DNA of 44,590 nucleotides, taken from an uncultured Acetatifactor sp. GTDB taxonomy: Bacteria; Bacillota; Clostridia; Lachnospirales; Lachnospiraceae. Made by a program: the position numbers and the translations under genes. Of the stretch, positions 1 through 44,590 are shown one piece after another; positions within the stretch are counted from its first letter, which is position 1; each line of letters starts with the position of its first letter. The DNA lies in contig CANQCF010000007.1 of NCBI GenBank assembly GCA_947589505.1, positions 1-44,590 of the forward strand, read 5' to 3'. Below the pieces are notes generated by a model. It saw only the letters and a list, made by a program, of their open reading frames with translations. It did not search any database and was not told the origin of the DNA.

Positions 1-98
1 TGCCGGATCAGGCGCTTATCGAATGTAATGGACGCGTTGAAATCATAGACGGCCTGATCGGTCTCCTTGGTAAAGCGCCCTCCCCATAACTGTGCCAT
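1..98 (-). CDS. argH: Argininosuccinate lyase, N-terminal fragment (cut by window edge)
   Basis: Reading leftward from the ATG at 98, the 32 visible codons begin MAQLWGGRFTKETDQ and continue with YDFNASITFD, the characteristic N-terminus of argininosuccinate lyase. This enzyme splits argininosuccinate into arginine and fumarate in the last step of arginine synthesis. The start is fixed by a GAGGAG ribosome site a few bases upstream. The rest of the gene lies beyond the left edge, so the catalytic core cannot be checked. No argG is found upstream. argH seems to be read from its own promoter (297-325), through a leader of roughly 190 bases. Identification rests only on this short but distinctive N-terminus. 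Confidence 0.88.
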   Translation of the reverse strand, partial: MAQLWGGRFTKETDQAVYDFNASITFDKRLIR

Positions 99-296
99 AC
101 TGCTCTCCTCTTGCTGTTCTCCGCGCTGTCTCCGCCGCAGAACACTCCATCTTCGTTCATCGGATAACCGGAATGCCTCATTGAAACCACTGCCGCCCGG
201 CCCGCAGCTTTTTATCTGCAAAGCCGCTCTTTCGGACATTCTGCCGCATTGCCGCTTTTTATAATTCCACCCATAATGAAATCCAATTTAAACTTC

Positions 297-325
297 ATAA
301 TACCACATGCGTCCCCGGATTGCAA
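297..325 (-). promoter_or_regulatory. Predicted sigma-A promoter for argH
   Basis: Minus strand: -35 TTGCAA (320-325), 17-bp spacer, -10 TATTAT (297-302), with a TG extension just before the -10. It lies just past the terminator hairpin of the preceding gene. It would give argH a leader of about 190 bases. I saw no T-box consensus or other recognisable riboswitch in that leader (99-290). Confidence 0.6.
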
Positions 326-334
326 TAAAAGAAA

Positions 335-394
335 GGAAAATCCCGCGTATTTCCGCAGACTGAAACAAATGCTCGCTGCGCAATATACGCGGGA
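335..394 (-). terminator. Hairpin terminator after the TM_helix-repeat gene
   Basis: Perfect 10-bp inverted repeat TCCCGCGTAT (341-350) / ATACGCGGGA (385-394), with an inner CGCAG/CTGCG pair that lengthens the stem. On the minus strand the stem is followed by TTTTCCTTTCTTTT, which suits termination of the gene ending at 501. The loop is longer than in a textbook intrinsic terminator. Confidence 0.6.
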
Positions 395-500
395 TTCTCT
401 TCAGATTCAAAAATCGGCAGTCCAGACCTCAATTGACCACTCGGTGCGTTTCTTCCGCTTCGGCAGCCGGCCGGACAGTGCCTTTCAAACATTCCAGACT

Positions 501-1688
501 TTACTCAGACTTCTCGATGCTGTCGATCTTATCCTCCAGCTTCTTTAAGACGTTCTGGGCAAAATTGCGTCCGCCAACGCCGAAAGCAACTGCAAAAGCC
601 ACGCACAGAGCAGCTACCACAAGAAGGAATGTGGTGTCCACAATCTTTGCGGCGATATTCAGCTGACTTAAGGAGATAAATGCCGCTACCACATAAATGG
701 CGATTTTTGCAGTCAGGGCAGCACCCTTTGCCTTGGGGAATTTCTTCACGATCAGGCTCTCCGCGGTATTCGCGCAGAACAGAGCGATAGCGATAACGAT
801 CACCGCGCTGAGTACGGCGGGCATATAAGAAATGATGGCGCTGCCGATGTTGGTGAGTACCGGCAGACCCAGAACATTCACGCCCTGTACGATCACGATA
901 ATGACGATCACATATTTCACGATTGCAGCGATGGACTTAGAGAGAGAAACCTTGGAGCTGACGCCGGTAACCTTCTCCGTAAGCTTGTCCGCGCCGACGC
1001 TGGCAAGAATGGAGCCAAGAGCCGTGGAGACCAGCTTTGCGATAAACACGCCGATAGCGATGATCAGGATCGCGCAGAGGATCGAAGGAATCGCATTAAA
1101 GATTGCGGAGACGATCTGATTTGCAGGAGCGTAAATCGCGGAAATGCCGAGCTGGGACAGGGCCGCGGAGATCACAACAAGAACGATCAGCGCGTAAACG
1201 ATATTCGCGATCACAGTGGAAAAACTGCTGTTCTCAGAAGCCTGTACGCCCGCCTTTTCCTGCAGCGTGTCAATCTTAAGCGCCTTCAGGATCGGGATCA
1301 GAAGATCCTTGACCAGCTTTGCTACAAAGAGGCCAACCATAACGATCACAACTGCGGCAACGATATTGGGAACGATGGACAGGAAAGAATTCACCAGTTC
1401 CGTAATCGGCGAGGAAATGCTGTTCAGACCCAGCCTGTTCAGAGCGCCGGGAAGGAACCAGAGGAACACGATGAAATAAACAAGCTTCCCCACAAATTCG
1501 ATGGCGGTATTGGTCGTCCCGTCCTTGACGCCGAACTTCGCCAGATACTGCTCCGCCTTAATAGCTTTCAGCAGCTTTGTGATCGCGCCCTTTGCGATCG
1601 CCGCGATGACGAAGGCAAGAATCAGCCACAGGATCGCTAACAGAAAGTTAGGGATCGCAGACAACATGGAATTTAGAAAACTAAGCAT
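501..1688 (-). CDS. TM_helix-repeat membrane protein (MscS/CmpX-related, no MscS beta-domain)
   Basis: 395-residue, almost wholly hydrophobic protein. A pattern recurs four times: a helix of the form P-x4-A...G-x3-A-K, then a second helix ending in LG(I/L), at about residues 12-88, 104-187, 205-285 and 300-390. This matches the 'conserved TM helix' repeats (PF05552) of CmpX-like proteins, which are related to mechanosensitive channels. The last helix ends AFGVGGRNFAQN, much like the pore helix of MscS proteins, but the MscS beta-domain that should follow is missing. The protein instead stops after a short charged tail. An AAGGAGGG site precedes the ATG at 1688. It has its own promoter (1737-1765) and a terminator (335-394), so it is probably monocistronic. 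A role in membrane tension or osmotic response is inference. Confidence 0.8.
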   Translation of the reverse strand: MLSFLNSMLSAIPNFLLAILWLILAFVIAAIAKGAITKLLKAIKAEQYLAKFGVKDGTTNTAIEFVGKLVYFIVFLWFLPGALNRLGLNSISSPITELVNSFLSIVPNIVAAVVIVMVGLFVAKLVKDLLIPILKALKIDTLQEKAGVQASENSSFSTVIANIVYALIVLVVISAALSQLGISAIYAPANQIVSAIFNAIPSILCAILIIAIGVFIAKLVSTALGSILASVGADKLTEKVTGVSSKVSLSKSIAAIVKYVIVIIVIVQGVNVLGLPVLTNIGSAIISYMPAVLSAVIVIAIALFCANTAESLIVKKFPKAKGAALTAKIAIYVVAAFISLSQLNIAAKIVDTTFLLVVAALCVAFAVAFGVGGRNFAQNVLKKLEDKIDSIEKSE

Positions 1689-1736
1689 GTAAACCCTCCT
1701 TTTGACAAAAAATGTCAGTTTATAAGAAACAACTTA

Positions 1737-1765
1737 AGTATACCAAATTCCGGGATATATGTCAA
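1737..1765 (-). promoter_or_regulatory. Strong sigma-A promoter for the TM_helix-repeat gene
   Basis: Minus strand: -35 TTGACA (1760-1765), 17-bp spacer, -10 TATACT (1737-1742). The short leader contains a small hairpin, TGACA-TTTTT-TGTCA, directly before the AAGGAGGG ribosome site. That could affect access to the start. Confidence 0.8.
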
Positions 1766-1881
1766 AACAATTTCAAAAGATCCCGCTCAGAAAACAGCTT
1801 CCGCCCCCTGCCTTTCCTCCGGTATTTCAGGTTCCTCTCACGCCTTTCGGGATTCGCGCCTTAAAAATAGGCAGCAAAAAA

Positions 1882-1954
1882 AGCTGAAAATGGGACTCGA
1901 ACCCACGACCTCTTCATTACGAGTGAAGCGCTCTACCAACTGAGCTATTTCAGC
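1882..1954 (-). tRNA. tRNA-Thr (anticodon CGT)
   Basis: Minus-strand cloverleaf. The acceptor arm is GCTGAAA paired with TTTCAGC. The D arm is GCTC-AGTTGGTA-GAGC. The anticodon arm is CTTCA-CTCGTAA-TGAAG, giving anticodon CGT. The T arm is GTGGG-TTCGAGT-CCCAT. CCA is not encoded. The discriminator base is T and runs straight into a row of T residues that probably acts as part of a terminator. It reads threonine ACG codons. Confidence 0.95.
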
Positions 1955-2039
1955 TTAACGGCCGCCTATCGGCAACCAAGGGATATTATACTTGGTATTT
2001 CCGAAAATTGCAACTACTTTTTAAAACACCAGTTCAGCC

Positions 2040-2099
2040 AGCCGCCAAGATCATGGGAAAAACCGTGCTTGCACGGGTTTTTCCCATAATCTGGCGGCT
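2040..2099. repeat. Long near-perfect inverted repeat (about 29-bp arms, 2-base loop)
   Basis: Arms 2040-2068 and 2071-2099 pair along almost their whole length, with two or three mismatches or bulges, around a TT loop. The arms start AGCCGCCAAGATCATGGG and end with the matching TGGCGGCT. The element abuts the 99-bp tandem repeats and lies between tRNA-Thr and the 3' end of the DUF6020-like gene. There is no clean T-tract directly after it on either strand, so it is not a standard terminator. It may be a mobile or dispersed palindromic element, or a structured RNA. Confidence 0.8.
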
Positions 2100-2120
2100 G
2101 AGGGAGCGCCATCTTATGAG

Positions 2121-2403
2121 CAAAGACAGTCGCGAAGCGACGGTAAGCGCGCCAGCGCGGCTTTGCGAATGGCGCGGGCTGAACTGCCTCCCCAAGGTAC
2201 GGAATACTCATTTCACAGGCAAAGACATTCCCGAACCATCGGTAAGCGCGTCAGCGCGGCTTTGCGAATGGCGCGGGCTGAACTGCCTCCCCAAGGGACG
2301 GAATACTCATTTCACAGGCAAAGACATTCCCGAACCATCGGTAAGCGCGCCAGCGCGGCTTTGCGAATGGCGCGGGCTGAACTGCCTCCCCAAGGGACGG
2401 AAC
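2121..2403. repeat. Three tandem copies of a 99-bp repeat
   Basis: Copies start at 2121, 2220 and 2319, each with CAAAGAC, and keep an exact 99-bp period. The third stops about 15 bases short. Copies 2 and 3 are nearly identical, with one visible difference (T/C) in GCGCG(T/C)CAGCGCGG. Copy 1 differs near its start, where it carries a perfect small hairpin GTCGC-GAA-GCGAC (2129-2141) that copies 2 and 3 lack. Each unit has its own potential stem (GCGCCA pairing with TGGCGC). There are no unique spacers, so it is not a CRISPR. Because 99 is divisible by three, the block is open in several frames and mimics a 33-residue protein repeat. I see no ribosome site or codon pattern supporting translation. 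Confidence 0.9.
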
Positions 2404-2417
2404 CCTTTCTATTTTAC

Positions 2418-4241
2418 TTATGGGTTTTCATCGAGTTGTTCTTTTCTGTGAAGAGAATAATAACACCAACCTATTAGGAAGGGAATGGCGGCAACCGTCG
2501 GCAATTCATATCTCAAAGATGCCGCCAGGGGGGAAGCCAGGCAAACAAGGACATTCATACAGCTTGGCACAAACAAGATCAGCCCGCTATATTTCTTTTT
2601 CCTGATCAACATAAAAATCAGTATGACCAAAATCCATGTGTAGGTTCCTGCCATGCAAAAATATTTCAACAGAGGCATCACCGTAATCAGATAGCTAATC
2701 TGAGCCATGGAAAAAATTATGTCATCCGAAGCCACATGGTACAATCCTATCTCCGCCATGAAAGGATGATAATCCCCCTCTCTCTGTACCCATGCTTCTA
2801 TGCCATTTTTAACGGGTGCAAGATAACCGTAACCCTTATTAAGGAACGCTGCGACATAGGTCCCCGGGTGTTTCCAAAACATGCTGAACCATACTCTAAA
2901 ATATTCCTTTGTGTCAAAGGATTTGACTGCGTACTTAATGGGATCGGAAATTACAGGGTCATACTTAAAAAGTAATTCATACGAAAACAATCTTCCCAAA
3001 GCTTCTTTTTCTTCGGCAGTCACTTGCTCCGGCCACTCGCATACATATCGTGCCGTTTGTTGGAACGGAATCCCCAATGCCTCTACCGGACTAAGCTTTT
3101 CAATATTTAAAGCCGGGAACAATACTTTCATGGTCAATTCATATGCAATAATCGTCGTAAGGAAAACGCCCAACAGACGTCTTCGCGATGCCTTTTTAAG
3201 CCAAAGTACCAGCAGAAACAATGTCGGCAGAACAGCATGGATCCCGTTATTTCTAAGAAAAACCGCAGCCAAAGTGCTCCCCAAAAGCAGAAAAGCAGAT
3301 TTTCTGTCGCATTTTCTTTCCACACAGATCCCGATCATACAAAACATCTGCAAAGTTGCCGCTTCTGCATACAGCAAATCTTTCTCAACCCATTGCGCAT
3401 GAATTCCCCACAGCGGCACAAAAGCATAAAATACAATGCCAGTCATGCACAAGGCCAGCGGTACGCCTAATCGCATCAATTTTTTCATGCAAAGCGGAAA
3501 AACCATTGCCGCAAATAATGTCTGAAGCAGACAATAAAGGAAAAAACCAAAATTGACATTCCCAAGTCCTTTTCCAAAAGCCGTCAGACCCCCCATCAAC
3601 ACCGTAGAGAGGGGTGGATGCCCAGCTCCCCATGCTATCCTGCCAAAAAATTCCTGTAACTGAACCGCACTGTCAGGACATCCCGAACCTGGATAACACA
3701 ACAGAATCCAGGGAAGCCATCCAAGCAGAATCATCCCCGCCCCCAACAATCCAAAATGTCTCGCTGCAAAAGCAGATTCCCTTTCCGGTTCGTCTGTTAA
3801 ATCCCCTCTATGAAAGAGAAACATCAGCCACCGAACCACAGCATAAATCAAAACAGAAAAACCAACGATGTTAAAGCATGAGACAAAAACCTGATAATTA
3901 TTTGCATACAGCATATATGCTGAATTCCATTTGCAAAAACTGATCGAACAAAGCAAGACGAATGATAACAGTATAGAAAGCCCTACAGCGGCGGCATCTA
4001 TGCCTTTATCTTTTTTTAATACAATTCTAAATATCATCCAAACTCCCAATAAAGAACAGAGATCTGAAAAATTGGGGGCTGTAAATGTATTTGTTAATTT
4101 GTTTAAAAAATTCAAGTACGCAGGAGCCTGGTCTAATCCTAAATAAATTTCAAATCGACAGTGCATTGTCAGTACCGAAATACAGGCAAGTAAAAAAATC
4201 AAAACCTCCCATATCCATTGACCCTTTGGTTTATGCCCCAT
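2418..4241 (-). CDS. Polytopic membrane protein, DUF6020-like (possible GT-C-type glycosyltransferase)
   Basis: 607 residues with about a dozen or more hydrophobic helices. The segment around residues 170-220 contains GWLPWILLCYPGSGCPDSAVQ and then a GHPPLST motif. An acidic loop motif followed by H-P-P is typical of DUF6020 proteins and recalls the GT-C glycosyltransferases (GT39-like), which use lipid-linked sugars outside the membrane. Family assignment is from memory of these motifs, and enzymatic activity is inference. The start at 4241 has an AGAGGA ribosome site. The gene is distinctly more AT-rich than the mscS and glgB genes beside it, which suggests acquisition or different selection. 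No partner glycan genes are adjacent. Its 3' end runs into the 99-bp repeat block. Confidence 0.7.
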   Translation of the reverse strand: MGHKPKGQWIWEVLIFLLACISVLTMHCRFEIYLGLDQAPAYLNFLNKLTNTFTAPNFSDLCSLLGVWMIFRIVLKKDKGIDAAAVGLSILLSFVLLCSISFCKWNSAYMLYANNYQVFVSCFNIVGFSVLIYAVVRWLMFLFHRGDLTDEPERESAFAARHFGLLGAGMILLGWLPWILLCYPGSGCPDSAVQLQEFFGRIAWGAGHPPLSTVLMGGLTAFGKGLGNVNFGFFLYCLLQTLFAAMVFPLCMKKLMRLGVPLALCMTGIVFYAFVPLWGIHAQWVEKDLLYAEAATLQMFCMIGICVERKCDRKSAFLLLGSTLAAVFLRNNGIHAVLPTLFLLVLWLKKASRRRLLGVFLTTIIAYELTMKVLFPALNIEKLSPVEALGIPFQQTARYVCEWPEQVTAEEKEALGRLFSYELLFKYDPVISDPIKYAVKSFDTKEYFRVWFSMFWKHPGTYVAAFLNKGYGYLAPVKNGIEAWVQREGDYHPFMAEIGLYHVASDDIIFSMAQISYLITVMPLLKYFCMAGTYTWILVILIFMLIRKKKYSGLILFVPSCMNVLVCLASPLAASLRYELPTVAAIPFLIGWCYYSLHRKEQLDENP

Positions 4242-4286
4242 ATATTATTCCTCTTTTATCCTTTCCCGAAAGGCCATGTCAGCCAT

Positions 4287-4310
4287 AAATGTTTTATCAG
4301 TAAAACATTT
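4287..4310. repeat. Perfect 10-bp inverted repeat in the leader of the DUF6020-like gene
   Basis: AAATGTTTTA / TAAAACATTT around a 4-base loop (TCAG), about 45 bases before the start codon at 4241. A second small palindrome, CCTTTC-CC-GAAAGG (4260-4273), sits almost on the ribosome site. There is no T-tract after it on the minus strand, so an operator or leader hairpin is more likely than a terminator. I found no convincing promoter in 4242-4417. Confidence 0.6.
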
Positions 4311-4417
4311 CCTGCCAAATAGTTAAAAATGGAACGGAACCATTGACTAAGAAAACGCTGTTCTATGTGCAAAAGATATCGTTCGCGGCTTTGGGGCGAA
4401 TCGGATCCCCGGATCCA

Positions 4418-5260
4418 TCAGGAAACGTTGTGATCCATGTGCACATCCACCTGCGGGAAGGGAATCTCTATGTGATTGGCATCCAAGGTAAGCTTGCACT
4501 TCTCCGTCACATCCCATTTAGCGGCCCAGTAATCAGCGCCGTCCACCCAGCAGCGAATCCCCAGAGCTACGCCGCTGTCCTGCAGCTCATCCACAAAGAC
4601 GACCATCTCTTTGTCTTTTAAGCTGTATTGGTTCTCCCGCAGCATCTCCAGCAAAACCTTTTTTGCCTGCAGAAGATCACTCTGATAAGAAACCTGGACG
4701 GACACATCCAGACGCCGGACCTTCTCCGCAGTCACATTGACAATGCTGCCGTTGGCAAGGCTTCCGTTTGGCAGGATAACTACCTTATTGTCAAAAGTGT
4801 GAAGTCTCGTGTAAAAGATCTGGATATCCGAGACAGTTCCTTCCCTCCCCGCAGAGTCGATGATATAATCACCCACCTTAAACGGTTTCAGGAGCAGGAT
4901 CAGCACGCCGCCCGCCAGGTTGGACAGGCTCCCCTGGACGGCAAGGCCGATGGCTACGCCGGCACTTCCCAGGATGGCCACGATGCTTGCGGCGTCCACC
5001 CCGAGGCGCGAAGCAATGATGAAGATCAGTACCACATAGAGCGCGGCCTTGACAAAAGAGTCCACAAAGGTCATGACCCCTTTCTCCACATGAGCCCTCT
5101 CCAATGATTTCTGCAGGATCCTGCGCAGCAACTTAATGAGCTGGGCGCCGATCACAAAGATCAGGATCGTAACCAGGATCCGGAGGATCAAGCTGGTGAC
5201 CGCTCCGGAAACCCCTGTGGTAAAAAAGATATCCAACTCTTCTTTTGATATGCTTTTCAT
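4418..5260 (-). CDS. mscS: Small-conductance mechanosensitive channel (MscS family)
   Basis: 280 residues, the usual length of a minimal MscS. There are three hydrophobic helices (about 18-40, 68-84 and 92-120). The third is the glycine/alanine-rich pore helix, ILGSAGVAIGLAVQGSLSN, followed at once by the beta-domain entry KPFKVGDYI and by LPNGSLANGSIVN. Such channels open under membrane tension and release solutes after osmotic downshift. The ribosome site is weak (AAAGGG), and the gene lies 129 bp downstream of glgB, separated by an inverted repeat. It may be read with DUF1015-glgB or on its own. The window therefore holds two mechanosensitive-type proteins only 3 kb apart (see 501-1688). 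Confidence 0.95.
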   Translation of the reverse strand: MKSISKEELDIFFTTGVSGAVTSLILRILVTILIFVIGAQLIKLLRRILQKSLERAHVEKGVMTFVDSFVKAALYVVLIFIIASRLGVDAASIVAILGSAGVAIGLAVQGSLSNLAGGVLILLLKPFKVGDYIIDSAGREGTVSDIQIFYTRLHTFDNKVVILPNGSLANGSIVNVTAEKVRRLDVSVQVSYQSDLLQAKKVLLEMLRENQYSLKDKEMVVFVDELQDSGVALGIRCWVDGADYWAAKWDVTEKCKLTLDANHIEIPFPQVDVHMDHNVS

Positions 5261-5332
5261 TACAATTTACCCTTTCCCTGCCGAATCATAAGCAGTTTCG
5301 CCGGCTGTTCCGCTTACGGCTCCCCCTGCCCT

Positions 5333-5384
5333 GCCCGGGAAACGAAACCCGTTTTCCGGAGCTTTTAGATCTATTTTCCCGGGC
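5333..5384. repeat. Inverted repeat between glgB and mscS
   Basis: Perfect 10-bp arms GCCCGGGAAA (5333-5342) and TTTCCCGGGC (5375-5384). It directly follows the glgB stop codon on the minus strand. It may end or attenuate glgB transcription before mscS, but no clear T-tract follows. Confidence 0.5.
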
Positions 5385-5389
5385 GTTCT

Positions 5390-7999
5390 TCAGACTTGCT
5401 GTCCTGGTTTTTTCTCCGTTTTGTTTTTCCGGACAGTCTCCGGTTTGTCCTGCAGGGCCATTCCCTGCTTGTTTTCCCGGCTTTTCTCCGATTTTGCCTT
5501 CTTCTGCCCGGCCAGTTTTTCGCTCTCGGCCTCAACCTGCGCCGCAGCCAAGCGTGTAACCCTGGCGGCTTTTTCCGCCGCTTTCCGGGCTTTTTCAGCC
5601 TCCAAATGGGCGGCCTCCGCCTCCTTTGCCAGACGCTCTGCGTTCTCCTCGGCGGCCTTCGCTTTCTCCAGCGCGGCGGTTTCCGCCTCCTTTGCCAGAC
5701 GCTCCGCTTCCTGCGCGGCCTTCAGCGCCTTTAACTCCTCCCGCCTCTTTAAGTCCGCCCTGGTAAACGGCGTATAAGAAAGGATGCTGAGACTTGTGGG
5801 GGCAAGCTTCACCGCCAGGGATTCTGCCCTGTCGTCCCACTCCTTTTCCTCAGAGAAGATCGTCTTCGCATTGACGGTTCCGGAGCCGCCAAAGCGTTTT
5901 TCATCCGTATTTAGGATCTCCCGGTATTTTCCGGGCTTTGGCACTCCTGTGGTGATCTCCCTCTCCACGCCGGAGAAATTCGCCGCTACAAGAAAGATCT
6001 CGTCTTCCAGACGACCCTTTCTCGCGTAGGTAAGGTAACAATCCTCCGCGGAGATATTGTTGATCCATTCAAAGCCCTCCGGGGAGTCGTCCAGCTCATA
6101 GAGCGCCGCATTTTTTTTATAGAGGTGATTCAGCGCCTTGACAAGCTCCGCCACGCCCCGGTGCTCCGGCACGTTTAAGAGTTCCCATTCCACACTGCGC
6201 TCCTCGTTCCACTCGTCAAACTCCGCAAGCTCCTGTCCCATGAACAGGAGCTTTTTCCCGGGGTGAGTCGTCATATAGGCGTAGGACAGTCTCAGATTCG
6301 CAAACTTCTGTTCCCGGGTGCCCGGCATCTTGCCGATCATGGTAGCCTTGCCGTGAACCACCTCGTCGTGGGAGAACACCAGCATAAACTTTTCGGTGTA
6401 GGCATAAACCATGCTGAAAGTAAGTTCCCCGTGATGATGGGCGCGGAAATAGGGATCGAACTTGATGTAGTTGATATAGTCGTTCATAAAGCCCATGTTC
6501 CACTTATAGTCGAAACCCAGTCCGTCCTTATCCAGATCTCCTGTAACCAAGGGAAAGGCCGTGCTCTCCTCCGCGATGGACAAAACGCCAGGATCCCGCT
6601 TTTTCAAGACGGAATTCAGATGTTTGATCATCTCGATGGCCTCCAGGTTTTCCTTGCCGCCGTAGATATTGGGCACCCACTCCCCGTCCTGCTTCCCATA
6701 GTCCAGATAGAGCATGCTTGCCACCGCGTCCATGCGGATGCCGTCCGCGTGGTACTTCTCCACCCAGAACAGCGCGTTGGCGATCAGATAATTCGATACC
6801 TGGGGTCTCCCGTAATTGTAAATCAGCGTGCCCCAGTGAGGGTGAAAGCCCTGGCGGGGATCCTGATGCTCATAGAGACAGGTGCCGTCAAAATTGCTCA
6901 GGCCGTAAACATCCCTGGGGAAATGGGCGGGAACCCAGTCCAGGATCACACCGATCCCCGCTTTGTGGAGCTCATTCACAAAATACATGAAATCCGCAGG
7001 CGACCCATAGCGCGCGGTTGGCGCGTAATACCCGATCACCTGATAGCCCCAGGAACCGTCCAGGGGATGTTCCATCACCGGCATGAGTTCCACATGGGTG
7101 TACCCCATCTCCTTCACATAGGCGATGACTCTCGGTGCGATCTCCCGATAATTGGCAAAGGTCTCCTTATCCTCTTTCTCTATCATGGAGCCAAGATACA
7201 TTTCATAGACGCTGACAGGGGCGTTCCCTTTCTGAAAGGCCTCCCTCCCCTTCAAAAACTCCTGATCCTCCCACTTGAAATCATTGAGATCCGCCACCAC
7301 AGAGGCGGTCTCCGGGCGGAGCTGGGCGGCATTTCCGTAGGGATCCGCCTTCAAAAAAGTCAGCCCGCTCTTTAGTTTGATCTCGAATTTATAGTTGGAT
7401 CCCAGGGGCACTCCGGGGATAAAGATCTCAAAGATCCCGCTGTCCCAGAGACGGCGCATCTGATGGATCCTGCCGTCCCAGCCATTAAAATCTCCCACCA
7501 CGCTGACCCGCAGGGCGTTCGGTGCCCACACGGCGAAGTGTACGCCCTCCGTCCGTCCGATGGTCATGGGATGGGCGCCCAGCTTTTCATAGATGGTGTA
7601 ATGGATCCCGTTCCGGAACTTTTCGGTATCCTCCTTTGTGATCACCGGCTCGAACTGATAAGGATCTACAACTTTTTTCTCCGTTCCATCCCCATAGCAT
7701 ACCTGAAACCAATAGGAGTCCGGTTTTTTCCCGGGGATCAGCGCGGCGAAGAACCCCGCCTCATCCGCCTGCTCCATCTTGGCGTCATAAGAAAAATCGG
7801 ATGTTTTTCCCGTCGTCTTGTCTTTCTCTTTTCGGATCCAGTACAGGATCACTTCCTTTGCCTCCGGAAAAAACGCCTGCACAAGAGTCTGGCTTCCCGC
7901 TTTATGAAGGCCAAGTACGGCATGGGGATCGCAGCTCTCCGAGTAGACGATCTCTTCGATCAAAGGCCAGTTCATCAGCTTATACAGTTTATTTTCCAT
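5390..7999 (-). CDS. glgB: 1,4-alpha-glucan branching enzyme with C-terminal coiled-coil tail
   Basis: Moves alpha-1,4 chain segments onto alpha-1,6 positions of glycogen. Order of parts: N-terminal carbohydrate-binding modules (to about residue 260), the GH13 barrel, and a C-terminal beta domain ending near SYTPF at about 745. GH13 catalytic residues are in place: nucleophile D424 (GIRMDAV), acid/base E477 (SIAEEST) and D545 (FSHDEVVHGK). The protein is 869 residues, whereas family members are usually about 620-740. The excess is a roughly 120-residue tail rich in Ala, Glu and Lys, in which ERLAKEAE occurs twice with a 22-residue period, and which ends in a Lys/Gln-rich segment. The start at 7999 is three bases after the DUF1015 stop, with GGAGGG inside the end of that gene, so the two are translationally coupled. 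No glgA, glgC or glgP is nearby. Confidence 0.95.
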   Translation of the reverse strand: MENKLYKLMNWPLIEEIVYSESCDPHAVLGLHKAGSQTLVQAFFPEAKEVILYWIRKEKDKTTGKTSDFSYDAKMEQADEAGFFAALIPGKKPDSYWFQVCYGDGTEKKVVDPYQFEPVITKEDTEKFRNGIHYTIYEKLGAHPMTIGRTEGVHFAVWAPNALRVSVVGDFNGWDGRIHQMRRLWDSGIFEIFIPGVPLGSNYKFEIKLKSGLTFLKADPYGNAAQLRPETASVVADLNDFKWEDQEFLKGREAFQKGNAPVSVYEMYLGSMIEKEDKETFANYREIAPRVIAYVKEMGYTHVELMPVMEHPLDGSWGYQVIGYYAPTARYGSPADFMYFVNELHKAGIGVILDWVPAHFPRDVYGLSNFDGTCLYEHQDPRQGFHPHWGTLIYNYGRPQVSNYLIANALFWVEKYHADGIRMDAVASMLYLDYGKQDGEWVPNIYGGKENLEAIEMIKHLNSVLKKRDPGVLSIAEESTAFPLVTGDLDKDGLGFDYKWNMGFMNDYINYIKFDPYFRAHHHGELTFSMVYAYTEKFMLVFSHDEVVHGKATMIGKMPGTREQKFANLRLSYAYMTTHPGKKLLFMGQELAEFDEWNEERSVEWELLNVPEHRGVAELVKALNHLYKKNAALYELDDSPEGFEWINNISAEDCYLTYARKGRLEDEIFLVAANFSGVEREITTGVPKPGKYREILNTDEKRFGGSGTVNAKTIFSEEKEWDDRAESLAVKLAPTSLSILSYTPFTRADLKRREELKALKAAQEAERLAKEAETAALEKAKAAEENAERLAKEAEAAHLEAEKARKAAEKAARVTRLAAAQVEAESEKLAGQKKAKSEKSRENKQGMALQDKPETVRKNKTEKKPGQQV

Positions 8000-8002
8000 A
8001 CT

Positions 8003-9250
8003 CTAACCCTCCAGATCATGTAAGAATAAGCCGCTTCGAAGTTTCGGTTCAAACCAGGTGGATTTCGGGGGCATCAGTCTCCCCGCGTCCGCCACCGCAA
8101 ACAGTTCCTCTATGGACGTGGGGTACAGGGAGAAGGCAACGCTCCCCGGCGTCTCGCCGCATCTCCGCTCCAGTTCCCCAAGGCCCCGGATCCCGCCGAT
8201 AAAATCAATCCTTTTGTCCGTCTTTGGATCCCGGATCCCCAGGAGCTTTGACAGGATGTGTTTCTGCAGGAGGGAGACGTCAAGCCCATCTACCGGATCT
8301 GCGCTGCGCACATGATCCCTGGCCCTGAGGATGTACCACCTGTTCTCAAGGTACATTCCGAAAGTCCCTTTTTCCTCAGGGCGGTACGGCTGTCCGGCCG
8401 GAGCCTCCTTTATCTCAAAGGCCTCCCCAACTCTGCTCAAAAAGGATTCCGCAGATAATCCGTTCAGGTCTTTTACGACCCGGTTATAGTCAAGAATCTT
8501 CAGCTCCTCATCCGGGAACAGCACGGCGAGAAAATAATTGTATTCCTCCGCCCCCGTATAGTGCGGATCCGCTTTCCTGCGCATCAACCCCACCTTTACG
8601 GCGGAGGCGCAGCGATGATGGCCGTCCGCAATGTACACCGCCGGGATCTCCGAAAAAGCCTTTTGAACAGCCCGGATCCGGTCGTCGTCCGAGATCACCC
8701 ATACCCTGTGGGTGATTCCGTCCTCCGAGACGAAATCATATACCGGTTCCCGAAGTTTTTCTTCCCGGATGATCTCCCGAAGCGCCCCGCCGGCACGATA
8801 CGCCAGAAAGATGGGGCCCGTCTGCATATTACAGGTATCCACGTGACGGATACGATCCTGCTCCTTGTCCGCCCGGGTGTTCTCATGCTTCCGGATCACA
8901 TTGTTCAGATAATCGTCTATGGAGGCGCAGGCCGCGATCCCGGTCTGGCTCCTGCCGTCCATCACCTGCTCGTAGAGGTAATAACAGGGCTTCTCCTCCT
9001 GAATAAAACATTTCTCCTCTATCCTCTCCCTCAGCATATCCCGGGCTTTCAGGTACACTTCGGGCGCATAGGTATCCGTCTCCGGCCCGAACTGTGTCTC
9101 CGCCCGGTCGATGGCCAGAAAGGACATGGGATTCTTTTTCACGACTTCACAGGCTTCCTGCCGGTCATACACGTCATAGGGCAGCGCCGCGATCCTGCTC
9201 TCCAGTCCCTTTGCAGGCCGGAAAGCGCGGAAAGGTCTGATATCCGCCAT
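8003..9250 (-). CDS. DUF1015 family protein
   Basis: 415 residues. It opens MADIRPFRAFRPAKG with ALPYDVYDRQEA soon after, and has HVDTCNMQTGPIFLAYR and IADGHHRCASA further on, all hallmarks of DUF1015 (PF06245), whose biochemical function is not established. In many Clostridia this gene follows serC-serA in one operon. Here two plus-strand genes separate it from serA, and it has its own promoter (9284-9312). Its stop lies three bases before glgB, with the glgB ribosome site inside its last codons, so it is certainly co-expressed with the branching enzyme. The His pair in GHHR could bind a metal or phosphate, but this is speculation. Confidence 0.92.
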   Translation of the reverse strand: MADIRPFRAFRPAKGLESRIAALPYDVYDRQEACEVVKKNPMSFLAIDRAETQFGPETDTYAPEVYLKARDMLRERIEEKCFIQEEKPCYYLYEQVMDGRSQTGIAACASIDDYLNNVIRKHENTRADKEQDRIRHVDTCNMQTGPIFLAYRAGGALREIIREEKLREPVYDFVSEDGITHRVWVISDDDRIRAVQKAFSEIPAVYIADGHHRCASAVKVGLMRRKADPHYTGAEEYNYFLAVLFPDEELKILDYNRVVKDLNGLSAESFLSRVGEAFEIKEAPAGQPYRPEEKGTFGMYLENRWYILRARDHVRSADPVDGLDVSLLQKHILSKLLGIRDPKTDKRIDFIGGIRGLGELERRCGETPGSVAFSLYPTSIEELFAVADAGRLMPPKSTWFEPKLRSGLFLHDLEG

Positions 9251-9283
9251 ACTCTGTCTCCTTTGTTTTTTTCATACACGCCC

Positions 9284-9312
9284 ATTATAGCAAAAAATTT
9301 ATCTAGGCACAA
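9284..9312 (-). promoter_or_regulatory. Sigma-A promoter for DUF1015-glgB
   Basis: Minus strand: -35 TTGTGC (9307-9312), 17-bp spacer, -10 TATAAT (9284-9289). It gives a leader of about 30 bases before the start at 9250. It lies in the divergent region facing the small gene at 9459. Confidence 0.75.
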
Positions 9313-9339
9313 TACGATTTTTGTGTTAAACTATTTAAG

Positions 9340-9415
9340 TGCGGCAAGTTTATCCAACCCCATAAACATAAGTACTTGCTGCCTTGACGAAATTTGCCGC
9401 AGCTTTGGCGGCTGC
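9340..9415 (+). promoter_or_regulatory. Possible structured leader of the small gene at 9459
   Basis: Contains TGCGGCAA (9340-9347) pairing with TTGCCGCA (9394-9401), overlapped by an alternative stem GCAGC (9399-9403) / GCTGC (9411-9415). The two stems share bases, so they are mutually exclusive, as in some attenuators. No known riboswitch class was recognised, and no convincing plus-strand promoter was found. Confidence 0.35.
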
Positions 9416-9458
9416 AGAAAAGCCAGCCGAAATTGTTTGTGATGACAGGAGGTAAAAT

Positions 9459-9746
9459 ATGACAGCCGAAGACAAGGCGGTCCTGGACCGCATCAACAAA
9501 TACGCCGAAGAAGTGCTGGGGGAGATCGATCCCCAGAAGACCCCCGTTTCCTTTCAACTGGAGCAGCTAAAACCCGTCATGGAGGAAATTGCCCGGGAAA
9601 AGGGGCTGAAGCTGGAGGACGTCTTTATCCACTACATGGATATCCAGAGCGAGGCCGCCTGTGCCTCCGACCGGAAGCTGAAAAGCCAGCTCAGCGACCT
9701 GAACGAGGGTGAGGACATGCCCCTGCTCTATCGGGACAATTTCTGA
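9459..9746 (+). CDS. Small uncharacterised acidic protein
   Basis: 95 residues, hydrophilic, with no membrane segment or signal peptide. It starts MTAEDKAVLDRINKYAEE behind an excellent AGGAGG site seven bases before the ATG. The middle (about 30-75) looks helical and is rich in Glu, Leu and Lys. The C-terminus has an acidic stretch (NEGEDMP) and ends LLYRDNF. I do not recognise the family with confidence. It lies 116 bp before the methyltransferase on the same strand, and the two plus-strand genes together interrupt the usual serC-serA-DUF1015 order. Whether it works with the methyltransferase is unknown. The strong ribosome site and normal codon use make it a credible gene. Confidence 0.75.
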   Translation: MTAEDKAVLDRINKYAEEVLGEIDPQKTPVSFQLEQLKPVMEEIAREKGLKLEDVFIHYMDIQSEAACASDRKLKSQLSDLNEGEDMPLLYRDNF

Positions 9747-9862
9747 GCCGACATTTTTATCCGACAAAAAACTGGAACCCCAGGAACCTTAGAGAAACTC
9801 AAAGACGAACTGACCGTAATCCAATAGAAGGAAAATCCGGATCCCCCAGGAGGCCGCTCTAA

Positions 9863-10807
9863 ATGGCAGCAGAAAAAAAAGCCAGAAACAAGACAATCCA
9901 CACATCTCTTCAAGAGGGCCGGATCTTTCTGGACCGGTGCGTTGCGCTCACGCAAAAGCAGACGGATCTCAGCACCGTCACGGACAAAACCATCCTGGGG
10001 GATATGCTGAAAATCTGCCCTCTTCTGCCGGAAAACTGCGCTGATCTCATCATCGCGGATCCCCCCTACAATCTCACCAAGACCTTTCACAAGACCACTT
10101 TTTCCAAAAAAAAGGACGCCGAGTATGAGGCCTACACCCGGGAGTGGCTGAGCGCGATAAAACCGCTTTTAAAAGAGACGGGATCCCTCTATGTGTGCTG
10201 CGACTGGGAATCCAGTCTGATCATCGGCAGCGTTCTGAAAGACTTCTTTCAGGTGCGGAACCGCATCACCTGGCAGCGGGAAAAGGGCCGGGGCGCGAAA
10301 GCGAACTGGAAAAACGGCATGGAGGACATCTGGTTTGCCACAAACAGCGACAGTTACACCTTTCATCTCGACGCCGTAAAGATCCGCAAAAGGGTCGTTG
10401 CCCCCTACCGCGTGGACGGGAAGCCAAAGGACTGGACTGAGACGGAGAACGGCAACTTCCGGGACACCTGCCCTTCTAACTTTTGGGACGACATCACGAT
10501 CCCCTTCTGGTCCATGCCGGAAAACACGGCTCACCCTACTCAGAAGCCGGAAAAATTGATTGCAAAGCTGCTCCTGGCCAGCTCTTCCCCGGGAGATCTC
10601 GTACTGGATCCCTTTCTCGGCTCCGGAACTACAAGCGTCGCTGCAAAGAAGCTGGGCCGCCGCTACATCGGCATCGAAGCCCAGCCCCAGTACTGCGTCT
10701 GGGCGGAGCAGCGGCTGGAAACGGCAGAGAGGGATCCACGGATTCAGGGCTATGCAGACGGGGTCTTCTGGGAGCGCAATTCCTTTCAGGAGCAGTCCGT
10801 CCCATAA
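9863..10807 (+). CDS. Solitary DNA methyltransferase (N6-adenine or N4-cytosine, beta-type motif order)
   Basis: 314 residues. The catalytic motif IV, ADPPYN, is at D66-N70, and the S-adenosylmethionine-binding motif I, LDPFLGSGTT, comes later at about D249. This order (catalytic motif before cofactor motif) defines the beta group of amino-methyltransferases. DPPY is compatible with N6-adenine or N4-cytosine methylation. HPTQKPEKLI before motif I is also typical. Overall layout recalls small solitary enzymes such as YhdJ of E. coli, but the recognition site cannot be read from sequence. No restriction endonuclease or specificity subunit adjoins it, which suggests a regulatory or protective orphan enzyme. 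AGGAGG precedes the ATG. It converges on serA. Confidence 0.9.
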   Translation: MAAEKKARNKTIHTSLQEGRIFLDRCVALTQKQTDLSTVTDKTILGDMLKICPLLPENCADLIIADPPYNLTKTFHKTTFSKKKDAEYEAYTREWLSAIKPLLKETGSLYVCCDWESSLIIGSVLKDFFQVRNRITWQREKGRGAKANWKNGMEDIWFATNSDSYTFHLDAVKIRKRVVAPYRVDGKPKDWTETENGNFRDTCPSNFWDDITIPFWSMPENTAHPTQKPEKLIAKLLLASSSPGDLVLDPFLGSGTTSVAAKKLGRRYIGIEAQPQYCVWAEQRLETAERDPRIQGYADGVFWERNSFQEQSVP

Positions 10808-10813
10808 TCAAAA

Positions 10814-10850
10814 GCGCCGCCCCCGGATCTCCGAAGACGGCGTAATTTTT
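10814..10850. terminator. Weak convergent terminator between methyltransferase and serA
   Basis: Stem CGCCG (10815-10819) / CGGCG (10838-10842) followed on the plus strand by TAATTTTT, and on the minus strand by CTTTTG. The stem is short and the loop about 18 bases, so efficiency is doubtful. Its position between two convergent genes supports the role. Confidence 0.45.
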
Positions 10851-10865
10851 AACTACTTTCAAATC

Positions 10866-12029
10866 TTACTTTACGACACGGACACGGAACACGCCCTCGA
10901 TGGCTTCCAGATTTTGAATCGCCTCAGCAGGGGCCGGCGCCTCGATGTCGAACATGGTGTAAGCGTACTCTCCACGGGATTTGTTCATCATGTTGTTGAT
11001 GTTGATCCCCTTTGCGCCGAACTCACCGGTGAACTTGGTGATCATATTTGCGGTGTTCTTGTGGAAGATGGCGATACGGCTGTCCCCCGTGCAGGCTCCC
11101 ATGTCGCAGGCGGGATAGTTGACGCTGTTCCGGATATTGCCGTTTTCCAGATAGTCCATGATCTCCTGGACGGCCATCACCGCACAGTTGTCCTCGCTCT
11201 CCTCCGTGCTGGCTCCCAGGTGGGGGATCACAATGCAGCCGGGCTGGCCTGCGGTGGTCGCATTGGGGAAGTCGGAGACATAGCGGGCAATCTTGCCGTT
11301 CTTGATCCCTTCCAGAACATCCTCCTCGTTTGCGAGAAGATCTCTGGCAAAGTTCAGGATCACCACGCCGTCCTTCATCTTGGAGATGGCTTCCCGGTCG
11401 ATCATACCCTTCGTGGAATCCATGAGGGGCACATGGATCGTAATGTAATCGCACTCCGCATAAATGTCGTCGCGGTTTGCCAAGGGCTTTACGTGCCTGT
11501 CGAGCTGAAGCGCGCCATTTACAGAAAGGTAGGGATCGCATCCGTACACTTCCATGCCCAGCTTAATGGCCGCGTTTGCAACCTTCACGCCGATGGCGCC
11601 CAGGCCGATCACGCCCAGCTTCTTGCCCAGAAGCTCCGTACCTGCAAAATTCTTCTTTTCTTTTTCAGCGGCTTTCGCAACATCCGCATTGCCCTTGTTG
11701 GCCTTCACCCACTCGATGCCGCCCACGATATCTCTTGCGGCCAGAAGCATTCCGGCCAGCACCAGCTCCTTTACGCCATTGGCATTGGCGCCGGGGGTGT
11801 TAAACACCACGATCCCCTTCTCGGCGCACTTATCCAGCGGAATATTGTTCACGCCGGCGCCGGCCCTGGCTACCGCCAGCAGACGATCCGGGAGCTCCAT
11901 CTCATGCATGGAAGCACTTCTCACCAGAATACCGTCCGCCTCTTCCACATTCTGAGTCATTTGATACTCGGAGCTGAAATTTTTCAATCCAACCTGTGCG
12001 ATGGGATTTAAGCAGTTGATCTTATACAT
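10866..12029 (-). CDS. serA: D-3-phosphoglycerate dehydrogenase
   Basis: 387 residues. It oxidises 3-phosphoglycerate to 3-phosphohydroxypyruvate, the first committed step of serine synthesis, with NAD. The Rossmann motif GVIGLGAIG sits mid-protein. The substrate/catalytic region includes ARAGAGVNNI, NFARDLL and the histidine motif IPHLGASTEESEDNCA. The usual DVFxxEP glutamate motif is not obvious: the corresponding stretch reads YVSDFPNATTAGQPG, which I believe is normal for the short clostridial form. The last 70 residues look like an ACT domain, suggesting serine feedback. The ATG overlaps the serC stop by one base (TAATG), so translation is coupled. Confidence 0.96.
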   Translation of the reverse strand: MYKINCLNPIAQVGLKNFSSEYQMTQNVEEADGILVRSASMHEMELPDRLLAVARAGAGVNNIPLDKCAEKGIVVFNTPGANANGVKELVLAGMLLAARDIVGGIEWVKANKGNADVAKAAEKEKKNFAGTELLGKKLGVIGLGAIGVKVANAAIKLGMEVYGCDPYLSVNGALQLDRHVKPLANRDDIYAECDYITIHVPLMDSTKGMIDREAISKMKDGVVILNFARDLLANEEDVLEGIKNGKIARYVSDFPNATTAGQPGCIVIPHLGASTEESEDNCAVMAVQEIMDYLENGNIRNSVNYPACDMGACTGDSRIAIFHKNTANMITKFTGEFGAKGININNMMNKSRGEYAYTMFDIEAPAPAEAIQNLEAIEGVFRVRVVK

Positions 12030-13111
12030 TACGCATTCTCCTCTTCGAATTTCTTCATAAACTCCACAAGCTTCTGAACGCCTTCGATGGGCATGGCGTT
12101 GTAGATGCTGGCGCGCATACCGCCGACTGTCCTATGGCCCTTCAGGTTCTCAAAGCCCGCCTCCTTGGCCTCCTTCACAAATTTCGCGTCCAGTTCCTCG
12201 TTCCCGGTGACAAAGGGAACGTTCATCAGGGAGCGGTCCTCCTTGCGGACGGTACCCTTAAAGAGCTTGCTCTGATCCAGGAAATCATACAGGATCTTCG
12301 CCTTTTCCTCGTTGCGCTTCTTCATCGCCTCCAGGCCGCCCATCTTCTTCAGCCACTTGAAAACCTTGCCGCAGATATAGATGCCGTATGCGGGAGGGGT
12401 GTTGTAAAGGCTGCCGTTGTCAGCGTGAATCTTGTATTTCAGCATGGTGGGGGTTCCGGGCAGGGTGTCCTCGGTGATCAGATCCTCGCGGATGATCACG
12501 ATGACAACGCCGGCGGGTCCGATGTTCTTCTGCACGCCGCCGTAGATCAGGCCGTATTTGGTGACGTCCACAGGCTCCGAGAGGAAACAGCTGGAGACAT
12601 CCGCCACCAGAGTCTTTCCCTTGGTGTTGGGAAGGGTCTTGAATTTTGTCCCGTAGATCGTATTGTTCTCACAGATATAGACATAGTCGGCATCCTCGGG
12701 GATATCCAGATCCGAGCAGTCCGGGATGTAGGAGAAAGTCTTGTCTGCGGAGGATGCCACTTCCACCGCCTCGCCGTAGATCTTCGCCTCCTGGTAAGCC
12801 TTCTTCGCCCACTGGCCGGTTACGATATAGGCTGCCTTCCGGTTCTTCATCAGGTTCATGGGAATCATGGCGAACTGCTGGCTGGCGCCGCCCTGCAGGA
12901 ACAATACCTTATAATTGTCGGGAATGTTCATCAAATCCCTGAGATCCGCCTCCGCCTCTTTGATAATAGTCTCGTAAGCCTTGGAGCGGTGACTCATCTC
13001 CATAACGGACATTCCTGTCCCCCGGTAGTCCAGCATCTCGTCAGCGGCTTCCTTCAGCACTTCCTCTGGCAGAACTGCAGGCCCCGCCGAGAAATTGTAC
13101 ACTCTTGCCAT
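12029..13111 (-). CDS. serC: Phosphoserine aminotransferase
   Basis: 360 residues, the normal family length. A pyridoxal-phosphate enzyme that converts 3-phosphohydroxypyruvate to phosphoserine using glutamate. It begins ARVYNFSAGPAVLPEEVL, the classic SerC N-terminus, has FLQGGASQQFAMIPMNL, and carries the cofactor lysine K195 in GVQKNIGPAG. It is first in the serC-serA operon, with promoter 13160-13188 and an AGGAGGA ribosome site. No serB is in the window. Confidence 0.97.
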   Translation of the reverse strand: MARVYNFSAGPAVLPEEVLKEAADEMLDYRGTGMSVMEMSHRSKAYETIIKEAEADLRDLMNIPDNYKVLFLQGGASQQFAMIPMNLMKNRKAAYIVTGQWAKKAYQEAKIYGEAVEVASSADKTFSYIPDCSDLDIPEDADYVYICENNTIYGTKFKTLPNTKGKTLVADVSSCFLSEPVDVTKYGLIYGGVQKNIGPAGVVIVIIREDLITEDTLPGTPTMLKYKIHADNGSLYNTPPAYGIYICGKVFKWLKKMGGLEAMKKRNEEKAKILYDFLDQSKLFKGTVRKEDRSLMNVPFVTGNEELDAKFVKEAKEAGFENLKGHRTVGGMRASIYNAMPIEGVQKLVEFMKKFEEENA

Positions 13112-13159
13112 AACTTATATCCTCCTGTATCTTTTCGGTTTGTCAATTCATTAGTTATA

Positions 13160-13188
13160 AGAATAATCTTCTTTTGGACTTTTGTCAA
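13160..13188 (-). promoter_or_regulatory. Sigma-A promoter for serC-serA
   Basis: Minus strand: -35 TTGACA (13183-13188), 17-bp spacer, -10 TATTCT (13160-13165). The leader to serC is about 40-45 bases and shows no obvious structured element. Confidence 0.8.
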
Positions 13189-13284
13189 CTAAATTGATAA
13201 ACTGCCGCGTTTCGTGAGACAAACGATCTGTGTCCGGCTTCCGGCAGATTAGTCCACGCCCTGAAGTTTCACAGCCGTCATCCC

Positions 13285-13306
13285 GAAAAAGGCAGCCGCT
13301 CTGCCA
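13285..13306 (-). terminator. Intrinsic terminator of the yajC-leuB-ilv-transpeptidase run
   Basis: On the minus strand GGCAG-AGCGG-CTGCC is followed by TTTTT. The stem is 13291-13295 with 13301-13305. It lies about 25 bases after the L,D-transpeptidase stop and before the serC promoter. The stem is short but G+C-rich, and the T-tract is directly attached. Confidence 0.7.
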
Positions 13307-13329
13307 GCCGCCATCCCGCAACAGCCGGC

Positions 13330-14736
13330 TCAGTAATACATGATCACCGGCGTCCCGATCTCCGCGTTGTCGTATAGGAAATCCGCGGTTTCATCCGGAA
13401 GGTTGATGCAGCCGTGGGAACCGTCCGTCTCATAGATATCCCCGCCGAAGCTATCCCTCCAGCTCGCGTCGTGGAGCCCAATCCCCCGGTACACCGCCAT
13501 CCAGCGCCTCACCCGGGACGCATATCCCGGACCCCGAAGAACCGTGTTTTGAGATTTATAGTAAATTGCGAACACTCCTTCCGGCGTGTTATGGCGAGTC
13601 CTCAAATTGCCGCTGACGATATCCGACTGAATCTGAAGTTCCCTGTCTATATAATAGTAAAGCTTCTGTTCCCCCAGATCCACTTCGATATATGTGCCGC
13701 CGATGTCGTCCCGCCCGTGGACAGGCGTATCGTGAATATAGACCGGTACATGTACGGTTTCTGAAAGTCTGCTCTCTTCATCGCTGAGATACTCCCAGAG
13801 GAACTGTTTTTCCTTCTTCACATTCAGTTCCGTGCCGTATGTCTTCCCTGTCACCCGTACCGTCTCCCCGCGGCTGCTCAAAAAATCATGCTCCACGCCG
13901 TAAGTCCGGTATTTCCCGCAGAGTTCTTCTATGTAAGCGTCCACCGCATCGTGGTCATAGTAGAGATTTCCCTCTTCATCATAAAGGGGATTCCCTTCCT
14001 CATCCTTCGCGATGAACCGGCTCATCAGCCCCTCGTCAAAAGCGATCTGTTCCGCGCCCATATCGTAGACGAGTCCGCACTGTTCCATGTCGTTCAGGGC
14101 CTTCCACTGCTGATAGACCTGCTTTTGCGCGGTATTCATGGGATAGTCGAAATAACAGTCCGATATTAAAGAGACCTCCGTCTCCCCCTTTTCCACTGCG
14201 GTAAGCAGGCACTCCAGGCCTTTCTCCACATCCAGATGTCCCTCCAGGGTACTGTGGAGCGTATAACCATCCTCCCCCAAAACAAGCTCCAGGACGGGTT
14301 TGGTTTCCTCCGCCCGGACGATGGGAAGTTCCTCCCACCACGCTTCCACCTTCTGTCTGTCAAAGTCTGCCTGCAGCGTGCCAAAGGAGATTTCATGTCT
14401 GGACTGCATGGTTTCGATCCAGCTTGTATTCGCCTGATTTTTCTGGAAGGAACGGAGCACTTCCGTAAAATCATACTTGTAATCCGCCTCGTCAAGGTTC
14501 AGCGCATAGCTTTCGCCCTGGCTCCCTGTTACGGTGACGACGGGGGATTGCACCCGGGCAGTGAGCTCACGATTCACTTCCTCCACCGTCTTTCCGGTAC
14601 AGTAGATATCTCCCGCCCAGGTGTTCGGTCCGAACCTGTCTCGAAAATAGCTGTCTGCCGCGCAATATCCCCCCGCTCCCAGACCAATGCCGGCCATCAC
14701 GCAGATCAGCGGGATCAGGATCCTCTTTCTTCTCAT
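13330..14736 (-). CDS. L,D-transpeptidase with peptidoglycan-binding domain (YkuD family)
   Basis: 468 residues. An N-terminal membrane anchor (about 7-27, LIPLICVMAGIGLGAGGY) leads to a large extracellular part. Residues about 60-330 resemble the PG_binding_4 repeats that accompany clostridial L,D-transpeptidases. The YkuD catalytic domain occupies about 350-468, starting YIEVDLGEQKLYYY, with GIGLHDASW and the active-site motif SHGCINL, catalytic C443. These enzymes form 3-3 cross-links in peptidoglycan or attach wall ligands. The ATG overlaps the ilvB stop by one base (TGATG), so it is translated together with an amino-acid enzyme, an unexpected pairing. A terminator follows. Confidence 0.93.
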   Translation of the reverse strand: MRRKRILIPLICVMAGIGLGAGGYCAADSYFRDRFGPNTWAGDIYCTGKTVEEVNRELTARVQSPVVTVTGSQGESYALNLDEADYKYDFTEVLRSFQKNQANTSWIETMQSRHEISFGTLQADFDRQKVEAWWEELPIVRAEETKPVLELVLGEDGYTLHSTLEGHLDVEKGLECLLTAVEKGETEVSLISDCYFDYPMNTAQKQVYQQWKALNDMEQCGLVYDMGAEQIAFDEGLMSRFIAKDEEGNPLYDEEGNLYYDHDAVDAYIEELCGKYRTYGVEHDFLSSRGETVRVTGKTYGTELNVKKEKQFLWEYLSDEESRLSETVHVPVYIHDTPVHGRDDIGGTYIEVDLGEQKLYYYIDRELQIQSDIVSGNLRTRHNTPEGVFAIYYKSQNTVLRGPGYASRVRRWMAVYRGIGLHDASWRDSFGGDIYETDGSHGCINLPDETADFLYDNAEIGTPVIMYY

Positions 14737-16415
14737 CAGGATTCCTCTTTTAAGTCATCTCCGTCAAACGCTTCGCTGATAGGCGCTCCTGCGGGAACCA
14801 TGGGGAACACCTTGTCGTCCTCGGGGATCACAACCTCCACCAGGACAGGTTTCTTTAAGGCGATAGCCTTCTCAATGGCAGGCGCCGCCTCCTCTTTCTT
14901 TGTGACGCGGATGGCCTCGCAGCCCAACCCTTCCGCGACTTTGCAGAAATCCACCTTGTCGCTCAGGACCGTCTGGGAATAGCGCTTCCCATAAAAGAGC
15001 GTCTGCCACTGGCGCACCATGCCCAGCACATGATTGTTGATCACCACCTGCACAATGGGAATATTGTAACGGCTCGCCGTGGCCAGTTCGTTCATGTTCA
15101 TCCGGAAGCACCCGTCGCCGGCAATGTTGATGCAGATCTTGTCGGGCTGTCCCACCTGGGCCCCGATGCAGGCCCCCAGGCCGTAGCCCATGGTGCCAAG
15201 ACCGCCGGAGGACAGGAAAGTTCTGGGCTTTGTGTAGCGGTAATACTGTGCCGCCCACATCTGATGCTGGCCCACATCCGTGGTGATGATAGCCTGCCCC
15301 TTCGTGATCCGGTCGATCTCCTGGATCACATAGGGACAGGAGAGATTTTCCGCGTCATACTTCAGAGGGTACTTTTCCTTCAGCTCCTGAATATGCGCCA
15401 TCCACTGGCTGTTGTCTTTCTGTTCTAATTTGCGGTTCAGTTCCTTCAGGACGGTCTTCAGATCGCCCACCAGCGCGGCGTCCACCCGGATGTTCTTATT
15501 GATCTCCGCCCGGTCGATGTCGATGTGGATCACCTTCGCGTTCTCCGCGAAGCGCTTGGGATTGCCGATCACGCGGTCCGAAAACCTGGCTCCCAGGGCG
15601 ATCAGCAGGTCGCACTGGCTGACCCCGTAATTTGACGCCTTTGTGCCGTGCATACCGATCATGCCGGTGTAGCGGGGGCTGTATCCGTCGAAAGCTCCTT
15701 TCGCCATCAGGGTATCGCACACGGGGGCGTCGATCAGATCGGCAAATGCCTTTACTTCCTCGGAAGCCCCGGAGATGATGGCGCCGCCGCCCAGGTAGAT
15801 AAAGGGCTTCTTAGACTCCTTGATATACTCGAGAGCTCTGTTTAAATCCTCCTCCGCATAGGATACGGAGGGCTCGTCATAGACGGGTTTCTCCGGCAGG
15901 TACTCGCAGACCGCCGCCGTGACATCCTTTGTAATGTCCACCAGGACAGGGCCGGGCCGGCCGCTCCTTGCGATGTGGAATGCCTCCCGGATCACAGGGG
16001 CAAGATCTTCCACACTCTTTACAATATAGCCGTGCTTTGTGATGGGCATGGTGACGCCCGCGATATCGATCTCCTGGAAAGTATCCTTCCCCAGCATGGG
16101 CAGGGCCACATTGGCCGTGATGGCCACAAGGGGGATCGAATCCATATAGGCCGTGGCGATGCCGGTGACCAGATTCGTGGCTCCGGGACCGCTGGTCGCC
16201 ATGCAGACCCCGACCTTGCCGGTGGCCCTGGCGTAGCCGTCCGCCGCGTGGGCGGCACCCTGCTCATGGCTGGTCAGGATATGGCGTATCTCCCCGCTGT
16301 GCTTATACAGGGCGTCATAAATGTTCAGGATCGTTCCTCCGGGATACCCGAAGACCGTATCCACCCCCTGCTCCTTCAGACATTCCACTACAATTTCCGA
16401 ACCATTTAACTGCAT
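14736..16415 (-). CDS. ilvB: Acetolactate synthase, large (catalytic) subunit
   Basis: 559 residues. Condenses two pyruvates to acetolactate (or pyruvate with 2-oxobutyrate) for valine, leucine and isoleucine synthesis. The thiamine-diphosphate-activating glutamate is in TSHEQGAAHAADGYARATGK. The cofactor-binding motif GDGCFRMNMNELATA is near residue 440, followed by VINNHVLGMVRQWQ, typical of the anabolic FAD-containing enzyme. AAGGAGAG precedes the ATG. The regulatory subunit IlvN is not adjacent: the next gene is the transpeptidase. It follows leuB and ilvD in the same transcription direction with only small gaps. Confidence 0.95.
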   Translation of the reverse strand: MQLNGSEIVVECLKEQGVDTVFGYPGGTILNIYDALYKHSGEIRHILTSHEQGAAHAADGYARATGKVGVCMATSGPGATNLVTGIATAYMDSIPLVAITANVALPMLGKDTFQEIDIAGVTMPITKHGYIVKSVEDLAPVIREAFHIARSGRPGPVLVDITKDVTAAVCEYLPEKPVYDEPSVSYAEEDLNRALEYIKESKKPFIYLGGGAIISGASEEVKAFADLIDAPVCDTLMAKGAFDGYSPRYTGMIGMHGTKASNYGVSQCDLLIALGARFSDRVIGNPKRFAENAKVIHIDIDRAEINKNIRVDAALVGDLKTVLKELNRKLEQKDNSQWMAHIQELKEKYPLKYDAENLSCPYVIQEIDRITKGQAIITTDVGQHQMWAAQYYRYTKPRTFLSSGGLGTMGYGLGACIGAQVGQPDKICINIAGDGCFRMNMNELATASRYNIPIVQVVINNHVLGMVRQWQTLFYGKRYSQTVLSDKVDFCKVAEGLGCEAIRVTKKEEAAPAIEKAIALKKPVLVEVVIPEDDKVFPMVPAGAPISEAFDGDDLKEES

Positions 16416-16495
16416 ATGTCTCTCCTTTTATTGCTTGGTTAGTTCCTGCGTTACTGTCTTACAACATTCTGAAATCCAGAACCATCGCTGCCTCA

Positions 16496-16825
16496 TTAAC
16501 GCCCCTGTTTATTCATTCGATATTTTTTCTCGATCACCAGGGTATAAAAGATCATCGCCCCTATTGCCTCAAACATAACGCCCAATATAGTAACAATGAC
16601 AAGCGGTGAATTTTGTCCGTCCAGCAGCGGAAGCCCCAAAAGAATAAATACTGCGCCGAAGACAAACCAAAACTTCGCCATGGCCCGATTGTACTTTTTC
16701 AGGTCGCTCACTTGAAAGACTTCCGCGTTTGCCCAGAATCCAACCGGTTTCTTCGCGGTCAGACAATAAATTCCCATACCTGCAAAGCAGAATCCGACAA
16801 ATGACCATATAAGAAACGCAATCAT
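16496..16825 (-). CDS. Small three-helix membrane protein, DUF3784-like
   Basis: 109 residues with hydrophobic helices at about 2-24, 48-66 and 74-95. The loop after the first helix, KPVGFWANAEVFQVSDLKKYNRA, and the second helix FWFVFGAVFILLGLPLL recall DUF3784-type proteins. Function is unknown. It sits between ilvD and ilvB, with 49 and 80 bp gaps, so it is presumably co-transcribed. It has no evident link to branched-chain synthesis. The ribosome site is modest (GAGGGA). Confidence 0.7.
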   Translation of the reverse strand: MIAFLIWSFVGFCFAGMGIYCLTAKKPVGFWANAEVFQVSDLKKYNRAMAKFWFVFGAVFILLGLPLLDGQNSPLVIVTILGVMFEAIGAMIFYTLVIEKKYRMNKQGR

Positions 16826-16874
16826 ACATCAGTCCCTCTTTTCAGAATCTTTTTCACCGTCCGTCAGTTACACA

Positions 16875-18548
16875 TTATTTTTCTTTGGGAATCTCCAGAA
16901 CTGCGCCGCGGTTGCCGCTGGTCACCATCTCGCAATATCTGGTGAGATAACCTGTGGTCACCTGGGGCTGTCTGGGCTGCCACTTTGCCCGGCGCTCAGC
17001 AAGCACTTCGTCGGACACCAGAAGCTCCAGCTTCAGGCCGGGGATATCGATGCTGATCATGTCCCCCTCTTCCACCAGGGCGATGGGACCGCCCACAGCT
17101 GCCTCCGGGGAGACATGGCCGATGGAAGCTCCGCGGGAAGCCCCGGAGAAACGGCCGTCCGTAATTAACGCAACGCTGGAGCCAAGGCCCATGCCCGCGA
17201 TGGCGGAGGTGGGATTCAGCATCTCGCGCATGCCGGGGCCGCCCTTGGGCCCCTCATAGCGGATGACCACCACATCCCCGGGAACGATCTTTCCGCTCTT
17301 GATGGCGGCGATAGCGTCCTCCTCGCAGTCGAACACCCGGGCAGGTCCCTGATGAACCATCATCTCGGGAACCACGGCGGAACGCTTCACCACGGAACCG
17401 TCCGGCGCAAGATTTCCCTTCAGGACAGCCAGGCCGCCGGTCTTGCTGTAAGGGTTGTCCACGGGACGGATCACCTCGGGATTGCGGTTCACAGCCCCCG
17501 CGATGTTCTCCCCGATGGTCTTACCCGTAACCGTCATACACTCCGTATTCAGGAGTCCGATGTCCGCCAGCTCCTTCATCACGGCGTACACGCCCCCCGC
17601 CTCGTTCAGATCTTCCATATAGGTAGGGCCCGCCGGAGCGAGATGGCAGAGGTTCGGTGTCTTCTCGCTGATGGGGTTCGCAAAGCTGATGTCAAAGTCA
17701 AAACCGATCTCGTGGGCGATGGCGGGAAGATGCAGCATGGAGTTTGTGGAGCACCCCAGGGCCATGTCTACGGTCAGAGCATTTAAAATAGCCTCCTTCG
17801 TGATGATATCCCTTGCACGGATATTCTTCTTTACCAGTTCCATCACCGCCATGCCGGCGTGCTTCGCCAGCTTGATGCGCTCGGAGTAGACCGCCGGGAT
17901 CGTGCCGTTCCCCCGAAGACCCATCCCCAGAGCCTCCGTCAGGCAGTTCATGGAATTTGCCGTGTACATGCCGGAGCAGGAGCCGCAGGTAGGGCAGACC
18001 TTGTTCTCAAACTCGCAGACATCCTCTTCCGTCATGGTGCCCGCCGCATAGGAGCCCACCGCCTCAAACATGGAGGAAAGGCTTCTCTTCTGCCCCTTCA
18101 CATGGCCCGCCAGCATGGGACCGCCGGAGACGAACACCGTGGGAAGGTTCAGCCTTGCCGCAGCCATCAAAAGACCGGGCACATTCTTGTCACAGTTTGG
18201 CACCATCACCAGGGCGTCAAACTGGTGGGCGATAGCCATACATTCCGTGGAATCCGCGATCAGATCCCTGGTCACCAGGGAATACTTCATTCCGATATGC
18301 CCCATGGCGATGCCGTCGCAGACCGCGATGGCGGGAAATACCACGGGCACGCCCCCTGCCTCCGCGACGCCCAGCTTTACGGCGTCCACGATCTTGTCCA
18401 GGTTCATGTGGCCGGGAACGATCTCGTTATAGGAGCTCACGATGCCGACCATGGGCTTTTTCATCTCCTCCGGAGTAAATCCCAGAGCGTTAAACAAACT
18501 TCTCGCCGGCGCCTGCTGCATACCGGCTCTCGCGTTATCGCTGATCAT
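16875..18548 (-). CDS. ilvD: Dihydroxy-acid dehydratase
   Basis: 557 residues. Dehydrates dihydroxy acids to 2-keto acids in valine and isoleucine synthesis, using an iron-sulfur cluster. Cluster cysteines are visible in PNCDKNVPG and [16 protein letters not shown]. The reading frame stays open to 18626, but the start was set at 18548 because AAGGAGG lies just before that ATG, the protein then begins [18 protein letters not shown] as in the family, and the longer version would overlap leuB. It lies 35 bp after leuB. Confidence 0.96.
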
Positions 18549-18583
18549 ATTTCCTTTCCTCCTTGCCGAATTTATGCTTTCTG

Positions 18584-19669
18584 TCAGCGGATCCTCTCCG
18601 CCAGGATGGTTCCCATCTCGGAACACTTTACCAGTTTACAGCCCTCGGACAGGATATCCCCGGTGCGGAACCCGTCCTGCAGAGCCTGCTTTACCGCCGC
18701 CTCCACGGCGTCGGCCTCCTTGTCCAGGTCAAAGCTGTACCGGAGCATCATGGCCGCACTGAGAACGGTGGCGATGGGATTGGCAATATCCTTTCCCGCG
18801 ATGTCGGGAGCGGAGCCGTGGCTTGGTTCATACAGGCCGAACTTGCTGTCGTTCAGGCTGGCGCTTGCCAGCATGCCGATGGAGCCGGTCACCATGCTTG
18901 CCTCGTCTGAAAGAATGTCCCCGAACATATTCTCTGTCAGGATCACGTCGAACTGGGCGGGATCCTTTACCAGCTGCATGGCACAGTTGTCCACCAGCAT
19001 ATGTTCCAGGGTGACGTCAGGATAGTCCTTCGCCACTTCCTCCACCACTTTTCTCCAGAGGCGGGAGGAGTCCAGCACGTTTGCCTTGTCCACGCTGGTG
19101 ACTTTCTTCCTCCGCTTTCTCGCGATGTCAAATCCCTTGACCGCGATCCGCCGGATCTCATTCTCATTATAAGTAAGGGTGTCGATGGCCTTTAAGACGC
19201 CGTTTTCCTCCACCGTCTTTCTCTCCCCAAAATAAAGTCCCCCCGTGAGTTCCCTCATGATCAGCATGTCAAAGCCCTTTTTGCTGATCTCCTCTTTTAA
19301 GGGGCAGGCCCCGGAGAGCTCGTCGTAGAGTACGGCGGGGCGGAGATTGGCAAAGAGATTCAGGGCCTTGCGGATCTTTAAGAGACCTGCCTCCGGCCGT
19401 CTGTCCGGGGGAAGCTTGTACCAGGGCGAGGTCGTGGTATCGCCGCCGATGGAGCCCATGAGAACCGCGTCGGCCGCTTTCGCCTCAGCGATAGCCTCGT
19501 CGGTCAGGGGCACACCGTGCACGTCGATGGAAGCACCGCCCATCAGGATATCCGTAAAGATCATTTCGTGGCCGTAGACCTCCGCCACTTTATTCAGTAC
19601 CTTTTTCGCCTCGGCGACAATCTCCGGCCCGATGCCGTCGCCGGGGATACAGGTGATATGCAGTTTCAT
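18584..19669 (-). CDS. leuB: 3-isopropylmalate dehydrogenase
   Basis: 361 residues, typical length. Oxidative decarboxylation of 3-isopropylmalate in leucine synthesis, with NAD. The N-terminus is [17 protein letters not shown]. The substrate region [17 protein letters not shown] and the cofactor region [20 protein letters not shown], then [13 protein letters not shown], are all present. AAGGAGG precedes the ATG. It starts 12 bp after yajC, so it is read from the yajC promoter. leuA, leuC and leuD are not in the window. Confidence 0.96.
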
Positions 19670-19681
19670 AGCGAACCTCCT

Positions 19682-19999
19682 TTAATTCGACGCCTTCTCC
19701 ACTCTGCTGATGGCAGATTTTTCCATGGGGATACGGCAGTTCTTATTGTTTCCAAACTCAACGATCACCGTGTCGTCCGAGATGTCAATGACAATGCCGT
19801 AGAATCCGGAAGTCGTAAGGACGCAGTCCCCCAGCTCCAGTCCGGCGATCATCGCAGCCAGGCGCTTTTTCTCCTTTCCCTGGGGTCTCAGCAGGAAAAA
19901 CCACATGATAAAGATAAAAAAAGCAAAATATAAGATGGTTCCGATCAATGTTCCCGCTATCGAACCGCCGGGGGCTGTCTCCGTGAGTAAAAGATTCAT
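19682..19999 (-). CDS. yajC: Preprotein translocase subunit YajC
   Basis: 105 residues: one N-terminal membrane helix (about 18-36, TLIGTILYFAFFIFIMWFFL), then RPQGKEKKRLAAMI and a small basic/beta domain with LELGDCVLTTSGFYGIV, as in all YajC proteins. YajC associates with the SecDF-YidC accessory complex. The start at 19999 is chosen for its GGAGGAG site. The frame is open upstream to 20059 but no better start exists. In most Firmicutes yajC follows tgt directly. Here a 1.3-kb membrane gene stands between them, and yajC has its own promoter and leads into leuB. Confidence 0.93.
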   Translation of the reverse strand: MNLLLTETAPGGSIAGTLIGTILYFAFFIFIMWFFLLRPQGKEKKRLAAMIAGLELGDCVLTTSGFYGIVIDISDDTVIVEFGNNKNCRIPMEKSAISRVEKASN

Positions 20000-20048
20000 T
20001 TTGTCTCCTCCATTCCGACACACTTGTGCCATAACATATTCAACAGAT

Positions 20049-20077
20049 ATATTACACATTTTTTATTTTTTAGTCAA
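20049..20077 (-). promoter_or_regulatory. Sigma-A promoter for yajC-leuB-ilvD
   Basis: Minus strand: -35 TTGACT (20072-20077), 17-bp A-rich spacer, -10 TAATAT (20049-20054). The leader of about 40 bases has no room for a T-box or leader-peptide attenuator, so branched-chain genes downstream seem not to be attenuated here. Confidence 0.75.
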
Positions 20078-20162
20078 TAGAATAACTCCAAGGAATCTCT
20101 TAGGCAAAACGCTTATTTTCAATCCGTCTTTGCGGTCTGAGGGCTTTCTCCGAAAGCGCTCT

Positions 20163-21476
20163 TTATAACATTCCCGCAAAGACATTATACATGGAAAGTC
20201 CCGAATACACGTGCAGGAACAGCAAAAACCAGCTGCAGATCACATAGGCCGCATGTCTTCCGCCCTGTTTCTTCTGCATGGTGGAAAGGAGCAGACGACA
20301 TACGCTCACAGCAAAGAAAATTGTCATGCCGGACATCATGCACCACGCAAAATTAGCGGCATCCATCCGGCTTCCGGATTCCGCGAGGACAGAAAATTCC
20401 AATACGCCCATCATATACCCTAGCACGCCAAGCCTGCCCTCTGTGGTTTTGTAAAAATAGCCGGGATTTGTCACAAACATCCAGATTGGAAAGAACATGC
20501 CCAGCAAAATGGATGTCGGGACGTCGTAGGAATACAGATGCCAGACCTCCAGCGGTTTTGTCAAGACAACAGAGGCGCCTTGCTCCTTGCCGAAGAAAAA
20601 CAAAACGATATATTCCGTCAAAATATAGGCGCAGGTCGGAATGGTGGCAGCAGCCGTTTTCCAGGCGGCATTCCATACTTTTTTCAAAGGTATGTTTTTT
20701 CTCTTGCAAGTCAAGAGATCCAGCAGTATCAGAATGATGCCGGCAGGAAGCAGCATGTACATAAAAGTGGGTTTAGCCAGTGCCGAGAGGAAAGAAAAGA
20801 CGCTGAAATAAAGATAAAGTCGCCTGCCTCTAAAAAAAACGGTTTCCCCTCCGTGATACCTCCGGATAATGTCGATCCCGGCCATCATGGCCAGAAGTCC
20901 AAATCCCTTGGCTGCCATGTGGGTTGGATTGTGCATTGGATTCGGCGTAAATTGCCCCGAATACGCTTCAGAAAACCATTCCATCGCCAGCGGGCCCACA
21001 AAGGAAAGGGAATACGAACCAAAGGAGGCCATACCCAGCCTTTTCTGACCGGTGTACGCCTGAAGCAATCCATATAGAAACCATGCCGTAACCGCAAAGG
21101 AAAACACACCAAACAGTGAGAAGGTAAAGGAAGCCGCCTCAAAAAGGGGCATATGGACCCTGGACTGAAAAAACTTGACGATCAAGTGCCAAAGCATATG
21201 GGGCACCCTGCGCCAGCTCGCGAAAAAAATTTCAGGCTTCAGATAAAAATTCATGGCAAAACCGGCATGGGCTTTCATATCCTGAAGCCCCTCCGCAGTG
21301 CAGAAAGCATGTGCGATACGATAATACAGGACAAAAACAAGCAGGGCAAGACCTGCGCAAAAGATATAAGAGAATTGGGGAGAGCGTACGCCCTCCTCAT
21401 AGTCTGCCTGGGAAGGTTCCTCTGCGCTACGGTGAACCCACTCAGATATTCTTCTCCCTAAATCTTTTATTTTCAT
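20163..21476 (-). CDS. Unknown polytopic membrane protein
   Basis: 437 residues. A hydrophilic N-terminus (about 1-35) is followed by around nine or ten hydrophobic helices. A loop at about residues 170-195 contains EWFSEAYSGQFTPNPMHNPTHMAAKG, with several His, Asn and Pro residues that could form an active or binding site facing outside. The general layout (large membrane protein with a polar loop after an early helix pair) resembles GT-C glycosyltransferases or other glycan enzymes, but I do not recognise a family. AGAGGA precedes the ATG, and a consensus promoter lies upstream. It is AT-rich compared with yajC and tgt, which it separates, consistent with insertion between two normally adjacent genes. 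Confidence 0.75.
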   Translation of the reverse strand: MKIKDLGRRISEWVHRSAEEPSQADYEEGVRSPQFSYIFCAGLALLVFVLYYRIAHAFCTAEGLQDMKAHAGFAMNFYLKPEIFFASWRRVPHMLWHLIVKFFQSRVHMPLFEAASFTFSLFGVFSFAVTAWFLYGLLQAYTGQKRLGMASFGSYSLSFVGPLAMEWFSEAYSGQFTPNPMHNPTHMAAKGFGLLAMMAGIDIIRRYHGGETVFFRGRRLYLYFSVFSFLSALAKPTFMYMLLPAGIILILLDLLTCKRKNIPLKKVWNAAWKTAAATIPTCAYILTEYIVLFFFGKEQGASVVLTKPLEVWHLYSYDVPTSILLGMFFPIWMFVTNPGYFYKTTEGRLGVLGYMMGVLEFSVLAESGSRMDAANFAWCMMSGMTIFFAVSVCRLLLSTMQKKQGGRHAAYVICSWFLLFLHVYSGLSMYNVFAGML

Positions 21477-21582
21477 AAATTCCTCTTTTCATGCCGGAAT
21501 AAGATACCCAGTCTTATCTGTCATTTTTCTCTGTCAAGTCTGGCGAATACTGTTTTTAATCAGCCGAAAAAGTCATGACATA

Positions 21583-21611
21583 ATAATAAAATAGTTTATT
21601 TTCTCTGTCAA
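21583..21611 (-). promoter_or_regulatory. Consensus sigma-A promoter for the 20163-21476 gene
   Basis: Minus strand: -35 TTGACA (21606-21611), 17-bp spacer, -10 TATTAT (21583-21588). The same 13 bases around this -35 box (plus strand TTTTCTCTGTCAA, 21599-21611) recur at 21525-21537, inside the leader. CTGTCA/TGACAG also occurs at 21518 and 21648. These may be operator copies. Confidence 0.75.
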
Positions 21612-21733
21612 TCATTATACACCGTTCTTCCGGGCATCCATTCAGACTGACAGATCCTTCCTGGCAATCCGGGGCTTAACTGTTTTCTTGCCAACCTCAA
21701 TGTTTCCCTGCTGACATCAAGACGCCCGGGACA

Positions 21734-22873
21734 TTAGAGATCCGGGTTCCCCATTCTATCCAGCTTCCGTTTTTTATACGCCTGAAACTCCCCTTTATCC
21801 AGGGAATCCCGGATTTCTTCCATCATGGTGTTGTAAAAGTACAGGTTGTGAAGAACGCAGAGCCGCATTCCCAGCATTTCTTTTGCCTTCAACAGGTGCC
21901 TGATGTAAGCCCGGCTGTATCTGCGGCAGGCAGGGCAGCCGCAGCCCTCTTCAATAGGGCGTGGATCCACCTCATACTTTGCGTTAAAAAGGTTGATTTT
22001 TCCGTGATTTGTATATAAATGGCCATGCCGCCCGTTCCGGGAGGGATATACGCAGTCGAAGAAATCCACGCCCCTTTCCACGCCTTCCAGAATATTGGCC
22101 GGGGTACCAACGCCCATGAGGTAGGTCGGCTTGTCCTTTGGCAGGTACGGGATCGTTTCCTCCAACACGTGATACATCTCCTCATGGCTCTCCCCTACAG
22201 CCAGTCCCCCGACTGCGTACCCGTCCAGATCCAGCTCTGAGATTCTTTTTGCATGCTCAATGCGGATGTCGTCGTAAATTGCCCCCTGATTAATGCCAAA
22301 GAGAAGCTGTTCCCGATTGATGGTATCGTCCCGGGAATTCAGCCGGTTCATTTCCACCCGGCACCTCTCAAGCCATCTTGTTGTCCGGTCCACAGAGGCC
22401 TGCACATAGGCGCGGTCGGCCTTGCTTGGCGCACACTCGTCAAAAGCCATGGCGATTGTGGAAGCCAGATTCGACTGAATCTGCATGCTTTCCTCCGGTC
22501 CCATAAATATCTTCTTCCCGTCTATGTGGGAGTGGAAATAAACGCCTTCTTCTTTAATTTTCCGAAGGCCCGCCAGGGAAAACACCTGAAAGCCGCCGGA
22601 ATCCGTAAGGATCGGCTTATTCCAGCTCATAAATTTCTGAAGGCCTCCCAACTGCTTTACAATCCTATCTCCCGGTCTGACATGCAGATGATAGGTATTG
22701 GAAAGCTGTACCTGGGTCTTCAATCCCTCCAGATCCTCCGTTGACACAGCCCCTTTGATTGCGGCAGCCGTCCCCACATTCATGAACACGGGGGTCTGGA
22801 TATCCCCGTGTACAGTATGAAAGACCGCGCGCTTGGCGCGGCCCTCCGTTTTCAATATTTGATATTCCGCCAT
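21734..22873 (-). CDS. tgt: tRNA-guanine (queuine) transglycosylase
   Basis: 379 residues. Exchanges guanine-34 for the queuosine precursor in tRNAs with GUN anticodons. DSGGFQVFS carries the catalytic aspartate region, DCVYPSRNGRHG the nucleophile region, and C-x-C-x2-C in EGCGCPACRRYSRAY with a later HNLYFY histidine forms the zinc site. The start at 22873 (MAEYQILKTEGRAKRA) is chosen because it matches the family N-terminus and has GGAG upstream. The frame is open to 22918 but would overlap the chemoreceptor. It follows the chemoreceptor stop by 10 bp and so is probably read from that gene's promoter. Confidence 0.96.
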   Translation of the reverse strand: MAEYQILKTEGRAKRAVFHTVHGDIQTPVFMNVGTAAAIKGAVSTEDLEGLKTQVQLSNTYHLHVRPGDRIVKQLGGLQKFMSWNKPILTDSGGFQVFSLAGLRKIKEEGVYFHSHIDGKKIFMGPEESMQIQSNLASTIAMAFDECAPSKADRAYVQASVDRTTRWLERCRVEMNRLNSRDDTINREQLLFGINQGAIYDDIRIEHAKRISELDLDGYAVGGLAVGESHEEMYHVLEETIPYLPKDKPTYLMGVGTPANILEGVERGVDFFDCVYPSRNGRHGHLYTNHGKINLFNAKYEVDPRPIEEGCGCPACRRYSRAYIRHLLKAKEMLGMRLCVLHNLYFYNTMMEEIRDSLDKGEFQAYKKRKLDRMGNPDL

Positions 22874-22883
22874 AATCTCCGCC

Positions 22884-24914
22884 TCATACTTCCAATAAAC
22901 TGTCCACATTGGACTCATCCACCACGCTGGATCTGCACTTCATATTATCGGTGGGAAGTTTTTCCCCGCTGACCAGAGAATTATACATCCACACGACCGG
23001 ATCATGTCCCTGCCCGAAGGGATCCTGACCGATAGCGGCGGCAATAATCCCTTTCTTGATATACCGGAAGATCTCCTGGGAATGATCGAATACCACCAGC
23101 TTGATCTTCAGCCCGCTCTCTTCGACAGCCCTTGCCACCGCAATGGGGGTTCCCGTCGTCACATAAATACCGTTCACCTCAGAATGAACATTCAGATATT
23201 CCTTCATCTGGCGATAGGTGTCCTCCTCATAATACTCCGCCGCCAAAACGTCTAACTTTATGCCCTTGCAGCTCTCCATGCACTTCTGGAAGACGTCGCT
23301 TCTGACACAGTTTGTCCCCACCTCACGGCTTCCTTCAAGGACGAGCACATTTCCCCTTTTCTTCAGAACGTTCCCCATGAGCTTCGCAGCCAGGGCTGCC
23401 GCATCCGCCACATCCGGCTGGAAGACGGCATCTCGAAGGCTCTGTTCTTCGATATCGTTGTTGATCAGGTAGACCTTTTTTCCCATTGCGCGAACCTTCT
23501 CAACAAGAGACTGAACATTGCCAACGACAAATCCCGGCATAACGTAACCGTCGAAATCCTCCGCTATCATCGCTTCCATGGTTCCGCCCTTGTCCCGCAC
23601 CACGGCATTCCAGTCCTCAAAACCGTGATAGCGCACTTCGGCCCCCTGGGACTCCAGTTCCTTTTTCGCATAAATGGCGCCCCTGCGGACGGAATGCCAG
23701 AAGTCATTGTCGTCCATACAGATAAACCCGATCTTTAATTTTCTGCCGGCCCTGCCCTTTATGGGTTCCACGGCGGTGGTAAACTGGCGCAGAAGCTTTT
23801 CCAGGCCGTTGAGCATGGAGTTCAGGGAACCCACATTCTTAATAATATTTTGGGACACCTCCGAAGACTGTCCGGAAACCCGGGAAATCTCCCGGCTTCC
23901 CGAGTTGATTTCTTCGGAGTTCAGATATGCCTGTTCCGCTCGGTTCTTTGTCTCAACGGAATTTCTCGTGATCCCCCCGATCTCCGCGAGGATATTCTGC
24001 ATCCTGTCGTTGATCACTCCGGCCTGTTCGTCGATGGTGCGGAAAGAAGCGCTCACCGCGTCAAATTCCTTGCGGCTCTCGTCAAACATTTCCACGCTGT
24101 CGCGGATGCACTGGTTTACCTGCTTGCTGCTCTCTATCACGTTCGCAAGGATCTCGTCAATGGTGCCGATGCCCTCCTGAGTCTTGGTGGACATAACGCC
24201 CATCTCCTTTGCCACCACCGCGAAACCGCTTCCGGCGGCCCCCACCCGGGCAGCCTCAATGGACGCGTTCAGGGCAAGCATCCTGAGGGACTGGCTGATA
24301 CCCACGATAAAGGATCCAATCTCATTGATCTCGCTGATTTTGGTGCTGAATTCCCGCAGGATCTTCTCGCTCTGCTCCAGATTGTCGGATACCGTCTTCA
24401 TGTTGCGCTCATAAGTTTCCATGCTGACCACACCGGATTTGCAGCTCTCGACAGACTGCTCCAGCAGATCCCCGATCTCCTTTACGGATCCGTCAATCTC
24501 CGTCAGACGGCCCGTGTTGTCCACAATCAGATCCAGACAGGATTTCACGAGATCATACTGCTCTTCCACCTTTGCGACCACCGTAGAGAGACTCTCGGAA
24601 ATACGACGGCTCCCCTCCTGATTCTGCTCCGCACCCTGGGATAGGACGTCGATGGCGTCCGAAAGTGTGACCGCATTGACCTTTGTGGACTCCAGGAAGG
24701 TCTGCATATTATTCTTGATGACGTTCAGCGCCCCCGCCAGTACGGCTACGGAACTGTTCTGTTTTTCCGCTTCGAGATCTTCCAGATCCATCCTGCGGCG
24801 CTTTATCAGTTCTGCGTGTTTCATCAGAGCCTTCTTCTGCCGGGCATCCCGGAAGATATAATACAACAAAGCTAAAATGACAAGCGCTTCCAAAACGATC
24901 AAAAATGTTTTCAC
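22884..24914 (-). CDS. Chemoreceptor signalling domain fused to a sugar-binding-protein domain
   Basis: 676 residues, GTG start at 24914 behind GAGGAG. Order: one membrane helix (about 3-21) followed by basic RDARQKK; a long helical hairpin (about 50-380) of the methyl-accepting chemotaxis type with its tip near 213-240; then a periplasmic-binding-protein fold (about 390-660), starting LKIGFICMDDNDFWHSVRRG and containing VMPGFVV, VYLINND, VLVLEGSREVGT and VVFDHS, as in sugar-binding proteins of the Peripla_BP_4 type. The basic flank after the helix and the absence of a second helix place both domains in the cytoplasm. The tip reads SIEAARVGAAGSGFAVVAKEMG. It differs from the usual EAARAGExGxGFAVVAxEVR at the conserved Glu and Arg that help contact CheA/CheW. 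tgt follows 10 bp later. Domain calls are firm, topology and function inferred. Confidence 0.9.
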   Translation of the reverse strand: MKTFLIVLEALVILALLYYIFRDARQKKALMKHAELIKRRRMDLEDLEAEKQNSSVAVLAGALNVIKNNMQTFLESTKVNAVTLSDAIDVLSQGAEQNQEGSRRISESLSTVVAKVEEQYDLVKSCLDLIVDNTGRLTEIDGSVKEIGDLLEQSVESCKSGVVSMETYERNMKTVSDNLEQSEKILREFSTKISEINEIGSFIVGISQSLRMLALNASIEAARVGAAGSGFAVVAKEMGVMSTKTQEGIGTIDEILANVIESSKQVNQCIRDSVEMFDESRKEFDAVSASFRTIDEQAGVINDRMQNILAEIGGITRNSVETKNRAEQAYLNSEEINSGSREISRVSGQSSEVSQNIIKNVGSLNSMLNGLEKLLRQFTTAVEPIKGRAGRKLKIGFICMDDNDFWHSVRRGAIYAKKELESQGAEVRYHGFEDWNAVVRDKGGTMEAMIAEDFDGYVMPGFVVGNVQSLVEKVRAMGKKVYLINNDIEEQSLRDAVFQPDVADAAALAAKLMGNVLKKRGNVLVLEGSREVGTNCVRSDVFQKCMESCKGIKLDVLAAEYYEEDTYRQMKEYLNVHSEVNGIYVTTGTPIAVARAVEESGLKIKLVVFDHSQEIFRYIKKGIIAAAIGQDPFGQGHDPVVWMYNSLVSGEKLPTDNMKCRSSVVDESNVDSLLEV

Positions 24915-24960
24915 GTGCTCTCTCCTCTATGCGTACAACAATTCCACAGCAGCCATAGAT

Positions 24961-24989
24961 ATTGTAACATCTTTTTCCCGAACATTCAA
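24961..24989 (-). promoter_or_regulatory. Sigma-A promoter for the chemoreceptor-tgt genes
   Basis: Minus strand: -35 TTGAAT (24984-24989), 17-bp spacer, -10 TACAAT (24961-24966). Not a flagellar sigma-D type promoter. Its -35 box is 12 bp from the -35 box of the divergent aroC promoter. Confidence 0.75.
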
Positions 24990-25001
24990 TGAAAAATGAT
25001 A

Positions 25002-25030
25002 TTGTACTCGACACAAAAAAAGGATATAAT
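25002..25030 (+). promoter_or_regulatory. Sigma-A promoter for aroC
   Basis: Plus strand: -35 TTGTAC (25002-25007), 17-bp spacer, perfect -10 TATAAT (25025-25030). It leaves a leader of about 150 bases before aroC, in which I recognised no known riboswitch or T-box. Confidence 0.78.
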
Positions 25031-25189
25031 AAATTTCAGTTTATGCTGCGTCTCTGTCTCGGAACGCCCCCAAAAGGCCTCCCTGTTTTCCGGATCAGCT
25101 GAGCGGATTCTGCCCGGGTTTTTTCGTGCTGCCAGAGCTGTCTCCCGTTCAGGGAAAAGACGCGCAAAAAAGAAAGAGAGGAAAACATC

Positions 25190-26293
25190 ATGGCCGGATC
25201 GTCTTACGGAACCATATTTCGGATCACAACCTGGGGGGAATCCCACGGGAAAGCTCTGGGCGTTGTGATTGACGGCTGCCCCGCCGGACTGGAGCTGGAG
25301 GAAGAGGATATCCAGCGCTATCTGGACCGCCGGAAACCCGGGACCAGCGCCCTGACCACCCAGCGGAAAGAGGATGACACCGTCGAGATCCTCTCCGGAG
25401 TCTTTGAGGGTCGAACCACCGGAACCCCCATATCGCTTCTGGTGCGCAATACCTCCCAGATTTCAAAAGATTACAGTGATATCGCCTCCTGCTATCGCCC
25501 CGGCCACGCAGATTACACCTTTGACGCGAAATACGGGTTCAGAGACTACCGGGGAGGCGGCCGATCCTCCGGCCGGGAGACCATAGGACGCGTCGCCGCC
25601 GGCGCCGTGGCCTGCAAAATCCTGGAGCAGCTGGGGATCCGGGTGAGAGCATACACCCGTGCCATCGGCCCGGTAGAGATCGACCCCTCCCGCTATGAAG
25701 AGACTCTGCGCCTTTCCACTCCCACCGCCATGCCGGACGCCGAGGCCAATGAAAAAGCCCGAGACTACCTTGCGCAGGCCCGGGAAAAGGGCGATTCCGT
25801 GGGCGGCTGCATGGAGTGTCTGGTGGACGGGCTCCCCGCCGGCATCGGCGATCCCGTATTTGAAAAACTGGACGCCAATCTGGCGAAGGCGGCAATGTCC
25901 ATCGGCGCCGTAAAGGCGGTGGAGATCGGCGACGGAAGCCTCGTCTCCAGACGATGCGGCAGCGAAAATAACGACGCGTTTTTCTGCGCGGCGGACGGCA
26001 GCGTGACAAAGCTGACAAATCACGCCGGCGGGATCCTTGGCGGTATCAGCGACGGCTCCCAGCTGGTGGTGAGGGCCTATGTGAAACCCACGCCCTCCAT
26101 CTATCAGCCCCAGAAGACCGTAAACCAGTCCCACGAAAATATCGAGATCCAGATCCGGGGACGGCACGATCCCATCATCGTCCCCCGGGCCGTTGTTGTT
26201 TTCGAATGCATGACGGCCATTACCGTGCTGGACGCCATGATGCTGAATATGTCTGCAAAGCTGGACAGTCTGGAAAAATTCTACAGAAATTGA
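25190..26293 (+). CDS. aroC: Chorismate synthase
   Basis: 367 residues, normal length. Converts EPSP to chorismate, the last common step of aromatic amino acid synthesis, using reduced FMN. It starts SSYGTIFRITTWGESHG, then has RRKPG, the signature GGGRSSGRETIGRVAAGA, and AGGILGGISDGSQ with VKPTPSI, which are the FMN- and substrate-binding regions. GAGAGG precedes the ATG. It is the only plus-strand housekeeping gene in the window and stands alone, without other shikimate genes. It converges on the SGNH gene at 26355. Confidence 0.97.
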   Translation: MAGSSYGTIFRITTWGESHGKALGVVIDGCPAGLELEEEDIQRYLDRRKPGTSALTTQRKEDDTVEILSGVFEGRTTGTPISLLVRNTSQISKDYSDIASCYRPGHADYTFDAKYGFRDYRGGGRSSGRETIGRVAAGAVACKILEQLGIRVRAYTRAIGPVEIDPSRYEETLRLSTPTAMPDAEANEKARDYLAQAREKGDSVGGCMECLVDGLPAGIGDPVFEKLDANLAKAAMSIGAVKAVEIGDGSLVSRRCGSENNDAFFCAADGSVTKLTNHAGGILGGISDGSQLVVRAYVKPTPSIYQPQKTVNQSHENIEIQIRGRHDPIIVPRAVVVFECMTAITVLDAMMLNMSAKLDSLEKFYRN

Positions 26294-26354
26294 CAACGTC
26301 AAAGCCCCCGAACAATAGTTGGTCCGACTCCCGCCCGCGGCCTGTTGCCTTATG

Positions 26355-27761
26355 TTAAAACCCTCGCACCGCCGTCACTTTTTCCAAAAAGGAATCATAG
26401 GTCACACAGGTCAGGGCACAATCCCCTTGATAGGCGTCTTTTCCAAGCATGATATTTTCCGGGTGAAAAGTGCCTCCATACCACAGCCTGATGCTGTCGT
26501 ACTTGTTCAGATCGCAGATCACTTCCGGCGTGCCAATGACATTTTCCTGGATTTTCGTGAGTTTTCCGTCCCTGTATATCCATTTTCCGCCCGAAAGATA
26601 TTCTTCATACTTCATGCCTAAAGGTTCTAAAATCTTAAAATAGTCCGTCTCCGTATAAAGGAAGTCCCCGTCCAGACTCACCACGGTAACACCGTCCGAA
26701 AACCGGGTCAGTTCTGATATATACTCGTAAGGATTGTCCGTTGTCGTAAGGATTTGTCCCACCCTGGAGTTCTCATACCAACGCAGATCCTCATCCCACT
26801 GCCAGTACCTGTCATCCCCCCGGTGATCCAGCAGATCATATTTTTCAGTAAGTTCCATACCGATATAAGATGTCAGTTTCTCCGCGCCATAGACATTCAG
26901 ATGAAAAACATCCGCAAAATCATTTTGCAGGTCAATTCCCACTTCATTCAACATTTTATTATAATTAGTAAAGGAATAATTTCCGGCCGAAAGCATTTCT
27001 TCCGCCGCATTCAAAATCAGCTGATTCTCTCTAGTCTCAGCAAATGGAATCACGATAAATTCTATTTTAGAGCCATGTTCCTCAGCAAGTGCAATCACAT
27101 CCTCCAGCCATTTCCGATTTTTTTCACTCAGCTCTACAATGGTCCGGTCATTTAAGGCATCCGGATCCGACCAAGAGCCGTTCTTATCCCACTCAAAATA
27201 CTCTCCTCTGCCAAATAAATTAGGAGCATAATTCAGAAAATCATATTTTTTTAGTTCCCTGTATCGCGTATGAATAATCGGAAAACGCAGGTAATACGCT
27301 TCCCTGTCTTCCTCTTCGATATATTTATTTACCAGGGCGACAGAATTCGAAGATATTCTCAGGGACAGATAGTTCCTGTAAACATTTGCCTCCACGTCAT
27401 GACGATCGAATAGAAGGGCATAGAGATCCACATAGATTACCGAAGGGCTCTGCGTCTTGTAGAGTTCCACAAGATCGTGGTATGCCGAGTCCTTATCCTG
27501 TCCGGATACTGCCAAATCAAACGCGGCGATTCCATAATTGCGCCACAGCACATAAGGATGAATTCCACAGTAGCAATGACTGCTTCCCACAAAGACAACG
27601 TCGATCAGATTCTCAGGCGTCGCATACAGCTGTTCCACGGAGGAAAGATATTCCCCGGTTGTGTCTTTCCACTTCAGCGCCCTGTAGGCGAAAATGATCA
27701 GCAATCCTAAGATTGCGAAGAAACACAGGCATTTTATCGCGTACAAAAATTTAGTTTTCAT
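26355..27761 (-). CDS. SGNH/DltD-AlgJ-like membrane-anchored protein, copy 1
   Basis: 468 residues. A single N-terminal helix (about 7-27) anchors an extracellular domain. The motif VFVGSSHCYCGIHP (about 56-69) is the serine block of SGNH hydrolases. A second block, DVFHLNVYGAEKL, near residue 290, supplies the Asp-x-x-His pair. Between them are YVDLYAL and IEFIVIPFAE. Such proteins serve as partners of MBOAT proteins in O-acylating secreted glycans (the DltD, AlgJ and AlgX type). The C-terminal third (about 330-468), with a WYENS motif, is shared only with its paralogue at 31341-32744, to which it is closely similar throughout. It is last in the run starting with the MBOAT gene, 53 bp after manC. 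AT-rich relative to manC, fcl and gmd. Confidence 0.82.
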   Translation of the reverse strand: MKTKFLYAIKCLCFFAILGLLIIFAYRALKWKDTTGEYLSSVEQLYATPENLIDVVFVGSSHCYCGIHPYVLWRNYGIAAFDLAVSGQDKDSAYHDLVELYKTQSPSVIYVDLYALLFDRHDVEANVYRNYLSLRISSNSVALVNKYIEEEDREAYYLRFPIIHTRYRELKKYDFLNYAPNLFGRGEYFEWDKNGSWSDPDALNDRTIVELSEKNRKWLEDVIALAEEHGSKIEFIVIPFAETRENQLILNAAEEMLSAGNYSFTNYNKMLNEVGIDLQNDFADVFHLNVYGAEKLTSYIGMELTEKYDLLDHRGDDRYWQWDEDLRWYENSRVGQILTTTDNPYEYISELTRFSDGVTVVSLDGDFLYTETDYFKILEPLGMKYEEYLSGGKWIYRDGKLTKIQENVIGTPEVICDLNKYDSIRLWYGGTFHPENIMLGKDAYQGDCALTCVTYDSFLEKVTAVRGF

Positions 27762-27814
27762 AAACGCTCCACTTAAAAGGGATTATCGACTAAATCAGCT
27801 GCCCAATCGAAACA

Positions 27815-29134
27815 TTACTTCAGACAAAGCGGATGTTTTTCCTTGTCCAGTACGCTGATTTCTTTTCCGATCTGAACCTCTATCAGCTTCAGTTCCGTAT
27901 CCGCAAAGACCGTGTGCCTGCAGCCGGCCGGCATGGACAGCACATCCCCGGGACATACCTTTTTCTTTACGCCATCGAGAACGGCATGTCCCTCTCCGCT
28001 GATCGCCACCCAAACCTCATCCCGGTTTTTATGGTTGTGATAATTCATGGAATTTCCGGCGTTGAGCGTCACTTTTATGGTCATGCTTCCATTCTCCACG
28101 TCGATCACCTGAAATCTTCCCCAGCTCTTCTCCGCGAACATGATCTGCTGGTCCATTTCATCCACAAACGGCTTGATATAGGAGCTCTGCTCTTTGTCAC
28201 TTACAAGAATACCATCGGGCGAGGCAGAAATCACTACATCCTTCAGCCCCATGGCCAGCACCGGCACATCCATCTCGTTCACGATGTGAACATTGCTGCA
28301 GATATCATTCATAACGCCTTTCCCGATAATCTTGTCGTTCATGGCTTCCGTCAGGGTATTCCAGGTCCCCAGATCCTTCCAGAGTCCCGAAAAGCGCATC
28401 ACCTGAATCCGCGGTTCCTTCTCCACTACGGCAAAGTCAAAGGAAATGCGCGGCAGGGAATCATACCGTTCCAGCAAATCCTGATAACCCTTATAATGCA
28501 GGAGATCCACCGCCTTCTCCAGCACATACTTCAGCTGAAACGCAAAGACTCCTCCGTTCCACAGCGCGCCCTGCCTGATATAATTGCGCGCGGTTTCGGC
28601 ATCCGGCTTTTCCCGGAACTTTTTCACGGCAGAAATATTTTCATCCGTCTCCGGAAGAATATACCCATATTTTTCAGAAGGATACGTGGGCTCCATACCG
28701 AGAAGCACCAGCTTGGCTTCCCCCTTTCTCGCCTGTCCGTCCAGATCGGACAGGGCCCGGAAATAATCCTCCTCCACATAGGGATCCACCGGACAGATCA
28801 CTACATATTCCTCCGGATCAATTCCCATGACATCCACCAGGTACGCGACTGCCAAAACAATCGCCGGAAACGTATCTCTGCGGCTGGGTTCCACTGAAAG
28901 GCTGATATCCCCTCCAAGCTGGCTGTGTATGGAAGAAACCTGTTTCACACTGGTGGCAATCGTGACGGTTGCCTCCGGATTCAGCTTACGGATTTGCCGA
29001 TACATTCTCTGTATCATGGACTCATAGTTCCCGTCAGCGCCCTGAAACAGCTTCAGAAACTGCTTGCTTCGCACGTCGTTGCTCAGCGGCCAAAGTCGTT
29101 TTCCTGAACCGCCGGATAATAAGATCACATTCAT
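27815..29134 (-). CDS. manC: Mannose-1-phosphate guanylyltransferase with C-terminal cupin
   Basis: 439 residues. Makes GDP-mannose from mannose-1-phosphate and GTP. The nucleotidyltransferase signature LSGGSGKRLWPLSND is at the N-terminus. The expected PKQF that follows is SKQF here. VEPSRRDTFPAI and GYILPE are further family motifs. The C-terminal cupin (about 320-430) contains NYHNHKNRDEVWVAISGEG, the metal-binding His pattern of the type II phosphomannose isomerase part, so the protein may also interconvert fructose-6-P and mannose-6-P. It is slightly shorter than the common 460-480 residues. It supplies substrate to gmd and fcl just upstream in the operon. No phosphomannomutase gene is in the window. 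Confidence 0.92.
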   Translation of the reverse strand: MNVILLSGGSGKRLWPLSNDVRSKQFLKLFQGADGNYESMIQRMYRQIRKLNPEATVTIATSVKQVSSIHSQLGGDISLSVEPSRRDTFPAIVLAVAYLVDVMGIDPEEYVVICPVDPYVEEDYFRALSDLDGQARKGEAKLVLLGMEPTYPSEKYGYILPETDENISAVKKFREKPDAETARNYIRQGALWNGGVFAFQLKYVLEKAVDLLHYKGYQDLLERYDSLPRISFDFAVVEKEPRIQVMRFSGLWKDLGTWNTLTEAMNDKIIGKGVMNDICSNVHIVNEMDVPVLAMGLKDVVISASPDGILVSDKEQSSYIKPFVDEMDQQIMFAEKSWGRFQVIDVENGSMTIKVTLNAGNSMNYHNHKNRDEVWVAISGEGHAVLDGVKKKVCPGDVLSMPAGCRHTVFADTELKLIEVQIGKEISVLDKEKHPLCLK

Positions 29135-29179
29135 ACATCCGCCCCTGTTGGTCCTCTTTTTTTCGGGACCGTCCCTTTC

Positions 29180-30121
29180 CTATCTCTCCGCCCGCATGGG
29201 ATTCTTCAGGAAATCTTCATAGCTGAGCCGTATTCCATCCTCCAGCTCCGTCTTGTACTTCCATCCCAGTTTTTCCGCCTTACTCACATCCAGAAGTTTC
29301 CTGGGAGTCCCGTTGGGTTTCGTCACATCCCATTCGATCCTGCCCTTATAGCCTACAACCTTTGCAACCAGCTCCGTCAGTTCCCTGATACTCAGCTCCT
29401 TGCCCGTCCCCGCATTTACCGTCTCATTGCCGCTGTAATGATTCATAAGGAAGACACAGAGATCAGCCAGATCGTCGACATACAGGAACTCTCTCAGCGG
29501 ACTGCCGTCCCCCCAGCAGGTGACACATTCCTTTCCCTCCGTTTTCGCCTCGTGAAAACGCCGGATCAGGGCCGGGAGCACATGGGAATGGGTGGGGTGG
29601 TAATTATCATTCGGCCCATAGAGGTTCGTAGGCATCACGGAGATATAATCCGTGCCGTACTGACGGTTTAAAAACTCGCAGTATTTCAGCCCGGAAATCT
29701 TTGCAAGAGCATATGCTTCATTGGTCTTCTCCAGCTCGCCGGTCAGCAGACAGCTTTCCGGCATGGGCTGGGGCGCAAGCCTGGGATATATGCAGGAGGA
29801 TCCCAGAAATTCCAGCTTTTTGCAGTTGTTCTTCCAAGCGGAATGGATCACGTTCATCTCCAGGATCATGTTGTCATACAGAAAATCGGCAAGGGCTTCC
29901 GCATTGGCCTGGATCCCTCCCACCTTCGCTGCGGCAAGAAAGACGTACTCCGGCTTTTCCTCTTCAAAAAAAGCCTCCACCGCATCCTGCCTGCACAGAT
30001 CCAGCTCTTTATGGGTTCTGGTCACAATATTCGTGTATCCCTGGCGGTTCAGTTCCCGCACAATGGCGGAACCCACCATTCCCCTGTGGCCCGCCACATA
30101 GATCTTCGCATTTTTCTCCAT
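29180..30121 (-). CDS. fcl: GDP-L-fucose synthase
   Basis: 313 residues, a short-chain dehydrogenase that epimerises and reduces GDP-4-keto-6-deoxymannose to GDP-L-fucose with NADPH. The N-terminal nucleotide motif is [21 protein letters not shown] and the YALAK Tyr-x3-Lys pair are catalytic. [20 protein letters not shown] is highly typical of this family. It lies 37 bp after gmd and 45 bp before manC. The ribosome site is weak (AAAGGA at long spacing), so coupling to gmd may matter. Confidence 0.95.
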
Positions 30122-30158
30122 CTTTTTCTCAGTTCCTTTCTCAGTTCGGTTTGTTTTC

Positions 30159-31250
30159 CTATTTCACAATTCCCTTTTCCAGATATTCCACCAGGTTCAT
30201 GCGGATATGATCTTCCGCGCGCTCCACGGCAACCTTCTCCATATCGTGCTTTACCATTCGCTCCACCAGCTCCTCAAAGCTGGTTTTTGTGGGGTTCCAG
30301 CACAGTTTTGTCTTTGCCTTGGTCGGATCTCCCAGAAGATTGACGACATCCGTCGGCCTGTAAAAGTCCTCAGACACCTCCACAAGCACCCTTCCGGTGG
30401 CCTTGTCCACGCCCTTCTCCTGCTGTCCCGCGCCCTGCCATTCCAGTTCGATGCCGGCGCAGCGGAAAGCAAGGGTTGCGAATTCCCTGACGGAATGCTG
30501 TACTCCAGTGGCAATCACAAAATCTTCCGGCTCATCGTTCTGAAGCATCAGCCACATGCACTCTACATAATCCTTTGCATATCCCCAGTCCCGAAGGGAG
30601 TCCAGGTTGCCGAGATAGAGCTTGTCCTGTTTGCCCTGGGCAATCCGTGCCGCCGCCAGGGAAATCTTTCTCGTCACAAAGGTCTCTCCCCTTCTCTCGC
30701 TCTCATGGTTAAACAGGATACCGGAACAGCAGAACATGCCGTAGGCTTCCCGATATTCCTTCACGATCCAGAAACCATATTGTTTTGCAACCGCGTAGGG
30801 GCTGTATGGATGAAAGGGCGTCGTCTCGCTTTGGGGAACCTCCTCCACCTTACCGTAAAGCTCCGAGGTGCTGGCCTGATAAATCCTGCAGCTTTTTTCC
30901 AGGCCGCAGGCCCGGACCGCCTCCAGCAGACGAAGCACGCCGGTGGCATCCACATCCGCCGTATATTCCGGGACATCAAAGGACACCTGTACATGACTCT
31001 GCGCCGCCAAATTATAGATTTCATCCGGTCTCGCCAATCCAACAGCCTTTACCAGACTTATGGAATCTCCGAGATCACCGTATAACAGGTGGAAGCGGGG
31101 ATTGCCCTCCAGATGAAAAATTCTCTCCCGATAGTCCACTGAGGAGCGCCGGATCAGTCCATAAACCTCATAGCCTTTTTCCAGCAGGAACTCAGATAAA
31201 TAGGAACCATCCTGACCGGTAACACCGGTGATCAATGCTTTCTTTGACAT
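30159..31250 (-). CDS. gmd: GDP-mannose 4,6-dehydratase
   Basis: 363 residues. Converts GDP-mannose to GDP-4-keto-6-deoxymannose. The NAD(P) motif is [50 protein letters not shown], the YAVAK catalytic pair and [17 protein letters not shown] follow in family order. AAGGAGG precedes the ATG. With manC and fcl it completes GDP-mannose to GDP-L-fucose. The intermediate could also feed GDP-rhamnose, but the presence of fcl favours fucose. Confidence 0.97.
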
Positions 31251-31340
31251 GAAAAACCTCCTTGCTTTTCCACAGCGCTCTTTCTGCGCCCATCCCAGCC
31301 TCGCCGTCCCGGAAATAGAGTTGACTCCTGAACCGCAAAC

Positions 31341-32744
31341 TTAAAATTGACGGCACACCGCCATTTTCTCCAAAATTGTGTCGTATGTTGCGAAAGTCAG
31401 AGGAGAAGAACCTTGATAGGTCTTTCTTCCCATCGCGATATTTTCCGGATTCATAGGGCCCTCATAAGCTATTTTTATTCTGTCGTAGCGGCTGAAATCA
31501 TAATACGTCTCCGCGCCTATTCTATTTTCCGAAATTTTTTCCAGGCGGCCATCCCGATAAATCCATTTTCCGCCCGTGCGATATTCCTCATAATTCATCC
31601 CCAAAGGCTCCAGAACTTCAAAATAATCGATTTCTGAATTCAGGAAATCTCCGTCCAGACTCACCAATGTAATACAGTCCGACAAGTCCGTCATTACAGA
31701 TACATATTCACGGGGATCCACTGTCTCCGACATGCGTTGGCATGCCAGAGTATTCTCATACCATTTCAGATCGGTGTCCCATTGCCAGTACCTTTCATCT
31801 CCCCTGTGATCCGGCAGATCATATTTTTTAACCAGCTCCTCCCCCAGTAGCGAGGTCAGCTTTTGCGCTCCATAGACATTCAGATGTTCTGCATCCGCAA
31901 AATCTTTTTGAAAATCCATACCCAATTGATCCGTCATCCGATTATAATCCGTATAAGCATAATTTTCTTTCGCCAGCATTTCTTCAGCGGCATTTAAGAT
32001 TGCCTGTTCCTCCGCTCCCACCGGAAAGGGAATCACGATAAATTCAATCCTGCTGTTATGCTCTTCCGCCAGGGCGATCATGTTTTCCAGCCATTCCCGG
32101 TTTTTCTCACTGAGATCCCCGACAGCCGGATCATTCACTATGTCCAGATCCAGCCAGGATTCTCCCGCCCTGCAGGTAATATACTCTCCTCTGCCAAAGG
32201 AGTTTGGCGCATACTCCACAAAATCATTTTTCTGAAGTTCCCGATACCGGGTGTGGATAATCGGGAAACGCAGATAAAATGCTTCCCTGTCTTCTTCCTC
32301 GACATATTTGTTCACTAGGGCAATAGAATTCGGGGAAGTTTTCAGCGAAAGGTAATTCCTGTATACATTTGACACCACAAGCTGTTTATCGTATGACAGC
32401 GCGTGCAGATCCACATAGATAACCGAAGGATTCTGCGTCTTATAAAGTTCTATCAGATCATGATAAGCGGAATTCTTATCCTGGCTGGAAACAGACATGT
32501 CAAAGGAAGCTATTCCATACTTTTCCCAAAGTACTGCCGGTTGGATTCCAAAATAACAATGGCTGCTCCCTACGAACACCACGTCGATCAGGCCTTCCGG
32601 CGTGGAATACAGCTGCTCCACAGAGGACAGATATTCTCCCGTTGTATCTTTCCATTTCAATGCGTTATACGCGGAACTGATCAACAGTGCCAAAATAACA
32701 AAAAAACAAACACATTTTGTACAATATGAGAGACCTTTTTTCAT
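31341..32744 (-). CDS. SGNH/DltD-AlgJ-like membrane-anchored protein, copy 2
   Basis: 467 residues and closely similar, end to end, to the protein at 26355-27761. Shared stretches include ALKWKDTTGEYLSSVEQLY, RFPIIHTRYREL and HRGDERYWQWD-type segments. SGNH blocks are kept: VFVGSSHCYFGIQP (serine) and DAEHLNVYGAQKL (Asp/His). The start is placed at 32744, 10 bp after the MBOAT stop, because the frame upstream (to 32801) overlaps the MBOAT gene and the paralogue begins at the equivalent Met. Its location directly behind the MBOAT gene is the usual arrangement of an O-acylation pair. It is likely an extracellular acyltransferase partner. The acyl group and target glycan are unknown. Confidence 0.83.
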   Translation of the reverse strand: MKKGLSYCTKCVCFFVILALLISSAYNALKWKDTTGEYLSSVEQLYSTPEGLIDVVFVGSSHCYFGIQPAVLWEKYGIASFDMSVSSQDKNSAYHDLIELYKTQNPSVIYVDLHALSYDKQLVVSNVYRNYLSLKTSPNSIALVNKYVEEEDREAFYLRFPIIHTRYRELQKNDFVEYAPNSFGRGEYITCRAGESWLDLDIVNDPAVGDLSEKNREWLENMIALAEEHNSRIEFIVIPFPVGAEEQAILNAAEEMLAKENYAYTDYNRMTDQLGMDFQKDFADAEHLNVYGAQKLTSLLGEELVKKYDLPDHRGDERYWQWDTDLKWYENTLACQRMSETVDPREYVSVMTDLSDCITLVSLDGDFLNSEIDYFEVLEPLGMNYEEYRTGGKWIYRDGRLEKISENRIGAETYYDFSRYDRIKIAYEGPMNPENIAMGRKTYQGSSPLTFATYDTILEKMAVCRQF

Positions 32745-32754
32745 ACCCGCCCCG

Positions 32755-34239
32755 TTAAAAATTAAAGTATATGAACTGGCTGGAATCAAAATCAACGCCA
32801 TACACTCCGTAAACGATCACGGAAAGCGCTAACCCATACATTACCAGCCAGCGGAAAACAAGATTCTGCCTGCAGAGGACTTCTCCTAGGTTAACGCCCT
32901 TCCAATATCTCACAATGTCCACAATGACAAGAACCAACAGGGCCGCCAGCAGGATCAGATGTTCCCGCCTGTCAATTCCATAGTTAAAAAGACTCTCATC
33001 AAAAATCACCCAGGGATTCCACCGCAGGAATAGATTTTTGACATAAAGAACCGCCCTGTCTATGGACTCCGCCCGGAAAAAGATCCAGGCAAAGGATGTC
33101 AGCGCAAAGGTGACCGCCATTTGGCCCAGCCGGAAACTGAACACATCCCTCTTGACCTGAAGCAGGTTCAGCACTTTCTCCCGAATCGGTTTCAGAAGAT
33201 CACCGGCCACTCGGTAGAACCCATGAATCATTCCCCAGGCCACATAGGTCCACGCCGCGCCGTGCCATAAACCGCTGCATATAAAAGTTATCATCAGGTT
33301 GACATATTTTCGAAACTTTGATTTGCGGTTCCCGCCCAGAGGAATATAGAGATAATCCCGGAACCAGGTGCTGAGGGAGATATGCCATCTCCTCCAGAAA
33401 TCTGCGATGCTCGTGGCAAAATAAGGAGTGTTGAAATTTTCCATCAGGTCGAAGCCCATTACTTTTGCAGCCCCGATCGCGATGGCCGAATATCCGCCAA
33501 AATCACAATAAATCTGGATTGCGAACCCAACGGCGCCCAATACGGCCTCAACCGTACCAATCGCATAGTATTGTTCAAACACCCCATTTACAAAAAGGGC
33601 AACTCTGTCCGCAATCACCATTTTCATAAACATGCCCCACAGCATCATAATAAAACCCTGGGTCATTGCAGCCGGGGACATAAGCCTTTTTTCTTTCACC
33701 TCATGAATCTGCCGAAACAGATTTTTGCTTCTCTCAATGGGACCGGCGACCAGCTGGGGGAAAAAGGAGACAAAGAGGGCATACTGCAGGAAATTGCGCT
33801 CCGCCCTGCAGTCTCCCCTATATACGTCCACCATATATCCCAGGGCCTGAAAGGTATAAAAAGAAATTCCCACAGGAAGAAGAATGTCAAATGGGTTTTG
33901 TATCACCTGAATGGAGAAAGCAGCTAGAATCTTATTGAGATTGTTCAGGGCAAAATCAAAGTACTTAAAGAAAAACAGGACGCCCAGATTCAGGGCAAAA
34001 CCGCCGAACATCACCCATTTCTTCGCATTTCTGCTCTTCAGCTTTTCAATCAAAAGGCCTGCCGTATAGGTAACCACGGTGGAAAAAACAATCAGGGCCG
34101 CATATTTGACATTCCAGCACATATAAAAATAATAGCTGGCGATCAGCAGCCAGACACACCTCAGCTTTCTGGGGATGACGGCATAAATCAATGTCACAAT
34201 AGGGAAAAAAATCCAAAAGTCAATGGAATTAAAAATCAT
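32755..34239 (-). CDS. MBOAT family O-acyltransferase (AlgI/DltB-like)
   Basis: 494 residues, polytopic. It starts MIFNSIDFWIFFPIVTLIYAV as in AlgI-like proteins. Core motifs are LLPVGISFYTFQALGYMVDVYRG, FFPQLVAGPIERSKN, the re-entrant region FWRRWHISLSTWFRDYLYIPLGGNR, and the catalytic-histidine motif GLWHGAAWTYVAWGMIHG. These proteins pass an acyl group, usually acetyl, across the membrane to a partner that places it on a secreted polymer. The SGNH genes at 31341 and 26355 are the obvious partners. The gene heads the operon from promoter 34322-34351. AT-rich compared with the Mrp genes beside it. Confidence 0.95.
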   Translation of the reverse strand: MIFNSIDFWIFFPIVTLIYAVIPRKLRCVWLLIASYYFYMCWNVKYAALIVFSTVVTYTAGLLIEKLKSRNAKKWVMFGGFALNLGVLFFFKYFDFALNNLNKILAAFSIQVIQNPFDILLPVGISFYTFQALGYMVDVYRGDCRAERNFLQYALFVSFFPQLVAGPIERSKNLFRQIHEVKEKRLMSPAAMTQGFIMMLWGMFMKMVIADRVALFVNGVFEQYYAIGTVEAVLGAVGFAIQIYCDFGGYSAIAIGAAKVMGFDLMENFNTPYFATSIADFWRRWHISLSTWFRDYLYIPLGGNRKSKFRKYVNLMITFICSGLWHGAAWTYVAWGMIHGFYRVAGDLLKPIREKVLNLLQVKRDVFSFRLGQMAVTFALTSFAWIFFRAESIDRAVLYVKNLFLRWNPWVIFDESLFNYGIDRREHLILLAALLVLVIVDIVRYWKGVNLGEVLCRQNLVFRWLVMYGLALSVIVYGVYGVDFDSSQFIYFNF

Positions 34240-34240
34240 T

Positions 34241-34282
34241 CTGACAGTTTCCTCGGTTCTGTCATGAAAAAAATTGACAGAA
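34241..34282. promoter_or_regulatory. Palindromic TGACAG/CTGTCA cluster in the MBOAT leader
   Basis: Perfect 8-bp inverted repeat TTCTGTCA (34257-34264) / TGACAGAA (34275-34282), plus a third half-site TGACAG at 34242-34247, directly before the start codon at 34239. The half-sites alternate in orientation, so two mutually exclusive hairpins or overlapping operators are possible. It lies downstream of the predicted transcription start. Confidence 0.55.
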
Positions 34283-34321
34283 CTTCTCTCAACATTAAAA
34301 TTTTAAAATGATACCGTGTCG

Positions 34322-34351
34322 ATTATACCACAATCACCCCGCATCCCGCAA
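34322..34351 (-). promoter_or_regulatory. Extended -10 promoter for the MBOAT/GDP-fucose operon
   Basis: Minus strand: -35 TTGCGG (34346-34351), 18-bp spacer, -10 TATAAT (34322-34327) with a TG just upstream. It gives a leader of about 75 bases containing the TGACAG palindrome cluster. It separates this operon from the MATE gene upstream. Confidence 0.7.
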
Positions 34352-34406
34352 GCCTGAAAAAGACTTCCGGGTCCAAACCTTCCGAATCCAAAGAGAACTC
34401 TTATCT

Positions 34407-35834
34407 TCAGGCTTTTTCTTCTTGCACACTGCGTCCATGCTTTCTGCAAAACTCCGGCAGCGCCGCCCGTCCCAGCCCCGTCACAGGCCGGATCCACTTC
34501 CCGGAATACAGGTGTATCTGCATCAGGACATACCTCACCGGCTCGTCGATGTAGCAGCACAGGAAAATCGCCCAGTAGGGAAGATGCAGGACAAAGCCGG
34601 ACAGCAGAACGCAGGGAAGGGTCATGACATACATGAACACGATTTCCAATGTAGTGCCGTACACCGCATCTCCCGAGGCCCGGTAGGTGTCGTTCTGGAT
34701 CCAGTTTCCCATGCGGATCACCGAAATCACGGCAAAGAAGATCAGGAACGTGGTCCCCGCCCTGTAGGACGCCCCCTCCAGACTCATGCCCCGCAGGATC
34801 GGACCGTGGACCAGAAGCAGAAGGACGTTTACGCCTGCGATCACGCCGCTGCACAGATATACCAGCCGCTTTGCCCTCTCAAAGGCCGTATCCAGCTCTC
34901 CCGCCCCCACGCAGGTTCCTATCAGAATGGAAGCAGCGTTGGAAAAACCCGCAAAAAAGCCGATGATAAGACCTTCCAGGGTCCGAAAGACCGCCAGGGC
35001 CGCGATGACCTGCTCCGACTGCCGTCCCAGGGTGATATTGATGACCATGTTTCCCACGCCGATCAGGATCTCGTTGCACAGGATCGGAAAACACTTGATA
35101 AAATAGGATTTGACAAATTCCGCGTTCCACCGGAAATGCCCCCGGATATGAAACAGATAGTGAAAATTCGTCTTCCAGGCCAGGAGATAAATGGTCAGGA
35201 GATTGATCACAGCCGCGCAGGTGGTGGCAAGGGCCGCCCCCCGGATCCCCATGGCCGGAGCGCCGAGATTTCCGTAGATGAACACCCAGTTTAAGAAGAG
35301 ATTGGCGCCGACGGAGGCCACGGAGGCGATGAGGGGGATTCGTACCCTCTCCGTGGAGCGCAGAAGGCAGCTCATGGCCATGGAGAACACCTGAAAGAAA
35401 TAGGCGAATCCCACGATCCGCAGATAGTTCACACCGATCTCCTGGATCACCGCCTTATCCGTATAGATCCGCATGACCAATTCCGGGGCAAAGATGGCAA
35501 GACAGCCGAATACCGACGCCACGGTCATCATGCACACCCAGGTCATGCCGTAGGCCCTCTCGATGCCGTCGTCCTCTTTCGCGCCGTAATACTGCGAAAA
35601 GAACAGCATACCGCCGCCCACAAAGCCCCAGTAGCCCGAAAACATCAGGGAGGAAAACTGGGCGCAGAGCCCCAGAGCCCCCACGGACAATTCCCCCAGG
35701 GGCGCCACCATCATCGTATCCACCATGCTGGCCGTGGTGGTCAGCAGGTTCTGCACGGCGATGGGTATGGCGATCACCGCCAGATTCTTCAGAAATTCTT
35801 TCCAGGGAAAAGCTCCCCTTGTCCTCTGTTCCAT
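34407..35834 (-). CDS. MATE family efflux transporter
   Basis: 475 residues, about twelve hydrophobic helices in two similar halves. The first half opens PIAVQNLLTTTASMVDTMMVAPLGE, and the second has NEILIGVGNMVINITLGRQSEQVIAALAVFRTLEG, both typical of MATE exporters, which expel drugs or other compounds in exchange for Na+ or H+. The substrate is unknown. The start at 35834 follows the last Mrp-like subunit by 24 bp with an AGAGAGG site, so it is probably co-transcribed with the ion antiporter. That could tie its driving gradient to the same operon. No clear terminator was seen after it. Confidence 0.93.
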   Translation of the reverse strand: MEQRTRGAFPWKEFLKNLAVIAIPIAVQNLLTTTASMVDTMMVAPLGELSVGALGLCAQFSSLMFSGYWGFVGGGMLFFSQYYGAKEDDGIERAYGMTWVCMMTVASVFGCLAIFAPELVMRIYTDKAVIQEIGVNYLRIVGFAYFFQVFSMAMSCLLRSTERVRIPLIASVASVGANLFLNWVFIYGNLGAPAMGIRGAALATTCAAVINLLTIYLLAWKTNFHYLFHIRGHFRWNAEFVKSYFIKCFPILCNEILIGVGNMVINITLGRQSEQVIAALAVFRTLEGLIIGFFAGFSNAASILIGTCVGAGELDTAFERAKRLVYLCSGVIAGVNVLLLLVHGPILRGMSLEGASYRAGTTFLIFFAVISVIRMGNWIQNDTYRASGDAVYGTTLEIVFMYVMTLPCVLLSGFVLHLPYWAIFLCCYIDEPVRYVLMQIHLYSGKWIRPVTGLGRAALPEFCRKHGRSVQEEKA

Positions 35835-35858
35835 TCCTCTCTCCGCGAATAGAGAAAA

Positions 35859-37910
35859 CTAAAGCAAAATGTAGATCAAAGTAGCGCACAATCCGATTCC
35901 AAAGAGCATCAGCCCGAAGGATAAGCTCCTGGAGATAATGTCGCCGTCCTCTCTCAGCTCCATGTGTTTCATGGCAAAGACATGCACATAATCCCTGCCC
36001 GGTTCCGGCTCCCGGCCCGAAAACCGGTTCCGCAGACGGCAGAAGGCGTTGGCAAGCCGCCCGGCCGTCTCCGTGAGAAGATTGCCCTCCGTCCTCTCCG
36101 CCGGCAGGGGGGAATCCCGGAGCAGGGTCCTCCGCAAGAGCTCTGCCATTCCGTCCACAAAGCTGTCCAGGATCCGGGAGGCCACGCCGCCCACCAGGGG
36201 AAGGCCCTTAAGCACCAGCGGACGATAGACCAGTTCCTCCAGATCCAGGCGCCTGGGCCAGCAGTTCTTGTAGCCGCTCTTCCTGTCATAGAGGAAGACC
36301 CGGATGCCGCCAAAATAGACCACAGCCCCCACCGCCAGCGTCACCACGGCTCCCTGCAGGCTTTCCCAGGAAAAGTATGCCGCCGCTTCCCCGGCGGTTT
36401 CCGATACGCCTAAGAAGCCCTGGGCAAAACCAGCCGCCCGCTCCATCAGCCCGTGGGGGAAAAGCCCCCACACAAACAGCGCTGCCCCGCTGACCGTAAG
36501 CGCCGCGCCGTTGTCAAAACTCAGATATTTCTTTTTTCGATCATAAATCGCCTGGAGCCCGGCGTCCGCATTTTTTTCGATAAAGATCGACACAAACAAT
36601 TTTGTCATATAGGCCAGGGTCAGACCGCCGCTCAGCAGAAAGACGATCTCCGCTCCCCGGATCCAGGGCGCGCTCCCATAGGCCAGGATGCTCTCGTGCA
36701 GCAGGGTTTTGCTGACATAGCCCCCAAACAGAGGAATTCCCGAAATCGCCAGACCGCCGATCAGGAACAGGATCTTCAAAAGAGGCTTTTTCCGCCCAAA
36801 GCCCCGGATCCGGTTTAAGTCCAGCCCGTGGGTATTCTGAAAGATCGCTCCCGCCGCCAGAAAGAGCAATAATTTAATCAGGGAGTGGTTCGCCATGTGG
36901 AGGAAAACTCCCCGGGCGGCGACGCCGTTTCCCTCTCCCAGAAGCGTCATCATTCCCGCGCCTACGAGGATAAAGCCGATCTGGGACATGGAGGAACAGG
37001 CCAGTGTCCTCTTTAAATCTATAGAAAAGACCGCCAGCAGGGCTCCCAAAAACATCGTGAGGACGCCGATCATCAAGAGGATCCTCCCCCAGGTCCCGTT
37101 TCCCGAGAACAATCTGACAGATATCACCAATATACCAAAGATCCCCGTCTTTGTCAAAATCCCGGACAGGAGCGCGGAGGCCGGTGCCGGTGCCACGGGG
37201 TGGGCCTTAGGGAGCCAGATGTGCAGGGGAAAAGCGCCCGCCTTCGCTCCAAATCCCACGAGCATACAGAGTCCGGCCGCAAACAAAATCTCCTGGTTCC
37301 GGCTGACCTGAGCGGCCGTCCTGATCCCGTCAAAATCCAGCGTCCCCAGCTCATGGTACAATAGAAACAATCCCATGAGCAGGACCATGCCGCCGATCAC
37401 CGCCACCGCCAGGTAAGTGCCCGCCGCCCGCAGGGCCTCCCGGGACTCCTCCTGGGCCACCCACACATAGGAAGTAAAGGACATGATCTCAAAAAACAGA
37501 AAGAGCGTAAAGAGGTCCTGGGAGAAAAAGACGCCCATGGTGGCTCCGAGGGTCAGCAGCATGAATGCGTAAAAGCGCATTTTATTCGAGTGTCCCTGAA
37601 AATAGGCCCTGGAAAAAACCGTGGCCGCCAGCCACATAAAGGCCGTGATGATCCCGTACAGCCCCCGGAAACCGTCCAGCTGAAAGCTCAGCCCGAATCC
37701 GCAGAGATCCCTGACATACGCCCGGATCGTGCCTCCGGCCGCAAGGCCCCCGACATTCCGCGCGGTCAGATACACCGCCAGTCCAAACTCCAGCACCAGA
37801 AACAGATCCGCGAAAACCACCCTGGCCCGCTCTCTCTTCTCCCCCAGGCAGGCGATGACCGCCGCCCCGAGAAATGGCCCGAATATCAGAAAGTATAAAA
37901 TCACACCCAT
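35859..37910 (-). CDS. Mrp/complex-I-like antiporter subunit 4 (ND5-like, long C-terminus)
   Basis: 683 residues. About 14 core helices of the proton-translocating ND4/ND5/MrpD family are followed by a further helix, a long amphipathic cytoplasmic stretch (about 540-660) and a final helix, a layout like ND5/NuoL or the long Mbh/Hyf-type subunits. Channel residues are kept: Glu in FLFFEIMS, Lys in GFGAKAGAFPLHIWLPKAHP, Lys in GILTKTGIF and Lys in HSLIKLLLF. The start at 37910 is set by AGGAGG and the sequence MGVILYFLIFG. The frame is open to 38033 but would overlap the preceding gene. It is the fourth such subunit in the operon and the last before MATE. Confidence 0.93.
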   Translation of the reverse strand: MGVILYFLIFGPFLGAAVIACLGEKRERARVVFADLFLVLEFGLAVYLTARNVGGLAAGGTIRAYVRDLCGFGLSFQLDGFRGLYGIITAFMWLAATVFSRAYFQGHSNKMRFYAFMLLTLGATMGVFFSQDLFTLFLFFEIMSFTSYVWVAQEESREALRAAGTYLAVAVIGGMVLLMGLFLLYHELGTLDFDGIRTAAQVSRNQEILFAAGLCMLVGFGAKAGAFPLHIWLPKAHPVAPAPASALLSGILTKTGIFGILVISVRLFSGNGTWGRILLMIGVLTMFLGALLAVFSIDLKRTLACSSMSQIGFILVGAGMMTLLGEGNGVAARGVFLHMANHSLIKLLLFLAAGAIFQNTHGLDLNRIRGFGRKKPLLKILFLIGGLAISGIPLFGGYVSKTLLHESILAYGSAPWIRGAEIVFLLSGGLTLAYMTKLFVSIFIEKNADAGLQAIYDRKKKYLSFDNGAALTVSGAALFVWGLFPHGLMERAAGFAQGFLGVSETAGEAAAYFSWESLQGAVVTLAVGAVVYFGGIRVFLYDRKSGYKNCWPRRLDLEELVYRPLVLKGLPLVGGVASRILDSFVDGMAELLRRTLLRDSPLPAERTEGNLLTETAGRLANAFCRLRNRFSGREPEPGRDYVHVFAMKHMELREDGDIISRSLSFGLMLFGIGLCATLIYILL

Positions 37911-37921
37911 TGCCTTGCCTC

Positions 37922-39397
37922 CTAAAACGCCGAATAGACCACGTCCCCGATCAAATCTGTCAGGAGTTCCGGCCGAAGCCCAATCAGGACCATCACCGCC
38001 GCAAAAATACACAGGGGAAGCAGCATCTTCCACCCCGGGTCCGAGACCTCCCCCAGACTGTCATAGCGAAAATCCTGGCCCGGGAAAAAGGCCCTCACAG
38101 AAATGCCCAGCATATAGACAGCCGTGAGGAGCGCCGAAATCATCAGCGCCGCGATGCCCAGATAGGAAAGGAGCCCGCCCTCCGCCACCGCGGCCTTGGC
38201 AAGATACCACTTGCTGACAAAACCCGTGAGTCCCGGCACTCCCATCAGGGCCATCCCGGAGACCGTAAAGAGCAGAAAGACTGTGGGCATCTTTCTCCCC
38301 AGGCCGTCCAACTGGTGCACGTAAGTCCGCTCCGTCCGATAGATCACCGCCCCCGCGCAGAAGAAAGAACAGATCTTCATCACCGCGTGGCACACCATAT
38401 GACAGAGCGCTCCCATGAGCCCCAGGGGGGACATCATAGTCACGCCGAATAAAATATACGAGAGATTGCTCACCGTAGACCAGGCCAGCCGGCGCTTGAG
38501 ATGAGTCTCCTTCAGCGCCCTGCTGCAGCCATAAACTACCGTAAAGATCGTCAGCGCCGTCAGCACCTTCTGGGCCCAGGTGCCTCTAAGGAGCGCCGTG
38601 CCGAAGATAAAGTACGTCACGCGGATATTGGCGAAGGCCCCCGCCTTTACCACCGCCACAGCGTGCAGAAGGGCCGTCACCGGCGTGGGCGCCACACCGG
38701 CCTTGGGAAGCCATGCGCTGAAAGGAAACATCGCCGCTTTCACGCTGAAACCGCAGAAGCAGATCACATAAATCAGCAGCATCAGTCCCCGCTTATCCCC
38801 TAAGACAGCCGCATCCAGCACACCCCCGGGAGTGAAATCCGCCGTGTTTCCGTAGACCAGGATAAAGATCATGCCGATAAAGGCGAAGGCCGCACCGCCC
38901 AGGGAATACCAGAGATAAGTCCTTCCGGCGCGGATCGCCTCCTTCGTCAGCGTGTGCATGACCAAGGGCACCGTCACCAGGGTGAGCATCTCATAAAAGA
39001 AATACAGCGTCACCAGATCCTCTGCCATAGAGATCCCCAGCGTCACCCCGTAGGTCATCACATAGAACATAAAGAAGACCCTCTCGTGCTTCTCATGGGT
39101 CATATACTCAAAGGAATACAAGGTGGCCAGCGGCCAGAGAAAGGCGACGAGCGCGGTGAACACGCTTCCCACGGCATCCAGCCGGAAACTGATGCTGAGC
39201 TGCCCGGTAAACCGGAAAAGTGTGAATGCTCCGGCGGGCCTGTTCAGGATCAAAAGAAAGGCCAGGGCGGAGGTCAGCAGGACCACGCCTTCCGTATAGA
39301 TCATCATCGCGCCCCTCTTTTTCCAGGGGATGACAGGGATCCCTGCGCCCCCGATCAGAGGAAGCAGTACGGCGACCACTAAAAAAACTTCCCTCAT
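37922..39397 (-). CDS. Mrp/complex-I-like antiporter subunit 3 (ND4/MrpD-like)
   Basis: 491 residues, about 14 helices. Conserved channel residues: Glu in LYFFYEMLT, Lys in GFSVKAAMFPFSAWLPKAG, Lys in AVAVVKAGAF and Lys in HAVMKICSF. Compared with its neighbours, the TM7 region reads PFSAWLP instead of the usual HAWLP or HIWLP, losing the His, and SVKAAM replaces GAKAGM. AAGGAGG precedes the ATG, 12 bp after the previous gene. It presumably conducts H+ or contributes to cation/H+ exchange in the membrane complex. Confidence 0.92.
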   Translation of the reverse strand: MREVFLVVAVLLPLIGGAGIPVIPWKKRGAMMIYTEGVVLLTSALAFLLILNRPAGAFTLFRFTGQLSISFRLDAVGSVFTALVAFLWPLATLYSFEYMTHEKHERVFFMFYVMTYGVTLGISMAEDLVTLYFFYEMLTLVTVPLVMHTLTKEAIRAGRTYLWYSLGGAAFAFIGMIFILVYGNTADFTPGGVLDAAVLGDKRGLMLLIYVICFCGFSVKAAMFPFSAWLPKAGVAPTPVTALLHAVAVVKAGAFANIRVTYFIFGTALLRGTWAQKVLTALTIFTVVYGCSRALKETHLKRRLAWSTVSNLSYILFGVTMMSPLGLMGALCHMVCHAVMKICSFFCAGAVIYRTERTYVHQLDGLGRKMPTVFLLFTVSGMALMGVPGLTGFVSKWYLAKAAVAEGGLLSYLGIAALMISALLTAVYMLGISVRAFFPGQDFRYDSLGEVSDPGWKMLLPLCIFAAVMVLIGLRPELLTDLIGDVVYSAF

Positions 39398-39409
39398 TTT
39401 TTATCCTCC

Positions 39410-40918
39410 TTACAGGATCGCGTCGGAGATACCGTTTACAAAGGCCAGGATGCGCCCGGGAAACAGTCCGATCAGCAGCGAAAGTAACGTTACAAACCAC
39501 AGAGTCAGCGTCATCAGATCCGCCTTCTCCCGCTCTTTCGGCCCCCAGTCCCCTTCTTCCCGCCCCGGCAGAAACCCCCGGATCGAAACCGGAAGAAGAT
39601 ACCCCGCCGTGAGAATCGCGCTGACAAGCAGCACCGCGGGACCGAGATAGGAAAGGTCGCCCAGCCCCGCGTCCAGGGATCCTTGACAGAGATACCACTT
39701 GCCGATAAATCCGGCGGTGGGCGGGATGCCGATCAGGGATAGGGAGGCGATGGTATACCCCCAGAGAGTCAGACCCATCTTCTTTCCGATCCCAATGTAG
39801 TCCTCCGCCTGGGTCTTTCCCGTCCTCAAGATAAAGATCCCCGCCGTCATAAAGAGGGCACATTTCACCAGGGCGTGCGCTAAAAGCTGCAGGATGGCCC
39901 CGGCAAAGGCCTGGGGCGTAAAGAGCGCCAGACCGAATAAAATATACGAGACCTGACTGACCGTGGAATAGGCGAGCCTCTTCTTAAACCCTTTTTCCAA
40001 AAACGCCAGCATGGAACCCAGAAACACCGTGATCAGCGCCAGGGTCAGCCAGACCTTCTGCACCCAGGTCCCCCGCAGAAAATTAGGGCCGACGATAAAA
40101 TAGACCGTGCGGATCACGGCCAGGACGCCGCACTTTACGATGATGGCGGAGAGCGCCGCCGAAGCGGGAGCCGGCGCGATGGGATGCGCCGTGGGGAGCC
40201 AGGCGTGCAGGGGGAACATCCCCGCCTTTGCCCCAAAGCCCACCAGCATGGCGAATACGGCCACCAGAAGAATCCTGTGGTTTTGCTGCGCCAGCGCCGG
40301 GTTCAGGACGCCCCCTGCCCGGAAGGTCACGGAACCGCAGGACTGGTACAGAATAAAGATACCGAAAAGGGCGAGATACGCCCCCGCCAGGGAATAAAAC
40401 AGGTATTTCAGCGCCGCCATAACCGCCTCTCTCCCGCCCCTGCCGATCACAAGGGGCATGGAACAGAGCGTCATAAATTCAAAAAAGAAATAGAAAGTAA
40501 TCAGGTTCGACGCGCCGTCCAGGGCGATCAGCGCCGCATAAGCAAGAAAAAAGAACCCGTAAAAGCGCTTCTCCTCCCCCTCATGCCGCATATATTTGAA
40601 CGAATAAAAGCACACGGCCGTCCAGATCACCACGGTCAGGACCAGAAAGATCCGGCCCACATCGTCCAGCCGGAAGGAAACCGGTATCCTGTCCACGAGG
40701 TAAAAAAGGATCGTTTCCCTCCCCTCTCCAAACGCCGCCGCAAGGGCGGTGACGGCGGCCAGGATCATAACGCCGCCTGTGAAAATATGCAGTTTTCCGT
40801 CTCCGCGGTCCGGGGCTTCCGCTTCTGAACGCTTCCCTTGACTCAGGTGCTCCGCAAAGGAAGCGGTCAAAAGCAGGATCCCTGCCAGCAGGGCCACAGT
40901 CATTGATAACACCAGCAT
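39410..40918 (-). CDS. Mrp/complex-I-like antiporter subunit 2 (ND4/MrpD-like)
   Basis: 502 residues, about 14 helices. Glu in FYFFFEFMT, Lys in GFGAKAGMFPLHAWLPTAHPIAP, Lys in AIIVKCGVL and Lys in HALVKCALF are all present, so a working proton channel is likely. It is more similar in motif wording to the last subunit (35859-37910) than to subunit 1. An AGAGGG site precedes the start, 15 bp after subunit 1 ends. Confidence 0.92.
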   Translation of the reverse strand: MLVLSMTVALLAGILLLTASFAEHLSQGKRSEAEAPDRGDGKLHIFTGGVMILAAVTALAAAFGEGRETILFYLVDRIPVSFRLDDVGRIFLVLTVVIWTAVCFYSFKYMRHEGEEKRFYGFFFLAYAALIALDGASNLITFYFFFEFMTLCSMPLVIGRGGREAVMAALKYLFYSLAGAYLALFGIFILYQSCGSVTFRAGGVLNPALAQQNHRILLVAVFAMLVGFGAKAGMFPLHAWLPTAHPIAPAPASAALSAIIVKCGVLAVIRTVYFIVGPNFLRGTWVQKVWLTLALITVFLGSMLAFLEKGFKKRLAYSTVSQVSYILFGLALFTPQAFAGAILQLLAHALVKCALFMTAGIFILRTGKTQAEDYIGIGKKMGLTLWGYTIASLSLIGIPPTAGFIGKWYLCQGSLDAGLGDLSYLGPAVLLVSAILTAGYLLPVSIRGFLPGREEGDWGPKEREKADLMTLTLWFVTLLSLLIGLFPGRILAFVNGISDAIL

Positions 40919-40933
40919 AGGTCATCCCTCTTT

Positions 40934-42448
40934 CTACGCGAACATGTCAAGGCCCTTCCGGATCAGATCCACAATGGGTTCCGAGGACAACCCCAGGAAC
41001 AGGTTCAGCGCGATAAAACATATCATGGCAAGGCTCTTTGCCGGGCAGTCCCGCATGTGCAGGACCGTATTGCCCTCCGCCTCTTCTCCCCCGCCGTCCG
41101 CCGGCAGGGGCGTATAAATCCGTATCACGGTCTTCAGGAAGTACATGGCGTTCAGGATCGTGCTCACCGCCAGCGCCACCACGGTCACCAGCATCTTGCC
41201 GTCGTTTTCCATGGCGGCCTGGGCGAACAGGATCTTGGAGATAAAGCCGGAGAACATGGGAAAACCCACCATGGAGAGAGCTCCCACGGTGAAGGTTACC
41301 CCCGCCAGCCGGTTCCGGTAGCCCGCTCCGGTCAGCCGCCGGATGCTTCTCTGTTTGTCCGACACATCGGTCAGTCCCGACGCTGCGACGAACAGAAGGG
41401 ATTTGGTCGCCCCATGGGAGAGGATGTGAAAGATGCTGGCGATCATGCCGGCGGTAGTTCCCAGGCCGAATCCCATGTAGATATAACCGATCTGCGCCAC
41501 GGAGGAAAAGGCGATCATCCTCCGGATATCCTTCTCCCGGATGGCGCTGACGGAGCCGAACAGCATCCCCGCCACGCCGAAGACAAACAATACATTGATA
41601 ACCTTGCTCCGGACGATCAGGTCAAAGCCGATCACCTGATAAAAGATCTTGATCAGCAGAAAGATATACCCCTTGGAGACCAGGGAGGACAAGATCGCCG
41701 CCGAGGACAGCGTGGAATAGCCATAGGCGTCCGGGAGCCAGGCGTGGAACGGAAAGAGCGCGCTCTTGATCGCCAGGCCCACTGCCATAAAGCTGATGGC
41801 GATCAGCAGTGGTATATGATATTCCCCCGTCACGGAAAGCAGCTGCACCTGGATCTTAATGTGGTCCATGAGGAGCTGCCCCGTGAGGTCATAGAGAAAA
41901 ACGATCCCCAGGAGCAGAAGGCCGGATCCCAGAAGGCTCATGATCATATATCTCACCGCCGCCTCAATGGTCCTGCCCGTCTGCCGGATCATGATCAGAC
42001 CGCAGGCGGAAATGGTATTGATCTCCACGAAAACATATGCCGTAAACAGGTCCTTCGTATAGATCAGCGCCAGCAGGGAACAGAGAAGCAGGTTCACCAT
42101 CACATAATAGAGATTCTGTTTCCCCTCTTCGATCTCCAGAAGACGCTCCGCCGCGCCGCCCATCATACAGAGCAGCATGACGATGCAGAAAAACACCGCC
42201 ATGCCCGCCTCCAGGACGCCCACCCGGATCTCATTCCCCCAGGGCGCGGGGAAATGCCCCATGGTGTAGACATAGCTCTCCCCGGTCCCCAGCACGAAGA
42301 CCAGCGTGGCGGCGGAAAGAACGCCTGCGATCGTGATCACCGCCGCATTCAGCGCTTTCGCCGCCTTCCCGCTCAAAACGGAGGACAAGGGCCCCGCAAA
42401 CAGCGACAGCAGGATGCTGAAAAAGGGAAAGTTCTGCACGAAGCTCAT
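40934..42448 (-). CDS. mnhD: Mrp/complex-I-like antiporter subunit 1 (MnhD/MrpD)
   Basis: 504 residues, about 14 helices. This is the most MrpD-like member, directly behind MnhC as in standard mrp operons. Channel residues: Glu in AYVFVEINTIS, Lys in GLAIKSALFPFHAWLPDAYGYS, Lys in SLVSKGYIF and Lys in HGATKSLLF. The ATG overlaps the mnhC stop by four bases (ATGA), giving translational coupling. Gene symbol by position and motif; the other three tandem copies are left unnamed. Confidence 0.92.
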   Translation of the reverse strand: MSFVQNFPFFSILLSLFAGPLSSVLSGKAAKALNAAVITIAGVLSAATLVFVLGTGESYVYTMGHFPAPWGNEIRVGVLEAGMAVFFCIVMLLCMMGGAAERLLEIEEGKQNLYYVMVNLLLCSLLALIYTKDLFTAYVFVEINTISACGLIMIRQTGRTIEAAVRYMIMSLLGSGLLLLGIVFLYDLTGQLLMDHIKIQVQLLSVTGEYHIPLLIAISFMAVGLAIKSALFPFHAWLPDAYGYSTLSSAAILSSLVSKGYIFLLIKIFYQVIGFDLIVRSKVINVLFVFGVAGMLFGSVSAIREKDIRRMIAFSSVAQIGYIYMGFGLGTTAGMIASIFHILSHGATKSLLFVAASGLTDVSDKQRSIRRLTGAGYRNRLAGVTFTVGALSMVGFPMFSGFISKILFAQAAMENDGKMLVTVVALAVSTILNAMYFLKTVIRIYTPLPADGGGEEAEGNTVLHMRDCPAKSLAMICFIALNLFLGLSSEPIVDLIRKGLDMFA

Positions 42449-42825
42449 GATTTTTCCTCCTTCTTCAGCAGGGTGGAGATTTCGTCCAGATTCAGCGTGT
42501 GGTACCGCCGGTACAGACGGATGGTCAGCGCCAGCATCAGGGCGCTGACGGAGACGGACACCACGATGCCGGTGAGCACCAGACCGCTGGGGATCGGATT
42601 GATATAGGCTTCCACGCTCTGCACCCCGTCCACCACGATGGGCGCCTTATGTCCCTCGATATAGCCCTTCACCGCAAGAAAAAGATATACGGAAGTGTCC
42701 ATGATATTCATGCCGATGATCTTTTTGATCAGGTTCTTCTGCATCAGCAGATTGGAAAAGCCGATGCCGAAGAGGATCATGGCCACCGCTTCCTCATAAT
42801 TCCGAAAGAGATTCATAACATCCAT
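42445..42825 (-). CDS. mnhC: Cation/proton antiporter subunit C (MnhC/MrpC, NuoK-like)
   Basis: 126 residues, three helices, related to the complex-I subunit NuoK. It contains ILFGIGFSNLLMQKNLIKKIIGMNIMDTSVYLF and NPIPSGLVLTGIVVSVSVSALMLAL, the latter the standard MrpC/NuoK signature of PxPQALVLTxIVIxxA type. The start at 42825 is chosen because GGAG lies six bases before it. An ATG four codons earlier (42837) lacks a properly spaced site. It overlaps the next antiporter gene by four bases. Confidence 0.92.
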   Translation of the reverse strand: MDVMNLFRNYEEAVAMILFGIGFSNLLMQKNLIKKIIGMNIMDTSVYLFLAVKGYIEGHKAPIVVDGVQSVEAYINPIPSGLVLTGIVVSVSVSALMLALTIRLYRRYHTLNLDEISTLLKKEEKS

Positions 42826-42875
42826 TTTAATCTCCATTCCGCCGTCTATGGCTGACTACATTCTGCCCTCTCACA

Positions 42876-43841
42876 TCAATATCCGCCCTTGCGGAACATT
42901 ACATAAAAGGTGTACATGGTTCCCGCCACCACGATGCCGACGCAGATATTCAGCACCAGGATCAGACCGCTGCTCAGGATCGCTCCCGGCGTTCCCAGGG
43001 GAATCACGCTCTCTATGTGGTTCGCTCCGGTATAGAAGGAATAACTCTTCGCCAGGCAGTAACATCCCAGAGCACTGACGCTCAGGACCTTATAGGTCTT
43101 TTCCGAGAAAAATTTCTCCGTCTTTGCAAAGCCGAAAGCGTTGAGATACAGAATCAGCCCCGCGCCGATCACGGCCCCTCCGGAAAACCCGCCGCCGGGA
43201 CCCAGGTGTCCGCACAGGATGACATAAATTCCAAAGAGGATGATGGGCGGCACCAAAACTTTGGAAACCATCTGCAGGATAACATCGTTTTTCGGCTCAT
43301 AGACGCGGTCCGTCTCCTCTTCCGTGTCTCTCTCCCCCTTCTTTTTGTCATGACGCAGCAAAATGAGCACAGTGCAGGTGGCGGCAAACAGCACATGGGA
43401 TTCCCCCAGGGTGTCGAAGGCCCTGTAATCCAGGATCATGCCGGTCACGATGTTCACCGCCCCGGTCTCCTGCAGCCCTTTTTCGATATAGCGCCGGGAA
43501 ACCTCGTTGTTCACGGGCTTCTCATCCTCTCCGTAGCTCGGCAGAAAGCTGACGGCGATCAGGAGCATAATTACAAGGAAAAAACAGAACGCGACGCAGA
43601 AGATCCGGTACAATTTCTCAAAAAGCTTCACCGGCCTGTTATCGGAAATACGGTAAACCTTATCCAGCCTCTCCTTTTTTTCTTTCCGGAGAGCTTCTTC
43701 CTTTTCCGGTTCCAAAGTCCTTTCGGCCTGTGGTTTCATCCGCAGGTGCTCCAGATAGGGATCCCTCTGCCCCGCAAACCACTGCTCCATCCGGTAGGAA
43801 AGCTTTTTTTTGTATTCTTCCTCCGAAAGCTTTCTACTCAT
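42876..43841 (-). CDS. MbhE-MnhB fusion subunit of an Mrp/Mbh-like antiporter
   Basis: 321 residues from the start at 43841, chosen because AGGAG precedes it and it overlaps the previous gene by 8 bases. Residues 1-70 are a highly charged cytoplasmic stretch (Lys/Glu-rich). A helix at about 78-98 leads into EVSRRYIEKGLQETGAVNIVTG and DYRAFDTLGESHVLF, the signature of MbhE, which is homologous to the C-terminal part of MrpA. From about 185 on is MnhB/MrpB: VSKVLVPPIILFGIYVILCGHLGPGGGFSGGAV. MbhE and MnhB are separate genes in archaeal membrane-bound hydrogenase operons and part of MrpA plus MrpB in Bacillus. The acidic/basic N-terminal extension has no evident homologue that I know. Confidence 0.88.
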   Translation of the reverse strand: MSRKLSEEEYKKKLSYRMEQWFAGQRDPYLEHLRMKPQAERTLEPEKEEALRKEKKERLDKVYRISDNRPVKLFEKLYRIFCVAFCFFLVIMLLIAVSFLPSYGEDEKPVNNEVSRRYIEKGLQETGAVNIVTGMILDYRAFDTLGESHVLFAATCTVLILLRHDKKKGERDTEEETDRVYEPKNDVILQMVSKVLVPPIILFGIYVILCGHLGPGGGFSGGAVIGAGLILYLNAFGFAKTEKFFSEKTYKVLSVSALGCYCLAKSYSFYTGANHIESVIPLGTPGAILSSGLILVLNICVGIVVAGTMYTFYVMFRKGGY

Positions 43842-44100
43842 CCTTCTTCTCCTTCCTGTCGGATTCAACGATGGCATGGATCTTCTTCAGCGTCACAAAA
43901 AACAGAAGGCTCGTGATCCCCGCTCCCACAGCCGCCTCCGTGATTGCCAGATCCGGGGACTCCAGAAGAATCCAGATGATGGACATGACAAGACTGTACG
44001 ACATAAAAATCAGGATGGAATTCAATAAATTTTTTGACAGGGACGCCGCCACGGCGCAGACCACCAGGAACAACAACAGGATATCCGTAAAGACCGACAT
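43834..44100 (-). CDS. MbhD-like antiporter subunit (DUF4040)
   Basis: 88 residues, three helices. It contains NSILIFMSYSLVMSIIWILLESPDLAITEAAVGAGITSLLFF; the ESPDLAITEAAVGAG element is the MbhD/DUF4040 hallmark, homologous to helices 17-19 of MrpA. Its conserved Glu and Asp lie in the predicted ion path. The start at 44100 has AAGGAGG nine bases before it. It overlaps the MbhE-MnhB fusion by eight bases. Confidence 0.9.
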   Translation of the reverse strand: MSVFTDILLLFLVVCAVAASLSKNLLNSILIFMSYSLVMSIIWILLESPDLAITEAAVGAGITSLLFFVTLKKIHAIVESDRKEKKDE

Positions 44101-44217
44101 TTCAGACCGCCTCCTTTTCATAACCATTGTTCTGCCGCACTTCTCCATGCCGTTCAACCGACTTGCTTTATCGCTGCTCCGCCGGTTTTCCGCGAGCTAT
44201 CCATCGGCAGATCCGGC

Positions 44218-44571
44218 TTACTCTTTTTCTTTCTCCCCGGGCTCTATGTTCTTCTTTTTGTAATGCTTTTCCGGCTCCTCATCCGTAGTCACCTCAAGTC
44301 TGGCGATCAGATGGGAGGATGCCGGCGAAGAAAACCACAGGAAGATCACCACGCAGAGCATCTTCAGGGAAGTAAAACTGAAACCGCAGAGGATCATCAG
44401 TCCCAGCATGGAAAATCCAATCCCCAGGGTATCCCCCATGGCCGCCGCATGCATCCGGTTCATAACATAACGGAACCGGAACACACCGATCATTTCAAAT
44501 ACAAAGAAGACAATGCCGCAGAGCAAAAACAGACCGCCCGCGCAAAATCTAATCCACTCCAGCGCCGCCAT
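44218..44571 (-). CDS. mnhG: Cation/proton antiporter subunit G (MnhG/MrpG)
   Basis: 117 residues, three helices and a charged tail. EMIGVFRFRYVMNRMHAAAMGDTLGIGFSMLGLMI matches the MrpG signature (GxxRFPDxYTRLHAxxxxxTLG). The ATG at 44571 with AGAGG eight bases upstream is preferred; a GTG at 44580 with GGAG at four bases is possible. A 117-bp gap separates it from the MbhD-like gene, with no strong promoter seen. MnhE and MnhF would be expected just beyond the right edge. Confidence 0.9.
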   Translation of the reverse strand: MAALEWIRFCAGGLFLLCGIVFFVFEMIGVFRFRYVMNRMHAAAMGDTLGIGFSMLGLMILCGFSFTSLKMLCVVIFLWFSSPASSHLIARLEVTTDEEPEKHYKKKNIEPGEKEKE

Positions 44572-44590
44572 CCTTTTCACCTCTCTCCTC

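Follow-up and report, generated by a model that had tools for sequence, protein, structure and literature searches.

Most work on chemotaxis receptors has treated them as sensors of the cell's surroundings. Sugar-binding proteins of the Peripla_BP_4 type (e.g. 6gq0) are separate, normally exported proteins that are not fused to a receptor; LacI-family regulators use the sugar-binding-protein fold inside the cell, where it reads a metabolite and is joined to a DNA-binding domain. The TlpD receptor of H. pylori is soluble and has a C-terminal CZB sensor, as described in the available part of a preprint (PMC12871147). Cytoplasmic chemoreceptors and C-terminal sensors are already known from this example, and the statement in the preliminary description of our locus that known chemoreceptors place their sensor outside was therefore too general. 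In a survey of 82,277 chemoreceptors by ligand domain, in the part available (PMC8547431), the plant-associated table includes a single Peripla_BP_5 cluster, made up of one sequence, so binding-protein-type domains have already been met in receptors. Tls of E. coli, a receptor-like protein, holds FlhDC and has a non-chemotactic output (available part of PMC12623472). In the titles and abstract openings that were searched, mostly of non-subscription literature, no description of an MCP with a C-terminal sugar-binding-protein domain was found.

Gene, domain order and membrane topology

The window, a 44,590-nucleotide stretch of DNA from an uncultured Acetatifactor sp., contains a receptor gene on the minus strand (22884..24914; GTG start, 676 aa) that was recognised from its ORF and from Pfam and PDB sequence matches. 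A ribosome-binding site, GAGGAGAG, was read directly 5 nt before the GTG (24920..24927, minus strand). About 46 nt upstream of the start lies a promoter-like TTGAAT-17-TACAAT with TG before the second hexamer (24961..24989, minus strand); such sites are consensus matches only, and four were found in the scanned stretch against 1.9 expected. The neighbours are tgt (queuine tRNA-ribosyltransferase; 21734..22873, minus strand), whose likely start is 10 nt past the receptor stop and which is probably co-transcribed with the receptor, and the divergent aroC (chorismate synthase; 25190..26293, plus strand). We take both names from our own reading of the sequences. In all 11 close genus loci, own included, tgt follows the receptor, and the order aroC (divergent), receptor, tgt was seen in all 10 close loci that reach both sides, own included. 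Neither gene was present near the divergent same-genus receptors of G024 and G087 in the stretches scanned.

The protein begins with a membrane helix (residues 3–21; 24852..24908, minus strand) followed by RDARQKK. Residues 26–72 (24699..24839, minus strand) occupy the HAMP position and may be a degenerate HAMP; Pfam gave no HAMP match in the window receptor at E ≤ 1, and sub-threshold matches in two of the ten relatives scanned, L143 (E 0.029) and L144 (E 0.019). An antiparallel MCP hairpin follows at about residues 73–380 (23775..24698, minus strand; limits estimated). It has an MCPsignal (PF00015) match at residues 165–317, with 72.4 bits against a cut-off of 34.6, and residues 82–365 match the Thermotoga MCP 2ch7 in the PDB sequence comparison. 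The C-terminal domain, of the sugar-binding-protein type (residues 393–676; 22887..23738, minus strand), matches Peripla_BP_4 (PF13407) at residues 402–647, with 105.5 bits against a cut-off of 35.1, covering positions 9–254 of the 258 in the profile; residues 402–655 match the sugar-binding protein 6gq0 (E 3e-16). No CZB domain was matched at E ≤ 1, and Peripla_BP_4 lies at that place. By an above-cut-off profile match the receptor is a member of the methyl-accepting chemotaxis protein superfamily; its control of CheA is putative. Pfam, the PDB matches and the hydropathy scan agree on the order given in the preliminary description, with one helix, a hairpin, a C-terminal sugar-binding fold and no further helix.

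To describe the family, we searched 138 same-genus genomes with a profile of four orthologs. At least 13 genomes, own included, passed E ≤ 1e-40; in each, a single stop-free frame covers at least 675 of 677 model positions. The 12 other same-genus proteins are 39–95% identical to the window protein in end-to-end alignment, and three pairs have whole-gene dN/dS values of 0.079, 0.029 and 0.038. Across the class, a draw of 391 genomes that included our own gave at least 44 with a match at E ≤ 1e-40. Both domains were matched in at least 20 of them besides our own, in seven other families (f31, f46, f50, f60, f72, f76 and f86), a count that leaves out the partial match of G429 (63–523); the rest gave plain MCP, plain binding-domain or partial matches. 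G049, from another family of the same order, added one further both-domain match. With at most 19 (G049 search), 8 (138 genomes) and 3 (391-genome draw) candidates scored per genome, these counts are lower bounds. A search for relatives had been proposed in the preliminary description, and the domain order is present in at least nine families of the class. Pfam found MCPsignal followed by Peripla_BP_4 in all ten relatives scanned, of which two belong to the genus.

A tree of 38 proteins, midpoint-rooted and with long branches meeting, has a strongly supported split between 13 proteins (mostly with ordinary tips) and 25, the latter side comprising the window's clade, f31-g78 and f76. A contig scan with two patterns, one lying in the hairpin, gave mostly plain MCPs, and among the matches listed the fusion was found in none of 80 named loci; L044 has a separate binding-protein ORF that is not fused. 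No relatives of the sugar-binding domain were found in viral contigs, and plasmids gave no match to the relative L133 at E ≤ 1e-30. An assembly or frameshift artefact joining two genes, the origin that the preliminary description named as a way to refute it, was ruled out by the one-frame genes in 12 other genus genomes, the both-domain matches in 21 more and the constant Pfam order; we regard it as practically inconceivable.

Residues 3–21 are the only strongly hydrophobic segment of the receptor in a simple hydropathy scan. A second helix near residues 380–395, another of the refuters named there, was looked for and not found: the highest 19-residue mean was 0.52 for windows starting at 350–400. 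After residue 400 the highest 19-residue mean was 1.11, and no later segment was strongly hydrophobic. The 20 residues after the helix contain nine K/R with a net charge of +7, against +1 before it. In all 13 same-genus proteins there is a single N-terminal helix, with a net charge of +3 to +7 after it against 0 to +1 before and with 4–9 K/R within the following 20 residues. Helix calls were made with a hydropathy threshold and not with a trained predictor, using the start of the longest frame or the aligned start. By this threshold, a pair of N-terminal helices flanking an outer loop of 1–20 aa is present in 21 of 25 wider relatives. L137 and L138 have no helix (stop-to-stop frames of 648 and 653 aa) and no visible export signal, L140 has lost its N-terminal end at a contig end, and L142 has three helices from its longest start and two from an inner start. 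No hydrophobic segment follows the tip in any of the 38 family proteins.

A short two-helix hairpin would bring the chain back to the side where it began. Because most wider relatives are of this type and two are helix-free, a cytoplasmic sensor is very likely, and both the hairpin and the sugar-binding domain are very probably cytoplasmic, the reading that fits all members; the charges, the two-helix and helix-free relatives and the absence of post-tip hydrophobic segments argue strongly for the placement that the preliminary description had derived from the positive-inside rule. The helix could instead be a reversed anchor with both domains outside the cell, since such sugar-binding proteins are usually extracytoplasmic (also in the available part of PMC9602780) and the short N-terminus resembles a signal anchor. 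We consider this very improbable, as it conflicts with the charge distribution and with the two-helix and helix-free relatives, and a conserved signalling tip would be useless there. Because the sugar-binding domain appears to be inside the cell, the receptor probably monitors sugar or metabolite levels within the cell rather than those outside.

The putative ligand-binding domain

Seven residues of the sugar-binding domain, D402, N403, F405, W406, D610, Q630 and D631, are invariant in all 13 same-genus proteins. The counterpart stretches of 6gq0 read DNDYW, FD and QEP, with which D402, N403, F405, W406, D610 and Q630 agree. The domain has dN/dS values of 0.09, 0.03 and 0.19 in three pairs. 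Near residue 588, G-T seems to stand where the classical ribose-binding-protein motif has the N-D pair of the pocket. This apparent replacement would suit an otherwise ordinary receptor whose C-terminal domain has lost ligand binding and serves solely to anchor or scaffold the array, as would the domain's identity of 66% among the 11 close proteins, the lowest of any long part; the low dN/dS, the seven invariant residues and the corresponding 6gq0 motifs make such a loss of binding improbable.

Peripla_BP_4 proteins were assigned to sugars in surveyed model strains (available part of PMC9602780). The window neighbours aroC and tgt gave no clue to the ligand. Among 19 wider stretches viewed, a clear lead came from the gene neighbours of G049 only, where a LacI regulator, UxaC, UxuA and a short-chain dehydrogenase lie downstream on the same strand. 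This relative sits beside genes of intracellular hexuronate catabolism, a neighbourhood that points to hexuronates as its ligand. For the window receptor, we tentatively place the ligand among intracellular metabolites such as monosaccharides and sugar acids.

The hairpin tip and its chemosensory setting

The hairpin tip (residues 206–246; 24177..24299, minus strand) was identified by alignment and conservation as a variant of the CheA/CheW-binding tip. Positions are given in Tsr numbering, anchored on N381 = N216. Six positions are changed relative to Tsr (Q374→S209, T375→L210, N376→R211, E391→A226, R394→S229, R404→G239) and six are retained (N381, E385, R388, F396, V398, E402). The tip loss of Glu and Arg reported in the preliminary description corresponds to E391→A226 and R404→G239; the four other changes go beyond that description. 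E402, R404 and R394 are strong receptor contacts with CheW in E. coli core-unit simulations (available part of PMC6954272), and E402/R404 and R394 are discussed for the Thermotoga array too (available part of PMC6746300). The window tip has the first of these three contacts, and both arginines are gone.

As a background, 127 loci yielded 63 distinct tips; 80 of the 127 had been found via hairpin or juxtamembrane patterns. The tip pattern demands N381 and E385, with E or Q at 402, and only the other positions are informative. All 63 tips have T at position 375; an acidic residue stands at 391 in 61 of them, and basic residues occupy 394 in 59 and 404 in 49. Positions 391, 394 and 404 are all three lost in none of the 63, and L019 alone is without 394 and 404. 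A non-basic 404 occurs in 14 of the 63, among them three of the five other MCPs of the window genome; residue 391 is acidic and 394 basic in all five. Because it is this common, the loss of R404 is a weak argument for a partner other than CheW, and the set of strong CheW contacts is a typical rather than a defining mark of the canonical Tsr-type receptor.

The branches f31-g78 and f76 have T375L, N376K and R404N in common. An acidic 391 and a basic 394 are retained in f31-g78 and in one f76 pair, and another f76 pair (L135, L136) has I at 394. The 11 close proteins have A or S at 391 and G or E at 404. The divergent same-genus proteins of G024 and G087 carry Q391 with K or R at 394, so A/S at 391 and S at 394 are features of the 11. 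The tip is the most conserved part of the receptor: these 11 proteins are 95% identical in the tip core against 66% in the sugar-binding domain, and three pairs, two of which compare flagellin-less genomes, have tip pN of 0.000, 0.007 and 0.000 against pS of 0.22, 0.66 and 0.60. The high identity and the near-zero pN indicate that the variant tip is not the product of decay. A hairpin serving as a mere structural scaffold, which the preliminary description had allowed, is unlikely because the tip shows almost no amino-acid change.

Between 50 and 165 residues from the turn, the window receptor contains no strict and no loose match to the methylation consensus; one strict string abuts the tip (residues 242–251). 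Strict sites were found in two of the five other MCPs of the window genome, in eight of ten chosen other-MCP loci and in nine of the 38 family proteins. Seven of these nine sit 105 residues after the turn, matching most other MCPs examined. The other two, in L127 and L135, both of the window's branch, sit at 119 residues, which suggests two extra heptads in the second arm of these proteins.

The window genome (87.6% complete) has four flagellin-domain matches and five other MCPs. Genes like those for CheB, CheA, CheW, CheC, CheD and a sigma factor follow flhA in one cluster, and a CheV-like gene lies on a separate contig; the CheW domains were named by profile match and the rest by sequence likeness. 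CheW-domain genes were present in all 34 family-bearing genomes tested. Among the 138 genomes, flagellin was absent from 22 (20 listed, 2 by elimination), CheW domains from 16 and MCPs from 12. Nine genomes lack flagellin and have CheW domains, and eight of them carry the receptor ortholog; the ninth, G117 (86% complete), gave no ortholog match. None of the 13 genomes without both flagellin and CheW has the ortholog (E ≤ 1e-40). It occurs in at least five of the 116 flagellin-bearing genomes, with the flagellin of G147 being a single weaker match (E 4e-16). FlhA is absent too from the eight flagellin-less carriers (84–100% complete) and present in the five other carriers, in two pieces in G118. 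The eight form one tree branch with full support, so this association, drawn from one clade and from genomes of which many are incomplete, may represent one event and not eight.

An intact cheY-cheB-cheA-cheW-cheC-cheD-sigma run was found in three flagellin-less carriers (G076, G018, G138); six of the seven genes of G076 were confirmed by Pfam, cheD being outside the scan. In G011 and G129, motifs were found for all but cheW and cheC, and CheW domains there were found by profile. Three pairs have CheY pN of 0.046–0.060 against pS of 0.60–0.80, and a fourth has 0.004 against 0.15. The possibility that the window-type receptor is the sole MCP of genomes without flagellin was ruled out for the six of the eight that were examined, each of which has other MCPs with ordinary tips (in this check, 5 of 28 loci yielded no tip with the pattern). 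For the same reason, the presence of CheA and CheW genes is no proof that the window-type receptor is coupled to them.

A cytoplasmic sensor could be combined with a tip that no longer drives CheA via CheW and that uses another partner, e.g. CheV alone or a hairpin-held regulator. Such an arrangement would account for the alteration of E391, R394, R404, T375 and N376 together in a highly conserved variant and for the changes common to f31-g78 and f76, and the available description of Tls offers a precedent for a receptor-like protein with a different output (PMC12623472). The six retained core positions, the 14 background tips with a non-basic 404 (including three of the five window-genome MCPs), the CheW-domain genes in 34 of 34 carriers and the absence of the ortholog from the 13 same-genus genomes without flagellin and CheW count against it, and we consider it possible but rather unlikely. 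The different signalling partner suggested in the preliminary description is thus not established, given that E402 is kept, R404 loss is common and CheA-, CheW- and CheV-like genes are present.

In the flagellin-less carriers, the neighbourhoods of type IV pilus genes were inspected in five of the eight (G076, G138, G018, G071, G011). In all five, another MCP with an ordinary tip lies a few kb from a same-strand pilus run, and a CheW domain in a 312–373 aa, CheV-like frame lies 6–7 kb from this MCP; its receiver domain was Pfam-confirmed in G138 only. Pfam identified in the G076 run two T2SSE ATPases (one PilB-like and one of 353 aa, PilT-like by our labelling), T2SSF, an N_methyl pilin, a prepilin peptidase and PilM; motifs identified the pilus genes of the other four. 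Between the MCP and the pilus genes, G076 has two additional ORFs and G018 a small one. This arrangement suggests that the retained che pathway of flagellin-less carriers steers pili, from which no such role of the window's receptor follows.

Proposed mechanism and comparison with known systems

We consider a membrane-anchored, CheA-coupled receptor with a cytoplasmic C-terminal sensor of the sugar-binding-protein fold, reading an internal metabolite, the likeliest explanation, and hold it with somewhat better than even confidence. The two lobes of the C-terminal domain would close on a metabolite inside the cell, such as a monosaccharide or a sugar acid. The domain is predicted to hang next to the membrane-proximal bundle, where the second hairpin arm ends. 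Because of this position, lobe closure could alter how the four helices of the bundle pack, and this shift would travel down to the tip. The lineage-specific variant tip, in or beside a CheA/CheW (perhaps CheV) array, would then set CheA activity. The output may be swimming in the window organism, where flagellar genes are present, and perhaps type IV pili in the relatives that lack flagellin and FlhA and have kept the che genes. We infer the coupling to CheA with moderate confidence and regard the output as a lead only. The tip without E391, R394 and R404, the L at 375 against T in all background tips and the missing methylation consensus are evidence against this explanation.

A wider version seems doubtful to us at present: a class-wide family would feed the internal sugar or sugar-acid state to CheA, and one variant-tipped branch would have been kept with the che operon after the loss of flagella and re-aimed at type IV pili.

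If the internal reading is true, this widespread receptor type would be a defined molecular sensor for metabolism-linked taxis, its transport-type binding domain reading a metabolite and not its energetic effect; if the pilus reading is also true, twitching and not swimming would come under the control of the cell's metabolic state. Together with the flagella-less relatives, the variant tip offers a natural test of what a tip needs for CheA/CheW, and the latter also of how a flagellar chemotaxis operon outlives flagella.

Compared with described systems, the window receptor resembles TlpD and other CZB cytoplasmic receptors, in the parts available of PMC12871147 and PMC13001251, in having an intracellular sensor at the C-terminal end of the hairpin and, for TlpD, in having no canonical methylation sites. 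TlpD is, however, fully soluble, with an N-terminal PAS domain, a hairpin of about half the Tsr length and a helical zinc-binding domain, whereas the window receptor has a membrane helix, an apparently longer hairpin and a sugar-binding-protein domain. Tls (PMC12623472) is comparable as a receptor-like protein whose output is not chemotactic, as the alternative with another partner would have it, and no sign of a sequestered regulator was seen here. The window receptor has an MCPsignal hairpin in common with Tsr/Tar and the Thermotoga receptor 2ch7, together with some of the core residues of the tip; those receptors carry a sensor that precedes the hairpin in sequence and lies outside the cell, flanked by two helices, and their tip and methylation sites are canonical. 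The D-N-D-[FY]-W, FD and Q motifs are those of 6gq0-type Peripla_BP_4 proteins. As in LacI-family regulators, the sugar-binding-protein fold would work inside the cell; in the window receptor it is joined to a chemotaxis hairpin instead.

Paralogs and neighbours of the receptor family

Two receptor paralogs lie near each other on the same strand in each of two genomes of the family-level group f76 (locus L202 in G380 and L216 in G246), and the receptor family has therefore expanded there. In another genome, G049 (L212), the family member adjoins hexuronate catabolism genes: it is followed by genes for a LacI regulator, UxaC, UxuA and a short-chain dehydrogenase. The hairpin tip of this member is ordinary.

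Chemotaxis and pilus genes in same-genus carriers

Flagellin and FlhA have been lost from G076, G018 and G138, yet a flagellar-type che operon, including a sigma-factor-like gene, persists (L159, L161 and L163, respectively). In G018, the region upstream of the cheY-like gene encodes an HD_5-domain protein, at a distance of approximately 3.4 kb. Type IV pilus genes form a run close to another MCP in G138 (L165), G076 (L166/L217), G018 (L219), G071 (L220) and G011 (L221), all without flagellin; at these loci, a CheV-like gene is 6–7 kb away. Twitching may be a target of the che system kept in such relatives.

Other genes of the window

Two similar proteins (26355–27761 and 31341–32801) share a near-identical segment, WKDTTGEYLSSVEQLY, and flank genes at 27815–31250 that we take to resemble those of GDP-mannose/GDP-fucose synthesis. 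Three large, adjacent or overlapping ORFs on the minus strand (35859–40918) encode putative membrane subunits of a proton-pumping complex.
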